Source of the DNA: Mycolicibacterium tusciae JS617
GTDB lineage: Bacteria; Actinomycetota; Actinomycetes; Mycobacteriales; Mycobacteriaceae
Length of the DNA stretch: 64,000 bases
Assembly: GCF_000243415.2 (NCBI RefSeq)
Contig: NZ_KI912270.1
Coordinates: forward strand, 3,348,001 to 3,412,000
Direction: 5' to 3'
Part shown: positions 1 through 64,000 of the stretch, piece by piece
Numbering within the stretch: the first letter of the stretch is position 1
Layout of the letters: every line of letters begins with the position of its first letter
The notes under the pieces: generated by a model
Seen by the model: only the letters and a program-made list of their open reading frames with translations
Databases searched by the model: none
Told to the model about the DNA's origin: nothing
Made by a program: the position numbers and the translations under genes

Positions 1-1
1 C

Positions 2-121
2 GAAGCCCGCCAGGAATCGTGGGGTCTGCAAGAAATGCACGTGACAGACCCAGACGGCGTTCTGCTGATCTTCGTGCAAGTTCCGGAGAACCACCCACTG
101 CGACGGGACAGCCGGGGTTAA
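2..121 (+). CDS. VOC/glyoxalase-fold protein, C-terminal end only
   Basis: The first 39 codons of the window, ending in TAA, encode the C-terminal end of a small protein; the rest lies upstream. The tail carries the pattern DPDGVLLIFVQ, the usual last beta strand of vicinal-oxygen-chelate (glyoxalase/bleomycin-resistance) proteins, where an acidic residue near this point is often a metal ligand. In M. tuberculosis a glyoxalase-like gene (Rv0546c) precedes pitA, which agrees with the neighbour here. Substrate cannot be told from this fragment. Confidence 0.6.
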   Translation, partial: EARQESWGLQEMHVTDPDGVLLIFVQVPENHPLRRDSRG

Positions 122-216
122 CACAGTGCGAATCGATTGCGGAAAGCCGACGTTAGACCGGAACACAACGCCTGCAGAATCGACATTTGGCACCTCCGAC
201 CGAGAGAATCTGCGCC

Positions 217-1398
217 GTGAGCCTTGAGCTGTTTCTTCTGATCATCGTCGTGATCACGGCGCTGGCATTCGACTTCACGAACGGCTTCCATGACACCGGT
301 AACGCGATGGCGGCCTCCATCGCCAGCGGCGCGCTCAAACCGAAGGCCGCCGTCACGATGTCGGCGGTGCTGAACCTGATCGGCGCTTTCCTGTCGACCG
401 CGGTCGCGGCGGCGATCGCCAAGGGACTGATCGAACCGGGGCTCGTCACGCTGGAGCTGGTATTCGCCGGCCTGGTGGGCGGCATCGTCTGGAACCTGCT
501 CACGTGGCTGTTGGGTCTGCCGTCCAGTTCGTCGCACGCGTTGATCGGCGGCATCGTCGGCGCGATGCTCGCCGCGGTCGGCGGACACGGCGTGATCTGG
601 GCCGGTCTGCTGTCCAAGGTGCTCGTTCCGGCTGTGCTGGCTCCGGTCATTGCGACGCTGGTCGCCAGCATCGGCACCTGGTTGGTGTACCGCATGGTGC
701 GTGGCGTCCCGGAGAAGCGCACGAATAGCGGTTTTCGCTACGGCCAGGTCGGCTCCGCCGCGCTGATCTCGCTTGCCCACGGCACCAATGACGCGCAGAA
801 GACGATGGGGGTCATTTTCCTGGCGCTGATCGCCTACGGCTCGGCCGCCGAGTCCGACCCGATGCCGCCGTTCTGGGTCATCTTTGCCTGCGCGGTGGCC
901 ATCGCATTGGGCACCTACCTCGGCGGCTGGCGCATCATCCGCACGCTCGGTAAGGGCCTTGTCGAAATCAAGCCGCCACAAGGGTTGGCCGCGGATTCGT
1001 CGTCGGCAACGATCATCCTGCTCTCCAGCCACTTCGGCTATTCGCTGTCCACCACCCACGTCGCCACCGGCTCGATCCTAGGCAGCGGGATCGGCAAAGC
1101 CGGCGCCGATGTGCGCTGGGGTGTGGCGGGCCGGATGGCCAGCGCCTGGTTGATCACCCTGCCCGCGGCGGGCACCGTCGGCGCCGCCATGTACTGGTTG
1201 GTGAATTCCATCGGCGGGTTCGTCGGTGCGACAGTCGGATTCCTGTTCCTTGCTGGTGTGTCGTTCATCATCTGGCTGCAGTCGCGCAAGACGCCGATCG
1301 ACCACAACAACGTCAACGACGAGTGGGAAGGCACCCTCGCGGCGGGCACTGGCGACCGCCAACCGTCGGTGACGTCCAAGACCCCAGAACCCGTTTAG
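217..1398 (+). CDS. pitA: Low-affinity inorganic phosphate transporter, PiT family
   Basis: Integral membrane phosphate permease of about 393 residues that imports phosphate, probably as a metal-phosphate complex driven by the proton gradient. The family signature appears twice: near the N-terminus as FDFTNGFHDTGNA, and in the second half as SLAHGTNDAQKTMG. These are the two inverted-repeat halves typical of PiT proteins. About ten hydrophobic segments are visible. A TTG at 187 would lengthen the protein, but the GTG at 217 (VSLELFLLI) matches the usual family N-terminus and is preferred. A short gene for a two-helix membrane protein and a DUF3349 gene follow in the same direction with small gaps, the arrangement seen at Rv0545c-Rv0543c in M. 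tuberculosis. Confidence 0.92.
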   Translation: MSLELFLLIIVVITALAFDFTNGFHDTGNAMAASIASGALKPKAAVTMSAVLNLIGAFLSTAVAAAIAKGLIEPGLVTLELVFAGLVGGIVWNLLTWLLGLPSSSSHALIGGIVGAMLAAVGGHGVIWAGLLSKVLVPAVLAPVIATLVASIGTWLVYRMVRGVPEKRTNSGFRYGQVGSAALISLAHGTNDAQKTMGVIFLALIAYGSAAESDPMPPFWVIFACAVAIALGTYLGGWRIIRTLGKGLVEIKPPQGLAADSSSATIILLSSHFGYSLSTTHVATGSILGSGIGKAGADVRWGVAGRMASAWLITLPAAGTVGAAMYWLVNSIGGFVGATVGFLFLAGVSFIIWLQSRKTPIDHNNVNDEWEGTLAAGTGDRQPSVTSKTPEPV

Positions 1399-1423
1399 CC
1401 GCCAGACACGAGAGGCCCGACAC

Positions 1424-1714
1424 GTGAACCAGTGGTTCAACTACACCGCCGCCCTGAAAATCCTCGGCTTCGGGCTCCTGATCGGGCCAGGGTTGCCCGC
1501 CCTGTTCGCGGTCGGGGTGCGGGTCAGTGCCAAAGGTGCCGGGGTCGCCGAGCGCAGCGGCGCCGTCGCGCAGAAGAGTCCGATGCTCGTCGCGCTCAGT
1601 TGGGCGTTGTTCGCGCTGGTGCTGCTGGCGGTCGTCCTCGGCGTCCTTTTCATCGCGCGTGACTTCATCGGCCACCAAAGCGGCCTGTACCTGCTTGGCG
1701 CAGAGCGCAAATAG
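1424..1714 (+). CDS. Small two-helix membrane protein (Rv0544c-like)
   Basis: A 96-residue protein starting at GTG 1424, 25 bp after pitA. Two hydrophobic segments are visible, roughly residues 10-32 and 53-76, separated by a short polar loop with Lys, Arg and Glu. No catalytic motif is seen. The gene lies between pitA and a DUF3349 gene, as the unnamed Rv0544c does in M. tuberculosis, so it may be co-transcribed with the phosphate transporter. Its role is unknown. Confidence 0.75.
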   Translation: MNQWFNYTAALKILGFGLLIGPGLPALFAVGVRVSAKGAGVAERSGAVAQKSPMLVALSWALFALVLLAVVLGVLFIARDFIGHQSGLYLLGAERK

Positions 1715-1720
1715 GCATCG

Positions 1721-2032
1721 ATGGCGACCGTTAACAAATTCCTCACCAAGGTCGTGGCGTGGATCACCGACGGTTATCCGGAGGGCGTTCCCGGCCCCGA
1801 CCGGGTTCCGCTTCTGGCTCTGCTCAAGCGGCGTCTTACCGACGACGAGGTCAAAGCCGTCACTGGAGAGTTGATGAACCGCGGCGAGTTCGATCACGCC
1901 GATATCGGTGTGCTGATCACCCAGATCACCGATGAGCTACCCACTCTCGACGACGCCGAACGGGTGCGGGCACGACTGGCCACGAAGGGCTGGCCACTCG
2001 ACGATCCTCGTGACCCGGAGGAGGGCGCATAG
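1721..2032 (+). CDS. DUF3349 domain protein (Rv0543c-like)
   Basis: A 103-residue soluble, mostly helical protein beginning MATVNKFLTKVV, 6 bp after the preceding gene. The sequence shows the DUF3349 pattern: an N-terminal helix, a central segment with PDRVPLLALLKRRL, and a second helical half ending in acidic residues. The M. tuberculosis member Rv0543c lies at the same place. Structures of the family are known but no biochemical function has been assigned, as far as I recall. It is followed within about 20 bp by menE, so it is probably in the same transcription unit. Confidence 0.8.
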   Translation: MATVNKFLTKVVAWITDGYPEGVPGPDRVPLLALLKRRLTDDEVKAVTGELMNRGEFDHADIGVLITQITDELPTLDDAERVRARLATKGWPLDDPRDPEEGA

Positions 2033-2306
2033 CCGTCCTGCGTCCCGTCTCCGTGCCGTCCGGAGCTTCGGCACTGTCGCTGCTGCCCGTGGTGGAAGAC
2101 GTGCTCGCCGGACGCACAACGATGTTACCGGTCCCGATGGACGACCAACGCGAAACCTCGCTGATCACAACAGCATTGCGGGCAGACTCAGAGATCGACG
2201 AGGATGTGGCTGTCGTGGTGTCGACCTCCGGCACGACAGGAACGCCGAAAGGCGCGATGCTGACGGCGTCGGCGTTGACGGCGAGCGCGTCAGCGACGCA
2301 CGACCG

Positions 2307-2315
2307 CCTCGGCGG
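2307..2315. repeat. 9-bp target-site duplication of the IS256-family insertion
   Basis: The sequence CCTCGGCGG at 2307-2315 is repeated at 3789-3797, directly outside the two ends of the element. Nine bases is within the usual 8-9 bp for IS256-family elements. Collapsing the two copies restores the menE frame. Confidence 0.88.
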
Positions 2316-3788
2316 GAGCATGTCCCGAGTCGCGTGGAATTTGGGTGACGATCCACGATGAACTCTAGGCGGCGGCACCGACAGATTTGGTGTCGGCGCC
2401 GGTGTCGGGGTGAGCGTGTCGGCGCAGGGCGTCGACGAGCTGGGGCATCTGCTTGTGGCCCTTGATGCGACGGAAGGATCGTTCGGCGTTGAGCATGCCG
2501 GCCGCGGTCCAGCGCAGCACCATCTGCCCGTCGCGCCAGCGGGTGACGTTGCGATTGGTGGTCCGGGCGATGGAGATCATCGACTCGACCGGATTGGACG
2601 TGGTCAACGTCTTGGCGAGGCGGCCGTCGATGCCGAGGCGGGCGACAGTGAACATTTCCTCCAGCCCCTCGCGCAGGCTGGCGGCCGCACTGGGATAGTT
2701 CTTACCAAGTTGCCCGGCAAGGCTTTTCGCGTTGCGCAACCCGGTGTCTGGGTCAGGGTGGGCGAAGGCCTTGACCAACTTGGCGTCCACCCAGGCCTTG
2801 TCCTTGTCGGGCAGATGATCAGCGACATTTCTCCGCTTGTGCAAGGTACATCTTTGGATGAGGGCCTTGGCGCCGAACACCTCACGCACCGCCGCGGACA
2901 GCGCCTTGGCGCCGTCGCAGACGACCAGCAGCCCATCGTCGATGGCCAGGCCGCGCTCGACCAGGTCGGCCAGCAGCGAGCGGACCACGGTCTTGTTCTC
3001 CGTGGAGCCGTCCCACAGCCCGACCGGGACCTTCGTTCCGTCGGCGGTGATCGCCAGCGCGACCACCACGCACCGCTGGGCCATGTGCTCCCCATCCAAC
3101 ATGAGCACCTTGATGTCCAGCTCGCTCAAGTCGCGGCTCATCAGCTCGCCCAGCGCGGTCTCGGTCTGGCGCACGAATCGGCGCGAAATCGCCGAGCGGC
3201 TAGTCGATTTCGCCTCCTCGCCGACCTGGGCGCCCACCGGCTCCGCAGTGCGGGCGTGCCGGCGGGTGGCCACCCCGGCCAGCATCCGCTCCATCACCAC
3301 CTGGGTCAGCAGGTCATCGGCGGCGAAGTGCGCATAGGTGCTCAGCGCCACCTCGCTCCCATCCAGAGTGCGTGCCCGCGGCCGGGCCACCGGCACCCGC
3401 CGACCACCAAGGGTCACCGACCCCTTCCCACTGCCGTGGCGCACCGAAATCCGGTCAGCGTCGTGCTTGCCCTTCGGCCCGCACGCCGCGGCGATCTCGG
3501 CCTCAAACATCGTCTGCATCACCGCCATCCCGGCGGCCACGCTCATCGCCAACAACCCCTCCCGGGCCGCCCCGGCGATGCTGGTCATCGCCAGCCGGAT
3601 CTCCTCCGGCAGCTCAGGCAACCCGGCGGCGTCGGTCGTGTCAGCGAGGCGAACAGTAGGTACGGTCTTCATGGCGGTCCCTTACTCCTTCTTCGAGGTG
3701 TACTTGGTCGTTCACCCGAAGACCTACCATCTGGCGGGCATCAGGTGAGGGACCGCCACCTCAAATTCCACGAAGACCGGGACAACCT
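2316..3788. mobile_element. IS256-family insertion sequence in menE
   Basis: This 1,473-bp element is inserted in menE and carries one transposase gene on the minus strand. Its ends are imperfect inverted repeats. Both contain GTCCCG a few bases in, followed by CGTGGAATTTG, on the left at about 2322-2347 and on the right in reverse complement at about 3756-3783. The flanking 9-bp duplication fixes the borders. The transposase frame is intact, so the element may still be active and the insertion looks recent. Confidence 0.88.
2365..3672 (-). CDS. IS256-family (mutator-type) transposase
   Basis: A 435-residue DDE transposase. The catalytic acidic residues are readable as Asp193 in LMLDGEHM, Asp253 in VVCDGAKAL and Glu363 in SNPVESMIS. 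Around Cys275 the motif RCTLHKRRNV is the conserved C-x(2)-H region of the mutator/IS256 superfamily. The protein moves the surrounding element by cut-and-paste or via a circular intermediate. The length is normal for the family and there is no frameshift. It is transcribed against menE. Confidence 0.93.
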   Translation of the reverse strand: MKTVPTVRLADTTDAAGLPELPEEIRLAMTSIAGAAREGLLAMSVAAGMAVMQTMFEAEIAAACGPKGKHDADRISVRHGSGKGSVTLGGRRVPVARPRARTLDGSEVALSTYAHFAADDLLTQVVMERMLAGVATRRHARTAEPVGAQVGEEAKSTSRSAISRRFVRQTETALGELMSRDLSELDIKVLMLDGEHMAQRCVVVALAITADGTKVPVGLWDGSTENKTVVRSLLADLVERGLAIDDGLLVVCDGAKALSAAVREVFGAKALIQRCTLHKRRNVADHLPDKDKAWVDAKLVKAFAHPDPDTGLRNAKSLAGQLGKNYPSAAASLREGLEEMFTVARLGIDGRLAKTLTTSNPVESMISIARTTNRNVTRWRDGQMVLRWTAAGMLNAERSFRRIKGHKQMPQLVDALRRHAHPDTGADTKSVGAAA

Positions 3789-4656
3789 CCTCGGCGGTGC
3801 CGGGCGGTGGCTGCTCGCCCTGCCCGCGCATCACGTGGCCGGCCTGCAGGTGCTGGTGCGCAGCGTCATCGCAGGGACGACCCCGGTGGCGATCTCCGCG
3901 GGATTCTCTGCGGCGGAGCTGGTTTCAGCCGTCAATTCCCTCGGCTCCGGGCGACGCTACGTCTCGTTGGTGGCCGCGCAGCTCGACAAGGCGCTGGGTG
4001 ATCCAGCCGCATCCGCCGCGTTGGCGTCGATGGACGCCGTGCTGATCGGCGGCGGTCCGATGCCAGCCGGCGTCGCCGAAAGAGCTTATTCTGCAGGTAT
4101 TTCCGTGGTCCGGACGTACGGAATGAGCGAGACTGCCGGTGGCTGCGTGTACGACGGACTGCCGCTGGGCGGGGTGCGTCTGCGTGTCGACGACGGACGG
4201 GTGGTGCTCGGCGGCGCAACAGTGGCCAAGGGCTACCGCAATCCCGTCGACCCGGATCCGTTTGTCGAGCCCGGCTGGTTTCGCACCGACGATGTTGGCG
4301 CAGTTGATGACTCGGGGATGCTGACGGTGCTGGGCCGGGTGGATGACGCGATCAGCACGGGTGGATTGACCGTGTTACCGCTACTGGTGGAGGCGGCGGT
4401 GGCCTCGCACGAGGCGGTGGCGGAATGTGTGGTGTTCGGCGTCGACGACGCACGGCTGGGTCAACGGGTCGTGGCGGCGATCGTGGTGACACCCGGACAT
4501 GCCGTCCCGACGCTGGCCGATATTCGCGCGCACGTCACAACGAGTCTGGACGTCACCGCGGCGCCGAGGGAGATTCACGTCGTCGACGAGATTCCGCGTC
4601 GCGGTATCGGCAAGGTGGACCGGCGAGCGCTGGCGGCCCGGTTCGGCGGCTAGTTC

Positions 4657-4673
4657 GCGAGCGCGCCGCTCGC
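4657..4673. terminator. Hairpin just after menE
   Basis: GCGAGCG at 4657-4663 pairs perfectly with CGCTCGC at 4667-4673 across a 3-base loop, beginning 3 bases after the menE stop codon. There is no T-run, as is common for mycobacterial terminators. It is a likely end of the pitA-menE transcription unit. Confidence 0.5.
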
Positions 4674-4822
4674 ACGGTGCGGTCGGCGATTCGAAATCTA
4701 CGCGAACTCCGATGAGACACATGTCGTCCTGCCAGCCTACGAGCGACAAATTCGCTCAAGTTGGTTCGCACGGTAGTACTGCAGCGACACCGTCGCTCAT
4801 AGACATCCCAGCTTTTTAGTTG

Positions 4823-6046
4823 TCAAGCGGCGGCGGGCAGGCGGTGGGCCCAGGCGGTGTCTTCGTTATAGGGCGTGTGGTGGCGTAGGCAACCGTGCAG
4901 GATTCCGACGAGTCGGTTGGCCAGAGCGCGCAGTGCTTTGTGGTGGGTGTCGCCGGCGGCGCGGTGGTGGTCGTAGAAGGCGCGGGCACCGGGGCTGCAT
5001 TTGAGGGTGGCGAAGGCCCAGCGGTCGAGCGCGTCGTAGAGCCGTCGGTTACGCACGTGTCGGGCCAGGACGGCACGTTTTCGGCCAGAAGCCACGGTTA
5101 CCGGTGAGGTTCCGGCGTAGTTTTTGCGACACTTAGCGTCGGTGAATCGGTTCGGGTCGTCCCCGAACTCACCGAGCACCCGGGCGCCGAGGATGACACC
5201 GAGTCCTGGCAGGGAGAGGTAGATGTCGGCGTCCGGGTGCGTCCTAAAATGCTCAGCCAGTTCGGTTTCCACCGCGCTGATCTGATTGGTCAGCTCGACC
5301 ACGATGTTCACCGAGGCGCTGGTGGCGGCCCCGTAGGCTGCCGTCACGGCTGCAGGTGCGTGCAGCTGCTGGCCGCGCAGCAGGGCCTGGATCTCACGGG
5401 CGCGTTCATCGATACCGCGTTGGCGCCCACCCGCTTTGAGCGCTGCGGCGATCTTGCTCAGGCTTAGCCGGGCACCCTGACCCGGCGTGGGGGCACGGCC
5501 CAACACCGCCAGAGCATCGCGGTCGCGATCACGGTCGCCGAGATTGGGGAACGCCTGCAACGCCGCCGGGTAATACTCCAACAACCCCGCACGCAACATG
5601 CTGATCTGACGTGCTCGAGTCCAGATCAGATTCTGATGTGCCCGCGCCAACACCTTGATCGACTCGGCCTGATCGCTGTCTCCGACCAGAAGGCGATGGT
5701 TGTGCCGGTCGGTGCGTACCAGGTCGGCCAACAATTTCGCATCGGCGCCGTCGGATTTCGCGCCCGAGACGCTGTGTCGATCACGGTAACGGGCGACCGC
5801 CATCGGATTGATTGCATACACCTGATAGCCGCTGGCGGCCAACGCGCCCACCCACAGACCGTGGTCTTTCTCGATCCCCACGATCACCTCGCTGGGATCT
5901 TCGCCATGGGCAGCGATCATCTCGTGCAGCCGCCCGATACCGGTCAACCCTTCGGGGAGTCGCCGAGCCGCGAACCGAGCGCCCTCCTCATCCATCAAGT
6001 ACACGTCGTGATGGTCTTGGGCCCAGTCATCGCCGACAAACAACAT
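4823..6046 (-). CDS. IS110-family RuvC-like recombinase (transposase)
   Basis: A 407-residue DEDD-type transposase. The N-terminal RuvC-like domain begins MLFVGDDWAQDHHD with the first acidic residue, followed by GIEKDHGLWVGAL and KSDGADAKLLADLV. The C-terminal transposase_20 domain contains LPGLGVILGARVLGEFGDD and YAGTSPVTVASGRK, which includes the conserved serine. The ATG at 6046 is preferred over upstream in-frame codons because GGAAGGGTGAGGTG lies just before it. Known family members use a structured RNA from the noncoding end to choose target and donor DNA. Confidence 0.92.
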   Translation of the reverse strand: MLFVGDDWAQDHHDVYLMDEEGARFAARRLPEGLTGIGRLHEMIAAHGEDPSEVIVGIEKDHGLWVGALAASGYQVYAINPMAVARYRDRHSVSGAKSDGADAKLLADLVRTDRHNHRLLVGDSDQAESIKVLARAHQNLIWTRARQISMLRAGLLEYYPAALQAFPNLGDRDRDRDALAVLGRAPTPGQGARLSLSKIAAALKAGGRQRGIDERAREIQALLRGQQLHAPAAVTAAYGAATSASVNIVVELTNQISAVETELAEHFRTHPDADIYLSLPGLGVILGARVLGEFGDDPNRFTDAKCRKNYAGTSPVTVASGRKRAVLARHVRNRRLYDALDRWAFATLKCSPGARAFYDHHRAAGDTHHKALRALANRLVGILHGCLRHHTPYNEDTAWAHRLPAAA

Positions 6047-6062
6047 CACCTCACCCTTCCTC

Positions 6063-6095
6063 CTCGATCTGTGGTGGCACAGCCACCCTGTCGAG
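6063..6095 (-). ncRNA. Candidate bridge-RNA stem-loop of the IS110 element
   Basis: Within the noncoding sequence upstream of the IS110 recombinase, GGTGGC (6073-6078) pairs with GCCACC (6082-6087) over a 3-base loop. An outer stem CTCGA (6063-6067) pairs with TCGAG (6091-6095). IS110 elements are known to encode a bridge RNA from this end. Position and folding fit, but the programming loops were not identified, so this is inference. Confidence 0.35.
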
Positions 6096-6153
6096 CCTGA
6101 GGCACCCAGTTGCGACCTAATGGATAAGTGCTCGAATCGGCACGACATCCCAG

Positions 6154-6425
6154 TAGCACTACAGGTGGCCACCAACTGGCCGGGGCGCGATCTCTACAGT
6201 AGGAATCAACGACCGTTCCAGGTTGGCAAAGTGCTCACCGGCCAGCGGCTCACCCAATCAGCGTCTCGCCAACACCCTCGAAAGTTCGCCAACGACGCGC
6301 CGATCAAATCCCATTAGGTTGGCAGCCAGAAGGTCGAGGTGGCTCAGACGTCGAAGCGTTACACCTTCAGGGTCTGGCATCAAATGGCGTCGCACAAATG
6401 AACTTCAGGCGAGCATGATGTAGCC
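6154..6425. other. Intergenic, no gene recognised
   Basis: Together with the noncoding end of the IS110 element, this makes a gene-free stretch of about 380 bp between the recombinase and the PPOX-family gene. I see no convincing coding frame, RNA gene or strong hairpin in 6154-6425. The promoter of the following gene must lie here, but no box is clear. Confidence 0.5.
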
Positions 6426-7040
6426 ATGCGCAGCGAAGTCACCACTGTCGACGACCTCCGTGCGATCGTCGGGGAGCCGCAGCAGGCCGTCGCCGACAAG
6501 GTCAAGGACCGGCTGTCGCCCGTCCAGCGGGACTGGCTGGCGTGCTCGCCGCTCGCCTTCGTCGCGACGACAGATGCACAGGGCCGCGTCGACGTCTCGC
6601 CGAAAGGCGATCCTCCCGGCTTCGTTCACGTGATCGACGACACCACGATCGCGATCCCGGAACGACCGGGCAACAAGCGGGTCGACGGCTACCTCAACGT
6701 ATTGCAGCGCCCGCACGTCGGCACCCTGTTCCTGATTCCCGGTCGCGGCGACACGCTGCGGATCAACGGCTCGGCCCGGATTCTCTCTGACGCTGACTAT
6801 TTCGACGCCATGGTGGTAAAAGGCAATCGGCCCATCCTCGCGCTGGAGATCGACATCGAAGAGGTGTTCTTCCACTGCGCCAAGGCTTTCATGCGCTCCG
6901 ACACCTGGGATCCGTCGACGTGGAACCCGACGGCGCTACCGAGTGTTGCGCAGCTCGCCAAAGCTGTTCGTACCGACTGGACTTCGGCCCAGCTGGAGGA
7001 GTATTACAGCGAGGACAACTACCGCAAGCAGCTGTACTGA
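6426..7040 (+). CDS. Pyridoxamine 5'-phosphate oxidase-fold FMN-dependent protein
   Basis: A 204-residue protein of the PPOX-type split-barrel flavin family (the DR2398-like subgroup, by the overall pattern). Features include FVATTDAQGRVDVSPKGDPP early in the barrel, RPGNKRVDGYLNVLQRPHVG in the FMN-binding part, and FFHCAKAFMRSDTWDP near the C-terminus. Members bind FMN or sometimes F420 and reduce small substrates; the substrate here is unknown. It starts at ATG 6426 and is convergent with the SDR gene. Confidence 0.82.
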   Translation: MRSEVTTVDDLRAIVGEPQQAVADKVKDRLSPVQRDWLACSPLAFVATTDAQGRVDVSPKGDPPGFVHVIDDTTIAIPERPGNKRVDGYLNVLQRPHVGTLFLIPGRGDTLRINGSARILSDADYFDAMVVKGNRPILALEIDIEEVFFHCAKAFMRSDTWDPSTWNPTALPSVAQLAKAVRTDWTSAQLEEYYSEDNYRKQLY

Positions 7041-7068
7041 GTCATCCCGCTCCCCGCGAAGCGAGGTG

Positions 7069-7830
7069 TCAGAACTGGATCACGCCTCCGTCGACGGGGA
7101 TGTCGGCGCCGGTGGTGAAGCTGCTGAGATCCGATGCCAGGAATAGCACTGCGTTGGCGACTTCGTCAGAGGTGCCGTAGCGTCCCATCGGGACAGTGCT
7201 GATCTGGTACTCCTCGAACTTCGCCGCGGAGCCCGGTCCAGGGAACAGCATCTGGGCCAGGTTCTCGATCCCGGGCGTCTCGGTCGCTCCGGGGCTTACG
7301 ACATTGACGCGAATCTTGCGGTCGCGCAACTCACTTGCCCACGTGCGCGCGAGAGACCGCAGCGCCGCCTTGATCGCTGCGTACACGCCGATGCCCTCGG
7401 ATGCCTTTGCGTTCGTGTTCGACGAGTTGAGGATGATCGACCCGCCGTCGTTCAACAACGGCAGCGCCTTCTGAACGGTGAACACCACGCCCTTGAAATC
7501 GACGCCGAGTTGGTAGTCGAGGTGTTTTTCGGTGATCTCCCCCACGCGGGCCACGTCGATGACCGCGGCATTGGCGAACACCACATCGATGCGACGCCCG
7601 CTGTCGGCCACCACGGAGTAGAGCCGATCGAGATCCTCGGCCTTGCTCACATCGCCCTGTACCCCGGCCGCGTTGTCTCCGAGTTCCTTGACCGCCGCGT
7701 CGAGTTCGGCCTGCTTGCGGCCGGTGATGAAGACGTAGGCGCCTTCGTCGACGAGTCGCTTGGCGGTGGCGAGCCCGATGCCGGTCGATCCGCCGGTGAT
7801 GACTGCTGTCTTGCCCTCGAGAAGTGCCAT
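7069..7830 (-). CDS. Short-chain dehydrogenase/reductase (SDR)
   Basis: A 253-residue classical SDR that uses NAD(P)(H) to oxidise or reduce an alcohol/carbonyl substrate. The cofactor motif TGGSTGIG is at residues 12-19 and the structural NAA motif at 87-89. The catalytic residues are Ser136 or Ser137, Tyr150 and Lys154 (YAAIK). The C-terminus ends GADIPVDGG, typical of the family. The gene lies 80 bp downstream of a TetR-type regulator on the same strand and may be controlled by it. The substrate cannot be predicted. Confidence 0.88.
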   Translation of the reverse strand: MALLEGKTAVITGGSTGIGLATAKRLVDEGAYVFITGRKQAELDAAVKELGDNAAGVQGDVSKAEDLDRLYSVVADSGRRIDVVFANAAVIDVARVGEITEKHLDYQLGVDFKGVVFTVQKALPLLNDGGSIILNSSNTNAKASEGIGVYAAIKAALRSLARTWASELRDRKIRVNVVSPGATETPGIENLAQMLFPGPGSAAKFEEYQISTVPMGRYGTSDEVANAVLFLASDLSSFTTGADIPVDGGVIQF

Positions 7831-7910
7831 GGCCGTGCCTTTCGGTAGTTATGGACCATTCAGTCAAGAAATAAGACGCGCGAGCGGACACATCTATTCC
7901 AGGGCCATGG

Positions 7911-8501
7911 TCAGTTGGTCGAAATCAGGGCGATCATGGCCTCAGCCGAGCCCTCGAGCTGGGCCGGCTTCACGCCACCCTCGTGCAGCGCCTCCACTCC
8001 GCGCATGAAGGACAGCAAGGTGGTTGCCAGCGCTTGCGCGTCGACCGTGGGATCGATGTCCCCGTCGCGCTGCGCTTCGGCGATGGTGTCGGCGAGCTGG
8101 CCGCGCCACATCGAGTAGGCGCGCTCGACCTTATCCTCCACCTCGTCGTCGGTGGAGCCGAGTTCCGCGGCGGTCCTGGCCATCATGCAGCCACGCCTGG
8201 CCTTGTCCGTGGCGGCAGCGTTCGCCTGCCAGCGAATGTGACGGGTCAGCCGCTCATAGGCGCTGAAACCCGGGTCGTGCAGTTGCGCTTGAATGCTGGC
8301 GAGAGACATCGTGATGTAGTCGTCGAGGGCCCGTATGAACAGCGCGTGCTTGTCGCCGAACGCGCCGTACAGGCTGCCCTTGCCGAGACCGGTTGCGGCC
8401 GTCAGGTCGTCGACCGATGTAGCGCCGTAACCGCGTGTCCAGAACTCATCGCGGGCGGCCGCGATGACGTCGGACTCCTCGAACTTGCGGGGGCGGGCCA
8501 T
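7911..8501 (-). CDS. TetR-family transcriptional regulator
   Basis: A 196-residue regulator. The N-terminal helix-turn-helix has the standard pattern TSVDDLTAATGLGKGSLYGAFGDKHALF at about residues 28-55, and the C-terminal half is a helical ligand-binding and dimerisation domain. It lies upstream of the SDR gene on the same strand, so it may repress itself and the SDR. An inverted repeat just upstream of its start (8523-8536) is a candidate operator. Confidence 0.9.
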   Translation of the reverse strand: MARPRKFEESDVIAAARDEFWTRGYGATSVDDLTAATGLGKGSLYGAFGDKHALFIRALDDYITMSLASIQAQLHDPGFSAYERLTRHIRWQANAAATDKARRGCMMARTAAELGSTDDEVEDKVERAYSMWRGQLADTIAEAQRDGDIDPTVDAQALATTLLSFMRGVEALHEGGVKPAQLEGSAEAMIALISTN

Positions 8502-8522
8502 GCCTCACATTACGTCCGTTTT

Positions 8523-8536
8523 GGAATGAATATTCC
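8523..8536. promoter_or_regulatory. Candidate operator upstream of the TetR gene
   Basis: GGAAT-N4-ATTCC is a perfect 5-bp inverted repeat about 22 bp before the regulator start and within the likely promoter region. TetR regulators usually bind such short palindromes next to their own gene. No second clear copy was found before the SDR gene. Confidence 0.35.
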
Positions 8537-8602
8537 GTAAGACCACCGCTTGGGTAAGGTCGAACCCGTGACGGCGACGACCATGACTGCGCACTAGTCG
8601 TC

Positions 8603-9970
8603 GTGCGGATTGCCCGTAAAGAGACGACGGCGGTAGCCGTAGGCATCGTCCTGGTCGTCGCGGCGTTCGTGGTGCCCCATCTCGACCTCCGTTTTTTGCC
8701 TGACACCGTCACCCCCCTGATCAACGCGACCCCCGACCGCTTCGAGGACTTTGCGGGCACCGCGCCGATCTTCGGGTGGTTCCAGGCCCACGTCGGCTGG
8801 GGCACGGTCGGAGCCATCGTGATCGGTGCCGCGGCGGTGATTTGGGGACAATCGGTGGCGCAGCGGCTGCCGTGGCGGTGGGTGCCTTGGGTTACCTGGG
8901 CGACGGCGTGCGCCTGGGCGTTCTCGCTGGCGATGATCGACGGATGGGAGCGGGGCTTCGCCGGTCGGCTCACCGCCCGGCACGAGTATCTGCGCCAGGT
9001 ACCCACCATCACCGACATCCCCGAAGCGGTGCGCACATTTGCAGGCAGAATCTTGGACTACCAACCGGATTCGTGGATCACCCACGTGTCGGGTCATCCG
9101 CCGGGCGCGCTGCTGTCCTTCGTCTGGCTGGACCGCATCGGGCTGGGCGGCGGTGGGTGGGCGGCCATGCTGTGTCTGCTCGTCGGTTCCAGCGCCGCGG
9201 CCGCGATCGCGGTTGCGGTGCGTGCGTTGACCAACGAGAACCTTGCTCGGATGGCGGCACCATTCGTCGCGGTGGCGCCGACAGCGATCTGGATCGCGGT
9301 GTCCGCCGACGGCTACTTCGCCGGGGTCGCTGCCTGGGGTATCGCCCTGCTGGCATTGGCGGCTCGGCGTACGACGCGGTGGCCGATGCTGACGGCTGCG
9401 GGCTCGGGACTGCTGCTGGGCTGGGGCATATTCCTGAACTACGGCTTGGGGCTGATGGCGATCCCCGCGATAGCGGTCTTGCTGGCTGCCGTGGACTGGC
9501 GGGCAGCGCTGCGCGCGCTGATTCCTGCGGTTCTCGCGGCGCTTGTGATCGTCGCGGTGTTCGCCGCTGCGGGCTTCTGGTGGTTCGACGGCTACGTCCT
9601 TGTACAGGAACGCTATTGGCAGGGCATCGCCAATGACCGGCCGTTCCAGTACTGGTCGTGGGCCAACTTCGCGTCGGCGGTGTGCGCGATCGGTCTCGGC
9701 AGCGTGGCGGGCATCGGTCGTACATTCGACCGCGCCGCCATCAGGCTCCGGCCGGGTCTGCATCTGGTGGTGCTTGGTGCGCTGGTCGCGATCGTGTTCG
9801 CGGACCTGTCCATGCTCAGCAAGGCCGAAACGGAACGCATCTGGCTCCCGTTCACCGTCTGGCTGACCGCGGCGGGAGCGCTGCTACCACCTCGGTCACA
9901 GCGGTGGTGGTTGGCCGTCAACGTCGTCGGCGCACTCGCACTGAACCACCTGATCCTGACGAATTGGTAA
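8603..9970 (+). CDS. Polytopic membrane protein (Rv0541c-like)
   Basis: A 455-residue membrane protein starting at GTG 8603, with about ten to eleven hydrophobic segments. The first periplasmic loop carries HEYL and TDIPEA, followed by ITHVSGHPPGALL. Near the C-terminus is SKAETERIWLPF. These features and the topology resemble GT-C-type glycosyltransferases that use polyprenyl-phosphate sugars, but the catalytic motif is not clear enough to call. M. tuberculosis has a similar gene (Rv0541c) next to menE, which agrees with this context. Confidence 0.72.
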   Translation: MRIARKETTAVAVGIVLVVAAFVVPHLDLRFLPDTVTPLINATPDRFEDFAGTAPIFGWFQAHVGWGTVGAIVIGAAAVIWGQSVAQRLPWRWVPWVTWATACAWAFSLAMIDGWERGFAGRLTARHEYLRQVPTITDIPEAVRTFAGRILDYQPDSWITHVSGHPPGALLSFVWLDRIGLGGGGWAAMLCLLVGSSAAAAIAVAVRALTNENLARMAAPFVAVAPTAIWIAVSADGYFAGVAAWGIALLALAARRTTRWPMLTAAGSGLLLGWGIFLNYGLGLMAIPAIAVLLAAVDWRAALRALIPAVLAALVIVAVFAAAGFWWFDGYVLVQERYWQGIANDRPFQYWSWANFASAVCAIGLGSVAGIGRTFDRAAIRLRPGLHLVVLGALVAIVFADLSMLSKAETERIWLPFTVWLTAAGALLPPRSQRWWLAVNVVGALALNHLILTNW

Positions 9971-10001
9971 CGGAAGCGGCCCAGGCGCACACCATAGTGT
10001 C

Positions 10002-11294
10002 GTGGCGCGCGATTCTGGACTGATGGCCGACGGTGAACGCCCACCGCCTGGATCGCGACGCGCAACGCGTTGGCGTAGCCCGCTGCGCGGCCTCTGGTTG
10101 ACATCCGTCCTCGGGTCGGTGCTGCTGGTCGCGCTACCGGTCGTGACGATCACTGGGCTGCTTTCGTATATCGCGTACGGGCCGCAGTTCGGCCAGGCGA
10201 TACCGGGCGACGTCGGCTGGCTCAAGTTGCCGACGTTCGACTGGCCGACCGACCCGTCGTGGCTCTACCGGCTCAACCAAGGCCTGCATGTCGGACTAGG
10301 GCTGGTCCTGATCCCGATCGTGTTGGCGAAACTCTGGTCGGTGATCCCGCGATTGTTCGCGTGGCCACCGGCGCGGTCGATCGCGCAACTGCTCGAACGC
10401 ATCTCCTTGCTGATGCTCGTCGGTGGGATTCTCTTCGAGATCATCACCGGCGTCCTGAACATCCAGTACGACTACATCTTCGGCTTCAGCTTCTACACGG
10501 CCCACTACTACGGTGCCTGGGTCTTCATTGCAGGCTTCGTGATCCACATCGCTTTCAAGATCCCCCGCATGTGGGCGGGTCTGCGGTCGATGTCGATGCG
10601 AACAGTGCTGCGCACCAACACCAAAGACACCAAAGCCCAGCCATACGAACCCGACGGATTACCCGCTGCCGAGCCCGGACCCGCGACGATCAGCCGCCGC
10701 GGAGCTCTCGCTCTGGTCGGTGGTGGCGCCCTGTTCATGGCGGTGATCACCGCGGGCCAGACCATCGGCGGCTGGACCCGCCAAACAGCACTGCTACTGC
10801 CGCGTGGACTGAGTCGAGGCGATGGGCCGAACGACTTCGCCGTCAACCGGACAGCAGCGGCGGCGCAGATCACCGGAGACCTCACCGGCCAGCGATGGCG
10901 CCTCACCCTGACCGGTGGGCCCGGACCGATAGTGCTCGACCGCGCCATGCTGGCCGCGCTGCCCCAGCACACCGCCCGTCTGCCGATCGCCTGCGTTGAA
11001 GGGTGGTCGACGACCGAGACCTGGACCGGGGTACCGCTGCGGGATCTGGCCCGGTTGGCAGGTGTGCCCGATCCGAAGTCCGCATTCGTCCGTTCTATCG
11101 AACGCCGGGGCGCGTTCAACCGCGCCACCCTGCAGGCCAACCAGGTGTCTCACCCGGATTCGCTTCTCGCACTTCGGGTGAACGACGTCGAGCTGTCGCC
11201 CGATCACGGCTTCCCGGCGCGAATCATCGTTCCGGCAATGCCGGGTGTACACAACACCAAATGGGTCGGTTCCATCGACTTCAAGGCCAAGTAG
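10002..11294 (+). CDS. Membrane cytochrome-b-like / molybdopterin oxidoreductase fusion
   Basis: A 430-residue protein with two parts. The first 200 residues hold four membrane helices with histidines suited to haem (His near LNQGLHVGLG, then YTAHYYGAW and VIHIAFK). After a linker, SRRGALAL at residues 231-238 looks like an internal twin-arginine signal followed by a fifth helix. The last 150 residues are a sulfite-oxidase-type molybdopterin domain, with the likely molybdenum-ligating Cys331 in LPIACVEGWS and a closing MPGVHNTKWVGSI. It probably passes electrons between the quinone pool and an unknown substrate outside the membrane. A small membrane protein gene follows 1 bp later. Confidence 0.85.
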   Translation: MARDSGLMADGERPPPGSRRATRWRSPLRGLWLTSVLGSVLLVALPVVTITGLLSYIAYGPQFGQAIPGDVGWLKLPTFDWPTDPSWLYRLNQGLHVGLGLVLIPIVLAKLWSVIPRLFAWPPARSIAQLLERISLLMLVGGILFEIITGVLNIQYDYIFGFSFYTAHYYGAWVFIAGFVIHIAFKIPRMWAGLRSMSMRTVLRTNTKDTKAQPYEPDGLPAAEPGPATISRRGALALVGGGALFMAVITAGQTIGGWTRQTALLLPRGLSRGDGPNDFAVNRTAAAAQITGDLTGQRWRLTLTGGPGPIVLDRAMLAALPQHTARLPIACVEGWSTTETWTGVPLRDLARLAGVPDPKSAFVRSIERRGAFNRATLQANQVSHPDSLLALRVNDVELSPDHGFPARIIVPAMPGVHNTKWVGSIDFKAK

Positions 11295-11295
11295 C

Positions 11296-11916
11296 GTGAT
11301 AGTCAACGGTTTTCGTAAGATCTACGGGTCGCATCCGCTACACCTGCTGACGCTGATTGCCGGGTTCGCCCTCTTCGGTTACGTGCTGGCCACTATCAAG
11401 CCCCAGACGTTGTGGAACCCGAACGTATGGTGGCATTCCATCGCGGTGTGGTTCGCCGCCGCGATCATCGCCCACGACCTCGTCTTGTTTCCGATCTACG
11501 CGCTGGCAGACCGTTTGTTGCTCGCCAGCGGTGCCGGACATCAGTCGGTCTCGCGAGTGCCCGTCCTCAATTACATCCGGGTGCCCGTCCTCGGCGCGGG
11601 GCTGACGCTGCTGATTTTCCTGCCCGGCATCATCAAGCAAGGTGCGCCGACGTTCATGGCCGCTACCGGAATGACTCAGGATGTATTCCTGGGCAGGTGG
11701 CTGCTGCTAACCGCGACGATGTTCGCCGTCAGTGCCCTCTGTTACGCGGTTCAGCTGGCCCGCAGTGGCGCGCTACGCCAGGGTCAGCCTCGCCAGGACA
11801 CGCTGGCCGATCGGGTGGATCGCGGTCAGCGCCAGCCCGGCCTCCTCTGCGAGCCCGGCGACGCAGTCGATGCCGACGGACGCCCACCGGAACCAGGGTC
11901 CGACCGTTCGGGATGA
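11296..11916 (+). CDS. Four-helix membrane protein, partner of the molybdoenzyme
   Basis: A 206-residue protein starting at GTG 11296, immediately after the molybdopterin oxidoreductase stop, so the two are translationally linked. Four hydrophobic segments fill residues 10-155. The last 45 residues are polar and overlap by 144 bp the 3' end of the methyltransferase gene on the other strand. It may be a membrane subunit or maturation helper for the oxidoreductase; that is inferred only from linkage. The true stop could be earlier if a base is missing near 11,770. Confidence 0.68.
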   Translation: MIVNGFRKIYGSHPLHLLTLIAGFALFGYVLATIKPQTLWNPNVWWHSIAVWFAAAIIAHDLVLFPIYALADRLLLASGAGHQSVSRVPVLNYIRVPVLGAGLTLLIFLPGIIKQGAPTFMAATGMTQDVFLGRWLLLTATMFAVSALCYAVQLARSGALRQGQPRQDTLADRVDRGQRQPGLLCEPGDAVDADGRPPEPGSDRSG

Positions 11917-12402
11917 CTCGAGCCTGACCCAGCCGGTGCGGATACCCTTTGCCACCGGGTCGAATTCGGCGATGCACCGGCCGCCACTACTCAACAGCTC
12001 CGCCGATCGCCGGAGCACCCGCAGCGGGTCGCCGCCAAGCCCGACGTTGCCGTCGGCGAGTAGCACTGTGTGCCACCGCCCGGTCGCAGGCAGAGTGTCG
12101 AACACGTCGCGCCGAAGGACTGGCGCACCGCTGCGGCGAGCCAGACCGACTGCGGTCGCGGACTGGTCAACTCCAAGCGCGGGTACACCACGACGAACCA
12201 ACTCGGTCACCAACCGCCCTGGGCCGCAACCCAAGTCGATGGTCGGACCACTACACAACTCCACCACGGCACTGTCGAACTGGTCGTCGGCGTCGCGCCC
12301 ACCGAGCCACCGTCGCACCGGCAGGTTGCACACTTCACCGTCGTCCCGCCTGATCCAGCAACGTTCGCCGTCCAGAGCACGGTCATAGAGGTTCCCCAAC
12401 AT
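11773..12402 (-). CDS. Class I SAM-dependent methyltransferase
   Basis: A 209-residue methyltransferase starting at ATG 12402, one base after the DUF2064 gene. The SAM-binding motif I is TIDLGCGPGRLVTEL at about residue 55. It is followed by the acidic motif II region (ALGVDQSATAV) and the strand VLLADGNVGLGGDP. It is the last gene of an operon with a glycosyltransferase and a DUF2064 protein. The substrate is unknown; the context suggests a small glycosylated or lipid-linked product. Confidence 0.82.
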   Translation of the reverse strand: MLGNLYDRALDGERCWIRRDDGEVCNLPVRRWLGGRDADDQFDSAVVELCSGPTIDLGCGPGRLVTELVRRGVPALGVDQSATAVGLARRSGAPVLRRDVFDTLPATGRWHTVLLADGNVGLGGDPLRVLRRSAELLSSGGRCIAEFDPVAKGIRTGWVRLESSRTVGPWFRWASVGIDCVAGLAEEAGLALTAIHPIGQRVLARLTLA

Positions 12403-12403
12403 G

Positions 12404-13078
12404 TCAGGCCCCCACCGCTCGCACCGCCGCGGTTGCGCGGGCAAACCGGCTGTCTGCGGCACACACCCGCCGCACCGCGTCGATATCGTCGATGGTGTCG
12501 ACGTCCGCCAGCTCGGCAACTCGCGTGACGTCGATTCCCTTGCCGTACAACGCGGCCAGCGTCAGGGCACCGGTATCGAGCTGCGACATCGGCACTGTCC
12601 GCAGGCAATCTGCCATAGCGGCGTCAGACACGCCCAGCACCCACCAGCCGCCGTCGTCGGCCAGTCCCAGCACGGCGCCGGCGCCCACGAGTTCGTGTGC
12701 GCATTCGACGATCATCTCGGCCGAGACCTGAGGTGTGTCCATACCGATCTGAAGCACCGTTCGGTTGCCCGCCGCGACCGCGGCGTCGATATGAGCGTTG
12801 GCGAGGCGGTCGGCGAAAGTGTCTCCGCGCTGCGGCACGACGGTGAACGCTTCAAGGCGAGTGCGGATTTCCTCCGATGCGCTCGCGGCATCGAGATCAC
12901 CCGTCATCGCCACCACACGCGCCTGCACAGGTGCGATAGCAACCGCGTCGAGGGTGTCCAGCAGCGCAGCCGCCGCGATGTCGGCCGCCGCCCGATCGCC
13001 GATCGAGGCGGCCAGCCGCGTCTTGGCCAGTCCGGGCACGGGTGCCTTTGCAACCACGAGTGCGACCACCGGAATCAC
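12404..13078 (-). CDS. DUF2064 nucleotidyl/glycosyltransferase-like protein (Rv0540-like)
   Basis: A 224-residue protein starting at GTG 13078, which overlaps the glycosyltransferase stop codon in the form GTGA. The N-terminal AKAPVPGLAKTRLA is the nucleotide-binding loop shared with CofC/MobA-type transferases, and GMDTPQ plus ADDGGWWVLGV are typical of DUF2064 proteins. These proteins are often found next to a GT2-type glycosyltransferase, as here, but their reaction has not been assigned to my knowledge. Confidence 0.82.
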   Translation of the reverse strand: MIPVVALVVAKAPVPGLAKTRLAASIGDRAAADIAAAALLDTLDAVAIAPVQARVVAMTGDLDAASASEEIRTRLEAFTVVPQRGDTFADRLANAHIDAAVAAGNRTVLQIGMDTPQVSAEMIVECAHELVGAGAVLGLADDGGWWVLGVSDAAMADCLRTVPMSQLDTGALTLAALYGKGIDVTRVAELADVDTIDDIDAVRRVCAADSRFARATAAVRAVGA

Positions 13079-13731
13079 GAAATCACCCGCCAGAAGTCCA
13101 TGGCAGCCTCCACACTGCCGCGCAGCGAACCGCTCACCTTGGATCTCCCCCCAGTTCGCGGACCGTAATCCACGTCGCGTTCGACGACATTCCAGCCTGC
13201 AGCAGCAGCCCTTACCAGCAGTTCGAGCGGATACCCGGACCTCCGGTCCGTCACACCCAGACGTAGCAAAGCGTCTCGGCGGACAACCCGCATCGGCGCG
13301 ATGTCGTGCACGGCCAGGCCGTGCTTGCGACGCAGCCGCCAACACACGGCCGCGGTCCCGGCGCGGGCATGCCATGGCCAGTGCAGTCCCTTGACGGCAC
13401 GTCGGCGTCCGATCGCCATATCCGCGCCGCGTTCGAGGTCGTCGACCAAGTTCGGCAGGTCGCGCGGGTCCAGCGAGCCGTCGGCGTCGATGACAGCCAC
13501 GATCGGTGTCGCCGCTGCCACGATCCCGGCATGCACCGCCGAGCCATAGCCCGGCCGAATCTCTGTGACCACGTCCGCACCGTGGCGTCGGGCCACCTCG
13601 GCGGTGCCGTCGGTGCTGTTGTTGTCGACCACGAGAGCTCGGTACCCGTGCGGGATGGCCGCCAGCACGCCCGGCAGTGCCGCCGCCTCGTTGAGGCACG
13701 GCAGCACCACCGTGACGGGACAGTCGGGCAT
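13075..13731 (-). CDS. GT2-family glycosyltransferase (Rv0539-like)
   Basis: A 218-residue GT-A-fold glycosyltransferase of family 2. It shows VTVVLPCLNEAAALPGVL at the nucleotide-binding N-terminus, VVDNNSTDGTAE, and the metal-binding region VIDADGSLDP. Proteins of this kind transfer a sugar from a nucleotide donor to a lipid or small acceptor; M. tuberculosis Rv0539 is annotated as a dolichyl-phosphate sugar synthase-like protein. No membrane anchor is seen. It is the first gene of the minus-strand operon with DUF2064 and the methyltransferase. Confidence 0.86.
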   Translation of the reverse strand: MPDCPVTVVLPCLNEAAALPGVLAAIPHGYRALVVDNNSTDGTAEVARRHGADVVTEIRPGYGSAVHAGIVAAATPIVAVIDADGSLDPRDLPNLVDDLERGADMAIGRRRAVKGLHWPWHARAGTAAVCWRLRRKHGLAVHDIAPMRVVRRDALLRLGVTDRRSGYPLELLVRAAAAGWNVVERDVDYGPRTGGRSKVSGSLRGSVEAAMDFWRVIS

Positions 13732-13812
13732 GTCCCGAGGCTATCCACTCCCGCACGCGCCTAACCAGGCGATCCGTGACGAAACCATGACGTCAGCGCA
13801 GGTCGCGCCAGT

Positions 13813-13828
13813 CCGAGGCTAGCCTCGG
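13813..13828. promoter_or_regulatory. 16-bp perfect palindrome at the start of the two-component operon
   Basis: CCGAGGCTAGCCTCGG is self-complementary over its whole length and ends 4 bp before the GTG start of the response regulator. It contains TAGCCT, which fits a mycobacterial -10 (TANNNT) placed 7-8 bp from the start codon, as for a leaderless mRNA. It could be an autoregulatory operator. Confidence 0.4.
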
Positions 13829-13832
13829 TGGT

Positions 13833-14528
13833 GTGACGAGGGTGCTGATCGCCGACGACGACACCGTCGTGCGCGATGTCGTGCGCCGATATCTGGAGCG
13901 CGACGGCCTCGAGGTGTCGATCGCCCACAACGGGACGGAGGCCCTGCGGCTGCTCGGTTCGCAGCGGATCGACGTCGCGGTGCTCGACGTGATGATGCCC
14001 GGCCCGGACGGGCTCACACTGTGCCGCAGCCTGCGGCAGCGCGGTGACTATGCGATTCCGGTGATCCTGCTGACCGCGCTCGGTGAAGAAGATGACCGGA
14101 TCGCGGGGCTGGAGGCCGGCGCCGACGACTATCTGACCAAGCCGTTCAGCCCCCGCGAACTGGCGCTGCGCGTGCGGTCGGTGCTGCGCCGCGCGCCCGC
14201 GCCGACGGACCCATTGGCGCTCGACATCACTGTCGGCGATTTGACTGTGTCAACGGCCGCCCGGTCGGTGACCGTCGCCGGGCAGCCGGTGTCGCTGACG
14301 AACCGCGAGTTCGACCTACTGATGTTCTTCCTGACTCACACCAACACCGTGTTCTCCCGCGAGGAACTGCTGAAGCAGGTGTGGCGCTGGGACTTTGGCG
14401 ACATGTCGACGGTGACGGTGCATGTGAAGCGGCTGCGGTCCAAACTCGGTGACGCGCATCGGCTGCAGACGGTGTGGGGCCGCGGCTACCTCTGGAGCGG
14501 CGACGAGCAGCAGGCTCATGCCCACTGA
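13833..14528 (+). CDS. OmpR-family response regulator
   Basis: A 231-residue DNA-binding response regulator. The receiver domain has the acidic pair at residues 8-9, the phosphoacceptor Asp52 in AVLDVMMPGPDG, the threonine in ILLTALG and the lysine in LTKPFSP. The C-terminal winged helix contains SLTNREFDLLMFF and TVTVHVKRLRSKLG. The gene for its histidine kinase overlaps its end by 11 bp, so they form a two-component pair. The signal is unknown. A 16-bp palindrome lies at its start. Confidence 0.93.
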   Translation: MTRVLIADDDTVVRDVVRRYLERDGLEVSIAHNGTEALRLLGSQRIDVAVLDVMMPGPDGLTLCRSLRQRGDYAIPVILLTALGEEDDRIAGLEAGADDYLTKPFSPRELALRVRSVLRRAPAPTDPLALDITVGDLTVSTAARSVTVAGQPVSLTNREFDLLMFFLTHTNTVFSREELLKQVWRWDFGDMSTVTVHVKRLRSKLGDAHRLQTVWGRGYLWSGDEQQAHAH

Positions 14529-15543
14529 TTTGTGGGAGATCGCCTGGTGGGCGCTCGCCTGCTCGGTGCCCGTGGTGCTCGCCGGGGCGATCATCATCCG
14601 GCTGGCCCGGTCGTGGTCGTTGGCGGTCAGCATGGTGGCGCTGGTGCTGATCCCCGTATTGGCGACGTTCACCGGTGTACTGGGCGCCAGCGGGTTCATG
14701 CTCACCGACACGTTCGAGCAGACGGCGGTCGTGCTGGTCATCGTCTCGGTGGTGACGATTCCCGCGGCGGTGATGCTGGCGCGTTACCAGGCCCGCCGCA
14801 CCGTATGGGAGCAGGAGATCCGCGACTCCGAACGCGCCGCGGAGCAGTCGCGCCGACGTCTGGTGGCCTTTGTGAGCCACGACCTGCGCACGCCGCTGGC
14901 CGGGATTCGCGCGGTGTCCGAGGCGATCGCGGACGGCGTGGTGCCCGAATCCGAGGTACAAGTACACGCCAAAACCATTGAACAGGAATCAATTCGGCTT
15001 GCCGAGATGGTCGATGATCTGTTCGAGATGTCGAAGATCAACGCGGGCGCGGTACAACCCGTATTTGACAAGGTGGCGCTGGACGAGGTGGTCGACGACG
15101 TGTTGGCCGCGCACCGAATCGCCGCTGAGCGCGCCGGCGTGCACCTGAAGGCCGAGTTGCCCGCGAAACCGGTAAGGGTGGTCGGCAGCGATCGGGCGCT
15201 GGTCCGGGTGCTGTCGAACCTGGTGGCCAACGCGATCGCACACACACCTGCGGGTGGGCAAGTTTCGCTGGCACTCGGCGCCGATGACAACGGCGCATGG
15301 GCCCGAGTCGACGACACCGGCGTCGGCATCTCCGAGGCAGATCTTCCGCGGGTGTTCGACGTCGCGTATCGAGGCTCCAACAACCGTGTGCCGCGCGCAG
15401 ATTCGTCACTACCCAGCGGATCGGGACTCGGACTGGCCATCGCCGCCGGTCTGGTTCAAGCCCACCGCGGCACGCTGTCGGCGCACAACCTGAGCACCGG
15501 CGCACGGTTCGAGGTGCGATTGCCGTTGGCGGCCGACGACTGA
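14518..15543 (+). CDS. Sensor histidine kinase, partner of the OmpR-type regulator
   Basis: A 341-residue membrane kinase starting at ATG 14518, inside the end of the regulator gene. Three hydrophobic segments occupy the first 90 residues. The phosphorylated residue is His121 in AFVSHDLRTPLAG. The ATPase domain has the N box NLVANAIAHTP, the G1 box DDTGVGIS and the G2 box GSGLGLAIA. With so small an extracellular part, it probably senses something in or near the membrane. Confidence 0.92.
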   Translation: MPTDLWEIAWWALACSVPVVLAGAIIIRLARSWSLAVSMVALVLIPVLATFTGVLGASGFMLTDTFEQTAVVLVIVSVVTIPAAVMLARYQARRTVWEQEIRDSERAAEQSRRRLVAFVSHDLRTPLAGIRAVSEAIADGVVPESEVQVHAKTIEQESIRLAEMVDDLFEMSKINAGAVQPVFDKVALDEVVDDVLAAHRIAAERAGVHLKAELPAKPVRVVGSDRALVRVLSNLVANAIAHTPAGGQVSLALGADDNGAWARVDDTGVGISEADLPRVFDVAYRGSNNRVPRADSSLPSGSGLGLAIAAGLVQAHRGTLSAHNLSTGARFEVRLPLAADD

Positions 15544-15622
15544 GACGCGCTGATGGCCCAGCTCGGCCTCGATCGTCACCAGGCGGACGCTGTCGTCCAA
15601 CCTCGGATCCAGGATATGAGCC

Positions 15623-15641
15623 CTAGGATAGGCTTACCTTA
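15623..15641 (+). promoter_or_regulatory. IdeR-type iron box overlapping the start of the VC0807-like gene
   Basis: CTAGGATAGGCTTACCTTA matches the mycobacterial IdeR consensus TTAGGTTAGGCTAACCTAA at 15 of 19 positions. Its last base is the A of the ATG. TAGGAT inside it can act as a -10 for a leaderless transcript. Binding of iron-loaded IdeR here would block transcription. Confidence 0.65.
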
Positions 15642-16369
15642 TGTCTGCGGGCGGCTCCAATTGTGACGACGAGTCGTCGGATACGAGCATCAATGCACCG
15701 ACCAGCCTTTGGGATTTTTTGAGGAACACGGCGATCAACATTGTCCCGCCACTCGTTGCTTACTACGGACTCCGCTTGTTCGGCGTAACCGAGTATTTGG
15801 CTCTGGTAGGCGCAATTGTCGTCGCTACCGTGCAGGGATCACTGGCTGCCCTGCGCAAACGAAAATTCGAACCCCTCAGCGGGGTGGTCATCGTCGTCGC
15901 AGCCTGTTCTCTGACACTCGCGTTCACGACCAAAGACCCCCGCGCGGTGCAGGTCATGGAACTCGCCCCGGCCTCTCTGCTCATTTGGGCATTTCTCGCG
16001 AGCGGCCTGTTGCGCAAGCCGTTTTCCCTCAAGGTCGTCGGCGCGTTCGTACCGCGCCTCGCAGAGAACGCTCTACCTCAACGCGGGTGGACACAACAGG
16101 ACATCGACGGCTGGCACAGGCTGCACATCAGGCTCTGTGTTTGGCTCGGAATTCTGTGCGGTGTGTTTCCATTTGTGGCGGTCTTCTGGATCTTTCGCCT
16201 GTCAGTGGATGTCTCGCAGATCCTCATAATAACGACCGGCAACGCAGTTATCGTCCTCGCTATCTTGAGCAGCGTCGCTGTGCTCCGCAGATTCGTCCGC
16301 CAACGTGGTCCGATCGCCGCACCCCATGCGGACACGCCAGCCAACGCTTCCCCGGAGTGGAATAACTAG
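15641..16369 (+). CDS. VC0807-like multi-pass membrane protein, probably iron-regulated
   Basis: A 242-residue membrane protein with about six hydrophobic segments. The pattern SLWDFLRNTAINIVPPLVAY at the N-terminus, LRKRKFEPLSGVV in the middle and GWHRLHIRLCVWLG later resembles the VC0807/DUF3159 group. An IdeR-type iron box covers its promoter and start codon, and no Shine-Dalgarno sequence is present, which suggests a leaderless mRNA expressed in low iron. It is convergent with the NRPS gene, 22 bp away. A role in handling the siderophore or its intermediates is possible but is only inferred. Confidence 0.72.
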   Translation: MSAGGSNCDDESSDTSINAPTSLWDFLRNTAINIVPPLVAYYGLRLFGVTEYLALVGAIVVATVQGSLAALRKRKFEPLSGVVIVVAACSLTLAFTTKDPRAVQVMELAPASLLIWAFLASGLLRKPFSLKVVGAFVPRLAENALPQRGWTQQDIDGWHRLHIRLCVWLGILCGVFPFVAVFWIFRLSVDVSQILIITTGNAVIVLAILSSVAVLRRFVRQRGPIAAPHADTPANASPEWNN

Positions 16370-16391
16370 CGCGCCGCGGTTTCAGCTGGGG

Positions 16392-17584
16392 CTACAGAAA
16401 TCCGAGCAATTGCAAGTCTGTGACGTATTTGATGATGATCGCCGCCGTGATGTGCGGAATCTCCGGATTGTCGCTGTCAGGGCCGATTTTGGCTTCTTGA
16501 ACTGCAGCGCGGAAGCGGTCGGTCGAGGCGTAGGAACTGCCTACCGGCTCGACCGGCTGCAAATTCTCGGAATCTTCCAGGATCAGCTGCAGCATCCCCA
16601 TCACCGAATGTTCGCGCTGACGATCGGGCAGTGCGCGCAAGCCGGACTCGAAGCGCTGCAACCACTCCGCGAAATCGTCGACGCGCTGAATCGGATAACC
16701 TGCCTCGATCAACCAGTCCACATACTCGTCGAATCCGATGCCGTCGTCGTGGGTGTTCATCACGTGGTAGGTCTCGAACCCACCTAGAGATTTCTGTCCC
16801 ACCTCAGCACCGAGCGTGGCGATCGCCTCGGCGACGAATTCGACGGGCAGCCCATCAGCGTGCGTGCGCTGACGATTGCCATCGGCATCGAGGCGGAAGA
16901 ACGATTTGGGTGCGACACCGGTAGCCATCAGGCTCAACACCATCCGGGTGACTAAATCGGACATGTTCAGCTGACCCGCGTAGGTGGTGTCTGCCAAGAT
17001 CAATCCGCAACGGAACACTCCGACCGGCAGCCCGCACAGATCGTTGGTCTCGCGCAGCAACACCTCGGCCGCCCACTTGCTGTTGCCGTAGCCGTTGACA
17101 TTGCTGCCGTCGTTGACGCGAGTGGGACTGACGATCCGGATGTCGGCATCCTCAGTGAACGCTGACGGCTCGATTTGGTCACCCACGTTGCCAGTCGACA
17201 CGTACGCGTAGGACTTCAACCTCGTCGTAAGCGCGATCCGAATCAGCTCGGCTGTGCCCACCACGTTGGGACCGAACAGCTGGCTGTACGGCAAGACTCC
17301 GCTGACCTGAGCAGCTGAATCGACGATGAGATCAACGGTGTCCGCCAGCCGCTGCCAGGTTTGCTGGTCCAGGCCCAGATCGGCTTCGCCCTTGTCCCCG
17401 GCGATGACTTGTAGATGGTCGGCCGCCAGTTCCTGAAAGTGCGCAAGCAATTCTGGATCGCCACTGTCGAAGATCTTCTCCAGACGCAGACGAGCTTCCT
17501 CGTCGGAACCGCCGCGCACCAAGCAGATCAGACGGCCGTCGGACAATTCCATCCGCTCCAGCAGTTCGAGGACCAGATAACGCC
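16392..17584 (-). pseudogene. NRPS fragment 4: terminal thioester-reductase domain
   Basis: This is the last part of the large minus-strand NRPS, cut from the rest by the IS21 element. It holds most of a short-chain-dehydrogenase-like reductase (Red) domain of the Lys2/carboxylic-acid-reductase type. The segment runs from RYLVLELLERM through YVSTGNVG to the catalytic NGYGNSKW (Tyr and Lys). The NAD(P)-binding [10 protein letters not shown] lies on the other side of the element. Such domains release the finished peptide from its carrier as an aldehyde or alcohol. A 7-bp duplication (TAACGCC) at 17578-17584 and 20605-20611 marks the insertion. Confidence 0.88.
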
Positions 17585-17732
17585 TGGCTGTGTCAGCGTT
17601 ATTTGGCCCCGGTGTGACGGAGATATTTGGCCCCACCCGCGACACGCCCGGGGTGGCGTGACGGGCGTAGTTGGCCCCACCTCGTTTCGTCTGGCGGGAT
17701 GATCGAGCTGCACGCCACCGGAAGGGGCCGGG

Positions 17733-19405
17733 TTGGGACTGAGCCGGGTGGGTTTGTTCGAGGCGATCCGCCGGGACGCCCGTTGGGAAGAGCTTTCGGT
17801 TCGGGCGTTGGCGAAGCGCTATGGGGTGCATCGGCGGACGGTGCGGCAGGCGTTGGGGTCACCGGTGCCGCCGCCGCGGAAGTCACGCGTCCGGGTGGCG
17901 CCGAAACTGGATCCGGTGAAGCCGTTGATCGATGCGATGCTGCGTGAGGATTTGACCGCCCCGCGCAAGCAGCGTCACACCGCCCGGCGGGTGCTGGCCC
18001 GCCTGGTCGATGAGCATGGCGTCGGCGATATCACCTATTCGACGGTGCGCGATTACGTGCGTGCGCGTCGGGTGGAGATCAACGCTGAGGCCGGTCGATG
18101 CGTGGAGGAGGCGTTCGTGCCGCAGAGCCATGACCCCGGCGCCGAGGCTGAGGTGGATTTCGCCGATTTGTGGATCGATCTGAAAGGCTTGCGCACCAAG
18201 GTTTTTCTGTTCACCCTGCGACTGTCGTACTCGGGCAAGGCGGTGCACCGGGTGTTTGCCTCTCAGGGGCAGGAGGCGTTTCTAGAGGGCCATGTGTACG
18301 CGTTTGACCGCCTGGGCGGGGTGCCGATCACACATATCCGTTACGACAACCTGAAGTCCGCGGTGTCGCGGGTTCTGTTGGGGCGCAACCGTATCGAGTC
18401 GGAGCGGTGGGTGCTGTTCCGATCGTGGTACGGCTTTGAGGCGTTCTACTGCGAGCGCGGGCTGCACGGCGCCCACGAGAAGGGCGGGGTGGAGGGCGAG
18501 GGCGGCCGGTTCCGGCGCACCCACCTTGTCCCGGTGCCTCGGGTGGACAGTCTGGATGAGCTGAACGAGCGGCTGGCCGGCTACGACGAGGCCGACGATT
18601 TCCGCCGGATCGGTAACCGGGCCGCCACGGTGGGGCAGGATTTCGCGACTGAGCAGCCGCTGCTGCGGCCGCTGCCGGTCGAGCCGTTCGAGCCGGGCCT
18701 GACACTGACCGCACGCGTCGACCGCTACGCCCAGGCGACCGTGCGTACCTGCCGTTACTCCGTGCCGGTGCGGTTGATCGGGCGGCGGGTGCGGGTGCTG
18801 CTGCGCGCCAGCGAGTTGCTGATCTTCGACGGCGCGCCCAGATCGCCCGCCACCAGCGGTGCACCACCAAGGGCGGCTCGGTGCTGCTGCTGGATCACTA
18901 CCTGGAGGTGCTGGCCCGCAAACCCGGCGCGCTGCCGGGCTCGACCGCGCTGGCCCAAGCCCGCCAGTGCGGCGGGTTCACCGCCGCGCACGACGCGTTC
19001 TGGGCGGCCGCGCGCGCCCGGCTCGGCGATTCCGCCGGCACCCGCGCGTTGATCGAGGTGCTGTTGCTGCACCGCCACATGCACCATGCCGACGTGGTCG
19101 CCGGGCTCATCGCTGCGGGCACGGTCGGGGCCAGCAGCGCCGACGTGGTCGCGGTGGAGGCCCGCAAGGCCGCCGACCGATCCCGCGACGGCACCGTTCC
19201 CGCGCCGAGACCGACGCCCTGGGCTGGTGAGCCGGTGGTGAGCCTGACCCAGCGGCGCCTGGCCGACCCGGCCGCGGTGATCGCCGGGCTGCCCGCCGAT
19301 CACCGCCCACCGCCGTCGGTGAGCGCCTACGACGAACTGCTGCCGCGGCGCCGCGCGAGCTCCGAATCCGCGAAAGTCAAGCAGCACAAGGGAACCGCGT
19401 TATGA
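17733..19405 (+). pseudogene. istA: istA transposase with a one-base deletion
   Basis: IstA is the DDE transposase of IS21 elements. The N-terminal helix-turn-helix (SVRALAKRYGVHRRTVRQAL) and the DDE domain with EVDFADLW, RYDNLKSAV and HEKGGVEGE are intact. Near 18830-18838 (GGCGCGCC) the frame is lost. The expected continuation, RAQIARHQRCTTKGG then LLLDHYLEVLARKPG, is in another frame that runs to the stop at 19405. One added base would give 558 codons. Either the gene is dead, the element relies on frameshifting, or there is a sequencing error in a GC-rich run. Confidence 0.85.
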
Positions 19406-20205
19406 CCGGCACCAAGACCCGCCGCCGTTCGATGACCGAACAGGCCGCCGACGCCGCCATTGACCAAGCCTGCCGGTCGCTGCGGCTGCCCACCATGCGC
19501 ACCCAGTTCGGCCCCATCGCCGCCGCCGCCGAACGCGACCAGCTCACCTACCGGGGCTTCCTCGCCGAGCTGCTGATGGCCGAGTGCGAGGACCGCGATC
19601 AGCGGCGCACCGTCCGACGGATCAAGGAGGCCGGCTTTCCCCGGGCCAAGTCGCTGGCCGACTTCGACTACGACGCCAACCCCAACATCAACCCCGCCAC
19701 CATCCACACCCTGTCCTCCTGCGGCTGGATCCGCGCCGGGCAGCCGTTGTGTCTGATCGGCGACTCCGGCACCGGCAAAAGCCATCTGCTGATCGGGCTG
19801 GGCACCGCCGCCGCCGAGGCCGGGTTCCGGGTCCGCTACACGCTCGCCGCCAAACTCGTCAACGAACTCGCCGAAGCCGCCGACGACCGCCAGCTGAGCA
19901 AGACCATCGCCCGCTACGGCCGCGTGGACCTGCTCTGCATCGACGAACTGGGCTACCTGGAACTCGACCGCCGCGGCGCCGAGCTGCTCTTCCAGGTTCT
20001 CACCGAGCGCGAGGAGAAGAACAGCGTGGCGATCGCCTCCAACGAGGCCTTCTCCGGCTGGACCAAAACCTTCACCGACCCCCGCCTCTGCGCCGCGATC
20101 GTCGACCGAATCACCTTCGGCGCCAACATCATCGAGACCGGCACCGAATCCTACCGGCTCGCCCACAGCCGCCACCATCACGCCAACTCCAAGGACACAC
20201 CATGA
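19402..20205 (+). CDS. istB: IstB AAA+ ATPase of the IS21 element
   Basis: A 267-residue ATP-binding helper of transposition that loads IstA onto target DNA. It has the Walker A motif GDSGTGKSH and Walker B LLCIDELGYL, followed by SNEAFSGW and the sensor region DRITFGANIIETGTESYR. Its ATG overlaps the istA stop codon (ATGA), the normal arrangement. The frame is intact. Confidence 0.93.
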   Translation: MTGTKTRRRSMTEQAADAAIDQACRSLRLPTMRTQFGPIAAAAERDQLTYRGFLAELLMAECEDRDQRRTVRRIKEAGFPRAKSLADFDYDANPNINPATIHTLSSCGWIRAGQPLCLIGDSGTGKSHLLIGLGTAAAEAGFRVRYTLAAKLVNELAEAADDRQLSKTIARYGRVDLLCIDELGYLELDRRGAELLFQVLTEREEKNSVAIASNEAFSGWTKTFTDPRLCAAIVDRITFGANIIETGTESYRLAHSRHHHANSKDTP

Positions 20206-20513
20206 CCACCGAGCCGGCCCCGCACAGCGCAGACGACACCTTCGACCTCATCGACGACGCCGTCGCCGCGCTCGCGCAGCGCCGTCGAGTCAACCTCTGC
20301 GACGACGTCACCACCATCGCATTGCTCGCCAGCCTCATCGAACAGGCCCAACGATGCCTACCCCAACTCGTCCACGACGCCCGCCACAACGGCCACACCT
20401 GGATCCAGATCGCCCAAGCACTCGGCACCAACCCCGACGAAGCACACCTGCGGTTCGACCCCGAATCACCAATCGCCGACGGCAGATGGCCCTACAACAG
20501 CGACCAACCCTGA
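20202..20513 (+). CDS. Small third gene of the IS21 element
   Basis: A 103-residue protein whose ATG overlaps the istB stop codon (ATGA), so it is translated with the transposition genes. The middle is helical ([24 protein letters not shown]) and is followed by [12 protein letters not shown], which resembles a helix-turn-helix. It lies inside the element, upstream of the right end. Function unknown; it may modulate transposition or be a passenger. Confidence 0.65.
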
Positions 20514-20604
20514 TGACCCCCACACCGAGCGCCTCGACACATCATCCCCGGGGTGGGGCCAAATATCTCCGTCACTCCGGGGCCACTTTGAGTTGACACA
20601 GCCA

Positions 20605-22635
20605 TAACGCCCGAGGAAGCCGGTCGCCCCGGTCAACAGGACCGTCCGCACCTCAGGCCTGGGAGCCGGCAGTGTCCGGGCGGCGTTCAGCGTGGGCGTA
20701 TCGAGGAATTTGTCCAATGTGAGGTCAGCAGCGCGCACCTCGGTGGCGTGGGAACCGTGGACTGCCACAAAGCGCGGGTCGGTGACGTAGTTGTGCAGCT
20801 GTTGGCTCAATTGCGCGATGGTGGGTGCGGTGAACAGAGTGCGCACGTTGAGGTGGGTGTTCAGGGATTTGTTGATTGCCGCGATCAGGCGCATCGCTGA
20901 TAGTGAGTCTCCGCCGAGGTCGAAGAAGGAGTCATCGACTCCGACCCGGGCCAACCCGAGTACCTGAGCGTAGATGCCGGCCAAGACCTCCTCGACCGCC
21001 GAACCCGGGGCGCGATAAGGACTTTCCTGATACTGCGGGGCCGGCAGCGCCCGAGTATCGAGCTTGCCGTTGGCAGTCAACGGCAACGCATCGATCACCA
21101 CCACCGCCGCGGGAACCATATAGGCCGGCAACCGCTCACCTAGCCGCGCGCGGATCTCGACGGGATCAGCAGTGCCGGTGAGATACCCCACCAACCGCTT
21201 ATCACCGGGGCGGTCCTCCCGCACGATCACCACCGCCGCGCTAACCCCCTGCAGCGCGGCCAACGCAGCCTGCACCTCGCCCAGTTCGATGCGATACCCG
21301 CGGATCTTGACCTGCTCATCAGCACGCCCCAGATACTGCAACTGCCCATCAGCACCCCAGCGCACCAAATCCCCAGTGCGATACATCCGTTGACCGGACA
21401 CCCCGAACGGACACGCCACAAACCGCGACCCCGTCAACCCCGCCCGACCCAGATAACCGACCCCCAACCCATGACCGGCGGCATACAGTTCACCGACCAC
21501 CCCGACCGGCACCGGCCGCAACCACCCATCCAAAACAAACAACGCCGCCCCCGGCACCGGCGCGCCGATCGACGGTGTCCCCGAACCCGGCGCCAACGGC
21601 GCACTGACCGTCACACACATCGTCGTCTCGGTCGGCCCATAAGCGTTGGTCATCAACCGCCCCGGCGCCCACCGATCCACCAACTCCGCCGAACAGGCCT
21701 CCGCCGCCACCACCAACGCCGTGGCCTCCAACACCTGCGGCGACAACGCCGAGAGCGCCGAGGGAGTCTGGTGCAACACACTGACTTGTTCCTCGACCAG
21801 CAACGCCTGCAAATCCTCGGACACCGAGGCCACCTCTTCGGGCACCACCAACAGCCGAGACCCATGCAACAACGCACCCCAGATCTCTTCGACCGAGGCG
21901 TCAAACGCATACGAATACCACTGCGACCACACCTGACCTGGCCCCGAAGGCATCCCCACATGCAACAACGCCAGCCACTGGGTCACATTGTGATGAGTGG
22001 TCCCCACCCCCTTGGGAACACCGGTGGTGCCCGAGGTGTAGACGATGTGGGCGATATCGTCGCCGGCTGGCACCGGCAACCCCGTAACCGGCTGCGCGCC
22101 AACGGCTTCATCAGCCACATCGACGACCACCACCGGATACCCGTCAAACCGCGACGCCAGTTCGGCAGTACTGACCGCCACCACCGGCGCAGCATCACCC
22201 ATCATGAACTCGATCCGCGCATCAGGCACCACCGGATCCATCGGCAAATACGCCGCCCCCGACTTGAGCACAGCCAAAATCGCGACGATCGCCTCCGCCG
22301 ACCGCGAAAACAGCAAACGCCACACACTGGCCAGGACCCGCCCCATACCCAACCAACAAGTGCGCCAACCGATTAGCGTTCTCGTCCAACTCCCGATACG
22401 TCCACGACCGCCCCAAACAACTAACAGCCACCGCCTCAGGAGTACGAGCCACCTGCGCAGCGAACAACTCCGGAATCGACACCCCCACAGGCACAGGCTC
22501 AGCCAACACCGCCCGATTACCAATCAGATCCAAACGCGCATGCTCACCAACATCAACCACATCGACCGCCGACAACCGCCGCAACGGATCACCAACCATC
22601 GCCACCAACACCCGCTGCAACCGATCAACCAACGC
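20605..22635 (-). pseudogene. NRPS fragment 3: A domain (frameshifted), T domain, start of Red domain
   Basis: Between the second IS3 site and the IS21 element lie an adenylation (A) domain with [12 protein letters not shown], the specificity region [22 protein letters not shown] and [12 protein letters not shown], a carrier (T) domain with [12 protein letters not shown], and the first Rossmann motif of the reductase ([10 protein letters not shown]). One extra A in CAAACG near 22314, compared with CAACG in the twin copy at 26780, breaks the frame early in the A domain. The residues lining the pocket are the same as in fragment 2. Confidence 0.88.
20812..22514. repeat. 1.7-kb A-T segment, near-identical to 25277-26978
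   Basis: The segment matches 25277-26978 at a constant offset of 4,465 bp, with a single-base indel near 22314 as the only difference found by eye. Overlapping reading frames on both strands translate identically in the two copies, which supports identity at the nucleotide level. A further 590 bp (about 31430-32017) is a third copy with about three mismatches. Confidence 0.88.
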
Positions 22636-23934
22636 TGGCGTGCCCTCTGTTCTCCGGACTGCGGACCAAATAGGGTCCGACTGGAAAGGATGAACGGCAT
22701 TGGCGAAGAAATATCAGAAGTTCTCACCGGAGTTTCGGGAGGAAACGGCCCGACTGGTGGTGGACGGGCAGAAGTCCATCGCCGAGGTCGCGCGCGAACA
22801 CGGGCTCAGTGATACCACTGTCGGCAACTGGGTTCGGAAGTATCGAGAAACGCATGCCACCGACGAGCCGCCGCTGGAATTATCTGAACGTGCTCGGCTG
22901 CGTGAATTGGAACGCGAGAACCGAGAAATGGCGATGGAACTCGACCTTCTTAAAAAAAGCAGCAGCGTACTTCGCGAAGGAGCCACGGTGAGCCAGAAAT
23001 ACGCGTTCATCGCCGCGGAGCACGCTGACGGTGCCACCTTTGCGGGCATGGCTCCCACGATCGTGCAGATGCTGAAATGGCTGGGGGTGTCGAAATCGGG
23101 GTTCTACGAGTGGTGGGGCCGGCCGGCGAGTGCGGCGATGTGCCGCCGCGAGGAACTCAAGCTCAAGATCGCCGCACTGTTCACGTCTTTCGGCGCCGTG
23201 TACGGGTATCGGCGCATCCACGCCGAGTTGGTCCGCGCCGGTGAACGGGTAGGCCCAGAGTTGGTGCGCACACTGATGCGCGAGTTGAATCTCGTTGCAC
23301 TGCAACCGAAACCTTACAAGCGGACCACTATCGCCGGCGAGTCCGCCACCGCGGTGCCTGATCTGGTGGCCCGTGACTTCACCGCGGATCGGCCCGGGGT
23401 GAAGCTGGTCGGTGACATCACCTATATCCGGACCTGGGCTGGGTGGCTGTATTTGGCGACCGTGATCGACTGCTTCAACAAAGAAGTGATCGGTTACGCG
23501 ATGGCCGATCACATGCGTACCGAGCTGGTCACCGGCGCCCTGGAGATGGCTGCCCGCAACCACGCCCTGGAACCGGGATGCATTATGCACACCGACCGCG
23601 GGACGCAATACACCTCGACCGATTACGCCATTAAAATCGCCGACCTTGATATGAGAGCCTCGCTGGGGCGGACCGGAATATGTTGGGATAACGCGCTCGC
23701 AGAATCATTCTTTGCAGCCCTGAAAAATGAACGTGTGCACCACATGGTGTATCCGACGCGGAAGAAAGCAAGAGCTGATATTGCCCGCTATATCGAACTG
23801 TTCTATAATCGGCGCAGACTTCACTCCGCGTTGGGCTACCGCACGCCGCATGAAGTCCGCATCGAATACATGAATTCACAGCTCGCGGCATAATTCCCGC
23901 GAAATCCGCAGTCCTAAAAGCGCGGAGCAGGCCA
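22636..23934. mobile_element. IS3-family element, copy 1
   Basis: This 1,299-bp element begins TGGCGTGCCC and ends GGAGCAGGCCA. Its imperfect inverted repeats share TGGC at the tip and GGACTGCGGA further in. The 3-bp duplication CGC (22633-22635 and 23935-23937) shows a simple insertion. The uninterrupted target sequence can be read at 30020-30035 in the paralogous module. It sits in the linker between a C domain and an A domain of the NRPS. Confidence 0.9.
22700..23893 (+). CDS. IS3-family transposase, OrfA and OrfB fused in one frame
   Basis: A 397-residue protein starting at TTG 22700. The OrfA part has a helix-turn-helix ([20 protein letters not shown]) and a leucine-zipper-like helix ([16 protein letters not shown]). 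The OrfB part has the DDE core with GDITYIRTWAGWLYLATVID, MHTDRGTQYTS and a final glutamate in DNALAESFFAALKNE. Normally OrfA and OrfB are joined by a -1 frameshift at the A7 run (22952-22958). Here an extra A in CTCGACC, compared with CTCGCC in copy 2, puts them permanently in one frame. The fusion segment [14 protein letters not shown] differs from the normal [14 protein letters not shown]. Confidence 0.88.
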   Translation: MAKKYQKFSPEFREETARLVVDGQKSIAEVAREHGLSDTTVGNWVRKYRETHATDEPPLELSERARLRELERENREMAMELDLLKKSSSVLREGATVSQKYAFIAAEHADGATFAGMAPTIVQMLKWLGVSKSGFYEWWGRPASAAMCRREELKLKIAALFTSFGAVYGYRRIHAELVRAGERVGPELVRTLMRELNLVALQPKPYKRTTIAGESATAVPDLVARDFTADRPGVKLVGDITYIRTWAGWLYLATVIDCFNKEVIGYAMADHMRTELVTGALEMAARNHALEPGCIMHTDRGTQYTSTDYAIKIADLDMRASLGRTGICWDNALAESFFAALKNERVHHMVYPTRKKARADIARYIELFYNRRRLHSALGYRTPHEVRIEYMNSQLAA

Positions 23935-26900
23935 CGCCTCGATGGTCGCGGCATCAAACACATCAGTACGGAACTCCACCGCACCGCAGATCCCGGCCAG
24001 CACACCATCGTCAGTCCAACGCTCACCCAGCGAAAATGTCAGGTCCATGCGGGCGGCCTTGGCCTGCAACGGCATCGGGGCAATCTGCAGATCCCCAAGA
24101 TCCAACATCGAAGCGGGCGCGTGGTGCCCCGCAAGGTTCTGCCAGGTCAATCCCACCTGGACCAGCGGGTGGTGACTCAACGATCGAATTGGGTTGAGCC
24201 GTTCCACCAGCAGCTCAAAGGGCACGTCCTGGTGATCGAGGCCCTCCAGGCTGCGGGCCCGGACCTGGGCCAACAGATCACCGACAGTGGGATCGCCGCC
24301 GACGTCAACGCGCAGCACCAAGGTGTTGACGAAGAAACCCACCAGCTCTTCGAGGGCCAGGTCGCTCCGACCGGCGACCGCGAAACCCACCGCCACATCA
24401 GCACAGGCGCTGATCTTGGACAGCAACACCGCCAGGGCGGCCTGCACCACCATAAAGCTGGTCGCGTTGTGCTCACGAGCCACCGCGCGTATCCGCTGCT
24501 GCAACTCGGCCGGCCAATCCACGGCCACAGTGGCCCCACCGTAACCGGCAACCTGCGGATAGGGCCGATCAGTCGGCAACACCAGCCGCTCGGGCATCCC
24601 CGCCAGAGTCTGCTGCCAATAGGCCAACTGGACGCCGATCGGACTTTCGCTGTCATCGAGATCACCGAACTGGGTCCGTTGCCACAATGCGTAATCGGCG
24701 TACTGCACCGGCAATGAATCCCAACCGGGGGCCCGCCCCCTACACCGGCCGGCATAAGCCACGCTTAGATCAGCCACCAGCGGGGTCAGCGACCAGCCAT
24801 CAGCGGCGATATGGTGCACCACAGCCGCCAACACATGCTCATCCTCAGCAACGCTGAAGAGCCATGCCCGCAAAGGGATTTCGGTCGCCAAATCAAAGGT
24901 GTGGCGCGCAGCGACTCCGATCGCCTCAGCCAACTGATCCTGCGGCCATGCGATGGCATCGACAACCTCCCAGCCGAAGTCCGCCCGCTCGGGCGCCACC
25001 ACCTCCTGATACGGCACACCATCGCTGTCGGGGAATATGGTGCGCAGCGATTCGTGGCGGCCCACCACATCGGCCAACGCCGCAGACAGCGCGTCGACGT
25101 CAAGCCGCCCACGCATACGCAACGCCACCGCCATGTTGAAAACCGGCGAGGGGCCCTGCAACTGCTCAAGGAACCACAACCGCCCTTGACCAAACGACAA
25201 CGGAATCACCGCAGGACGCTCACCAGCCACAAGCGGCTCGAGCCCACCGACTTCCGTCCGGAGACGCGGCGCGATCTGCGCGATGGTGGGTGCGGTGAAC
25301 AGAGTGCGCACGTTGAGGTGGGTGTTCAGGGATTTGTTGATTGCCGCGATCAGGCGCATCGCTGATAGTGAGTCTCCGCCGAGGTCGAAGAAGGAGTCAT
25401 CGACTCCGACCCGGGCCAACCCGAGTACCTGAGCGTAGATGCCGGCCAAGACCTCCTCGACCGCCGAACCCGGGGCGCGATAAGGACTTTCCTGATACTG
25501 CGGGGCCGGCAGCGCCCGAGTATCGAGCTTGCCGTTGGCAGTCAACGGCAACGCATCGATCACCACCACCGCCGCGGGAACCATATAGGCCGGCAACCGC
25601 TCACCTAGCCGCGCGCGGATCTCGACGGGATCAGCAGTGCCGGTGAGATACCCCACCAACCGCTTATCACCGGGGCGGTCCTCCCGCACGATCACCACCG
25701 CCGCGCTAACCCCCTGCAGCGCGGCCAACGCAGCCTGCACCTCGCCCAGTTCGATGCGATACCCGCGGATCTTGACCTGCTCATCAGCACGCCCCAGATA
25801 CTGCAACTGCCCATCAGCACCCCAGCGCACCAAATCCCCAGTGCGATACATCCGTTGACCGGACACCCCGAACGGACACGCCACAAACCGCGACCCCGTC
25901 AACCCCGCCCGACCCAGATAACCGACCCCCAACCCATGACCGGCGGCATACAGTTCACCGACCACCCCGACCGGCACCGGCCGCAACCACCCATCCAAAA
26001 CAAACAACGCCGCCCCCGGCACCGGCGCGCCGATCGACGGTGTCCCCGAACCCGGCGCCAACGGCGCACTGACCGTCACACACATCGTCGTCTCGGTCGG
26101 CCCATAAGCGTTGGTCATCAACCGCCCCGGCGCCCACCGATCCACCAACTCCGCCGAACAGGCCTCCGCCGCCACCACCAACGCCGTGGCCTCCAACACC
26201 TGCGGCGACAACGCCGAGAGCGCCGAGGGAGTCTGGTGCAACACACTGACTTGTTCCTCGACCAGCAACGCCTGCAAATCCTCGGACACCGAGGCCACCT
26301 CTTCGGGCACCACCAACAGCCGAGACCCATGCAACAACGCACCCCAGATCTCTTCGACCGAGGCGTCAAACGCATACGAATACCACTGCGACCACACCTG
26401 ACCTGGCCCCGAAGGCATCCCCACATGCAACAACGCCAGCCACTGGGTCACATTGTGATGAGTGGTCCCCACCCCCTTGGGAACACCGGTGGTGCCCGAG
26501 GTGTAGACGATGTGGGCGATATCGTCGCCGGCTGGCACCGGCAACCCCGTAACCGGCTGCGCGCCAACGGCTTCATCAGCCACATCGACGACCACCACCG
26601 GATACCCGTCAAACCGCGACGCCAGTTCGGCAGTACTGACCGCCACCACCGGCGCAGCATCACCCATCATGAACTCGATCCGCGCATCAGGCACCACCGG
26701 ATCCATCGGCAAATACGCCGCCCCCGACTTGAGCACAGCCAAAATCGCGACGATCGCCTCCGCCGACCGCGAAAACAGCAACGCCACACACTGGCCAGGA
26801 CCCGCCCCATACCCAACCAACAAGTGCGCCAACCGATTAGCGTTCTCGTCCAACTCCCGATACGTCCACGACCGCCCCAAACAACTAACAGCCACCGCCT

Positions 26901-26978
26901 CAGGAGTACGAGCCACCTGCGCAGCGAACAACTCCGGAATCGACACCCCCACAGGCACAGGCTCAGCCAACACCGCCC
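23935..26978 (-). pseudogene. NRPS fragment 2: A, T and C domains
   Basis: This fragment lies between the two IS3 copies. In reading order it has an A domain ([50 protein letters not shown]), a T domain (LGGDSLSAM) and a condensation (C) domain with the active-site motif [11 protein letters not shown]. The frame is open throughout and runs on through both IS borders (to about 27012), so an A-T-C protein could in principle still be made from a TTG in the IS end. The aspartate of FDAS and the glutamate three residues after its alanine suggest an amino acid with a basic side chain, such as an ornithine derivative. Confidence 0.88.
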
Positions 26979-27042
26979 TGGCGTGCCCTCTGTTCTCCGG
27001 ACTGCGGACCAAATAGGGTCCGACTGGAAAGGATGAACGGCA

Positions 27043-27333
27043 TTGGCGAAGAAATATCAGAAGTTCTCACCGGAGTTTCGGGAGGAAACGGCCCGACTGG
27101 TGGTGGACGGGCAGAAGTCCATCGCCGAGGTCGCGCGCGAACACGGGCTCAGTGATACCACTGTCGGCAACTGGGTTCGGAAGTATCGAGAAACGCATGC
27201 CACCGACGAGCCGCCGCTGGAATTATCTGAACGTGCTCGGCTGCGTGAATTGGAACGCGAGAACCGAGAAATGGCGATGGAACTCGCCTTCTTAAAAAAA
27301 GCAGCAGCGTACTTCGCGAAGGAGCCACGGTGA
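27043..27333 (+). CDS. IS3-family OrfA
   Basis: A 96-residue helix-turn-helix protein, starting at TTG 27043, with the C-terminal coil [21 protein letters not shown]. It ends just past a seven-A run (27294-27300) that should serve as the -1 slippery site joining it to OrfB, which starts four bases before its stop. This is the normal version of the gene, against which the fusion in copy 1 can be seen. Confidence 0.9.
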
Positions 27334-28234
27334 GCCAGAAATACGCGTTCATCGCCGCGGAGCACGCTGACGGTGCCACCTTTGCGGGCATGGCTCCCAC
27401 GATCGTGCAGATGCTGAAATGGCTGGGGGTGTCGAAATCGGGGTTCTACGAGTGGTGGGGCCGGCCGGCGAGTGCGGCGATGTGCCGCCGCGAGGAACTC
27501 AAGCTCAAGATCGCCGCACTGTTCACGTCTTTCGGCGCCGTGTACGGGTATCGGCGCATCCACGCCGAGTTGGTCCGCGCCGGTGAACGGGTAGGCCCAG
27601 AGTTGGTGCGCACACTGATGCGCGAGTTGAATCTCGTTGCACTGCAACCGAAACCTTACAAGCGGACCACTATCGCCGGCGAGTCCGCCACCGCGGTGCC
27701 TGATCTGGTGGCCCGTGACTTCACCGCGGATCGGCCCGGGGTGAAGCTGGTCGGTGACATCACCTATATCCGGACCTGGGCTGGGTGGCTGTATTGGCGA
27801 CCGTGATCGACTGCTTCAACAAAGAAGTGATCGGTTACGCGATGGCCGATCACATGTGTACCGAGCTGGTCACCGGCGCCCTGGAGATGGCTGCCCGCAA
27901 CCACGCCCTGGAACCGGGATGCATTATGCACACCGACCGCGGGACGCAATACACCTCGACCGATTACGCCATTAAAATCGCCGACCTTGATATGAGAGCC
28001 TCGCTGGGGCGGACCGGAATATGTTGGGATAACGCGCTCGCAGAATCATTCTTTGCAGCCCTGAAAAATGAACGTGTGCACCACATGGTGTATCCGACGC
28101 GGAAGAAAGCAAGAGCTGATATTGCCCGCTATATCGAACTGTTCTATAATCGGCGCAGACTTCACTCCGCGTTGGGCTACCGCACGCCGCATGAAGTCCG
28201 CATCGAATACATGAATTCACAGCTCGCGGCATAA
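27330..28234 (+). pseudogene. IS3-family OrfB with a one-base deletion
   Basis: OrfB carries the DDE integrase core. The frame breaks near 27795, where TGTATTGGCG replaces TGTATTTGGCG of copy 1. The first part ends WAGWLYWRP, and the second part (from about 27785, LATVIDCFNKEVIGYAMADH) continues in another frame to the usual C-terminus NSQLAA. One added base would give 302 codons. Copy 2 therefore probably cannot move by itself, but copy 1 could supply the enzyme. Confidence 0.88.
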
Positions 28235-28247
28235 TTCCCGCGAAATC

Positions 28248-29714
28248 GGCTCTTCGATTTTGAGCGGGCAATCAGCATGATGTCTGGGTTGCGGCCCGCT
28301 GTTTGCGGGTGCAGTGGAAGCGTATCCGGCGGGCCGAGTTTTCTGTGTTTCTGAACCCGCACGCTGTGCGTTTGACCTGCTTGACGAGCCGGTTGTAGCC
28401 CTCGGTGCCGGCGTTGGTGATGCCGGTGGCGATGAAGGCGTTGATCTCGGGCCACCAGGTGTCCACGGTGGTGGCCAGGGTCAGCAGCTCCGGGATCTGC
28501 GAATCGATGCACCAGGACAGGAACCGGTGCAGGCGGTGCCGGGTCAGGTGCGGGTCGCCGCCGACGCGCACGGTGGACAGCAGGGTGCGCAGTTCTTCCT
28601 TGGCGATCCACGCTGAAAGGATCTGACCGGTGTCGTCAGCGGCGATGAGGGCGTTCCACATTTTGGCGAAACTCTTGCCCGACAGGCGTTCCCGAGCGCG
28701 CAGCAACCGTCGCCGGTTGGCCCATTCCGGGTCGATCTTGCGACCACGACGCTCACGTAGATCCCAGGTGACCCGTTGACGCACCTTGGTCACCGCGTCG
28801 TTGCCGAGCTTCACCAGGTGGAAGTGATCGACCACGATCGTCGCGTTGGGCAACAAGCCGGGTGTGCGGATCGCTGTCGCGTAGACCGCGGCCGGGTCGA
28901 TGGCCACGTAGGCCACGCCCGCGCGGAAGGCTTCGGTGCGCTCAGAGAGCCAGTCGATGACCGCTGCGCCGGTGCGGCCTTCCCGTTGCCCCAGCAGGCC
29001 CTGATCGCCGGCCAGGTCGACGAACCCGGTGTCCCACGGGTCCACCCGCACCCACCCCTGCGTCACCGCGCAGTGTTCCCACCTGGGCTTTCCGCGGCGG
29101 GTCTCATCGATGCCCAGCACCGCGGTGGGCTGCGGTTCGACTAGCAGCGACTCGGCGTGGGCGACGAACGCGCGGTGCGCGGTCGGCCACGACACGCCGT
29201 GGCTGTTTGCGACCTCGGCCACAGAACGGGCCGCATCCCCGATCGCCGCACCGACCTGAGTGCGCAACCGCAGAGTTGTGCGGGCCCGCGCCGGCACCTG
29301 CGCGATGGACTCGGTGAAGGACCCGCGTTCACAGTAGTCCTCCCGGCAACGCCACCGGGTCTTGTGCCACCGCAGCATGATTCGCGCTTCACCGTAGGGG
29401 ATATCCTTCGGTGCGGTGGCGACTCGGGCCTTCACCGAGGTGGACAACACCCCACACGACGGGCACGCCGCCGCGGACTCGCTCGCGGTCACCGCGTGCA
29501 CTACTCGCGTCCCGTCGGCCCAGCGCTCGACACGCTCAACCCGCACTCCTGGCAGCCCAAACAACAATGTCGTACCGTCGGACACGGCCCTTGGTTCCCT
29601 TCGTCAGCCTGAATGCTTCGCAACTTTCAGACTTCGGAAGACCAAGGGCCTCCCCATGCAGCGACACGCCCTACGAGAGCGAAATCACAACTGCCCCATT
29701 AAAATCGAAGAGCC
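28248..29714. mobile_element. ISL3-family element nested in IS3 copy 2
   Basis: This 1,467-bp element starts GGCTCTTCGATTTT and ends with the complement AAAATCGAAGAGCC. The 8-bp duplication GCGAAATC (28240-28247 and 29715-29722) is the standard length for the ISL3 family. It lies in the last 40 bp of IS3 copy 2, after the orfB stop. Its transposase gene is intact. Confidence 0.92.
28272..29585 (-). CDS. ISL3-family transposase
   Basis: A 437-residue transposase. The N-terminal zinc finger has CPSCG and a later pair of cysteines (RWRCREDYCERG). It is followed by a helix-turn-helix (SVAEVANSHGVSWPTAHRAF). The DDE core shows VLGIDETRRGKPRW, the aspartates of VAIDPAAVY and VVDHFHLVKL, and a C-terminal acidic residue in NAGTEGYNRLVK. 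The length is normal for the family and the frame is complete, so the element may be active. Confidence 0.93.
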   Translation of the reverse strand: MSDGTTLLFGLPGVRVERVERWADGTRVVHAVTASESAAACPSCGVLSTSVKARVATAPKDIPYGEARIMLRWHKTRWRCREDYCERGSFTESIAQVPARARTTLRLRTQVGAAIGDAARSVAEVANSHGVSWPTAHRAFVAHAESLLVEPQPTAVLGIDETRRGKPRWEHCAVTQGWVRVDPWDTGFVDLAGDQGLLGQREGRTGAAVIDWLSERTEAFRAGVAYVAIDPAAVYATAIRTPGLLPNATIVVDHFHLVKLGNDAVTKVRQRVTWDLRERRGRKIDPEWANRRRLLRARERLSGKSFAKMWNALIAADDTGQILSAWIAKEELRTLLSTVRVGGDPHLTRHRLHRFLSWCIDSQIPELLTLATTVDTWWPEINAFIATGITNAGTEGYNRLVKQVKRTACGFRNTENSARRIRFHCTRKQRAATQTSC

Positions 29715-29750
29715 GCGAAATCCGCAGTCCTAAAAGCGCGGAGCAGGCCA

Positions 29751-32700
29751 AAGTGCGCCAACCGATTAGCGTTCTCGTCCAACTCCCGATACGTCCACGA
29801 CCGCCCCAAACAACTAACAGCCACCGCCTCAGGAGTACGAGCCACCTGCGCAGCGAACAACTCCGGAATCGACACCCCCACAGGCACAGGCTCAGCCAAC
29901 ACCGCCCGATTACCAATCAGATCCAAACGCGCATGCTCACCAACATCAACCACATCGACCGCCGACAACCGCCGCAACGGATCACCAACCATCGCCACCA
30001 ACACCCGCTGCAACCGATCAACCAACGCCTCGATGGTCGCGGCATCAAACACATCAGTACGGAACTCCACCGCACCGCAGATCCCGGCCAGCACACCATC
30101 GTCACTGAATCGTTCAGCCAGCGAGAACATCACATCCATTCGGGCAGTACGGGTTTCGACCGGCAGCGTGCTAGCCTGCACCTCGCCCAAACTCAGCTCT
30201 GGGGAGGCGCCGTGGTTGAGGCCGGTGAAGTTCTGCCAAGCCAACGCCACCTGCACCAAAGGGTGATGGGTCAGACTGCGGTTCGGGTTGAGCCGTTCCA
30301 CCAGCACCTCGAAGGGCACATCTTGGTGCTCGTAGGCGCTCAGGCTGCGTTGGCGCACCTGGGCCAGCACCTGCGCGACGGTGGGGTCACCGCTCGCGTC
30401 GATGCGCAACACCAATGTGTTGACGAAGAACCCGACCACCTCATCGAGGGCCCGGTCGTTGCGCCCGGCGACGGGGAATCCGACTGCGACATCGGTGCTG
30501 GCGCTCAGCTGCGACAACAGCATTGCCAGGGCGGCCTGCACCACCATGAAGCTCGTGACGTCATGCTCGCGGGCCACTCGGGTTATCTGCTGGTGTAGAT
30601 CGGCCGGCCACTCGACGGCCACACTGGCGCCGCTGTAGTCGGCCACCGACGGGTAGGCCCGATCGGTGGGCAGCTGCAGGCGTTCGGGCAGTCCGGCGAG
30701 GACCTTTTCCCAGTAGGCGAGCTGCGCGGCGATGCGGCTGTCCGGGTCGTCGAGATCTCCCAACTGGGTGCGCTGCCACAGTGTGTAGTCGACGTACTGC
30801 ACCGCCAACGGTTCCCAACCGGGGGCGCGGCCGGCACACCGGCTGGAATAGGCCAACTTCAGATCGGCCACCAGTGGGGTCAGCGACCAGCCGTCGGCGG
30901 CGATATGGTGCACCACCACCGCCAGCACGTGCTCATCCTCGCTGACACGAAACAGCTTGGCCCGCATCGGAATTTGCGTCGACAATTCGAACGTGTGACG
31001 CACCGCAGCGTCGACGGCTTGCTCTAAACGGTTCGCCGGCCAGGCGGTGGCATCGACAACCTCCCAGCCGAAGTCCGCCCGCTCGGGCGCCACCACCTCC
31101 TGATACGGCACACCATCGCTGTCGGCGAATACGGTGCGCAGCGCTTCCTGCCGACCCACCACATCAACCAGCGCCGCCCCTAACGCGTCGGCGTCCAGGC
31201 GACCGTCCAACCGCAACGCCGCGGCGATGTTGTACACCGGCGAGGGACCTTGCAGCTGATCCAGGAACCACAAGCGCTGCTGGGCATACGACAGCGGAAT
31301 CGCGGCGGGCCGCTCGCCAGCCACCAACCGCGGCAGCTGACCCGAACCCACCCCGATGCGCGGAGCCAACTGGGCCACCGTGGGCGCCTCGAACACCGCG
31401 CGCACCGAAACATCGGCGTCGAGGGTGGTGTTGATTGCCGCGATCAGGCGCATCGCTGATAATGAGTCTCCGCCGAAGTCGAAGAAGGAGTCATCGACTC
31501 CGACCCGGGCCAACCCGAGTACCTGAGCGTAGATGCCGGCCAAGACCTCCTCGACCGCCGAACCCGGGGCGCGATAAGGACTTTCCTGATACTGCGGGGC
31601 CGGCAGCGCCCGAGTATCGAGCTTGCCGTTGGCAGTCAACGGCAACGCATCGATCACCACCACCGCCGCGGGAACCATAAAGGCCGGCAACCGCTCACCT
31701 AGCCGCGCGCGGATCTCGACGGGATCAGCAGTGCCGGTGAGATACCCCACCAACCGCTTATCACCGGGGCGGTCCTCCCGCACGATCACCACCGCCGCGC
31801 TAACCCCCTGCAGCGCGGCCAACGCAGCCTGCACCTCGCCCAGTTCGATGCGATACCCGCGGATCTTGACCTGCTCATCAGCACGCCCCAGATACTGCAA
31901 CTGCCCATCAGCACCCCAGCGCACCAAATCCCCAGTGCGATACATCCGTTGACCGGACACCCCGAACGGACACGCCACAAACCGCGACCCCGTCAACCCC
32001 GCCCGACCCAGATAACCGTGTGCCACCGCCGGACCGGTCAGATGCAACTCCCCCACCACCCCCACCGGGGCCGGGTTCAACCAGGCGTCGAGCACCAACG
32101 CACCCACCCCCGCGATCGGGGTCCCGATCCCCAGCGGCTGTCCCACACCCACGGCAGGAGTGCAGGTGGCCCATATCGTGGTTTCGGTAGGCCCGTAGCC
32201 GTTGAACATCCGACGTCCCGGCGCCCACCGGTTCACCAACCCCGCCGGACAGGCCTCCGCCGCGGCCAGCAGCGTCTTTACCCCGCCCAGCGCGGCAGAA
32301 TCCAGAGACGACAACACCGTCGGAGTCAGAACCGCCGCATCGACCCGCTGCTCTGCCAGCAACGCGGTCAACGCCGCCCCGGCGTACACATCGCGCGGCG
32401 CCACCACCAACGCCGCACCCGACCCCGCGGCCCACAACACCTCAAACACCGACGCGTCGAAGATCGGCGAGGCCACCATCAAAACCCGCGACCCACCGTC
32501 CAACCCGAACGTTTCACGTTGAGCCGCAGCCACTCCCAACAACCCGGCGTGACTGACCGCCACTCCCTTGGGGGTACCGGTGGAACCCGACGTGAAGATC
32601 ACGTACGCGGTGTCATCCACACCCACCGGCGCCAACCGCTCCGCATCGGTGATCGGCTCGGTGCTGCGCCCCGACAGATCCAGCGCATCGACGCGCAGCA

Positions 32701-34411
32701 GCAGCAGCGCATCGGCCCCGGCCACCGCGTCGGTGCCGGCGGTAAGCACACACACCGAGCCTGCGGTGTCCAACACCGTGGCGATACGTTTCACCGGATG
32801 AGCCCGATCCACCGGCACATAAACCCCGCCGGCCTTGACGACCGCCCACCAGGCCACCACCAACTCTGCAGACCGATCCAGCGCCACGCCCACCGCGCGC
32901 CCGGGACCGACCCCCTCCTCGATCAACACCCGCGCCAACCGCGTCGAGAACTCATCAAGCTCGCGATACGACAACACTCGGCCACCGTCGACCACCGCCA
33001 CCGCATCCGGATCGGCGGCCACCGCTACAGCCAATACCTCCGACACCACCCCCACCGGCGCCGCCACGTCAACACCGGACCACTGCGACAACACCAGATC
33101 GCGCTCACTGCGATCCAGCAACGACACATCCCCGACCATCACAGAGGCATCCGCGGCCAGGACGCGATCGAGGAGCAACTCCAAACGGGTTATGTGCCTG
33201 CCGATCTCGTCGGTCGTGTACCGCTCGGGATTCCACGCGAATTGAACTCGCGGAGCGCCGCCGCCCAGCCGCGGATAGATATTGATGGCGATGTCCTGGA
33301 TCGGGAAGGTGGTCAACACGTTGACTACACCTTCCGAAGGCCCGAAGTGAATCGCTGTCGCGAAGTCGAGCACGTTGATCACCTGGCCGAACTCGATATT
33401 CATGTCGAGTGGCGTGGTATCGGTAACGAGATCTGGCCAGCGCCGGAACTGTTGGTGCCGCAGCGCACCAACCACCGCTTTGGCGACCTGATCGGTCAGT
33501 GCGCCGACGGTGTCCTCGCGGTCGACATGGATGAGCAAGGGCACCAGATTCGAAACCATGCCTGCACATTTCTTCAGCGTGGCGGTGGTCCGCGCCGAAA
33601 CCGGCAGCGACAATGAAATATTCTCGCGCCCGGCTGTTTTCGCAATAAAGGATGCCAAGGTCGCGACAACTCTCGCGACATCGAATTGGTTGTTCTCGCT
33701 CTCCGGCGATAGATGAGCGCACATCAGTTCGCGCACCAGCGGATGGCGTGGCGCCACCGTCCTCCCCGTCCCGGCCAGGTCGGTAACCTCGAGTGGCCCG
33801 CGAACGACCGTCTTCCAGTATTCGGCGTCGGCATGACTGCGCGAAGACTCTTGATACTTTCGATCCGCGTCGCGGATCAGCGCGAACTCGGAGAAATCGA
33901 CTTCGGTGGTGGGGGCGACTGTTCCTGAATAGACTGCCGCGATGTGTCGAATCAAGTTGTTCGTGCCGAACCCGTCCACGAGCACGTGGTGCGTGCGCAG
34001 GTAGAAGTACGACATATCGTCGGCGATGCGCAGCAGCGCGAAGTTGGTCAGTCGATCGTTGACCAGATCGATCGGCTGGCGATAGTCGAGATCCATCCAG
34101 TCGCGAGCAGCTTCAACGGGGTCACCCTCGGCGCGCAGATCGATGCAAAGCATGGTCTGCGGAAAAGATCGGTCGACGACGAAGACGGGCTCGCCGTCAA
34201 CGAGCGACACCCGCGCACAGGGTGTACCGAACCGAGCGGCCGCGGCTTCGCACGCGTCCATCAACCTGTCGGCGTCGACCTCGTGATCGATCGCGAGAAA
34301 CCCTGCGAAGTTGTAAGGAACTTCGGGCCGGAGCTGTTGGGCTGCCCATATTGACCGCTGAGCGGCGGTTAACGGTCCCAGCGTGTCCGGTTGGTTACCG
34401 TAATTGAGCAT
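29751..34411 (-). pseudogene. NRPS fragment 1: C-A-T-C and start of an A domain
   Basis: This is the beginning of the NRPS. The first C domain has THHVLVDG (His141-His142, Asp146). A1 has [13 protein letters not shown] near residue 610 and [11 protein letters not shown], and T1 has [12 protein letters not shown] near residue 980. The second C domain has [11 protein letters not shown] near residue 1168, and the next A domain stops at ENANRLAH. There it runs into the IS3 end and terminates after a few foreign residues. Without an A domain before it, the first C domain may add an acyl group or be vestigial. No MbtH-like gene or epimerisation domain is seen. The formyltransferase upstream suggests an exochelin-type hydroxamate siderophore. 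Confidence 0.88.
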
Positions 34412-34715
34412 GATGACAACGAACCCCCAATTCTGGCCGCAACATCGAGGCCAAAATATTGAATATGCCGAGTTGAGTTAGCGCACAAGGTGAACCGGCG
34501 GTCGGTCCCGGAAAAGCCCAGGACTCTTGGGCCCGTTCACGGCGCACTTGTGTATCAAACAGATCGTGCTGCAATTTTTTTCCTGGCCGGGCGCGGTACC
34601 GAGAGTTGGACCACGACGGCAACCGCGATACTGCTGGTCAGCATGGTCGAAATCCTCTTGATGTGTTCGGTTGAGTGACAGGCTTTTCCGACGCGCGGCG
34701 GTTCTGCCGATCGAG
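34412..34715. other. Gap between NRPS and formyltransferase genes
   Basis: These 304 bp contain no convincing gene and no MbtH-like motif. A weak hairpin GCCCA-N7-TGGGC lies near 34520-34540. I found no IdeR-type box here, so the NRPS is either read from the fxbA promoter or has its own unrecognised promoter. Confidence 0.5.
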
Positions 34716-35654
34716 CTAGGGCTGGTCGGTCAGATAACCCCCGCGCCGAAAGTACTTTTCCGCGCTGTACTCGACTCCGTCGGCGCAACGAAGGCGGGTG
34801 ATCACCAACCCGCGGTTGTCGCCCCGGTACGCATTTGGCCCGCAGACCACAGCGCCGCCGCCCTCCTGCACTATGACCCTGCCTGCCGTGCCGCCATAGC
34901 GTGCTTCGGAGAGGTGCGCATCGATGACCTCGATCTGCTTCCCTCGGTAGAAGGTGAACGCACGCGGATAGGGATCGGACAGTGCCCGCACGAATCTCTC
35001 GACATCCTCAGCGGGCCAGTTCCAGTCGATCAAGCTGTCGCGCTCCGAACGCTTGTGAAAGTACGTCCGTTCGGCCTTGTTCTGCGGTCGCCATACAGCT
35101 GTGCCAGATTCCAACAACCGCAGCGCCTCGGCGAGAGCACCAGGAATGAGGTCCATCCCGCGCAGGACCAACTCGGTCCCGGTGTCGTTGGGACCGATCG
35201 GCAACGAATGCTGGACAAGGATGTCTCCCGTGTCCAAACCCTCGTCCATTCGGTGGACGGTCAAGCCGAATTCGGACTCGCCGCTGATCAGGGACCACAA
35301 GACTGGAGAAAAGCCGGTCAACTTCGGTAGCAGCGAATCGTGGAAGTTCAAAGTCCCGTGCGGCGGGATGCCATAGAGCTCCGCGGGCATCTTGTTGTAC
35401 CAACTGTTGACCACGATGACGTCGGGCCGGGCACGACTGACCAAATCGATGGTTTCGGCGTCCACCCGCTCCGTGAAATGCACCGGGATGCCGTGCTGAC
35501 GAGCGAGTTCCTCGACCGGCGCCGACCAAATTGCCTTGTAGGACTCTTCGCTGGCCGGGTGGGTGACGGCAAGCAATACGTCCTGATTCAGATCGATCAA
35601 CGCCTGTAGGGTCCTATAACCCCAGGTCTGATACCCGAAGAACACGATGCGCAC
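34716..35654 (-). CDS. fxbA: FxbA-like formyltransferase of siderophore biosynthesis
   Basis: A 312-residue protein of the formyltetrahydrofolate-dependent formyltransferase family (related to methionyl-tRNA formyltransferase). It starts VRIVFFGYQTWG at GTG 35654 with AGGAGGT six bases before. Catalytic features are the asparagine, histidine and aspartate of LNFHDSLLP and GLTVHRMDEGLDTGDIL, plus the SLLPKLTGFSPV loop. The C-terminal domain has ERDSLIDWNW. In M. smegmatis the FxbA protein formylates the hydroxyornithine of exochelin. An IdeR-type box lies 60 bp upstream and the NRPS follows on the same strand. The gene looks intact although its NRPS partner is broken. Confidence 0.85.
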   Translation of the reverse strand: MRIVFFGYQTWGYRTLQALIDLNQDVLLAVTHPASEESYKAIWSAPVEELARQHGIPVHFTERVDAETIDLVSRARPDVIVVNSWYNKMPAELYGIPPHGTLNFHDSLLPKLTGFSPVLWSLISGESEFGLTVHRMDEGLDTGDILVQHSLPIGPNDTGTELVLRGMDLIPGALAEALRLLESGTAVWRPQNKAERTYFHKRSERDSLIDWNWPAEDVERFVRALSDPYPRAFTFYRGKQIEVIDAHLSEARYGGTAGRVIVQEGGGAVVCGPNAYRGDNRGLVITRLRCADGVEYSAEKYFRRGGYLTDQP

Positions 35655-35712
35655 TTCTTGACCTCCTACTGGGCTATGCCTTGATGCCGCGCATCGCCTC
35701 AAACTACGGATC

Positions 35713-35731
35713 TTACGGTAGCCTTCCCTAA
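35713..35731 (-). promoter_or_regulatory. IdeR-type iron box upstream of fxbA
   Basis: Read on the minus strand, TTAGGGAAGGCTACCGTAA matches the IdeR consensus TTAGGTTAGGCTAACCTAA at 15 of 19 positions. It lies about 60 bp before the fxbA start, in the fxbA/histidine-kinase divergent region. This is the expected control of a siderophore gene: repression when iron is plentiful. Confidence 0.7.
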
Positions 35732-35865
35732 GTTTCGACCGGTGGGCTGGAGTTCGATCAGAGCCATCCGACGACTGAGCTCGGCCGATGGTGGGGACAG
35801 CCCCACCGTCGACCGGGTAGCGCACCGTATGTGTCCGACCCTGACACGTGCCTAGTGTGAACGAC

Positions 35866-37152
35866 ATGACCGCCGCCCCCGCGCAACCCGAACGCGACGG
35901 CCTTCTCCGACGCCTCGCCGGCGATTCCGGTTACCTCCTCAGCGGATTCCCGCTCGCGGTCGCCGGCTTCGTCATCATCGTGACCGGACTGTCGGCCGGA
36001 GTCGGCCTGCTGGTCGTCGTCGTCGGTCTGCCCGTGCTTGCCCTGGCCGTGCTGATCGCGCGGCTGCTCGCCGACATCGAACGACTTCGCATACCGGCGA
36101 TCCTTCGTCGGCCGCGGACCCGGCCGACCTATCGGACATCGCAAGCGGGCGAAGGTATTTGGAAGCGCGTCACGACACCGCTGGCACAGACCCAGGGCTG
36201 GCTCGATGTCGCACATGCCCTCCTGCTCTTCCCGATCGCGGTGTTCACGTTCTGCGTCGCCGTCACGTGGTGGGCGGTGGCAATCGGTGGCACTTTGACC
36301 GTCGCTTGGGATTGGAGCATTCCGAGGGGTCCGGACAACCAATCGCTCGCCCAGCTGGTCGGGCTCGGCGACAGCGCGTTCGCCAGAATCGCCTTTCAAA
36401 CTGCCGTCGGACTGGTCTGTCTGGTCACTCTTCCGGCGGTGATGCGCCTCTGCGCGCTGGCCCAGGCCGGGTTCAGTCGCATTCTGCTGACCGGGGTAGC
36501 CGAGATGCGCGAGACGATCACCGTGCTGACGGACCAGAAGGCCGCGGCGGTGTCCGCGGAAGCGGTTGCGTTGCGAAAGCTGGAGCGCGACATGCACGAC
36601 GGTCCACAGCAGAGGCTCGTCCGTCTGGCGATGGACCTGGGCCGGGCTCAGCAACAGCTCGATAGTGATCCCGAGGCGCTGCGGGGCACTCTGGCCGAGG
36701 CGGTCGACCAGACACGGGAGACGCTCGACGAGCTACGCGCACTCTCTCGCGGCATCGCGCCACCGGTGCTCGCCGATCGCGGCCTGCCCAGCGCGTTGGC
36801 CGCACTCGCCGGCCGGTGCACCGTCCCCGTCGAGTTGGTGGTCGACGCCGATCTCGGCCTGCCACACGGTCGGCTCGACGCGGCTGTCGAGAACACCGCC
36901 TACTTCACCGTCTCGGAAGCCCTCACCAATGTCGCCAAGCACAGCGGTGCGACGAACTGCTGGGTGACGGTTGCCAACGGGCCTGGGCGGCTGGCGGTGC
37001 AGATCGTCGACGACGGTAGTGGCGGTGCGCACGTCGCCAAGGGTCACGGCCTGAGTGGGCTCGCCGATCGGGTGCTGTCCACCGGCGGTGCGCTCACCGT
37101 CGTCAGCCCTACGGGTGGCCCGACCGAGCTCAGGGTGGAGCTGCCGTGCTGA
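35866..37152 (+). CDS. NarL-type sensor histidine kinase
   Basis: A 428-residue membrane kinase. The N-terminal half has several hydrophobic segments (about residues 25-65, 115-150 and 170-205) that form a sensor domain of the kind found in many actinobacterial kinases. The HisKA_3 phosphorylation site is His244 in LERDMHDGPQQR. The ATPase domain has SEALTNVAKHS and DDGSGGA followed by GHGLSGLADRV. ATG 35866 is taken as the start; GTG 35857 is an alternative. Its regulator overlaps its 3' end. Confidence 0.92.
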   Translation: MTAAPAQPERDGLLRRLAGDSGYLLSGFPLAVAGFVIIVTGLSAGVGLLVVVVGLPVLALAVLIARLLADIERLRIPAILRRPRTRPTYRTSQAGEGIWKRVTTPLAQTQGWLDVAHALLLFPIAVFTFCVAVTWWAVAIGGTLTVAWDWSIPRGPDNQSLAQLVGLGDSAFARIAFQTAVGLVCLVTLPAVMRLCALAQAGFSRILLTGVAEMRETITVLTDQKAAAVSAEAVALRKLERDMHDGPQQRLVRLAMDLGRAQQQLDSDPEALRGTLAEAVDQTRETLDELRALSRGIAPPVLADRGLPSALAALAGRCTVPVELVVDADLGLPHGRLDAAVENTAYFTVSEALTNVAKHSGATNCWVTVANGPGRLAVQIVDDGSGGAHVAKGHGLSGLADRVLSTGGALTVVSPTGGPTELRVELPC

Positions 37153-37793
37153 GAATCGTGGTGGCAGATGACTCAGTCCTGCTGCGGGAGGGCTTGATTC
37201 GGCTCTTGACGGAGAACGGCCACGACGTCGTCTCGGCGGTCGGCGACGGACCCTCGCTGGTGCACGCAATCGAGCGCCACACTCCGGACGTCTCGGTAGT
37301 GGATGTCCGGATGCCGCCGTCGCACACCGACGAAGGCTTGCGCGCCGCCGTCGAGGCCCGTCAGCGCGTCCCCGGCTCCCCCGTACTGGTGCTGTCGCAG
37401 TACGTCGAGTTGTCCTACGCCGATGACCTGCTGGCCGACCGGGTCGGCGGCGTCGGCTATCTCCTGAAAGACCGGGTCTCGGCTGTCGCCGAATTTCTCG
37501 ACGCGCTGGACCGGGTGGCCTCCGGCGGCATGGTGCTCGACCCGGAGGTGGTGTCCCAGCTGCTGGTGCGCCGACGTCGCAACGACCCGCTGCAGGAGCT
37601 GACTCCGCGCGAGCGGGAGGTGCTCGCACTGATGGCCGAGGGTCGTTCCAATGTGAATATCGGCCGCACCTTGGTGATCGCCGACGGCTCAGTCGAGAAG
37701 CATGTGCGCAATATATTCGCCAAGCTGGCGCTGCCGCCCGACCTCGAACAGAGTCGGCGGGTGCTCGCGGTCCTGGCCTACCTCAGCGCCTAA
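37146..37793 (+). CDS. NarL/LuxR-type response regulator
   Basis: A 215-residue regulator. Its receiver domain has the acidic pair in VVADDS, the phosphoacceptor Asp53 in VVDVRMPP and the lysine in GYLLKDRV. The C-terminal LuxR-type helix-turn-helix has LTPREREVLALMAEGRSN and SVEKHVRNIFAKL. It starts at GTG 37146, inside the end of the kinase gene, which is its partner. Its 3' end overlaps the convergent cyclase gene by 4 bp. Confidence 0.93.
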   Translation: MLRIVVADDSVLLREGLIRLLTENGHDVVSAVGDGPSLVHAIERHTPDVSVVDVRMPPSHTDEGLRAAVEARQRVPGSPVLVLSQYVELSYADDLLADRVGGVGYLLKDRVSAVAEFLDALDRVASGGMVLDPEVVSQLLVRRRRNDPLQELTPREREVLALMAEGRSNVNIGRTLVIADGSVEKHVRNIFAKLALPPDLEQSRRVLAVLAYLSA

Positions 37794-39124
37794 CGGTCGA
37801 CGACGAATGCTCGCCACGCTCCGGGCACACCTTTCAATTGGTGCTCACCGCGGTCGGTGAAGACGAGTCTGGATCCGAGCACCAGCGGCGGGATGACGCC
37901 GGACACCACCACTTCACCGGGCCCGGCCAGCGACATGATCCGAGCCGCCACGTGGACTGCGATGCCGTGGATGTCGCCGTCGGATTTCTCAACTTCTCCG
38001 GTGTGCAGTCCGGCGCGGATGGAAAGGCCAATTTCTGCCACCGCATCGCTGATGGCACAAGCACATTCGATCGCGCGCGCCGGCCCGTCGAACGTCGCGA
38101 GCGCACCGTCGCCGGTGAACTTCACGACCTCGCCACGCCAGCTCGTCACGTGCTGCTCGATGAGCCGATCATGGGTGACAAGGGCTTTCGTCCACGCTTC
38201 GTCGCCCAGAGCGATGGCGCGCTCAGTGGATCCGACGATGTCGGTAAACAGCACCGTCGCCAGCACACGATTGGACGGTGGCGCACCGCGTTGGCCGGTG
38301 AGAAATTTTTCCACCTCGTCGAGCAGGCTGTCGGCGTCACCGGCGAACCACACGCTGTCCTCGCCGTCGAACTCGACCAGTCGAGCATCCGGAATCCGCG
38401 CGACGATGTCCTGGGCATGGCCGTCGCGTACGTGGCGATCGCCGGATCGGCGCAACACCAGCGTCGGCGCCTGGATACTGCCGAGCAGGGGGCGGACGTC
38501 GGTGTGCGCGAACAGGTCGAACGCACGTACCCAGTCCCCGGGTCCGCCTGCGAGGCGTTCATTGCGGCCCCACCAACGCCTCTTGGCGGCGTCGTTCGTC
38601 CAACTCGGCGCCAGCACGTCAACGAGCGCACCCGTCCCGACATTGCGACCGAAGGCCTCGTTGAACCGAGCGAGCTCCGACTCGGGTAGCCCGAATAATT
38701 GGTCGGGAGTGCGAAGAAAGTTTGCGTAGGGGCTGGAAAGCACAAGCGAGCGAATCCGCTGAGGATGGGTGGCGGCCAACAACATCACAGACAGCCCCGA
38801 CTCAGTCATCGAGAACACCGACGCTCGCTCGCTCCCGACCGCATCGAGCACTGAAACGAGGCCGTCGGTCCACACCTGCATCGAAGGATTGTCGGCGGGC
38901 GCCGAATCGGAGCTTCCGATCCCGAGTAGATCGGTCAAGATCAAGCGACTGAACGACGCCAGGCGATGAAGGTGTCCGGCGACAGCGGCGTCGTCCCACA
39001 CCAGGTCGATGGGGAAGTTGGGACTCGGTACCAACAGCAGGTCGGGCCCGTTGTCGCCGAGGACTTGGTACGCGAAATGGACACCGCTGTCCTGCGCGTA
39101 CAGCGTCTTTGGCACGCCCCCCAT
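37790..39124 (-). CDS. Class III nucleotide cyclase with N-terminal alpha/beta-hydrolase fold
   Basis: A 444-residue protein of the same layout as M. tuberculosis Rv1900c. Residues 1-275 form an alpha/beta-hydrolase fold; residues 285-444 form a class III adenylate/guanylate cyclase domain. The metal-binding aspartates are Asp295 (LFTDIVGST) and Asp339 (KFTGDGALA). In the transition-state motif, Arg395 is present and the usual asparagine is His391 (AVHVAARI), as in several mycobacterial cyclases. The hydrolase part lacks a GxSxG elbow (it reads SMTESG at 105-110), so it may be a sensor rather than an enzyme. Confidence 0.87.
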   Translation of the reverse strand: MGGVPKTLYAQDSGVHFAYQVLGDNGPDLLLVPSPNFPIDLVWDDAAVAGHLHRLASFSRLILTDLLGIGSSDSAPADNPSMQVWTDGLVSVLDAVGSERASVFSMTESGLSVMLLAATHPQRIRSLVLSSPYANFLRTPDQLFGLPESELARFNEAFGRNVGTGALVDVLAPSWTNDAAKRRWWGRNERLAGGPGDWVRAFDLFAHTDVRPLLGSIQAPTLVLRRSGDRHVRDGHAQDIVARIPDARLVEFDGEDSVWFAGDADSLLDEVEKFLTGQRGAPPSNRVLATVLFTDIVGSTERAIALGDEAWTKALVTHDRLIEQHVTSWRGEVVKFTGDGALATFDGPARAIECACAISDAVAEIGLSIRAGLHTGEVEKSDGDIHGIAVHVAARIMSLAGPGEVVVSGVIPPLVLGSRLVFTDRGEHQLKGVPGAWRAFVVDR

Positions 39125-39203
39125 GGCAAGAGCATGTCACCTGACCGGGGAATTTATCCGCGACTGTTGTATTTGAGTGATCGTTCTACTATCGTCGCTA
39201 ACC

Positions 39204-39653
39204 ATGACAACGAAGAGTGCCGACAAGGCGCGCCGCAAGTTCAAGTTCGAGCGAAGCATGGGGCGCATCGTGATGAACCCGTTGGTAACGGCGCTGGACC
39301 GCCTTGGCGTCCGCTCGTCACTCGTGGTCGAGCTCGAAACCATCGGCCGCAAGTCGTCAGAACCGCGCCGGGTGCCATTGGCCGGTCGGATCGACGGCAA
39401 CGACCTGTGGGTCATCTCCCAACACGGCCGCCGGGCCGGCTGGGCCTACAACATCACCGCGAACCCGAACGTCCGAGTGCGGGTGAACAACGAATGGCGC
39501 GTCAGCACTGCCACTTTCGAACCCGATGACGATGTGCGCGCCCGCGCGCGCAGCTTCGGCGGCGGCGGCCAGTTCGGGCAGTCGGCGACCGCGTTGACGA
39601 TGCGCGCGATGGAGAGTGACCCGATCTCGGTGCGAATCACCTTCGCAGGGTGA
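39204..39653 (+). CDS. Deazaflavin (F420)-dependent nitroreductase-family protein
   Basis: A 149-residue small beta-barrel protein of the DUF385/Ddn family. The signature runs from SSLVVELETIGRKSSEPRRVPL through DLWVISQHGRRAGWAYNI to PNVRVRVNNEW, the region that binds the F420 cofactor in known members. ATG 39204 is chosen because it gives the usual N-terminus. Such enzymes reduce quinones, nitro compounds or similar electrophiles; the substrate is unknown. Two further members of the family lie at 61135-61936. Confidence 0.85.
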   Translation: MTTKSADKARRKFKFERSMGRIVMNPLVTALDRLGVRSSLVVELETIGRKSSEPRRVPLAGRIDGNDLWVISQHGRRAGWAYNITANPNVRVRVNNEWRVSTATFEPDDDVRARARSFGGGGQFGQSATALTMRAMESDPISVRITFAG

Positions 39654-39723
39654 CGCGGCAAACTCCTGTTTCGACCTGACTGGTGCGGGTAGTCCGACCG
39701 CGTCGGGAAAAAACGGAGGAACT

Positions 39724-40149
39724 GTGAACAAGCAGCTAAGAACAGCAGTCGCCATGTTTGGCGGCGCAGCCGCAATGACCTTGATGGTGGGCTGTGGCGG
39801 TGGCGATGAAGGTGAATCGACCAGCACCACCAGCACCACAACGGAAACGACTTCGGCGACAACGACGACGATGCCTCCGGCGACGACTACGGCGCCGGGT
39901 GGCGCTGGCACGGTTCCCGGTGGCCCCACCGGCGGTGGCGGCCCGGAGGGTGGCGGCGGCACGATTCCGGGTGGCCCCACCGGCGGCGGCGGTCCCGACG
40001 GTGGCGGCGGAACGATCCCCGGTGGCCCCACCGGTAGCGGCGGTCCCGGCGGAGGCGGCGGAACGATCCCCGGCGGCCCGTCAGGCGGCGGCGGCCCAGG
40101 CGGCGGGGGCGGTTGTGTTCCCGGTGTGGGCTGCGTCGAGGTTCCGTAG
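39724..40149 (+). CDS. Gly/Pro-repeat lipoprotein
   Basis: A 141-residue protein starting at GTG 39724 with GGAGG just before it. The N-terminus has a signal peptide with the lipobox MVGC. A Ser/Thr stretch (about residues 36-57) follows, then four copies of a 17-residue unit of the form GTIPGGPTGGGGPxGGG. It ends GCVPGVGCVEVP, with two cysteines that could form a disulfide. It is probably an extracytoplasmic anchored protein, perhaps in the cell wall. No enzyme motif is seen. Confidence 0.7.
   Translation: MNKQLRTAVAMFGGAAAMTLMVGCGGGDEGESTSTTSTTTETTSATTTTMPPATTTAPGGAGTVPGGPTGGGGPEGGGGTIPGGPTGGGGPDGGGGTIPGGPTGSGGPGGGGGTIPGGPSGGGGPGGGGGCVPGVGCVEVP
39907..40110 (+). repeat. Four tandem 51-bp repeats in the lipoprotein gene
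   Basis: The 51-bp unit, coding for 17 residues rich in Gly and Pro, occurs four times in register with small changes (GTV/GTI, PTGG/PTGS/PSGG, PEGG/PDGG/PGGG). Such repeats expand and contract easily and may vary between strains. Confidence 0.8.
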
Positions 40150-40161
40150 GCCTAGCTGACT

Positions 40162-40226
40162 GGCACCGAGTGTCGGGTTATGTCACGCGATCGTCGAAAT
40201 TGCGTGTAATTCCGACACTCGGTGCC
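40162..40226. terminator. Long inverted repeat between convergent genes
   Basis: GGCACCGAGTGTCGG (40162-40176) and its exact complement (40212-40226) enclose a 35-base loop. The loop itself has a partly complementary pair (CACGCGAT and ATTGCGTG). It lies between the convergent lipoprotein and nitronate monooxygenase genes, so a two-way terminator is the simplest reading, although the loop is long for one. Confidence 0.45.
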
Positions 40227-40242
40227 GGCACAGGGTGCGCCC

Positions 40243-41370
40243 CTAGTCCGGCAGTGAGTTGCTCAGCCGTTCCGTCGCTGTCAAGTAGTCCTCGATGAAT
40301 TCGCGTACGACCTCGCGTGCCGGCTTCACCTTGTTCATCAGCCCGACGCCCTGTCCGACGAAGTAGGTAGCCAGCGCCTGGGCACCCGGATGCCCCTGCG
40401 CCGCAAGCACATCGACGCGGCGGATGACCGGCTCGGCCAGCATCGACTGCAGGGGCAGCGGCAATGTCTTGTGGCCGCCCTCGTGCGGCTGCCATGCATC
40501 GGTCCAGTCGGATACCAGCTGCCGGGCCGGCTTCCCGGTCCGACCTGTGGAGCGGATCGTGTCGCGCGACGAGGCGGCCAGGAACTTCTGCACGGTGTGC
40601 GGGGCCGTCTCAGCTTCTTCGGTCGTCAGCCACACCGACCCTGTCCACGCTCCGGCGGCACCCATCGCGACGCAGCCAGCCATCTGCTTGCCTGTGACGA
40701 TCCCGCCGGCCGCCAACACCGGGATACTGCTGCCAATGGCTGCTAATGCGTCTAGGACCTCGGGGATCAACACCAGCGTCGTCACCTCACCGCAGTGCCC
40801 GCCGGCCTCGGTGCCCTGGGCGACGATCAGGTCCACCCCTGCGGTGACCTGCTTGACGGCGTGCTCCTTGGCGCCGACGAGCGCCGCGACCGGAACACCT
40901 CGCTCCTTGCCCGCTTCGATCATGTAATCGGGCGGCACGCCCAGCGCGTTCGCGATCAGCTTGATCGGATGGCTGAATGCCACCTCGAGCAGATCTTTGC
41001 CGGTGTCGCCGGACAGGAACGACGGGCCCGTCCGAGGCTGCGCTTCGGGTTCTATGTCGTGTGCGGCGAGCAGGTCGGCGATGTATCCGCGGTAGTCCTC
41101 GGGGATCCGACCGGCCAGCTCGCCCCGCGCCAGATTCTCGCCTTTGCCCTCGAACTTGGCGGGCACGATGAGGTCGACGCCGTAGGACTTGCCGCCGACA
41201 TGGTCGTCGATCCACGACAACTCCTGGTCGAGTAACTCCGGGGTGTACGCGGTCGCGCCCAACACTCCAAGACCGCCCGCGTTCGTCACGGCGGCCACCA
41301 CATCGCGGCAGTGGCTGAACGCGAAGAGCGGGAAATCGATGCCGAACTGTTCACAGATGGCGGGCTTCAC
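40243..41370 (-). CDS. Nitronate monooxygenase-family flavoprotein
   Basis: A 375-residue FMN-binding TIM-barrel protein of the 2-nitropropane dioxygenase/nitronate monooxygenase family. Recognisable parts are FSHCRDVVAAVTNAGGLGVL near the N-terminus, QGTEAGGHCGEVTT with the conserved histidine region, and PVLAAGGIVTGKQMAGCVAMGA, which binds the phosphate of FMN. Family members oxidise propionate-3-nitronate, a toxic metabolite, or related compounds. It is convergent with the lipoprotein gene. The exact substrate is unknown. Confidence 0.88.
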   Translation of the reverse strand: MKPAICEQFGIDFPLFAFSHCRDVVAAVTNAGGLGVLGATAYTPELLDQELSWIDDHVGGKSYGVDLIVPAKFEGKGENLARGELAGRIPEDYRGYIADLLAAHDIEPEAQPRTGPSFLSGDTGKDLLEVAFSHPIKLIANALGVPPDYMIEAGKERGVPVAALVGAKEHAVKQVTAGVDLIVAQGTEAGGHCGEVTTLVLIPEVLDALAAIGSSIPVLAAGGIVTGKQMAGCVAMGAAGAWTGSVWLTTEEAETAPHTVQKFLAASSRDTIRSTGRTGKPARQLVSDWTDAWQPHEGGHKTLPLPLQSMLAEPVIRRVDVLAAQGHPGAQALATYFVGQGVGLMNKVKPAREVVREFIEDYLTATERLSNSLPD

Positions 41371-41533
41371 CTAACCAGTATTGCCCGAGGCCGCCAGGCC
41401 GCCGAACCACCCCGTATGGCGCGATGGTCTCAGACACCACGGACGGTTTGTGTTCCTACGGTCGAGATCGACACCCGGGCTGTGGATGGCGTGGCAAGCC
41501 CGCTAATGGACAGCCCTGGCGTAGAAATGGGCG

Positions 41534-42349
41534 CTAGGAACCAAACGTCGACGACAGGAACCCGTCGATATCGGCGAGCATCTGACGGCCGTCGAGCAGT
41601 TCCTGATCGTTGTGGCCCGCCCCGGGCACCACCACGTACCGCTTGGGTTCGTTGGCCGCGTCGAAGAGTCGTCTGCTCAGCGCTTCAGGGACGATGTCGT
41701 CGCGATCCCCCGCGATCACCATGAGTGGCACATGCACCGATCCGATCCGGTCGATCGACGGATACCTATCCGTCAGCAGCAACCGCACCGGCAGCCACGG
41801 GTAGTGCATCGCACCCACATCGGTCAGGGACGTGAACGGCGACCGCAGGATCAGGGCCGCAGGCGCCCGCTCGATCGCCAGGCCGACAGCGACTGCGGCA
41901 CCGAGGGATTCGCCGAAGTACACGATCTTCTCGACGCCGGGCTGTACCGCAAGCCAGGCCTGCGCGGCGCGCGCATCAGCGGTCGTGCCGTCTTCCGAAG
42001 GCTTACCCGCATTGCCGCCGTAGCCGCGATAGTCGAACAGCAATACCGAAAGACCCATCCGGTTCAGCGCCGCGGCCAGTTCGACTCGATCCGACCGATC
42101 GCCGCCGTTGCCGTTGCAGACCAACACCGCGGGTCCCCCACCGGACACTGGGAAATACCAAGCACCCAAACGGATTCCATCGTCGGTTTCAAGGACGAGG
42201 TCCTGGCCGTTGGGCAGCATCGCCACTGCTGGCGGCACCGGACCGGGCGACGGGAAATAGATCAGCTGTCGCTGCTGAGACCACACGAACGCCAGCAGAC
42301 CCGAAGCCACGAGCGCGACGATAGCGGCAACGATCGCGAGGCGCCGCAT
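41534..42349 (-). CDS. Membrane-anchored alpha/beta hydrolase
   Basis: A 271-residue hydrolase with an N-terminal hydrophobic anchor (residues 3-24). The nucleophile elbow is GESLGAA, the oxyanion region NGNGGDRSDR, the aspartate is in IAGDRDDIVP and the histidine in GAGHNDQELL. This is the layout of Bem46-like esterases. It starts directly after the epimerase stop codon and is the last gene of that operon. The substrate is probably a lipid or ester in the cell envelope, which is inference. Confidence 0.85.
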   Translation of the reverse strand: MRRLAIVAAIVALVASGLLAFVWSQQRQLIYFPSPGPVPPAVAMLPNGQDLVLETDDGIRLGAWYFPVSGGGPAVLVCNGNGGDRSDRVELAAALNRMGLSVLLFDYRGYGGNAGKPSEDGTTADARAAQAWLAVQPGVEKIVYFGESLGAAVAVGLAIERAPAALILRSPFTSLTDVGAMHYPWLPVRLLLTDRYPSIDRIGSVHVPLMVIAGDRDDIVPEALSRRLFDAANEPKRYVVVPGAGHNDQELLDGRQMLADIDGFLSSTFGS

Positions 42350-43381
42350 CTATACCCGCAGCGGTGCGAACGCGAACTCGCGCAGACCGTCGCGCGGATC
42401 GACCGCCGCATGAAATCCCAGCACTTCGGCGGCACGAGCGGGGTCGGCGACGATGTGGCGGACATCGCCGCTGCGGTACTGCCCGGTGACAACTGGAGGG
42501 GCAGCGCCGCGCACGTCGCACAACTCGGACGCCACCTCCATGATCGAGATCGGCCGACCGGAGCAGACGTTGAATGCTTCGAATCCTTCGCGCGCGGCTT
42601 CCACGGATGCGACGTTGGCCGCGGCGATGTCGTCGACGTGCACGAAGTCACGCATCTGGCCGCCATCCTCGAAAACCCTTGGTACGTCTCCCGATTCCAG
42701 CTCCGAGCGGAAGATCGCCGCGACCCCGGAGTAGGGGGTGTCGCGCGGCATGTGCGGACCGTACACATTGTGATAGCGCAGCGCGATTACGGAGCTTCCG
42801 GCTGCGTCTGTCCATGCCAGCGCGTAGTGCTCCTGCGCGGTCTTACTCGCCGCGTAGAGGCTGCGCGGCCGCAGCGGCGCATCCTCGCCCACCAGCCGCC
42901 AGGAAACCGTGGCACCGCAGACCGGGCAGCGATGCTCGAACTCCCCGGCCTCGAGGTCGGCCCGGACGCGTGGCAGTGGGTCGACCGGACCGTGGGTGGC
43001 GCAGTCGTATCGGCCCTGACCGTAGACCACCATCGACGACGCCAGCACCAGCCGCCGGCAGTCCGCGGCGAACATCTCGGCGAGCAGGACGGCCGTCCCG
43101 AAGTCGTTGTGACTTCCGTACGACGGTGCGTCCGCGGCGTTCACCCCAGCGCCCACCACGGCGGCCTGGTGGCACACCACGTCGACGCCATCCAGCAGCG
43201 GCGCCAACGCGGACCCGTCCCGGATGTCGAGCATCCGGCAATCCGGCGGCGGCTCTGCGCCCCGGCCATGTGCAGCGGGGAGCATTGCATCGACGGCGAC
43301 GACGTCGTGGCCCGCGTCGCGCAGCGCGGCACCGACTCGCGCCCCGATGAACCCGGCCGCGCCGGTCAGCAGAACTCTCAC
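42350..43381 (-). CDS. NAD-dependent epimerase/dehydratase (Rv0536-like)
   Basis: A 343-residue extended SDR. The cofactor motif is TGAAGFIG, the catalytic tyrosine and lysine are in SLYAASKTAQEHY, and the substrate region has HNVYGPHMP and the later DFVHVDDIAAA. An unusual middle segment has CPVCG near residue 170. M. tuberculosis Rv0536 (galE3) is the positional match. The GTG start at 43381 overlaps the mtnP stop codon (GTGA). It probably converts a nucleotide sugar, identity unknown. Confidence 0.85.
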   Translation of the reverse strand: MRVLLTGAAGFIGARVGAALRDAGHDVVAVDAMLPAAHGRGAEPPPDCRMLDIRDGSALAPLLDGVDVVCHQAAVVGAGVNAADAPSYGSHNDFGTAVLLAEMFAADCRRLVLASSMVVYGQGRYDCATHGPVDPLPRVRADLEAGEFEHRCPVCGATVSWRLVGEDAPLRPRSLYAASKTAQEHYALAWTDAAGSSVIALRYHNVYGPHMPRDTPYSGVAAIFRSELESGDVPRVFEDGGQMRDFVHVDDIAAANVASVEAAREGFEAFNVCSGRPISIMEVASELCDVRGAAPPVVTGQYRSGDVRHIVADPARAAEVLGFHAAVDPRDGLREFAFAPLRV

Positions 43382-44154
43382 GGGAGATCGATGGGAAGTT
43401 GGACGCCCTCGTGTGGCTGGCAGTGTGTGCACGTCTGCTCGAGGGAAACTCGATCGATGGCCTCGTGCATGAGCTTCTTGAACGGCACCATGTTGCGTTC
43501 GAACTCGGCGAAGACGTCAACAGCGCGCACAGCGCTTCCGCTGTCGATACCCGCGTCCAGATCTGTCACCAAAGCGATAGCCGCATAACACATTTCGAGC
43601 TCACGGGCCAAGACCGCCTCCGGGTATCCGGTCATGTTGACCAGAGTGAACCCCTGGTTGGCGAACCATCGACTCTCGGCCCGAGTCGAAAATCGCGGCC
43701 CCTGAACCACCACCATCGTCCCGCCGTCCACCACGCCGGGCAGGTCGGCCGCTGCGGCGCGCAGCGTCGGGCAGTACGGGTCGGCGAACCCGACGTGGAT
43801 GCCGCCGGAATCGAAATACGTGTCGTCACGACCGCTGGTGCGGTCGACCAGTTGGTCGGGCACGACCATTGCACCGGGACCCAGGTCCGGTGTCAGACTG
43901 CCGACCGCGCACGGTCCGAAGATCCGTCGGACACCGAGTGCGCGCAGTGCCCATATGTTGGCTCGGTACGGCACGGTGTGCGGGGAGAATTCGTGCTCGA
44001 CACCATGCCGCGGCAGGAATGCGACCTCGTGGGCGCCGACGGTGCCGACAGTGATCGAGGCACTCGGCTCGCCATAGGGAGTGTCCAGGTTGATACTGCG
44101 GGCGTCGGGCCCGAAGAAGGTATAGAACCCGCTGCCGCCGATGACTCCGAGCAA
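43378..44154 (-). CDS. mtnP: S-methyl-5'-thioadenosine phosphorylase
   Basis: A 258-residue nucleoside phosphorylase that splits methylthioadenosine (from polyamine and other SAM-dependent pathways) to adenine and methylthioribose-1-phosphate. It has the phosphate loop GGSGFY, PRHGVEHEFSPHTVPYRANIWAL, and the base/ribose-binding NMTGYPEAVLARELEMCYA. M. tuberculosis Rv0535 occupies the same place. The adenine-selecting region resembles the MTA phosphorylases rather than purine nucleoside phosphorylases, but the two overlap in sequence. It is upstream of the epimerase and hydrolase in one operon. Confidence 0.9.
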   Translation of the reverse strand: MLGVIGGSGFYTFFGPDARSINLDTPYGEPSASITVGTVGAHEVAFLPRHGVEHEFSPHTVPYRANIWALRALGVRRIFGPCAVGSLTPDLGPGAMVVPDQLVDRTSGRDDTYFDSGGIHVGFADPYCPTLRAAAADLPGVVDGGTMVVVQGPRFSTRAESRWFANQGFTLVNMTGYPEAVLARELEMCYAAIALVTDLDAGIDSGSAVRAVDVFAEFERNMVPFKKLMHEAIDRVSLEQTCTHCQPHEGVQLPIDLP

Positions 44155-44160
44155 GGGCCG

Positions 44161-44385
44161 CTACTCGCCCGGGGTTTCGTCCTCGACCGACGACTGTTTC
44201 GAAGCACGCCTCGCACCATCGCGGATTTCGAATACGTCGGTCGCGAAACCGCCGATGGCGTTCGCGACGTCCTTGACTGCGGTGGTGATGATCGAAGCCA
44301 CATCGCCGACGGTCGACGCGCCCGACCCGACGATCTCCTGCATTGCGTCCTTGCGGATCTCCGTCTTACTGAGTCGCTCCTCCAT
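44161..44385 (-). CDS. Small conserved hypothetical protein upstream of mtnP
   Basis: A 74-residue protein starting MEERLSKTEIRK at ATG 44385 and ending 6 bp before mtnP, so it leads that operon. The middle (SIITTAVKDVANAIGGFATDVFEIRDGARRA) is an amphipathic helix with no clear membrane span. I know of no function for it. It is divergent from menA with a 70-bp gap. Confidence 0.65.
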   Translation of the reverse strand: MEERLSKTEIRKDAMQEIVGSGASTVGDVASIITTAVKDVANAIGGFATDVFEIRDGARRASKQSSVEDETPGE

Positions 44386-44455
44386 GTGATCAGTCTGCCA
44401 CGAGTACGGTGCCGGACTCGCGGACGAAAGCAACCACCGTGCAAGACTTGCGCTC

Positions 44456-45331
44456 GTGGCCAGTTTCGCGCAGTGGGTGGAAGGTGCCCGGCCCAGAACA
44501 CTGCCCAATGCGATCGCCCCGGTCATCGCCGGCACCGGCGCGGCCGCCTGGTTGCACGGTTTGTGCTGGTGGAAGGCGCTGCTGGCGATGGTTGTCGCGG
44601 TCGCGATGATCATCGGCGTCAACTACGCCAACGACTACTCCGACGGCATCCGGGGCACCGACGACGTGCGGGCGGGGCCGTTGAGGCTGGTGGGGTCGAA
44701 GATCGCCACCCCGCGGTCGGTGCTGACGGCCGCGGTGATCAGCCTGGCTGTCGCGGCCGGGGCCGGACTCGCGCTCGCCTGGTTCAGCGCCCCGTGGCTT
44801 ATTCTCGTCGGCGGCCTGTGTATCGCCGGCGCATGGCTCTACACGGGCGGCTCCAAACCGTATGGCTATCTCGGGCTGGGCGAGGTCGCGGTGTTCGTGT
44901 TCTTCGGCCTCGTCGCCGTGCTCGGGACCCAGTACACGCAGGCGTTGCGGATCGACTGGGTCGGCGGCGCGATGGCCGTCGCCATGGGCGCCATGTCGTC
45001 GGCGGTGCTGGTGGCCAACAACCTGCGAGACATCCCCACCGACAAGGAATCCGGCAAGATCACGCTGGCCGTACGCCTCGGCGATCCGCGCACTCGGCTG
45101 CTGTACCAGGGGCTCATGGCCGTGGCATTCGTCCTGACGCTGGTGCTGATGCTCGCGACGCCGTGGGCCGCGGTCGGATTGGTGGCGCTGCCGCTGGCGG
45201 TGCGGGCCTCGGGTCCCGTGCGAAAAGGTCTCGGTGGCAAAGCATTGATCCCGGTCTTGCGCGACACCGGGGTGACGATGCTGGTCTGGTCGGTCACCGT
45301 CGCCCTCGCCCTGGCGATTTCGGTGCGCTGA
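44456..45331 (+). CDS. menA: 1,4-dihydroxy-2-naphthoate polyprenyltransferase
   Basis: A 291-residue integral membrane UbiA-family prenyltransferase that joins the naphthoate ring to the polyprenyl tail in menaquinone synthesis. The first metal-binding motif is NYANDYSDG, the second [10 protein letters not shown]; eight or nine hydrophobic segments are visible. The start is GTG 44456. This gene is complete, whereas menE of the same pathway in this window is split. Confidence 0.93.
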
Positions 45332-45366
45332 CGATCGCTGTGCGAACGTACGCGCACCGAAATCGC
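45314..45366. terminator. Long inverted repeat at the end of menA
   Basis: GCGATTTCGGTGCGC at 45314-45328 (the last codons of menA) is exactly complementary to 45352-45366, with a 23-base loop. The stop codon of the convergent DUF1214 gene follows. Like the hairpin at 40162-40226, it has a perfect 15-bp stem between convergent genes and is probably a two-way terminator. Confidence 0.45.
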
Positions 45367-45368
45367 AA

Positions 45369-46487
45369 CTAGGTGAGGGACGTCGGGGCCTCGGACACCT
45401 TCACCAGTGCCACCTCGGGTCGGGCCGGAACTTCCTCGGCCAAGAACCAACGGAACGCGAGATTGCCGCGTGGATAGTCAAGCGTGGTAATCGAATTCGG
45501 GTGCTTCGTCATACCGCGTGAGATGACGACCGTCACCGAGCCGTCCGCATTGGGCACCGCCGAGTGGCCGTTGACCGAGCTGCGCGCATCGGCGACGCCG
45601 GGGGTGGCCATGAACTGGTTCCACACCACCAGGTTCCAGAATCGGCATGCCGGGGGTCGGTGGGTGACGACGAGCGCCTCGTCGTCCTCGAGCACGAAAC
45701 TGCCGTAGGCATAGCAGGCATCGCGCGCCGACCAGCCGAAGTTGGCATCGGGCACCTGGTAAGGATCGGCGAATTCATTTGCGGTCGTGGCTATTTCGTG
45801 ACCGAGCGTGTGAGCTTCCTCGCTGCGCACGCCCACCGCCAGCGGCAGGATGGCGAACATCGTGCGCAACCACGCGGCACTGGAGCGCAGAGCGGTCGCG
45901 GTCTCGGTGTCGCCGTGCGCGAACGTGTCCGGTTCGTCGAGCGCCTCGATGTGCCACTTCACCGGGCGGCCGGTCCGGGGGTCGCCCTGGTAGTCCCGCG
46001 TCATCAGCACAGCCGCATCCGGCGTCGGCCCGAAGTCGAAGGAGAAGTTGCCGTCGGCGTCGATTGCACCCGAGCTGTCGAGATCGTCGTCACGCACGAT
46101 CGCGACGATCCGGTCCGACCACGCGCCCGGCGCCGGTTCGTTGTAGGCGGTCATCGAGAAATAGACACTGTCGCCGGCGTTCCCGCTGATGCGGTAGCGC
46201 CTGTTCGGGTCTACCGGGCACATGAAGTAATAGGCGTCGGTGTTGTCGCCGCCCCACCGGCGGTCCGGCCGGACCGGAGAGTTGAGCTCCACCCACAAGG
46301 GCCGGCTGGGATCTGCGAACAGATAGGTGTCGAACGCGACGCCGAGCGTGGTCGCGAGCATGCGGTAGCCGTCGGCGATGTGCCGGTCATCGGTCACCGC
46401 GCGGTCGCCTTCGAGGAAGGTGCGGTCCAGACTGCCGAGTGTCTCGAGCAGTTCGCGCCAGGCTGCGGTGGATTCGTGCTCGCTCAT
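45369..46487 (-). CDS. DUF1214 domain protein
   Basis: A 372-residue protein. The C-terminal third matches DUF1214: FWNLVVWNQFMATPG, SSVNGHSAVPNADGSVTVVIS and HPNSITTLDYPRGNLAFRWFLAEE. The N-terminal part has WVELNSPVRPDRRWGGDNTDAYYF. Family members are often found near steroid or lipid catabolism genes in mycobacteria, but their role is not established. It overlaps the TetR gene upstream by 4 bp, so the two are co-transcribed. Confidence 0.82.
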   Translation of the reverse strand: MSEHESTAAWRELLETLGSLDRTFLEGDRAVTDDRHIADGYRMLATTLGVAFDTYLFADPSRPLWVELNSPVRPDRRWGGDNTDAYYFMCPVDPNRRYRISGNAGDSVYFSMTAYNEPAPGAWSDRIVAIVRDDDLDSSGAIDADGNFSFDFGPTPDAAVLMTRDYQGDPRTGRPVKWHIEALDEPDTFAHGDTETATALRSSAAWLRTMFAILPLAVGVRSEEAHTLGHEIATTANEFADPYQVPDANFGWSARDACYAYGSFVLEDDEALVVTHRPPACRFWNLVVWNQFMATPGVADARSSVNGHSAVPNADGSVTVVISRGMTKHPNSITTLDYPRGNLAFRWFLAEEVPARPEVALVKVSEAPTSLT

Positions 46488-47059
46488 GCGCTGATGCCTC
46501 TCGCGATGAATTCAGCGGTGCGGTCTATCCAGGCCTCGTCGAGAGTCTCGGGGTGAGTGATGAGAGCAAGGAAGATGACGCCGGCGAGAGCGTCGACCAC
46601 ATCGGTGGGACGGACCTCGGCACGAACCTCACCACGCTTGCGCGCCGTCTCGAGCCACTCGTCCAGCCCATGGGACAGGACGTCGACGAAACGCTCGAGC
46701 AGCGCAGCGTGCAGCGTTGGGTCCACGGCCATCTCCGCGACCAGGCCCGGCAGGGCCGCCAGCGCGGCCGGGGTGGTCAGGAGGGCGAAGGTCCTGCGCA
46801 TCATCTCGCGCACGTCGCCGAGCATGCTTCCCGTCGAAGGCAGCTCGGTGTACTCCGTGACCGGGAATACGGCCTCGTGCACAACGTGCGCCTTGCTGGG
46901 CCAACGGCGATAGATCGCCGGCTTGCTGGTGCCTGCGCGCCGCGCGATCGCGTCAACAGACAGTGAGGCGTAATCGGTCTCGCCGAGCAGCTCCGCCGTA
47001 GCCTCCAGCACCGCGCTATCGATCCGAGGATCGCGCGGTCGACCAATTTCAACCATCAT
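46484..47059 (-). CDS. TetR-family transcriptional regulator
   Basis: A 191-residue regulator beginning MMVEIGRPRDPR, with two adjacent ATG codons (47059 and 47056) as possible starts. The helix-turn-helix is SLSVDAIARRAGTSKPAIYRRWPSKAHVV. It lies upstream of the DUF1214 gene and divergent from a sulfotransferase gene, with a 28-bp gap that contains a palindrome. It therefore probably controls both. Confidence 0.9.
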   Translation of the reverse strand: MMVEIGRPRDPRIDSAVLEATAELLGETDYASLSVDAIARRAGTSKPAIYRRWPSKAHVVHEAVFPVTEYTELPSTGSMLGDVREMMRRTFALLTTPAALAALPGLVAEMAVDPTLHAALLERFVDVLSHGLDEWLETARKRGEVRAEVRPTDVVDALAGVIFLALITHPETLDEAWIDRTAEFIARGISA

Positions 47060-47080
47060 TATGAAACTCACAGTAACATA
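47060..47080. promoter_or_regulatory. Candidate TetR operator between divergent genes
   Basis: The sequence has the form TATG-N2-ACT-N3-AGT-N2-CATA, symmetric at 14 of 21 positions. It fills nearly the whole gap between the TetR and sulfotransferase genes. Binding would block both start sites. Confidence 0.45.
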
Positions 47081-47087
47081 AGTTGCC

Positions 47088-48374
47088 ATGACCGACGCCA
47101 CAGCTGACGGGCCACGCATCGTCGAATTGGACGATCTCGCCGAACCACGCTTCTCACCCGAGGCCGAACCGCTGCGGCAGATGATGGGAGCGATGGCAGC
47201 GGACTGCCCGCTCGACGCCGACGTGCTGCACACCAAGGCCGCCGCCGAGACGGGCCTCGACGACTTCGGCGCCGACGACTATCGCGAACGCCTCGACGTG
47301 TATATTGCTGCGCTGCAAGAGATCTCCGGCATGCATGACGTCGGAATCGTCAATTTCCACGCCCAACTGTTGCAATGGCTGAAGAACAGGTTGCTGCTCA
47401 CCGACCTGTTGTCCAGGCACCCGGAAATCCGCGACATCGAGCTCGCGCCACCGGTGTTGATCGCCGGGCTGCCCCGCACCGGCACAACGCACCTGCACAA
47501 CCTGCTCGCCGCGGCTTCGTCCGTTTCTCCGTCCGGACGGCCGGAGACGACTTTCCGCACCATCCCCTACTGGGAGAGCAACGAACCCTTCCCGCTGCCT
47601 TCGGAGGCGGGAATCGAACCAGATCCCCGCCGGGCCCGGATGGACGTCGCGGTGCAGGTGATGAACCTCGTGATGCCCCACTTCGCGTTGATGCATGAGA
47701 TGACCACCGACCACGTGCACGAGGAAATTCAATTACTGGCCAACGACTTCTCGACGATGCTGTTCGAGACCCTCGGGCATGTACCGAAGTGGCGCGACTA
47801 CTACCTGGCCCACGACCAGACGTCGCATTACGATTACCTCGCAACCCAACTCAAGGCGCTGCAGTTTCTGCGCGGCGGGCGGCGCTGGCTGCTCAAGTCA
47901 CCGCAGCACCTGGAGCAGCTGCCCGTGCTGAACGCGGTGTTTCCCGGTGTGGTCGTCGTTTTCACACATCGCGATCCGGTGCCGGTGGTGCTCTCCATGC
48001 TCGCGATGCTCACCTACAGCGCGCGCATGCACCGCTACCCGGTGCCGGTGGCCGAGATCGCTTCCACATGGGTCGGTCGTCTCGAACTGATGCTCAACGC
48101 ATTGGTTCGCGATCGTGACGTTCTGCCGCCCGAGCGATCGATCGACATCCGCTTCGACGACTTCATGGCTGACGAAATAGGCGTTGCCTCAAGGATTTAC
48201 GATCTCGCCAGTGAACCGTTTCCGGCCGACGCGCGGGCCGCGATCGAGGGCTACCTGGCCGGACATGAGCGGGGGCGGCTTGGCCGCATCGCAACGTCCG
48301 CCGAAATGTTCGGCCTCGACGGCCAAGACATGCGAGCCCGGTTCAGCCGGTACGCCGACCGCTTCCTGACGTGA
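47088..48374 (+). CDS. Sulfotransferase-family protein
   Basis: A 428-residue protein. The PAPS-binding 5' loop is AGLPRTGTTHLHNLLA and the 3'-phosphate region is FTHRDPVPVVLSML, with WLLKSPQHLEQLP between. These are the marks of the large bacterial sulfotransferase family, which moves a sulfo group from PAPS to a hydroxyl group of a lipid or small molecule. It is divergent from a TetR gene and convergent with a SnoaL-like gene. The acceptor is unknown. Confidence 0.88.
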   Translation: MTDATADGPRIVELDDLAEPRFSPEAEPLRQMMGAMAADCPLDADVLHTKAAAETGLDDFGADDYRERLDVYIAALQEISGMHDVGIVNFHAQLLQWLKNRLLLTDLLSRHPEIRDIELAPPVLIAGLPRTGTTHLHNLLAAASSVSPSGRPETTFRTIPYWESNEPFPLPSEAGIEPDPRRARMDVAVQVMNLVMPHFALMHEMTTDHVHEEIQLLANDFSTMLFETLGHVPKWRDYYLAHDQTSHYDYLATQLKALQFLRGGRRWLLKSPQHLEQLPVLNAVFPGVVVVFTHRDPVPVVLSMLAMLTYSARMHRYPVPVAEIASTWVGRLELMLNALVRDRDVLPPERSIDIRFDDFMADEIGVASRIYDLASEPFPADARAAIEGYLAGHERGRLGRIATSAEMFGLDGQDMRARFSRYADRFLT

Positions 48375-48386
48375 CCGCGCCGAACG

Positions 48387-48752
48387 TCAACCTTCAGAGG
48401 TACCGGCCCAATACTCGACGACTCGACCGTCGGCGAACTTGAGGATGTCATTGCCGATGAATCGCTTTGGGCCGTCCGGCGTCGCCCCCGTACCGATCCA
48501 ACGAGCCGCCAACCGATCCCCTTCGACGATCGGCTCCACCTCGATGACGAACCTCAGATCTGCGAGCATCGACCGGGTCTTGTCGATGATCGAGGCCAAC
48601 TCGTCCGGGCCGTGCACCTCACGGTCAGGCCAGTGCCCGACAAAATCGTCGGCTACCAATTCGTGCGCGACAGGTTGACCAGCCCACAGCTCGTTGATCC
48701 AGCGCCCGTAGAGCTGTCTCGCAGACTCAATACGCTCGTCCGTAGAAGTCAT
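48387..48752 (-). CDS. SnoaL-like (NTF2-fold) protein
   Basis: A 121-residue protein with the SnoaL/NTF2-like pattern: an N-terminal helix (ESARQLYGRWINELWAGQP), the strand DDFVGHWPDREVHGPDEL, and the last strands VEGDRLAARWIGTG and FADGRVVEYW. Family members include cyclases, isomerases and proteins with no known activity. It is convergent with the sulfotransferase gene. The function is not predictable. Confidence 0.8.
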   Translation of the reverse strand: MTSTDERIESARQLYGRWINELWAGQPVAHELVADDFVGHWPDREVHGPDELASIIDKTRSMLADLRFVIEVEPIVEGDRLAARWIGTGATPDGPKRFIGNDILKFADGRVVEYWAGTSEG

Positions 48753-48806
48753 GTAAATTTACTACCCCGTCACCGCCGAAGCTAAGCACGTTTGCTGTGG
48801 TCGAAA

Positions 48807-49514
48807 TCACTCTTCGTAATACGCCCACCAGCCGAACGTCAGGAACGCGATGCCGGCGAAGAACCCGGAGAGGGTCTGGCCGACCAGGAAGACCCAGACG
48901 GTCGGCCAGGTGAAGACACCGGCCGCCAGGTAGTGCAGCGCCGTCGCGGCGTGCAATGCGCCCGTCGACAACGCCGCCAGCCCGATAGCACCCACGAGCA
49001 CGCCCCCGCCGACCGCCAGGTCGGATGCCGATCCCGGCGCGGGTTCCGCACTTGTGGCGAAGCCGAGGACGGCATATGTGAGGGCGAAGGCGAACGTCAG
49101 CTCCGCCACGAATACGGCAATCAACGTCCGATCACTCACGGTGAGCTCTGCGGCAACGATAACCCTTGCAGGATCGATGATTTCGCGCACCATCACCGCG
49201 GCGAGCATGCCCCCGCCGAACTGCGCAAGCCAGTGCACGACCGCGGCACGCAGCCCGATCCGGCGACGCGTCAACACCGCCAGCGTCACGGCGGCGTTGA
49301 GATGTCCGCCGGTGAAATGGCCGACCGCGTAGATCAGCATCATCAGCACCACCGCGAGCCCGAGCGCAGGCAACGGGTACCGACTCAGCACAGCCGCCCC
49401 TGCCACGGAGACCAAGGTGAACGTGCCGATCACCTCGGCCACGACCCAGGTCCGCATGGTCACCTCAGGGCCGGCGACCGGCTCGCGGATGGACTGCGAG
49501 GTGAGTTGGTCCAT
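48807..49514 (-). CDS. Aquaporin/MIP-family-like channel with altered NPA motifs
   Basis: A 235-residue membrane protein with six hydrophobic segments. The first pore-loop motif reads GGHLNAAVTLA (NAA in place of NPA). The second reads STGALHAATALH (HAA in place of NPA). AAGT is replaced by the early VAEVIGTF. The start MDQLTSQ (ATG 49514) is preceded by GAAGGTGG. The family carries water, glycerol or other small neutral solutes; the changed motifs make the substrate uncertain. Confidence 0.75.
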   Translation of the reverse strand: MDQLTSQSIREPVAGPEVTMRTWVVAEVIGTFTLVSVAGAAVLSRYPLPALGLAVVLMMLIYAVGHFTGGHLNAAVTLAVLTRRRIGLRAAVVHWLAQFGGGMLAAVMVREIIDPARVIVAAELTVSDRTLIAVFVAELTFAFALTYAVLGFATSAEPAPGSASDLAVGGGVLVGAIGLAALSTGALHAATALHYLAAGVFTWPTVWVFLVGQTLSGFFAGIAFLTFGWWAYYEE

Positions 49515-49649
49515 GGTCTGCCACCTTCGCCGGTCGCGCATACCGGTGTCGCCATGGCTGACCACCATCTGCGGTTTCCCGCCATCCCGACCATCCGATG
49601 CCCGCTAGCTGCATTGTTGGCGACCGTGCCGTGAGGTGTGCTGCTAGTG

Positions 49650-50324
49650 ATGGCGGTACATGGATCCGAGACGGCCGGCGCGCGGGTGATCATCGCCGAC
49701 GACGACGTGCTGCTGCGCGAAGGGCTGGCCAGTCTTCTGGATCGGTCGGGCTTTCACGTGGTCGGGCAGGCCGCCGACGGCACGGGGTTGCTCGCGATGG
49801 TGGCCGCGCAGCGACCCGACCTCGTGATCGTCGACATCCGCATGCCGCCGACGCACAGCAACGAGGGAATCGACGCGGCCCGCGCGATCCGCGCCGAGTC
49901 ACCGGACACGGGCATCCTCGTGCTCTCGGCCCATGTCGAGGTCGACCATGCCATGGAACTTCTCACCGGCGATCGCGCGATCGGCTATCTGCTCAAGAGC
50001 CGCGTCACCGACGTCGGCGACTTCCTCGACACCCTTACCCGCATCGCACGGGGGGCGTCAGTGGTGGACCCCGCGGTGGTAGCCGAACTCCTGTCGACGC
50101 GGCGGCGCAATGACCCGCTGGCCGTGTTGAGTTCGCGCGAGTTGGAGGTGCTGGCGCTGATGGCCGAGGGCCGCTCCAACGGGGGTATCGCACGCCGTTT
50201 GTGGGTCACCGAGGGCACGGTCGAAAAGCACGTCCGCAGCATCCTGGCCAAGCTGGATCTGCCCGAAACCGGCGATGACCACCGCCGGGTCCGTGCAGTG
50301 ATCACCTTTCTGGAGGCGCGCTGA
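49650..50324 (+). CDS. NarL/LuxR-type response regulator
   Basis: A 224-residue regulator with the receiver acidic residues in IIADDDVLL, the phosphoacceptor Asp62 in VDIRMPPTH and the lysine in GYLLKSRV. The C-terminal helix-turn-helix has LSSRELEVLALMAEGRSN and TVEKHVRSILAKL. ATG 49650 is chosen; GTG codons at 49638 and 49647 are in frame. It closely resembles the regulator at 37146-37793. The kinase at 50829 is a likely partner although a receiver gene lies between on the other strand. Confidence 0.9.
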   Translation: MAVHGSETAGARVIIADDDVLLREGLASLLDRSGFHVVGQAADGTGLLAMVAAQRPDLVIVDIRMPPTHSNEGIDAARAIRAESPDTGILVLSAHVEVDHAMELLTGDRAIGYLLKSRVTDVGDFLDTLTRIARGASVVDPAVVAELLSTRRRNDPLAVLSSRELEVLALMAEGRSNGGIARRLWVTEGTVEKHVRSILAKLDLPETGDDHRRVRAVITFLEAR

Positions 50325-50712
50325 CCGGCTGGTCCCCAGCCTGATCGCCACTGCGATGGCCATTTACCAATTCCACGATCGCCCGAGGCGACAACGCGAT
50401 CTTCGGCAGGAACCCCGCCGCGGCGCTGTCGGCGATCAGTTCGGCGAGGTCCTGTTCCGCATGGGCCGAGATCAAAATCACCGGGGATGGTTGCGGCACT
50501 CCGCTCGCATAGAGCTGTTCGACGAGGTCGAACCCACTCTCGTCGCCGAGATCGACATCGACGAGGGTGACGTCCGGGCGCAGGTCCAGGTAGCAGCGCA
50601 GCCCGTCGGCACTGTTGGACGCGAGGCCGACCACCGCGATGCCTGCGCGTTCGAGCATGCCGAGAGCGGCGCAGCGGAAGCTCTCACTGTCATCGACGAT
50701 CAGGCAGCGCAT
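50302..50712 (-). CDS. Single-domain response regulator (receiver only)
   Basis: A 136-residue protein that is a complete receiver domain with no output domain. It has the acidic pair in LIVDDSES, Asp52 in LVDVDLGDESGFD, the serine in LISAHAEQDL and the lysine in GFLPKIAL. It starts at ATG 50712 and its 3' end overlaps the NarL-type regulator by 23 bp. It could serve as a phosphate sink or a relay for the kinase encoded next door. Confidence 0.85.
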   Translation of the reverse strand: MRCLIVDDSESFRCAALGMLERAGIAVVGLASNSADGLRCYLDLRPDVTLVDVDLGDESGFDLVEQLYASGVPQPSPVILISAHAEQDLAELIADSAAAGFLPKIALSPRAIVELVNGHRSGDQAGDQPVSAPPER

Positions 50713-50828
50713 GGCCGCACCCACACCAACATTCCTTCAGCGTGCCCAACAATTGCCGTGCCTCGCATTGCGGATAACTGGAATCTCGACGATGCCGTAA
50801 ACGTTTTGCACACCATGGTGACGACGAG

Positions 50829-52388
50829 ATGAAGCGTGAGCCGTCGTCGTTGCTCGGAGGGGTACTCGCCGCCCTGGTGCGGCCGACAACCCCACCGCTG
50901 AGCCTGGGGATCATGGTGGCGGTCGGATTCATCGCCGCGGAGACGCTGCTGGTCTATCGCCTCAAACAGGTCGGCCCGGAGGCCTACGGGGCGATCTTCC
51001 TGCTCGGCGTCCTCGTCATCTCTGCGGGGTGGGGTTTCGGGCTCGCGGTCGCGACGTCGATTGCGAGCGCCGTCGTCTACTTCTATTTCCATGTCGGGGA
51101 CTCCGGGGTGCTCTTCCCGGACGAGGCGAAGGACTTCGTCGCGCTCCTGGTGTTTCTGCCCGTGGCCCTGGCTGCCAACATCCTCGGCAGGCAAGCCAGG
51201 GTGCGGGCGATCGAGTCTGAGCAACGCAGGCACGAGGCAGACATCGCCGCGGCGATGGCCAGCGCGCTGGCCGAACAGCAGGCCGCGTTGCGTCGCGTGG
51301 CGACACTGGTCGCACGGGGCGTCTCCCCGGCCGAGATTTACCCGACGGCGGTGGCAGAACTCTCCCGCGGTCTCAACGTGCAGAACGCCACTCTGCTGCG
51401 TTACGCCGCCGACGGCGCCCACGTCGTCGTCGGCGCCCGCGACGAAAACGGCGACCCGATCTTGCCGGAGGGTGAATACCTCCCCATGGAGGGCGACAAC
51501 GTCGCTGCGCTGATCTACCGGACGCGCGCGCCGGCCCGGCTCGACACCTACGACGGCGCAACGGGCCCGACCGCCGACCGCATCCGCCGGCTCGGCTTGA
51601 CGTCCGCGGTCGGCGCGCCGATCATCGTCGACGACCGCATGTGGGGTGCATTGATCGTCGGCTCGGCGAAATCCGACCCGTTGACCACGGACACCGAACA
51701 TCGCATTCGCGACTTCGCCGATCTGATCGCGATCGCGATCGCCAACGCCGAAACCCGCGCCGAGCTCACCGCCTCGCGCGCGCGCATCGTCACCGCGGCC
51801 GATCAGGCGCGTCGACGCTTCGAGCGCGATCTGCACGACGGTGCGCAGCAGCGCGTCGTCTCGCTCGGTCTCGAGGTCCGCGGCGTTGAGGAGTCCGTCC
51901 CGGCGGACCAGCCGGCGCTACGCGAACAGATAGCTCACATCGCCGCCGGGCTTACCGCGATCTCCGCCGACCTCCGTGAGATCTCGCGCGGCATCCACCC
52001 CGCCATCCTGTCCCGAGGCGGCCTCGGATCCGGCATCAAGGCGCTGGCACGCCGATCCACCGTGCCCGTCGCACTCGCCGTCGAGATCGATTCCAGGTTG
52101 CCCGAACACATCGAAGTCGCAGCGTATTACGTTGTGGCAGAAGCACTGACGAATGCCGCCAAACACGCGCACGCGTCGGAGATCAGCGTACGTGCGACAA
52201 CCACGACCGGAGAGCTCCACCTCGATATCAGCGACGACGGAGTCGGGGGCGCCGTAGTCGGGGGCGGAACCGGGCTCATCGGGCTGAAGGACCGCGTCGA
52301 GGCACTCGCAGGCCGGCTCGATATCGTCGGGCCGCCCGAAGGCGGGACGAGGCTGATCGCCAAAATCCCGCTGGGCGGGGAGCCCTAG
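50829..52388 (+). CDS. GAF-domain sensor histidine kinase
   Basis: A 519-residue kinase. Four hydrophobic segments within residues 25-125 resemble the KdpD-type DUF4118 sensor. A GAF domain follows (about residues 150-310, with LTSAVGAPIIVDDRMWGALIVGS). The phosphorylated His336 is in ERDLHDGAQQR. The ATPase domain has VVAEALTNAAKHAHA and DDGVGGAVVGGGTGLIGLKDRV. Its likely partners are the NarL-type regulator at 49650 and the lone receiver. Confidence 0.92.
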   Translation: MKREPSSLLGGVLAALVRPTTPPLSLGIMVAVGFIAAETLLVYRLKQVGPEAYGAIFLLGVLVISAGWGFGLAVATSIASAVVYFYFHVGDSGVLFPDEAKDFVALLVFLPVALAANILGRQARVRAIESEQRRHEADIAAAMASALAEQQAALRRVATLVARGVSPAEIYPTAVAELSRGLNVQNATLLRYAADGAHVVVGARDENGDPILPEGEYLPMEGDNVAALIYRTRAPARLDTYDGATGPTADRIRRLGLTSAVGAPIIVDDRMWGALIVGSAKSDPLTTDTEHRIRDFADLIAIAIANAETRAELTASRARIVTAADQARRRFERDLHDGAQQRVVSLGLEVRGVEESVPADQPALREQIAHIAAGLTAISADLREISRGIHPAILSRGGLGSGIKALARRSTVPVALAVEIDSRLPEHIEVAAYYVVAEALTNAAKHAHASEISVRATTTTGELHLDISDDGVGGAVVGGGTGLIGLKDRVEALAGRLDIVGPPEGGTRLIAKIPLGGEP

Positions 52389-53419
52389 GCGCGTAGCGCG
52401 TCGAGCAAACGGTCCAGGTCATTCTCGTTGTTGTACAGGTGGAAACCGACCCGGATCGCCCCTGCGCGCACGGAGGCTCGCAGGCCGGCCCGCTGAAGCG
52501 CCGGCGCCGCACCCTCGATCGGTAACGAGACGATGGCCGAATCCTGCTGCGGCAAATCCAGTTCGGTCCGCAAGCGATTCGCCAGCCCCAGGCAATGCGC
52601 TTGCACCGCGTCGCCGTCCAGCGACGCCAGCCACGGCATCGCGAGCCCGGCGCCAAGGGCGCTGAACCACGCCGGCGAGAGGTCGAACCGTCGAGCGTCG
52701 TCTGCCAGCCGAAGCGGCAGCCCGTAGATCGTTTGCCACGGTGCTGCACCGGCGTACCAGTTGGCGGCGTGGGGTGTCATGGCGTGACTCATTCTGTCGC
52801 TCAACGAAATCCACGCCGTACCCCGTGGCGACAACAACCATTTGTAGACCGCGGCCACGGTGACGTCCACCCAGTCCAGTTCGATGCGTTTCCATCCGAG
52901 CGCCTGTGTGATATCGATGACCGTCAGCGTCTCGGTCCCCGCGACGTGCGCGCGCAGGGTGTCGGTATCGAGCACCGCGCCGTTCGCGGACTGCACGAGG
53001 CTCACGGCGACGACGTCGAAATCGGCTGCGGCCGTCACCAGTTCGTCGGCAGTCAGTTCGGTGACGGTGATCCCGCGGCCCGCTTGGGCGGCAAAAGGAA
53101 ATGTGGTGCTGGTGAACTCACCGCCCACGGTGACCACCCTGGAGCCGTCGGGGATTGCCGAGGCCACCAGTCCCAGCGCAGCCGAGACGGTGCTGCTCAT
53201 CGCCACCGAGTCGACGGAAACGCCCGTCAGCGCGGCATAGCCGGCCCGCCCGGCCGCGACGTTCTCGTCGAACGACGGGACGTCCATCGTGCCGTTCTGC
53301 CACTTGCCGATGCACTCCAGCAGTGCATCGACGAGAAACTGCGGCGGCAGACCGTAGGTGGGCGAATTGAGAAATCCATCTGCTCCGAGGAATTCGGCGC
53401 CGAATGCTTCCCGTGTCAC
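52385..53419 (-). CDS. PLP-dependent class V aminotransferase-fold protein
   Basis: A 344-residue enzyme of the aminotransferase class V/cysteine-desulfurase fold. The PLP lysine is in AAVYKWLLSPRGTAW, with the cofactor-binding aspartate in VIDITQALG and an active-site region SLVQSANGAVLD. The N-terminus has NSPTYGLPPQFLVDAL. The C-terminus, VRAGAIRVGFHLYNNENDLDRL, is typical of the fold. It overlaps the DUF4229 gene upstream by 4 bp and the kinase gene by 4 bp. The substrate is unknown. Confidence 0.86.
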   Translation of the reverse strand: MTREAFGAEFLGADGFLNSPTYGLPPQFLVDALLECIGKWQNGTMDVPSFDENVAAGRAGYAALTGVSVDSVAMSSTVSAALGLVASAIPDGSRVVTVGGEFTSTTFPFAAQAGRGITVTELTADELVTAAADFDVVAVSLVQSANGAVLDTDTLRAHVAGTETLTVIDITQALGWKRIELDWVDVTVAAVYKWLLSPRGTAWISLSDRMSHAMTPHAANWYAGAAPWQTIYGLPLRLADDARRFDLSPAWFSALGAGLAMPWLASLDGDAVQAHCLGLANRLRTELDLPQQDSAIVSLPIEGAAPALQRAGLRASVRAGAIRVGFHLYNNENDLDRLLDALRA

Positions 53420-53724
53420 GACGCGGGCGGCTCGTCGCCGCGGAGTCTGGCCTGTAGTTGTTCGCGGTCCTTGCGGCGCCGGTCGTCGAGGACGGCGATG
53501 CTGGCCGTCGCGCGACGGCGAAGCGGCGCGAACATCCAGATGCCCAACGGCAGGGCGATCACCATGGCGAACAGAAGTGCCACCACGATGGGAAAATCCC
53601 GCAACCCGAGCACGTGGCCGGCACCCCAGATCACTGCGGTCAACGCGGCGACCAGTAGTAACCGAGCCAGGGTATAGACCACCAGGTGGGCTACGAGGCG
53701 AGTTCCTGGCCGACTGTCAGACAC
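53416..53724 (-). CDS. DUF4229 two-helix membrane protein (Rv0531-like)
   Basis: A 102-residue protein with two membrane helices at about residues 12-35 and 44-65, followed by a basic segment (RRRATASIAVLDDRRRKDREQLQARLRG) on the cytoplasmic side. This is the pattern of DUF4229, found across actinobacteria. It is the first gene of the operon with the aminotransferase. Function unknown. Confidence 0.78.
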   Translation of the reverse strand: MSDSRPGTRLVAHLVVYTLARLLLVAALTAVIWGAGHVLGLRDFPIVVALLFAMVIALPLGIWMFAPLRRRATASIAVLDDRRRKDREQLQARLRGDEPPAS

Positions 53725-53772
53725 GGCCCGAGCCTACCGACGGCGCGTATATTCGGAACAAGGAGGTTTGTT

Positions 53773-53931
53773 GTGGTTTACCTGTTCGCGATTCTCGTCT
53801 TGGCCGGCGTGGTCTACGTGGGCTTGCGGCTGATTCGGGCGAACGCGACTCGTCCGCAGCCCCGCACGATCGGCCCGGACGACGATCCCGAGTTCCTGCG
53901 CCGTCTCGGCCCGGATCCCAAGCCGCGGTAG
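53773..53931 (+). CDS. 52-residue single-helix membrane protein (Rv0530A-like)
   Basis: A very short gene starting at GTG 53773, with AAGGAGG six bases before. The protein VVYLFAILVLAGVVYVGL is one membrane helix followed by a hydrophilic tail ending RRLGPDPKPR. The strong ribosome-binding site and the position opposite Rv0530A in M. tuberculosis support it as real. It is divergent from the DUF4229 gene and convergent with the ParA-like gene. Confidence 0.7.
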   Translation: MVYLFAILVLAGVVYVGLRLIRANATRPQPRTIGPDDDPEFLRRLGPDPKPR

Positions 53932-53944
53932 TCGCCGGTCTCTC

Positions 53945-55117
53945 TCACGGCTCTGAATCGCGCCGCGGGCCTCCGAACCCCGATGCCACCACCGCCGCCA
54001 GTTCGATCAACGCCTCCCGCGTTTGGGGCTTCAGTCGTTCGAGGCTGATCTCCGCGCCTTCTTCGAGGTGCGGATCGAACGGCACTTGCAGCACGGCTCG
54101 GCACCGCCGGTTGAAGTGGTCGACGACCTTACTCATATCGACCTTGCCGGATCGCGGCCGCACGGCGTTGATGACCGCGACCGAGTTGCGCACCATCTCC
54201 TCATGCCCGTGCGCATCCAGCCAGTCCAAGGTGGCCGATGCGCTGCGGGCACCGTCGACCGACCCGGAACTGACGACGATCAACGCGTCCGCCTTGGCCA
54301 GTACCGCCGCCATCGCCGAGTGCATCAGACCGGTGCCACAGTCGGTGAGCACCAGACTGTAGAACCGTTCGAGCACCTCGAGGGTGCGGGTGTAGTCATC
54401 GGAACTGAACGCCTCGGACACCGCGGGGTCGCTCTCCGACGCCAGGACCTCCAGTCGGCTCTCGCCCTGCGAGGTGTATGCGCGGACGTCGCTGTACGCC
54501 TCGATCCCCTCGGCGTCGCGCAATAGGTGCCGCACCGTCGCGGCTGTCTCCAGCGGCACCTTCTGGCTCAGCGTGCCGCGGTCGGGATTGGCATCGACGG
54601 CGATGACGCGGTCACCGCGTACCGAGGCCAGCGTCGCGCCGAGCGTCGCGGTGACGGTGGTCTTCCCGACTCCGCCCTTGAGCGACAACACCGCGATGCG
54701 GTAGCAGCCTCGTATAGGTCGCTGCGCCTGCGCGATCAGGGTGTCACGGTGGATGACCTTCGGGCTTTCACCGACGTTGATCTGTTTGAACGACGCCAGA
54801 TACAGCCATTTGCGCCAGCCCACTGACGGCGCGCGCTTGCGTCGGCCAAGCAGCGCCATGGTGGACAGGTCCAGATAGGGCGGCGGGTCGTCGGTCACCG
54901 GTGTATCGGCCAGCGGCGTGGGCGTCACCGGGAAACCGGTGGGTGGGGTCGGCGCGGTCCAGTCCGGTGGCACGTCCACCGACGGATCGATGAACCGGTT
55001 CTGCCCACGAAATCCTGGGAATCCGGTTGAGCCAGAAGTGCTTTGGTAGGAAACGGTATCCGTTTCGAGGTCCTTGCCGAGACGATCCGCAGCGCTGCGC
55101 GCGGGATTGTCAGACAC
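53945..55117 (-). CDS. ParA/MinD-like ATPase with disordered N-terminus (Rv0530-like)
   Basis: A 390-residue P-loop ATPase. The first 85 residues are low in complexity and rich in Pro and Thr. The deviant Walker A motif is LSLKGGVGKTTVT (about residues 145-157), followed by VIAVDANPDRGTLS and the Walker B-like LVLTDCGTGL. The layout resembles EspI-type and other partition-like ATPases of mycobacteria. It is the first gene of a minus-strand run that leads to the cytochrome c maturation genes only by proximity (they are upstream of it). Its role is unknown. Confidence 0.85.
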   Translation of the reverse strand: MSDNPARSAADRLGKDLETDTVSYQSTSGSTGFPGFRGQNRFIDPSVDVPPDWTAPTPPTGFPVTPTPLADTPVTDDPPPYLDLSTMALLGRRKRAPSVGWRKWLYLASFKQINVGESPKVIHRDTLIAQAQRPIRGCYRIAVLSLKGGVGKTTVTATLGATLASVRGDRVIAVDANPDRGTLSQKVPLETAATVRHLLRDAEGIEAYSDVRAYTSQGESRLEVLASESDPAVSEAFSSDDYTRTLEVLERFYSLVLTDCGTGLMHSAMAAVLAKADALIVVSSGSVDGARSASATLDWLDAHGHEEMVRNSVAVINAVRPRSGKVDMSKVVDHFNRRCRAVLQVPFDPHLEEGAEISLERLKPQTREALIELAAVVASGFGGPRRDSEP

Positions 55118-55133
55118 GCTGAACGTCTCCCCT

Positions 55134-56108
55134 CTATCCGACTCCGGCGTACGAATGCAGTCCCACGGTCACGAGATTGATGAAGAACAGGTTGAACACC
55201 ATGGCGATGAAGCCCGCGACGTTGATCCAGGCGGCCTTCTTGTCACGCCAGCCTGCCGTCGAACGGGCATGCAGGTAGGCGGCGTAGATCACCCACGCGA
55301 TGAACGACACCGTCTCCTTCGGGTCCCAGCCCCAGTACCGGCCCCATGCCTCTTCGGCCCAGATCGCGCCGAAGATGACACCGAAGCCGAACACCGGGAA
55401 CGCGAAGATCGTGGTGCGGTACGCGATGCGGTCCAAGGTCTGCGCGTCGGGCAGCCGCTGGATGACGCGGGCAACGACGCCCTCGCGGTCAGGCTCGCCC
55501 AGCGCGGACATTTTCAGCAGAAACAGGATGCTGGCCACGCCGCCGACAAGGAAGACCCCCGAGCCGAGACTGACCACCGACACATGGATCGGCAGCCAGT
55601 AGGACTGCAACGCGGGCATGACGGGAGCGGCATTGGTATACAGCCATCGGCCCGACACCGTCAGCAGGATCAGAACGGGAACCAGCACGAAGACCCACAG
55701 CGCGCGAAGCTGGGGACGACGCAACACGAAGGCCGCGGCGACCAGGCCCGAGAAGCACGTCAGGTTGATGAATTCGTACATGTTGCCCCACGGCACCCGC
55801 GCCGTGGCCATCCCGCGCAACACGATGCAGAGCAGCAGGAGTCCGATTCCGAGATACGTCAGCGCCAGCCCGGCTCCGCCGATCCGCTCGTCGACACTGC
55901 GACGGGGCCTGGAGACCAGGATGCCCGGCGCACCGCCACCTGGGTGAACACCTGCGCCGACCGCCTCGCGCTCGATGACCTTGCGGCTTCGGCTGTACGC
56001 CAACTCCACCGCGAGCAGGAGCAGGGCGCCGACGAGCACCACGACCGATGTGGTGAAGGCCCAGTCCGAGTACCGGGCCAGTCCGATGTCGATGTGGTCG
56101 GTATTCAT
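55134..56108 (-). CDS. ccsB: Cytochrome c biogenesis protein CcsB (CcsA-type haem-handling protein)
   Basis: A 324-residue membrane protein with about eight hydrophobic segments. The tryptophan-rich haem-binding motif reads EEAWGRYWGWDPKETVSF, and conserved histidines lie in LPIHVSVVSLGS and YLHARSTAG. It works with ResB to move haem across the membrane and attach it to apocytochrome c. The M. tuberculosis match is Rv0529. Its start overlaps the resB stop by 4 bp. Confidence 0.92.
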   Translation of the reverse strand: MNTDHIDIGLARYSDWAFTTSVVVLVGALLLLAVELAYSRSRKVIEREAVGAGVHPGGGAPGILVSRPRRSVDERIGGAGLALTYLGIGLLLLCIVLRGMATARVPWGNMYEFINLTCFSGLVAAAFVLRRPQLRALWVFVLVPVLILLTVSGRWLYTNAAPVMPALQSYWLPIHVSVVSLGSGVFLVGGVASILFLLKMSALGEPDREGVVARVIQRLPDAQTLDRIAYRTTIFAFPVFGFGVIFGAIWAEEAWGRYWGWDPKETVSFIAWVIYAAYLHARSTAGWRDKKAAWINVAGFIAMVFNLFFINLVTVGLHSYAGVG

Positions 56109-57751
56109 GCGCTATCCCGTTCCTCTCGCTGCGCGTCGTCTGCCCCGGCTAACAGGCGCTCGGACAACCGCTCGAACTCGTCGCCCCACCCAGAGTTGTC
56201 GGTACGGGCCAGCCCACCCAGCTCGACGCTCACGCTACCTGGGCCAGCGGGGGCGATCCGAATCCAGATACGACGTCTGCGCACCACGAGCGACACCAGC
56301 AGCCCGCCCATCATCGTCAGCGCGAACACCAGCACCCATATCTGCGCGGGATCGTGCGACACCTGCACGTTGATGAACGGCACCGCGCCGTCAAACCGCA
56401 CAACGGTGCCGTCGTCGAGACGGGTCGACTCGCCGACGCCGAGGTTGACCCTGGCCTCCTTGGTCAGCCTGCCCTGCTCGATGAGGCGTGGATCGAGGGT
56501 GAACAACGACTGCGGCCTGCCGGTGTCCAGACCGCTGTCGCCCTTGTAGATGTCAACGGCGACGGCCGGATCATTGGGGGCGGGGAAGCTCGACGACAGC
56601 AGCGTGCCGTGGAGCATCTCGGTGGGTGCGAACAGGCCCTGGATCGCGATCTGATTCTTGCGGCGCTCGCCGGCGTCGGGATAGGTGCCGGCCGGCGGGT
56701 CGAAGCGCATCGCGCCCGAGGACAGCATGGTGATCTGGTCGTCCGGCCGCCACTGCAGCGTCTGCGTGCGGGTCTGGCCGTCGGGGAACGTGACGGTGAA
56801 GGTCGGGGCGTAGCCGTGACCCTGCAGGTAGATACGGTCACCGCCGATCCGCAGCGGGTGGTTCACCTCCAGCCGGTACGGCCGCCAGGTATTCGAGCTC
56901 AGGTCTGCCCCGGCCTGATAGTCGATATCCGCGGCGAACGATACGGCCTGCCCGGACGGCAGATAGTCGGCCTGGAAGTCGTTGACCCGCAGGCAGATCG
57001 GATGCAGGGAGGTGCCGTCGACGGTGTTACCCGCCCGGAACGAGTCGAATGCCGCGGGCGATGCCGAGCAGAAGCCGGGCCCGCCGTCGGCGACCACGAT
57101 GACGTTTCCCTCGTAGCCGAACAGCTTCCCGGCCGCCACCGCGACGAGAAGACCGAGCAGCGAGAAGTGAAACACGATGTTGCCGAATTCGCGCAGGTAG
57201 CCCTTCTCAGCGGATATTTCGGTGCTGGTGTCGGCGTCGTCGTCACGGACGCGGGTGACCGTGCGCCACCCCCGTAGCCGGCGGGTAACCGTCGCCGCCA
57301 ATGTCTGCGGCTCACCGGCCACCTCGGCGCTGTGGTGCTTGGGCAACCGGTTGAAGTTTCTCGGCGCAGCCACGGGAACTGCGCGCATGCTGCGGACATG
57401 CTCGATCATCCGCGGAGTCAGGCAGCCGACGAGTGAAATGAACAGCAGCGCATAGATGGCGGTGAACCAGAAGCTGGAGAACACGTCGAATGCCTGCAGT
57501 CGATCCAGCCATGGACCGATCGTCGGATGCTCGGCAATGTACTGCGCGACCTTGGCCTCGTTGAGGCTGCGCTGTGGCAGCAGGGCACCCGGGATGGCGC
57601 CGAGCGCGAGCAGGAACAGCAACACCAGCGCCGTGCCCATCGACGTCAACGTGCGCCAGGTGTTGCGCGCTAGCGCGAACAGGCGCGAAATCCCTCTGAA
57701 ACCCCCACCTTTAGGGGCTTTCACGTCTGCTCGCGCGGAGGTGTCGGTCAT
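56105..57751 (-). CDS. resB: Cytochrome c biogenesis protein ResB
   Basis: A 548-residue membrane protein of the ResB/Ccs1 family. Three hydrophobic segments lie in the first 220 residues, with a large periplasmic domain (about residues 230-460) and a final helix (VLVFALTMMGGLLVSLVV). It forms the haem-lyase complex with CcsB. The gene is Rv0528-like and lies between ccdA and ccsB with 4-bp overlaps on both sides, so expression is coupled. Confidence 0.92.
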   Translation of the reverse strand: MTDTSARADVKAPKGGGFRGISRLFALARNTWRTLTSMGTALVLLFLLALGAIPGALLPQRSLNEAKVAQYIAEHPTIGPWLDRLQAFDVFSSFWFTAIYALLFISLVGCLTPRMIEHVRSMRAVPVAAPRNFNRLPKHHSAEVAGEPQTLAATVTRRLRGWRTVTRVRDDDADTSTEISAEKGYLREFGNIVFHFSLLGLLVAVAAGKLFGYEGNVIVVADGGPGFCSASPAAFDSFRAGNTVDGTSLHPICLRVNDFQADYLPSGQAVSFAADIDYQAGADLSSNTWRPYRLEVNHPLRIGGDRIYLQGHGYAPTFTVTFPDGQTRTQTLQWRPDDQITMLSSGAMRFDPPAGTYPDAGERRKNQIAIQGLFAPTEMLHGTLLSSSFPAPNDPAVAVDIYKGDSGLDTGRPQSLFTLDPRLIEQGRLTKEARVNLGVGESTRLDDGTVVRFDGAVPFINVQVSHDPAQIWVLVFALTMMGGLLVSLVVRRRRIWIRIAPAGPGSVSVELGGLARTDNSGWGDEFERLSERLLAGADDAQREERDSA

Positions 57752-58533
57752 ATCGGGAGCGTCACATCGCTGACAAATGCGTCACGCACCCAGGACACGA
57801 ACTCGTTCCACACTCCGGTGACCAACGCGGTGCCGACGAGGATGAGCAGCACGCCGCCGAAAATCTGGATGCCACGAGCATGCTTGCGCAGCCAGGCCAG
57901 CCCTTGTACCGCCCGCGCCGAACCGAATGCCAACAGCACGAACGGAATTCCCAGGCCTAGGCAGTAGGCGATAACCAGCGCCACGCCGCGCCATACGTTG
58001 GCACCCTCGGTCGCCGAGGCTACGGCAATCACACCCGTCAACGCCGGCCCAAGGCACGGTGTCCACCCGAGCGCGAACACCGCGCCGAGTAGCGGTGCGC
58101 CGCCAAGCGTGGAGAGTTGGCGTGGCGCAAACCGGGCGTCGCGTTGCAGCACGGGGATGAACCCGACGAACACCAGACCCATCACGATGGTGATCACGCC
58201 GCCGATACGTTGCAGCAGAAGCTGGTTGGTGATCAACGTCGTCGTCATACCCAGCACCGCGACGGTGCCGAGCACGAAGACCGCGGTGAACCCGGCGACG
58301 AACAGGGCTGCGGCGCCTGCGACCCGCAGCCGCGCCGTCCGGACTGCGACCCCCGTCTCTACCGAAGGCTGGTCCCCCACGCCGACGACCGCGGCGAGGT
58401 ACGACAGATAACCCGGCACCAGCGGCACCACGCACGGCGAGGCGAACGACACCAGCCCGGCGAGCACGCTGACGAGGAATGCCAGCAGAACCGGGCCGCC
58501 GGCCATCAGCTCGTCGACCTGGTCGAGGCTCAC
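57748..58533 (-). CDS. ccdA: Thiol:disulfide transporter CcdA
   Basis: A 261-residue membrane protein with six or more hydrophobic segments. The two redox cysteines are visible in SFASPCVVPLVPGYLSYL and ALGWTPCLGPALTGVIA, the hallmark of CcdA/DsbD-type proteins. It carries reducing power from cytoplasmic thioredoxin to the outside to keep apocytochrome c cysteines reduced. It matches Rv0527 and overlaps both neighbours by 4 bp. Confidence 0.94.
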   Translation of the reverse strand: MSLDQVDELMAGGPVLLAFLVSVLAGLVSFASPCVVPLVPGYLSYLAAVVGVGDQPSVETGVAVRTARLRVAGAAALFVAGFTAVFVLGTVAVLGMTTTLITNQLLLQRIGGVITIVMGLVFVGFIPVLQRDARFAPRQLSTLGGAPLLGAVFALGWTPCLGPALTGVIAVASATEGANVWRGVALVIAYCLGLGIPFVLLAFGSARAVQGLAWLRKHARGIQIFGGVLLILVGTALVTGVWNEFVSWVRDAFVSDVTLPI

Positions 58534-59138
58534 GTGCCGCCCTTGTCCGGCTCAGACCCTTCATTGGCGAGGCGTTCCACGACCGGCTGCAGGTCCTCGG
58601 CAAGCAACTCCCGCAGGAACACCGCGGCGACGCGGTGCTCTCGATCCAGCACCACCGTGGACGGGATGACGGTGGTGGGATATCGGCCGCCGAACGCGAT
58701 CATGGTGCGCATCGGCGGGTCGTAGATCGAGGGGAACGTGATCTTGCGGTCGACGATGAAATCCGTTGCGGCCTCACGGTTGTTGTCGCGAACATCGATA
58801 CCGAGAAAGGCGACACCTTTCGCCCGAGTCGCGTCGTACACCTGCTGCAGCTGAGTGATCTCGGTACGGCAGGGCCCGCACCACTGCCCCCAGACGTTGA
58901 TCACGACGACCTGGCCTGCGAAGTCGTCGAGCGAGATCGTCTGTGCCGGATCCATCAAGTCGGGCCCGGACAACGGCCCCGGGCGTCCGCGACTGTCCGG
59001 CGGGTCGTAGAAGATGTCGGTCTTACCGCCAGGAGCGACGAACTCGAAGGTGCCACCCTGGGCGACGGCGTCGGTACCGGTGGAGCAGCCGGCGAGCATA
59101 GCGATCGCTGCGCACGCTAGGAACACCAACAACTTCAC
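58530..59138 (-). CDS. Thioredoxin-like lipoprotein of cytochrome c maturation (Rv0526-like)
   Basis: A 202-residue protein starting at GTG 59138, whose codon overlaps the phosphatase stop (GTGA). The signal peptide [18 protein letters not shown] ends in a lipobox, so the mature protein is anchored on the outer face. The thioredoxin-fold active site is WGQWCGPCR, as in ResA. It probably receives electrons from CcdA and reduces apocytochrome c. Confidence 0.92.
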   Translation of the reverse strand: MKLLVFLACAAIAMLAGCSTGTDAVAQGGTFEFVAPGGKTDIFYDPPDSRGRPGPLSGPDLMDPAQTISLDDFAGQVVVINVWGQWCGPCRTEITQLQQVYDATRAKGVAFLGIDVRDNNREAATDFIVDRKITFPSIYDPPMRTMIAFGGRYPTTVIPSTVVLDREHRVAAVFLRELLAEDLQPVVERLANEGSEPDKGGT

Positions 59139-59770
59139 TGCCCGGCCAGCTCCGCATATCCCCAGCCGACCAATTGATCGTCGTGGAAGTAGAAGGACGT
59201 CAGCGAGGCCAGGTTGCACAGCCGCCGGGTCGGAAAGTGATGCAGATTCTGCTTCGTCATCGAGCGTCGCAAGGTCTCGACAGGAAGTTGGTGGCTGACG
59301 CACACCGCCTCGTGCCCGGCCGCCCTGACGCGAGCACGCTCCAGTGCCGCCGCCATCCGCTCGGCGATCTCCTTGTACGGCTCACCCCACGACGGCTGCC
59401 GCGGATTCCTCAGGTACCACCAGTTCGTGGGATTGCGCAGTGCGCCGTCACCCGGCGAGACACGTTGGCCCTGAAAGATATTTGCCGACTCGATCAGGTC
59501 CGCGTCGGTGTCGATCGGCAGATCGTGTAGCGCGGCGATCGGCGCCGCGGTCTCCTGTGCGCGCTCCAACGGCGATGCGACGACGTAGGTGATGTCGCGC
59601 TCGGCCAGCCAGTCGGCGACCGCCTGCGCCTGGGCCTGACCGCGCACTGAGAGGTGGTAGTCCGGCAGCCGGCCGTACAGGATCTTCTCGGGGTTGTGCA
59701 CCTCGCCGTGCCGCATCACGTGCACTACTGTCTTCACGGCCTCGCCGGCCTCGGGAGCCTTCTCGGTCAT
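59135..59770 (-). CDS. Histidine phosphatase-family protein (Rv0525-like)
   Basis: A 211-residue protein of the phosphoglycerate-mutase/histidine-phosphatase superfamily. The catalytic histidine is in [13 protein letters not shown], the arginine in [10 protein letters not shown] and the second histidine in [13 protein letters not shown]. It lies between hemL and the thioredoxin gene in the conserved order, with 4-bp overlaps. Family members remove phosphate from many small molecules; the substrate is unknown. Confidence 0.88.
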
Positions 59771-61089
59771 GTAGGCGGCATCGCTTCTGCTGCGGCACGC
59801 GCGGCGCCCGGAAGGGCGGCGGCAATGCGGTCGAATGCGTCGTCATCCAGAGCCGCTGAGACGAACCAGGTTTCGAACGCGCTGGGTGGTGGATAGATGC
59901 CCGCATCCAGCAGACCATGAAAGAAGGCGGGGAAGCGCCACGTCTCGGTGGCCCGCGCCGACGCGAAGTCGGCCACCGGTTGGTCGGTGAAGAACACGCT
60001 GAGCATGTTCCCGGCACGCTGAACCCGATGAGCCACACCGGCTTCCGTCAACGCCGAGGACAGCAGGCCGTCGAGGCGGTCGGCATTGGCGTCGAGTTTT
60101 ACGTAGACGGCGTCGTCGGCCGCGCGCAGCGTGGCGAGCCCGGCGGCCATCGCGACCGGATTACCCGACAGCGTGCCCGCCTGATAGACGGGCCCGAGTG
60201 GGGCCAGTCGCTCCATCACCTCGGCCCGGCCACCGAACGCCGCGGCGGGCAGCCCGCCGCTCATCACCTTGCCAAAGGTGAACAGGTCAGCGTCGACGGA
60301 ATCTATTCCGTACCAACCTGATCGGCTGACCCGGAAACCGGTCATCACCTCGTCGGAGATCAGCAACGCACCGTGCGCGGAGGTGATGCGGCGCAGGGCT
60401 GCGTTGAAACCGGGCAGCGGCGGGACGGTGCCCATGTTGCCGGGGCTGGCCTCGGTGATCACGCAGGCGATCTCGTCGCCGAACTGGGCGAAGATGTCCT
60501 CGAGCGCCGCGACGTTGTTGTAGGGCACGACGATCGTGTCGGCCGCGGCGGCTCCGGTGACACCCGGAGAAGAGGGCAGACCCAGGGTCGCGACGCCGGA
60601 TCCGGCGTCGGCCAGCAGGGCATCGCTGTGCCCGTGATAGCAGCCGGAGAATTTGACGATCTTGGCGCGGCCCGTAAAGCCGCGGGCCAGCCTGATCGCG
60701 CTCATGGTGGCCTCGGTGCCGGAGTTCACCATGCGGATCCGCTCGACTGGTGCGACGCGGCCAATGATCTCGGAGGCCAGTTCGGACTCCGAGGGCGTCG
60801 GTGCACCGAAGGACAGGCCGTTGACCGCGACGCGTTGGACCGCGTCGACGACGGCGGGGTGCGCGTGCCCGAGGATCATCGGCCCCCACGAACACACCAG
60901 GTCGACGTATTTGTTGCCGTCGGCGTCGGTGAGCCAGTAGCCGCTGGCCGAGGTGATGAACCGCGGGGTACCGCCAACCGAGTTGAACGCGCGGACCGGG
61001 GAGTTCACCCCGCCGGGGATGACGGCGCATGCATCCACGAACAGCGCAGCTGAGGCAGCCGTCGCTGATGAGGTGCTGTGCATGGCCAC
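59767..61089 (-). CDS. hemL: Glutamate-1-semialdehyde 2,1-aminomutase
   Basis: A 440-residue PLP enzyme that converts glutamate-1-semialdehyde to 5-aminolevulinate, the first committed haem precursor. It has [17 protein letters not shown] at the N-terminus, [17 protein letters not shown], the aspartate region [13 protein letters not shown] and the PLP lysine in [18 protein letters not shown]. The GNMG loop is preceded by TEASP rather than the common EPVA. The gene leads the cytochrome c maturation operon, linking haem supply to haem use. Confidence 0.94.
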
Positions 61090-61134
61090 CAGTGTCCCAG
61101 CCGGGCCAAAAGCGTCAACTACAGGGTGTAGTGG

Positions 61135-61521
61135 CTAGTTCGCGGGCGTCAGCGCGAACACCGGGTGGTCGGAGTCGGAGGGCAGCTGGCGCCAGTAGCC
61201 TTCGACGACCTTGCCTGCCAGGGGGCGGTACGCGGCGATAACCGGTCCGCGCTGCGCCACCGGGATCTCGGCGGCGACATACCTGCGGTCGCCGACCAGC
61301 ACATCGGCGCAGGCACGGACGTTGCGCACCCACTCCGTCTCGCCGCGGGTCGACACCAGATACTTCACCCCGTCCACCTCGGGCACGACCACCGGAATTC
61401 TCTGGAGCTGCTTGCTGACCCGCTTGGTCACCGTCAGTGTTTCGCTGCCGCCGACACCCGTCACCATCGCGATCTTGTTGAATATCGTCCGCGTGAACCA
61501 CGGGGGCTTGAGGTAGGCCAT
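61135..61521 (-). CDS. Deazaflavin-dependent nitroreductase-family protein
   Basis: A 128-residue protein related to the F420-dependent Ddn/DUF385 family. It has TLTVTKRVSKQLQRIPVVVPEVDGVKYLVSTRGETEWVRNVRACADV, the region that holds the cofactor in known members. It starts at ATG 61521, and its start codon overlaps a possible start of the divergent paralog. The substrate is unknown. Confidence 0.8.
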   Translation of the reverse strand: MAYLKPPWFTRTIFNKIAMVTGVGGSETLTVTKRVSKQLQRIPVVVPEVDGVKYLVSTRGETEWVRNVRACADVLVGDRRYVAAEIPVAQRGPVIAAYRPLAGKVVEGYWRQLPSDSDHPVFALTPAN

Positions 61522-61543
61522 GAACTACGAGTTTGATGGGGGC

Positions 61544-61936
61544 ATGCAACTGCCGCAATGGCTGGCGCGGTTCAATCGGCACGTCACCAACCCGGTCCAG
61601 CGGCTGTGGGCCGGCTGGGCGCCGACAATGGGGATCCTCGAGCACGTCGGCCGGAAATCGGGCAAGCAGTACCGGACGCCGCTGACGGTCTTCTCCGCTG
61701 ACATCGACGGGCAGGCGGGGGTGGCGATCCTGCTGACCTACGGTCCCAACCGCGATTGGTTGAAGAACATCACCGCGGCCGGTGGCGGCCGAATGAAGCG
61801 CTACGGCAAGACCTTCGAGCTACGCGATCCGCAGCAGATGTCGAAGGCGCAAGCCGCACCGTCGGTCAACGGGCTGTGGCAGCCGATCTTCGCACGGCTG
61901 CCCTTCGAACAGGCGGTGTTGCTCACACGCGTCTAG
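61544..61936 (+). CDS. Deazaflavin-dependent nitroreductase-family protein (divergent paralog)
   Basis: A 130-residue protein of the same family as its divergent neighbour. It has GILEHVGRKSGKQYRTPLTVF and AILLTYGPNRDWLKNITAAGGGRMKRYGK. ATG 61544 (MQLPQWLARFN) is chosen with GATGGGGG just before. The in-frame ATG at 61520 would overlap the start codon of the opposite gene. It may reduce quinones with F420H2; that is inferred from the family. Confidence 0.8.
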   Translation: MQLPQWLARFNRHVTNPVQRLWAGWAPTMGILEHVGRKSGKQYRTPLTVFSADIDGQAGVAILLTYGPNRDWLKNITAAGGGRMKRYGKTFELRDPQQMSKAQAAPSVNGLWQPIFARLPFEQAVLLTRV

Positions 61937-62036
61937 TTCCGCCGCAACGTGTTTGCGATGTCTGTCTAGGAGCGGCACTACTTGGCCCGACGGCGCGCTC
62001 TTGGCCGAGGAAATTACGGTCGCCGCGGCGGGTTGG

Positions 62037-62058
62037 CTGGGGTAGCGGTGTACCCCAG
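62037..62058. promoter_or_regulatory. Perfect 8-bp inverted repeat upstream of the OsmC gene
   Basis: CTGGGGTA-N6-TACCCCAG lies in the 286-bp gap before the OsmC gene. The G/C-run palindrome resembles operators of CsoR-type copper or sulfur regulators, but no regulator gene is in view. A simple hairpin in the mRNA leader is another reading. Confidence 0.35.
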
Positions 62059-62222
62059 TTTCGCGGTACGGGGATGCCCTAGTGGGGTGTCAGCCGACGT
62101 GCATGGCGCCTCGCGGCGAATGCAAAGTTGAGGCAAGTGCCTCATGCGCGGACCGAGGGTTCGATCGAGCATTGGGACATGGTCTCCCGATGGAGCCAAT
62201 CACCAGAGAATGGAGAAGTTTC

Positions 62223-62783
62223 ATGGCCATGACCCACACCCCGGCCGACAACGGCGTCAACGTCGAAGCTCTACTGGGTGTCCGAGCTGCCCTGGCAGAG
62301 ACACCTGAGATTGCCGAGTTCCATTGGAGCGCAGCAGTTTCCTGGGTCGCCGGCACCCACAGCCGAGCCAGCGTCGACACCTTCTACGGGTTCGGCGAGC
62401 CGCAGCAGCACAAGACGACCTTCACCTATGACGCCGACCATCCCCTTGCGTTCGCCGCACAGGACAACGGCATCACACCGGTCGAGTACGTGTTGGTGGC
62501 CTTGGGCAGCTGCCTTACCGCAGGCATCGCCTCGATCGCCCAGCAGCGCGACATTGCGCTGCGTTCCGTGGAGGCGCTCGTTGAGGCAGACCACGATCTG
62601 CACGGAATCCTGGGCGCTGACCCCGGGATCCGCAATGGCTTCTCCGGCGTCCGGGTGAGCTACCGCATCGACGCTGACGCCACCACTGAGCAGGTCAAGG
62701 CGCTGGTCGCGCAATCGCAGAAGCGCTCGGCGGTCTACGACATACTCGTCAACCCGACCGCCGTGACCGTCGACGTCGCCTGA
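62223..62783 (+). CDS. OsmC/Ohr-family protein
   Basis: A 186-residue protein of the OsmC/Ohr fold. The family core includes HPLAFAAQDNGITPVEYVLVALGSCLTAGIA with the redox cysteine, and SVEALVEADHDLHG. The second cysteine of classical organic hydroperoxide reductases is not obvious. The start ATG 62223 follows GGAGAAG. It probably protects against peroxides or reactive sulfur species. A flavin monooxygenase gene follows after 25 bp, probably in the same operon. Confidence 0.82.
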   Translation: MAMTHTPADNGVNVEALLGVRAALAETPEIAEFHWSAAVSWVAGTHSRASVDTFYGFGEPQQHKTTFTYDADHPLAFAAQDNGITPVEYVLVALGSCLTAGIASIAQQRDIALRSVEALVEADHDLHGILGADPGIRNGFSGVRVSYRIDADATTEQVKALVAQSQKRSAVYDILVNPTAVTVDVA

Positions 62784-62808
62784 TCAGCACAGTCGTAGGG
62801 AGCCCACC

Positions 62809-64000
62809 ATGCTGAGGACAACCACCGTCGTGGTGGGCGCCGGACACTGCGGACTGGCCATGAGCCACTGCCTCGCCGGCCGGTCTGTCGACCACGTCGT
62901 CTTGGAACGCGGTGAAACCGCCGAATCTTGGCGCACACAGCGGTGGGACTCCCTGCGACTGCTGACCCCGAATTGGATGACGAGGCTGCCGGGTCATACC
63001 TATCGCGGCGATGACCCCGACGGTTACCTCGCCGCACCCGAGGTCGTCCGGCTGATCGCCGACTACGCGAAGCGCATCGCGGCGCCGGTGCGGGCCAACA
63101 CCACCGTGACAACGGTGCGGCGCATGGACGGCGGCTATGTGGTCCAGACCGACCAAGACACCTGGCATGCGCGCTCGGTCGTCGTCGCGTCGGGTGCTGC
63201 CACCATCGCCAACGTGCCTGCGATGCAGGCCGCCGTCCCGCCGGGGATCACGATGGTCACCCCGGCGGACTACCGCAATCCGGACCAGCTACCCGAGGGC
63301 GGAGTTCTGGTCGTCGGGGCGTCAGCAAGCGGGATCCAGATCGCCGCGGAAGTGCACCGCTCCGGCCGACCGGTCACCCTCGCCGTCGGTGAGCACGTCC
63401 GAATGCCGCGCACCTACCGCGGCATGGACATTTTGTGGTGGATGGACGCGGTTGGTCTGCTCACCGAACGTTACGACCAAATCCCCGAGCTTGTTCGGGC
63501 TCGTAACCTGCCGTCGATGCAGTTGGTCGGTTCAGCCGAGCGGGCCACCGTCGACCTGAACTCGATGAGTCGGCTCGGGGTACAGCTGGTGGGACGGTTG
63601 GCCGGCATTCGCGATGGCGTCGCGCAGTTCTCCGGTTCGTTGCCCAACATGTTGGCCATGGCCGACCTGAAGCTCCAACGGCTGCTCGACACCATCGACG
63701 CACGGGCGATCGAGGCGGGCGTGCAGGGCAGCGGTGCACCGCGACGGTTCGAACCCACGACACTCCCCGATTACGTGCCGCTGGCCGTCGACCTTCGCTC
63801 CGGCGCAATCCGAACGATTCTGTGGGCAAACGGGTTTCGGCCAGACCTGGGCTGGCTCGACGTCCCGGTCTTCGATCGGCGCGGCCGTATCCGCCACGAC
63901 GGCGGCGTCACTGCCAGTCCCGGCCTGTATCTGATGGGTATGCCGATTCTGCGCCGCCGCAACTCGACCCTGATCGACGGCGCGGCAGCCGACGCCTCCG
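62809..64000 (+). CDS. Flavin-containing monooxygenase-like protein, cut by the window end
   Basis: At least 397 residues, with no stop before the end. The first FAD motif is VVVGAGHCGLAMSH near the N-terminus and the second nucleotide motif (NADPH) is VLVVGASASGIQIAAEV near residue 168. The region between holds ERGETAESWRTQRWDSLRLLTP. The start ATG 62809 follows AGGGAG. It resembles CzcO/TrkA-type flavin-dependent oxidoreductases. With the OsmC gene it may act on sulfur or other oxidised compounds, which is inference. Confidence 0.85.
   Translation, partial: MLRTTTVVVGAGHCGLAMSHCLAGRSVDHVVLERGETAESWRTQRWDSLRLLTPNWMTRLPGHTYRGDDPDGYLAAPEVVRLIADYAKRIAAPVRANTTVTTVRRMDGGYVVQTDQDTWHARSVVVASGAATIANVPAMQAAVPPGITMVTPADYRNPDQLPEGGVLVVGASASGIQIAAEVHRSGRPVTLAVGEHVRMPRTYRGMDILWWMDAVGLLTERYDQIPELVRARNLPSMQLVGSAERATVDLNSMSRLGVQLVGRLAGIRDGVAQFSGSLPNMLAMADLKLQRLLDTIDARAIEAGVQGSGAPRRFEPTTLPDYVPLAVDLRSGAIRTILWANGFRPDLGWLDVPVFDRRGRIRHDGGVTASPGLYLMGMPILRRRNSTLIDGAAADAS

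What the first reader, a model, noticed from the sequence alone, without database searches (positions are those of the whole stretch)
2053..4653. menE, a menaquinone-pathway gene, is split by an intact IS256-family element
The insertion has a perfect 9-bp duplication and the joined gene has exactly 373 codons, so it was functional until recently. Mycobacteria depend on menaquinone, so the strain needs another MenE, another acyl-CoA ligase that can replace it, or a mixed population with an intact allele. The downstream part retains the rest of the enzyme and could be made separately.
Basis: partly seen in the sequence, partly recalled or inferred. Interest (0 to 1): 0.75.

Follow-up and report, generated by a model that had tools for sequence, protein, structure and literature searches.

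The report
Transposon-interrupted menE gene in a mycobacterium
A recently arrived jumping DNA element has cut the only recognisable menE gene (one step of vitamin K2 synthesis) of a mycobacterium in two; this is an ordinary kind of mutation in an unexpected gene, and it makes testable whether these bacteria can live without an intact MenE.

Summary
An ISMyo1-like IS256-family element (2316-3789, 1474 bp) lies inside menE (2053-4653). The other copies show that the target duplication is 8 bp (CTCGGCGG), not 9: 10 of 11 copies in the genome have 8 bp. The insertion is young: 7 of 11 copies are identical, and a 1474/1474-identical copy sits in another genome of the genus. The gene pieces carry no other stop and show purifying selection. 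No second MenE was found: the next matches in the genome fall below both MenE model cut-offs, and 0 of 33 readable ligase stretches have the basic residue shared by the MenE proteins compared. menA, menB, menC, menD and menG are intact. The split separates the ATP-binding loop (left) from the later motifs (right), so the right piece alone should be inactive. How the strain lives is open: conditional dispensability (hinted at by M. tuberculosis TnSeq, PMC7058343), a promiscuous ligase, a reassembled split enzyme, or an intact allele missing from the assembly. Known kind of event; moderate interest.

The parts
2053..2315 (+). menE left piece (87 codons and 2 bases), holds the ATP-binding loop; its open frame runs on into the element to TGA 2359-2361 (102 aa)
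   Evidence: NF005877 positions 1-82, 107.8 bits; ORF list
2221..2256 (+). ATP-binding (P-loop, A3) motif STSGTTGTPKGA
   Evidence: sequence; T58-G63 and P65-G67 invariant in 19 of 19 intact MenE; the name A3 is recalled
2308..2315 (.). target duplication, left copy CTCGGCGG
   Evidence: 11-copy comparison
2316..3789 (-). IS256-family element, ISMyo1-like, 1474 bp
2316..2343 (.). left terminal inverted repeat
   Evidence: inverted pair I1, 76% complementary without gaps; gapped alignment
2365..3672 (-). transposase, 435 aa
   Evidence: NF033543 214.1 bits, PF00872 131.4 bits
3762..3789 (.). right terminal inverted repeat
3745..3747 (+). GTG inside the element, in frame with the right piece; start of the 302-aa predicted protein P0001
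3790..3797 (.). target duplication, right copy CTCGGCGG
3798..4653 (+). menE right piece with Arg109 (3859-3861), YGMSET and the GIGK lysine
   Evidence: NF005877 positions 82-362, 431 bits; conserved columns
187..1398 (+). phosphate transporter gene upstream of menE
   Evidence: PF01384 289.6 bits
1721..2032 (+). DUF3349 gene directly upstream of menE
   Evidence: PF11829 108 bits
44456..45331 (+). menA, intact
   Evidence: NF004751 424.9 bits, TIGR00751 368.7 bits

Best explanation
Shown: an ISMyo1-like IS256-family element, present in 11 nearly identical copies, inserted by ordinary transposition into codon 88 of the only recognisable menE of this genome, duplicating 8 bp. Inferred: it was acquired and multiplied recently. 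Inferred: the insertion parts the ATP-binding loop from the rest of MenE, so that neither piece alone holds a complete active site, and MenE activity in the sequenced strain is lost or strongly reduced. Inferred, and the least certain step: the strain could still be grown and sequenced because an intact MenE is conditionally dispensable in this background, most likely through low-level activation of o-succinylbenzoate by one of its many other acyl-CoA ligases. It is a young lesion, not an old adaptation: the other pathway genes looked at are intact.
For: Element, ends and 8-bp duplications in 10 of 11 copies. Relatives' loci without an insertion there: 79 of 79 with both parts. Recency: 7 of 11 copies identical, 2 with one mismatch, 2 slightly longer; 1474/1474 identity with a copy in genome G087, one of 3 of 148 genomes of the genus (G000 included) with a transposase match at E <= 1e-180. 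Single menE; no MqnC over cut-off, so no sign of the futalosine route. Purifying selection on both pieces. Other pathway genes intact. Dispensability hint: M. tuberculosis TnSeq lists rv0542c (menE) and rv0548c (menB) among genes not essential with cMBT or MBT as iron source (PMC7058343, passages); [quoted passage not shown]
Against: menE is kept in the genus: 384 of 396 genomes have a match over the MenE cut-off (G000 through its right piece alone), and the other 12 are drafts, so it does not look lastingly dispensable. MenE is called essential in B. subtilis (PMC11619455, passages). No ligase stretch read in this genome has the MenE-type basic residue (0 of 33), which argues against a ready substitute, promiscuous ones included. 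The TnSeq paper itself warns that pooled mutants can be cross-complemented, said there of mbt genes, and it finds menE needed with hemin. Nothing here measures menaquinone, expression or the living culture.
Confidence: 0.6

Rival explanations
1. Split but working enzyme: the left piece (102 aa with a short element-coded tail) and the right piece (302 aa from GTG 3745 in the element) are made separately and reassemble into an active MenE.
For: Both frames are open and have possible starts. The split lies at a place where lengths differ: the 5x8f/5buq chains (2-succinylbenzoate--CoA ligase; B. subtilis by recall) have 2 more residues there. Split firefly luciferase, of the same superfamily, is used as a reassembling reporter (recalled).
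Against: No promoter-like site was found at 2200-4000 (a sigma-70 consensus scan only), and the sequence before GTG 3745 has no strong ribosome site by eye. The split falls in a conserved stretch (R85, L86, G87, G88, G90, W92 invariant in 19 of 19). The left piece is small and ends in unrelated residues. No structure could be predicted to test it.
Confidence: 0.15
2. Unresolved intact allele: the culture is mixed, or menE lies in a duplicated segment of which one copy is intact, and the assembly shows only the interrupted one.
For: It would explain growth without new biochemistry. In one relative, Mycobacterium sp. IS-3022, the record holds the menE locus twice, as two identical 8873-bp stretches on one contig in opposite orientation. 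Precise excision of IS256 and phase variation by it are reported in Staphylococcus (only reference titles of Ziebuhr 1999 and Hennig 2008 seen, in PMC5065196).
Against: The genome is 4 contigs with a 6.95-Mb contig, so most sequenced DNA probably carries the insertion (inference). No intact allele of this strain was found among public proteins: the nearest full-length ones are 91% identical, a 255-aa partial one 93% (8000 candidates scored, 120 listed).
Confidence: 0.25
3. A dedicated replacement ligase: the 517-aa acyl-CoA ligase encoded in the same men neighbourhood (G000:C4:3346151-3347704, here called LigX), or another top scorer, took over the MenE step before the insertion.
For: LigX lies between an SDR gene and the transporter/menE genes; an orthologue of 66-90% identity is in 21 of 80 relatives' loci, M. 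tusciae at 90%; it is third best against TIGR01923 (292.8 bits).
Against: It is below the 330 cut-off and has Val, not Arg/Lys, at the Arg109 position. All 80 loci were fetched by their menE, so they cannot show whether LigX owners lose menE; that was not surveyed.
Confidence: 0.1

Closest known systems
ISMyo1 (IS256 family; annotated on plasmids of M. intracellulare subsp. yongonense 05-1390 and M. avium)
   Same: nearly whole-length match (query 6-1474), same family
   Different: 80.9% DNA identity, so a separate element; an IS256-family copy on a M. dioxanotrophicus plasmid is nearer in that collection at 83.2%, and a fully identical copy is in G087
Mycobacterial MenE (o-succinylbenzoate--CoA ligase, NF005877; M. 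tuberculosis Rv0542c)
   Same: the two pieces cover the model end to end; DUF3349 lies directly upstream as in most relatives' loci
   Different: interrupted in codon 88; no intact copy elsewhere in the genome
menE-defective small colony variants of Staphylococcus aureus
   Same: loss of the same pathway step in bacteria that otherwise respire with menaquinone (recalled; the papers were seen only in a search listing)
   Different: S. aureus can ferment (recalled); no phenotype is known for this strain

Membership tests
IS256 family insertion sequence | transposase of the Mutator/IS256 family over the curated cut-off | tested here: met
   NF033543 214.1 bits (cut-off 150); PF00872 131.4 bits (cut-off 21)
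IS256 family insertion sequence | 8-9 bp target duplication (length range recalled) | tested here: met
   8 bp in 10 of 11 copies, none in 1
IS256 family insertion sequence | imperfect terminal inverted repeats | tested here: met
   29-nt arms, 76% complementary ungapped; better with gaps
IS256 family insertion sequence | DDE catalytic residues | not tested
   no residue-level check made
MenE, o-succinylbenzoate--CoA ligase (NF005877) | match over the curated cut-off along the whole model | tested here: inconclusive
   right piece alone is over the cut-off (431 against 345), left piece 107.8; together they cover positions 1-362 but are interrupted
MenE, o-succinylbenzoate--CoA ligase (NF005877) | basic residue at the Arg109 position (role in binding the substrate carboxylate recalled) | tested here: met
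   Arg at 3859-3861; invariant in 19 of 19 mycobacterial MenE, Arg in E. coli MenE, Lys in the 5x8f/5buq MenE chains
LigX as a MenE | score over the TIGR01923 or NF005877 cut-off | tested here: not met
   TIGR01923 292.8 of 330; with NF005877 its stretches score 91.4 and 48.6 of 345
Futalosine menaquinone pathway | MqnC over cut-off | tested here: not met
   best 332.2 against 428.1, inside an 884-aa frame, read here as an F420-synthesis enzyme (that reading is inference)

The most novel reading that the evidence does not exclude
The strain makes menaquinone without an intact MenE: either the element has turned MenE into a working two-piece enzyme whose second piece starts from an initiation codon supplied by the element, or o-succinylbenzoate activation in mycobacteria is redundant through a ligase that does not look like MenE. 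Either would change how safe MenE is as a drug target.
Probability: 0.3. Interest if true: 0.65.

Novelty: new member of a known kind. Interest (0 to 1): 0.35.

Why it matters
MenE is pursued as an antibacterial target in mycobacteria (PMC5874750, passages) and called essential in B. subtilis (PMC11619455, passages), while what I saw on M. tuberculosis is mixed. A genome of the genus whose only recognisable menE is split gives a ready-made test of whether the step can be bypassed. It also shows how one young insertion sequence, shared with another genome without a single base change, can hit a core respiratory gene.

Tried and rejected
Second menE elsewhere, all 4 contigs included: not found. 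Futalosine pathway: no support (MqnC only). Naming the strain through its plasmids failed (contig C3 was not searched). Intact allele of the same strain or species among public proteins: not found, nearest full-length 91%.

Other mycobacteria with broken menE: 12 of 396 genomes were below the cut-off (identified by me from the E-values), all drafts of 30-1110 contigs. I re-searched 11 low scorers: 5 of those 12 (G089, G134, G139, G257, G307) and 6 that pass it (G041, G100, G221, G351, G385, G386). G134 has an N gap inside the gene. G307 has a chorismate-synthase/shikimate-kinase-like stretch running in frame into menE in a 590-contig draft, which I read as an assembly join without testing it. 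G089 shows menE in three different reading frames, so it may be a second broken menE or a draft error; I did not settle this. G139 and G257 show no menE piece and stay unexplained. In G386 and G221 the frame is whole with extra residues, G100 has a run of 394 N, and G041, G351 and G385 are cut near the ends of the stretch held. The other 7 of the 12 (G008, G126, G260, G278, G287, G305, G311) were not examined. A match over the cut-off does not prove an intact gene.

The structure of the intact M. tusciae MenE could not be predicted, so the remark that the split lies in a loop-like place rests on one alignment length difference. Six papers found with 'menE', smegmatis, transposon and essential genes were opened and were surname matches. 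I first took the target duplication as 9 bp and found duplications in only 3 of 11 copies with those ends; shifting the end by one base gave 8 bp in 10 of 11.

The Arg109 test reads 33 ligase stretches; one search listed 85 matches (several per protein, NRPS domains included), so some ligases were not read. Rows with more than 10 gaps in the compared stretch, or with a stretch identical to one already read, were dropped. An earlier version with a stricter filter read 15, 0 basic.

Full report
What is there. The window is C4:3348001-3412000 of a 7.31-Mb, 4-contig genome rated 100% complete. At 2053-4653 lies menE in two pieces: the left piece matches the mycobacterial MenE model NF005877 at positions 1-82 and the right piece at positions 82-362. 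Between them is an IS256-family element with its transposase on the minus strand (2365-3672; NF033543 214.1 bits, PF00872 131.4 bits). In relatives the site is empty: of 80 loci fetched by the right piece, 79 hold both parts, 3 or 6 bases apart and in one frame; the eightieth (L052) starts too close to the match to hold the left part.

Exact ends. The window alone suggests a 9-bp duplication. The genome holds 11 copies of the element at 95% protein identity or more. Comparing them shows the common ends GAGCATGTCCCG...CGGGACAACCTC; the element is 1474 bp in 9 copies and 1476 or 1477 bp in 2, and 10 of 11 copies are flanked by an 8-bp duplication; the exception (L027) has none. In menE the duplication is CTCGGCGG, and the ninth base is a chance match. 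The insertion lies in codon 88 (from GTG 2053), in a stretch (R85, L86, G87, G88, G90, W92) that is invariant in 19 of 19 intact mycobacterial MenE.

Age. Seven copies are identical and two differ by one base. The same 1474 bp, without a difference, occurs with its own 8-bp duplication in another genome of the genus, G087. G087's second copy lies at nearly the same position (C4:10939-12219) as the IS256 copy of M. dioxanotrophicus plasmid NZ_CP020812 (10887-12339), so G087 is probably that species (inference). Only 3 of 148 genomes examined, G000 included, have a transposase match at E <= 1e-180. The nearest named element is ISMyo1, 80.9% identical in DNA. The menE pieces show no other in-frame stop, and Ka/Ks is 0.19 (left) and 0.10 (right) against M. 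tusciae, and 0.13-0.23 and 0.09-0.13 against three other relatives, close to the neighbouring SDR and ligase genes (0.13-0.19). menE shows higher Ks than those neighbours (0.61-0.70 against 0.37-0.44 with M. tusciae), which I cannot explain. All of this says the insertion is young.

Is there another MenE? With NF005877 the only match over the cut-off in the whole genome is the right piece (439.6 bits); the next is 132.4. With TIGR01923 nothing passes 330.15; the best is 306.9. The right piece's other matches score 85.6 bits or less, against 593.9 for itself, and are 38% identical or less where they cover most of it. A residue test: Arg109 is invariant in 19 of 19 mycobacterial MenE, is Arg in E. 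coli MenE and Lys in the MenE chains 5x8f and 5buq (B. subtilis by recall); of 33 other ligase stretches of this genome that could be read, 0 have Arg or Lys there. That this residue binds the substrate carboxylate is recalled, not from a call. No MqnC passes its cut-off. menB, menC, menD, menG and menA are intact; the other pathway genes were not looked at.

Can the pieces work? The left frame gives 102 aa ending in 14 element-coded residues; the right frame could start at GTG 3745 inside the element and give 302 aa, which is how the protein database holds it. The ATP-binding loop (2221-2256) is in the left piece; Arg109, YGMSET and the GIGK lysine are in the right. Adenylation needs both (ANL superfamily, recalled), so the right piece alone should be inactive. 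No promoter-like site was found in 2200-4000. Element plus duplication is 494 codons, so one frame runs through with a single TGA at 2359; a read-through fusion is conceivable but improbable, and open antisense frames are common in GC-rich genes (recalled).

How common is a broken menE? In 396 genomes of the genus, 384 have a match over the cut-off (G000 counts only through its right piece); the 12 others are drafts. I re-searched 11 low scorers, 5 of them among those 12. G134 has an N gap, G307 looks like an assembly join, G139 and G257 show no menE piece, and in G089 menE reads in three different frames, so a second broken menE is possible there. The other 7 of the 12 were not examined. In the loci I read I saw no other insertion sequence in menE; one search printed only the best matches, so the genus has not been read through for it.

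Is menE essential? In print: menD is essential in all data sets compared and menA, menB and menC in M. bovis; menE is not named as essential in that passage (PMC8739905, passage). MenE is essential in B. subtilis but not in E. coli (PMC11619455, passages). In M. [quoted passage not shown] A 2026 preprint notes mixed reports and low vulnerability of the pathway, and also states that the pathway is essential in mycobacteria (PMC12919086, passages). So growth with a split menE is surprising but not excluded.

Verdict. A real, recent, ordinary transposition into the only recognisable menE of a mycobacterium. What remains open, and gives it some interest, is how the strain respires; read mapping and a menaquinone measurement would settle most of it.

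Noticed in passing
L171:16151-17704 (G000:C4:3346151-3347704): A 517-aa acyl-CoA ligase gene (LigX) sits in the men neighbourhood between an SDR gene and the transporter/menE genes; an orthologue (66-90% identity) is in 21 of 80 relatives' loci; substrate unknown.
   Followed up: partly
L048 and L049 (Mycobacterium sp. IS-3022, one contig): The menE locus occurs twice on one contig as two identical 8873-bp stretches in opposite orientation: a real duplication or an assembly artefact.
   Followed up: partly
L147 (genome G089), 1474-2429: menE reads in three different frames towards its 3' end: a second broken menE or a draft error.
   Followed up: partly
window 187-1714 compared with L041 and L043-L064: The phosphate-transporter stretch before menE differs among relatives: same strand in this genome and many other loci, a ~58%-identical gene on the opposite strand in many others, and not detected in the M. 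tusciae locus.
   Followed up: no
window 4823-6175 and 17733-19052: An IS110-family transposase gene directly after menE and an IS21-family transposase further on; with the IS256 element the region is rich in insertion sequences.
   Followed up: no
window 20466-34411: Large minus-strand frames with adenylation-domain matches, probably non-ribosomal peptide synthetase genes.
   Followed up: no
L146 (genome G307) 1291-2091: A shikimate-kinase-like start runs in frame into about the C-terminal half of menE; read as an assembly join in a 590-contig draft, not tested.
   Followed up: partly
L144 (G386) and L145 (G221): menE with extra residues inside an otherwise whole open frame (465 and 420 aa).
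   Followed up: no
L027 (G000:C4, copy near 4953287-4954588): The one IS copy of 11 without a target duplication, suggesting recombination between copies.
   Followed up: no
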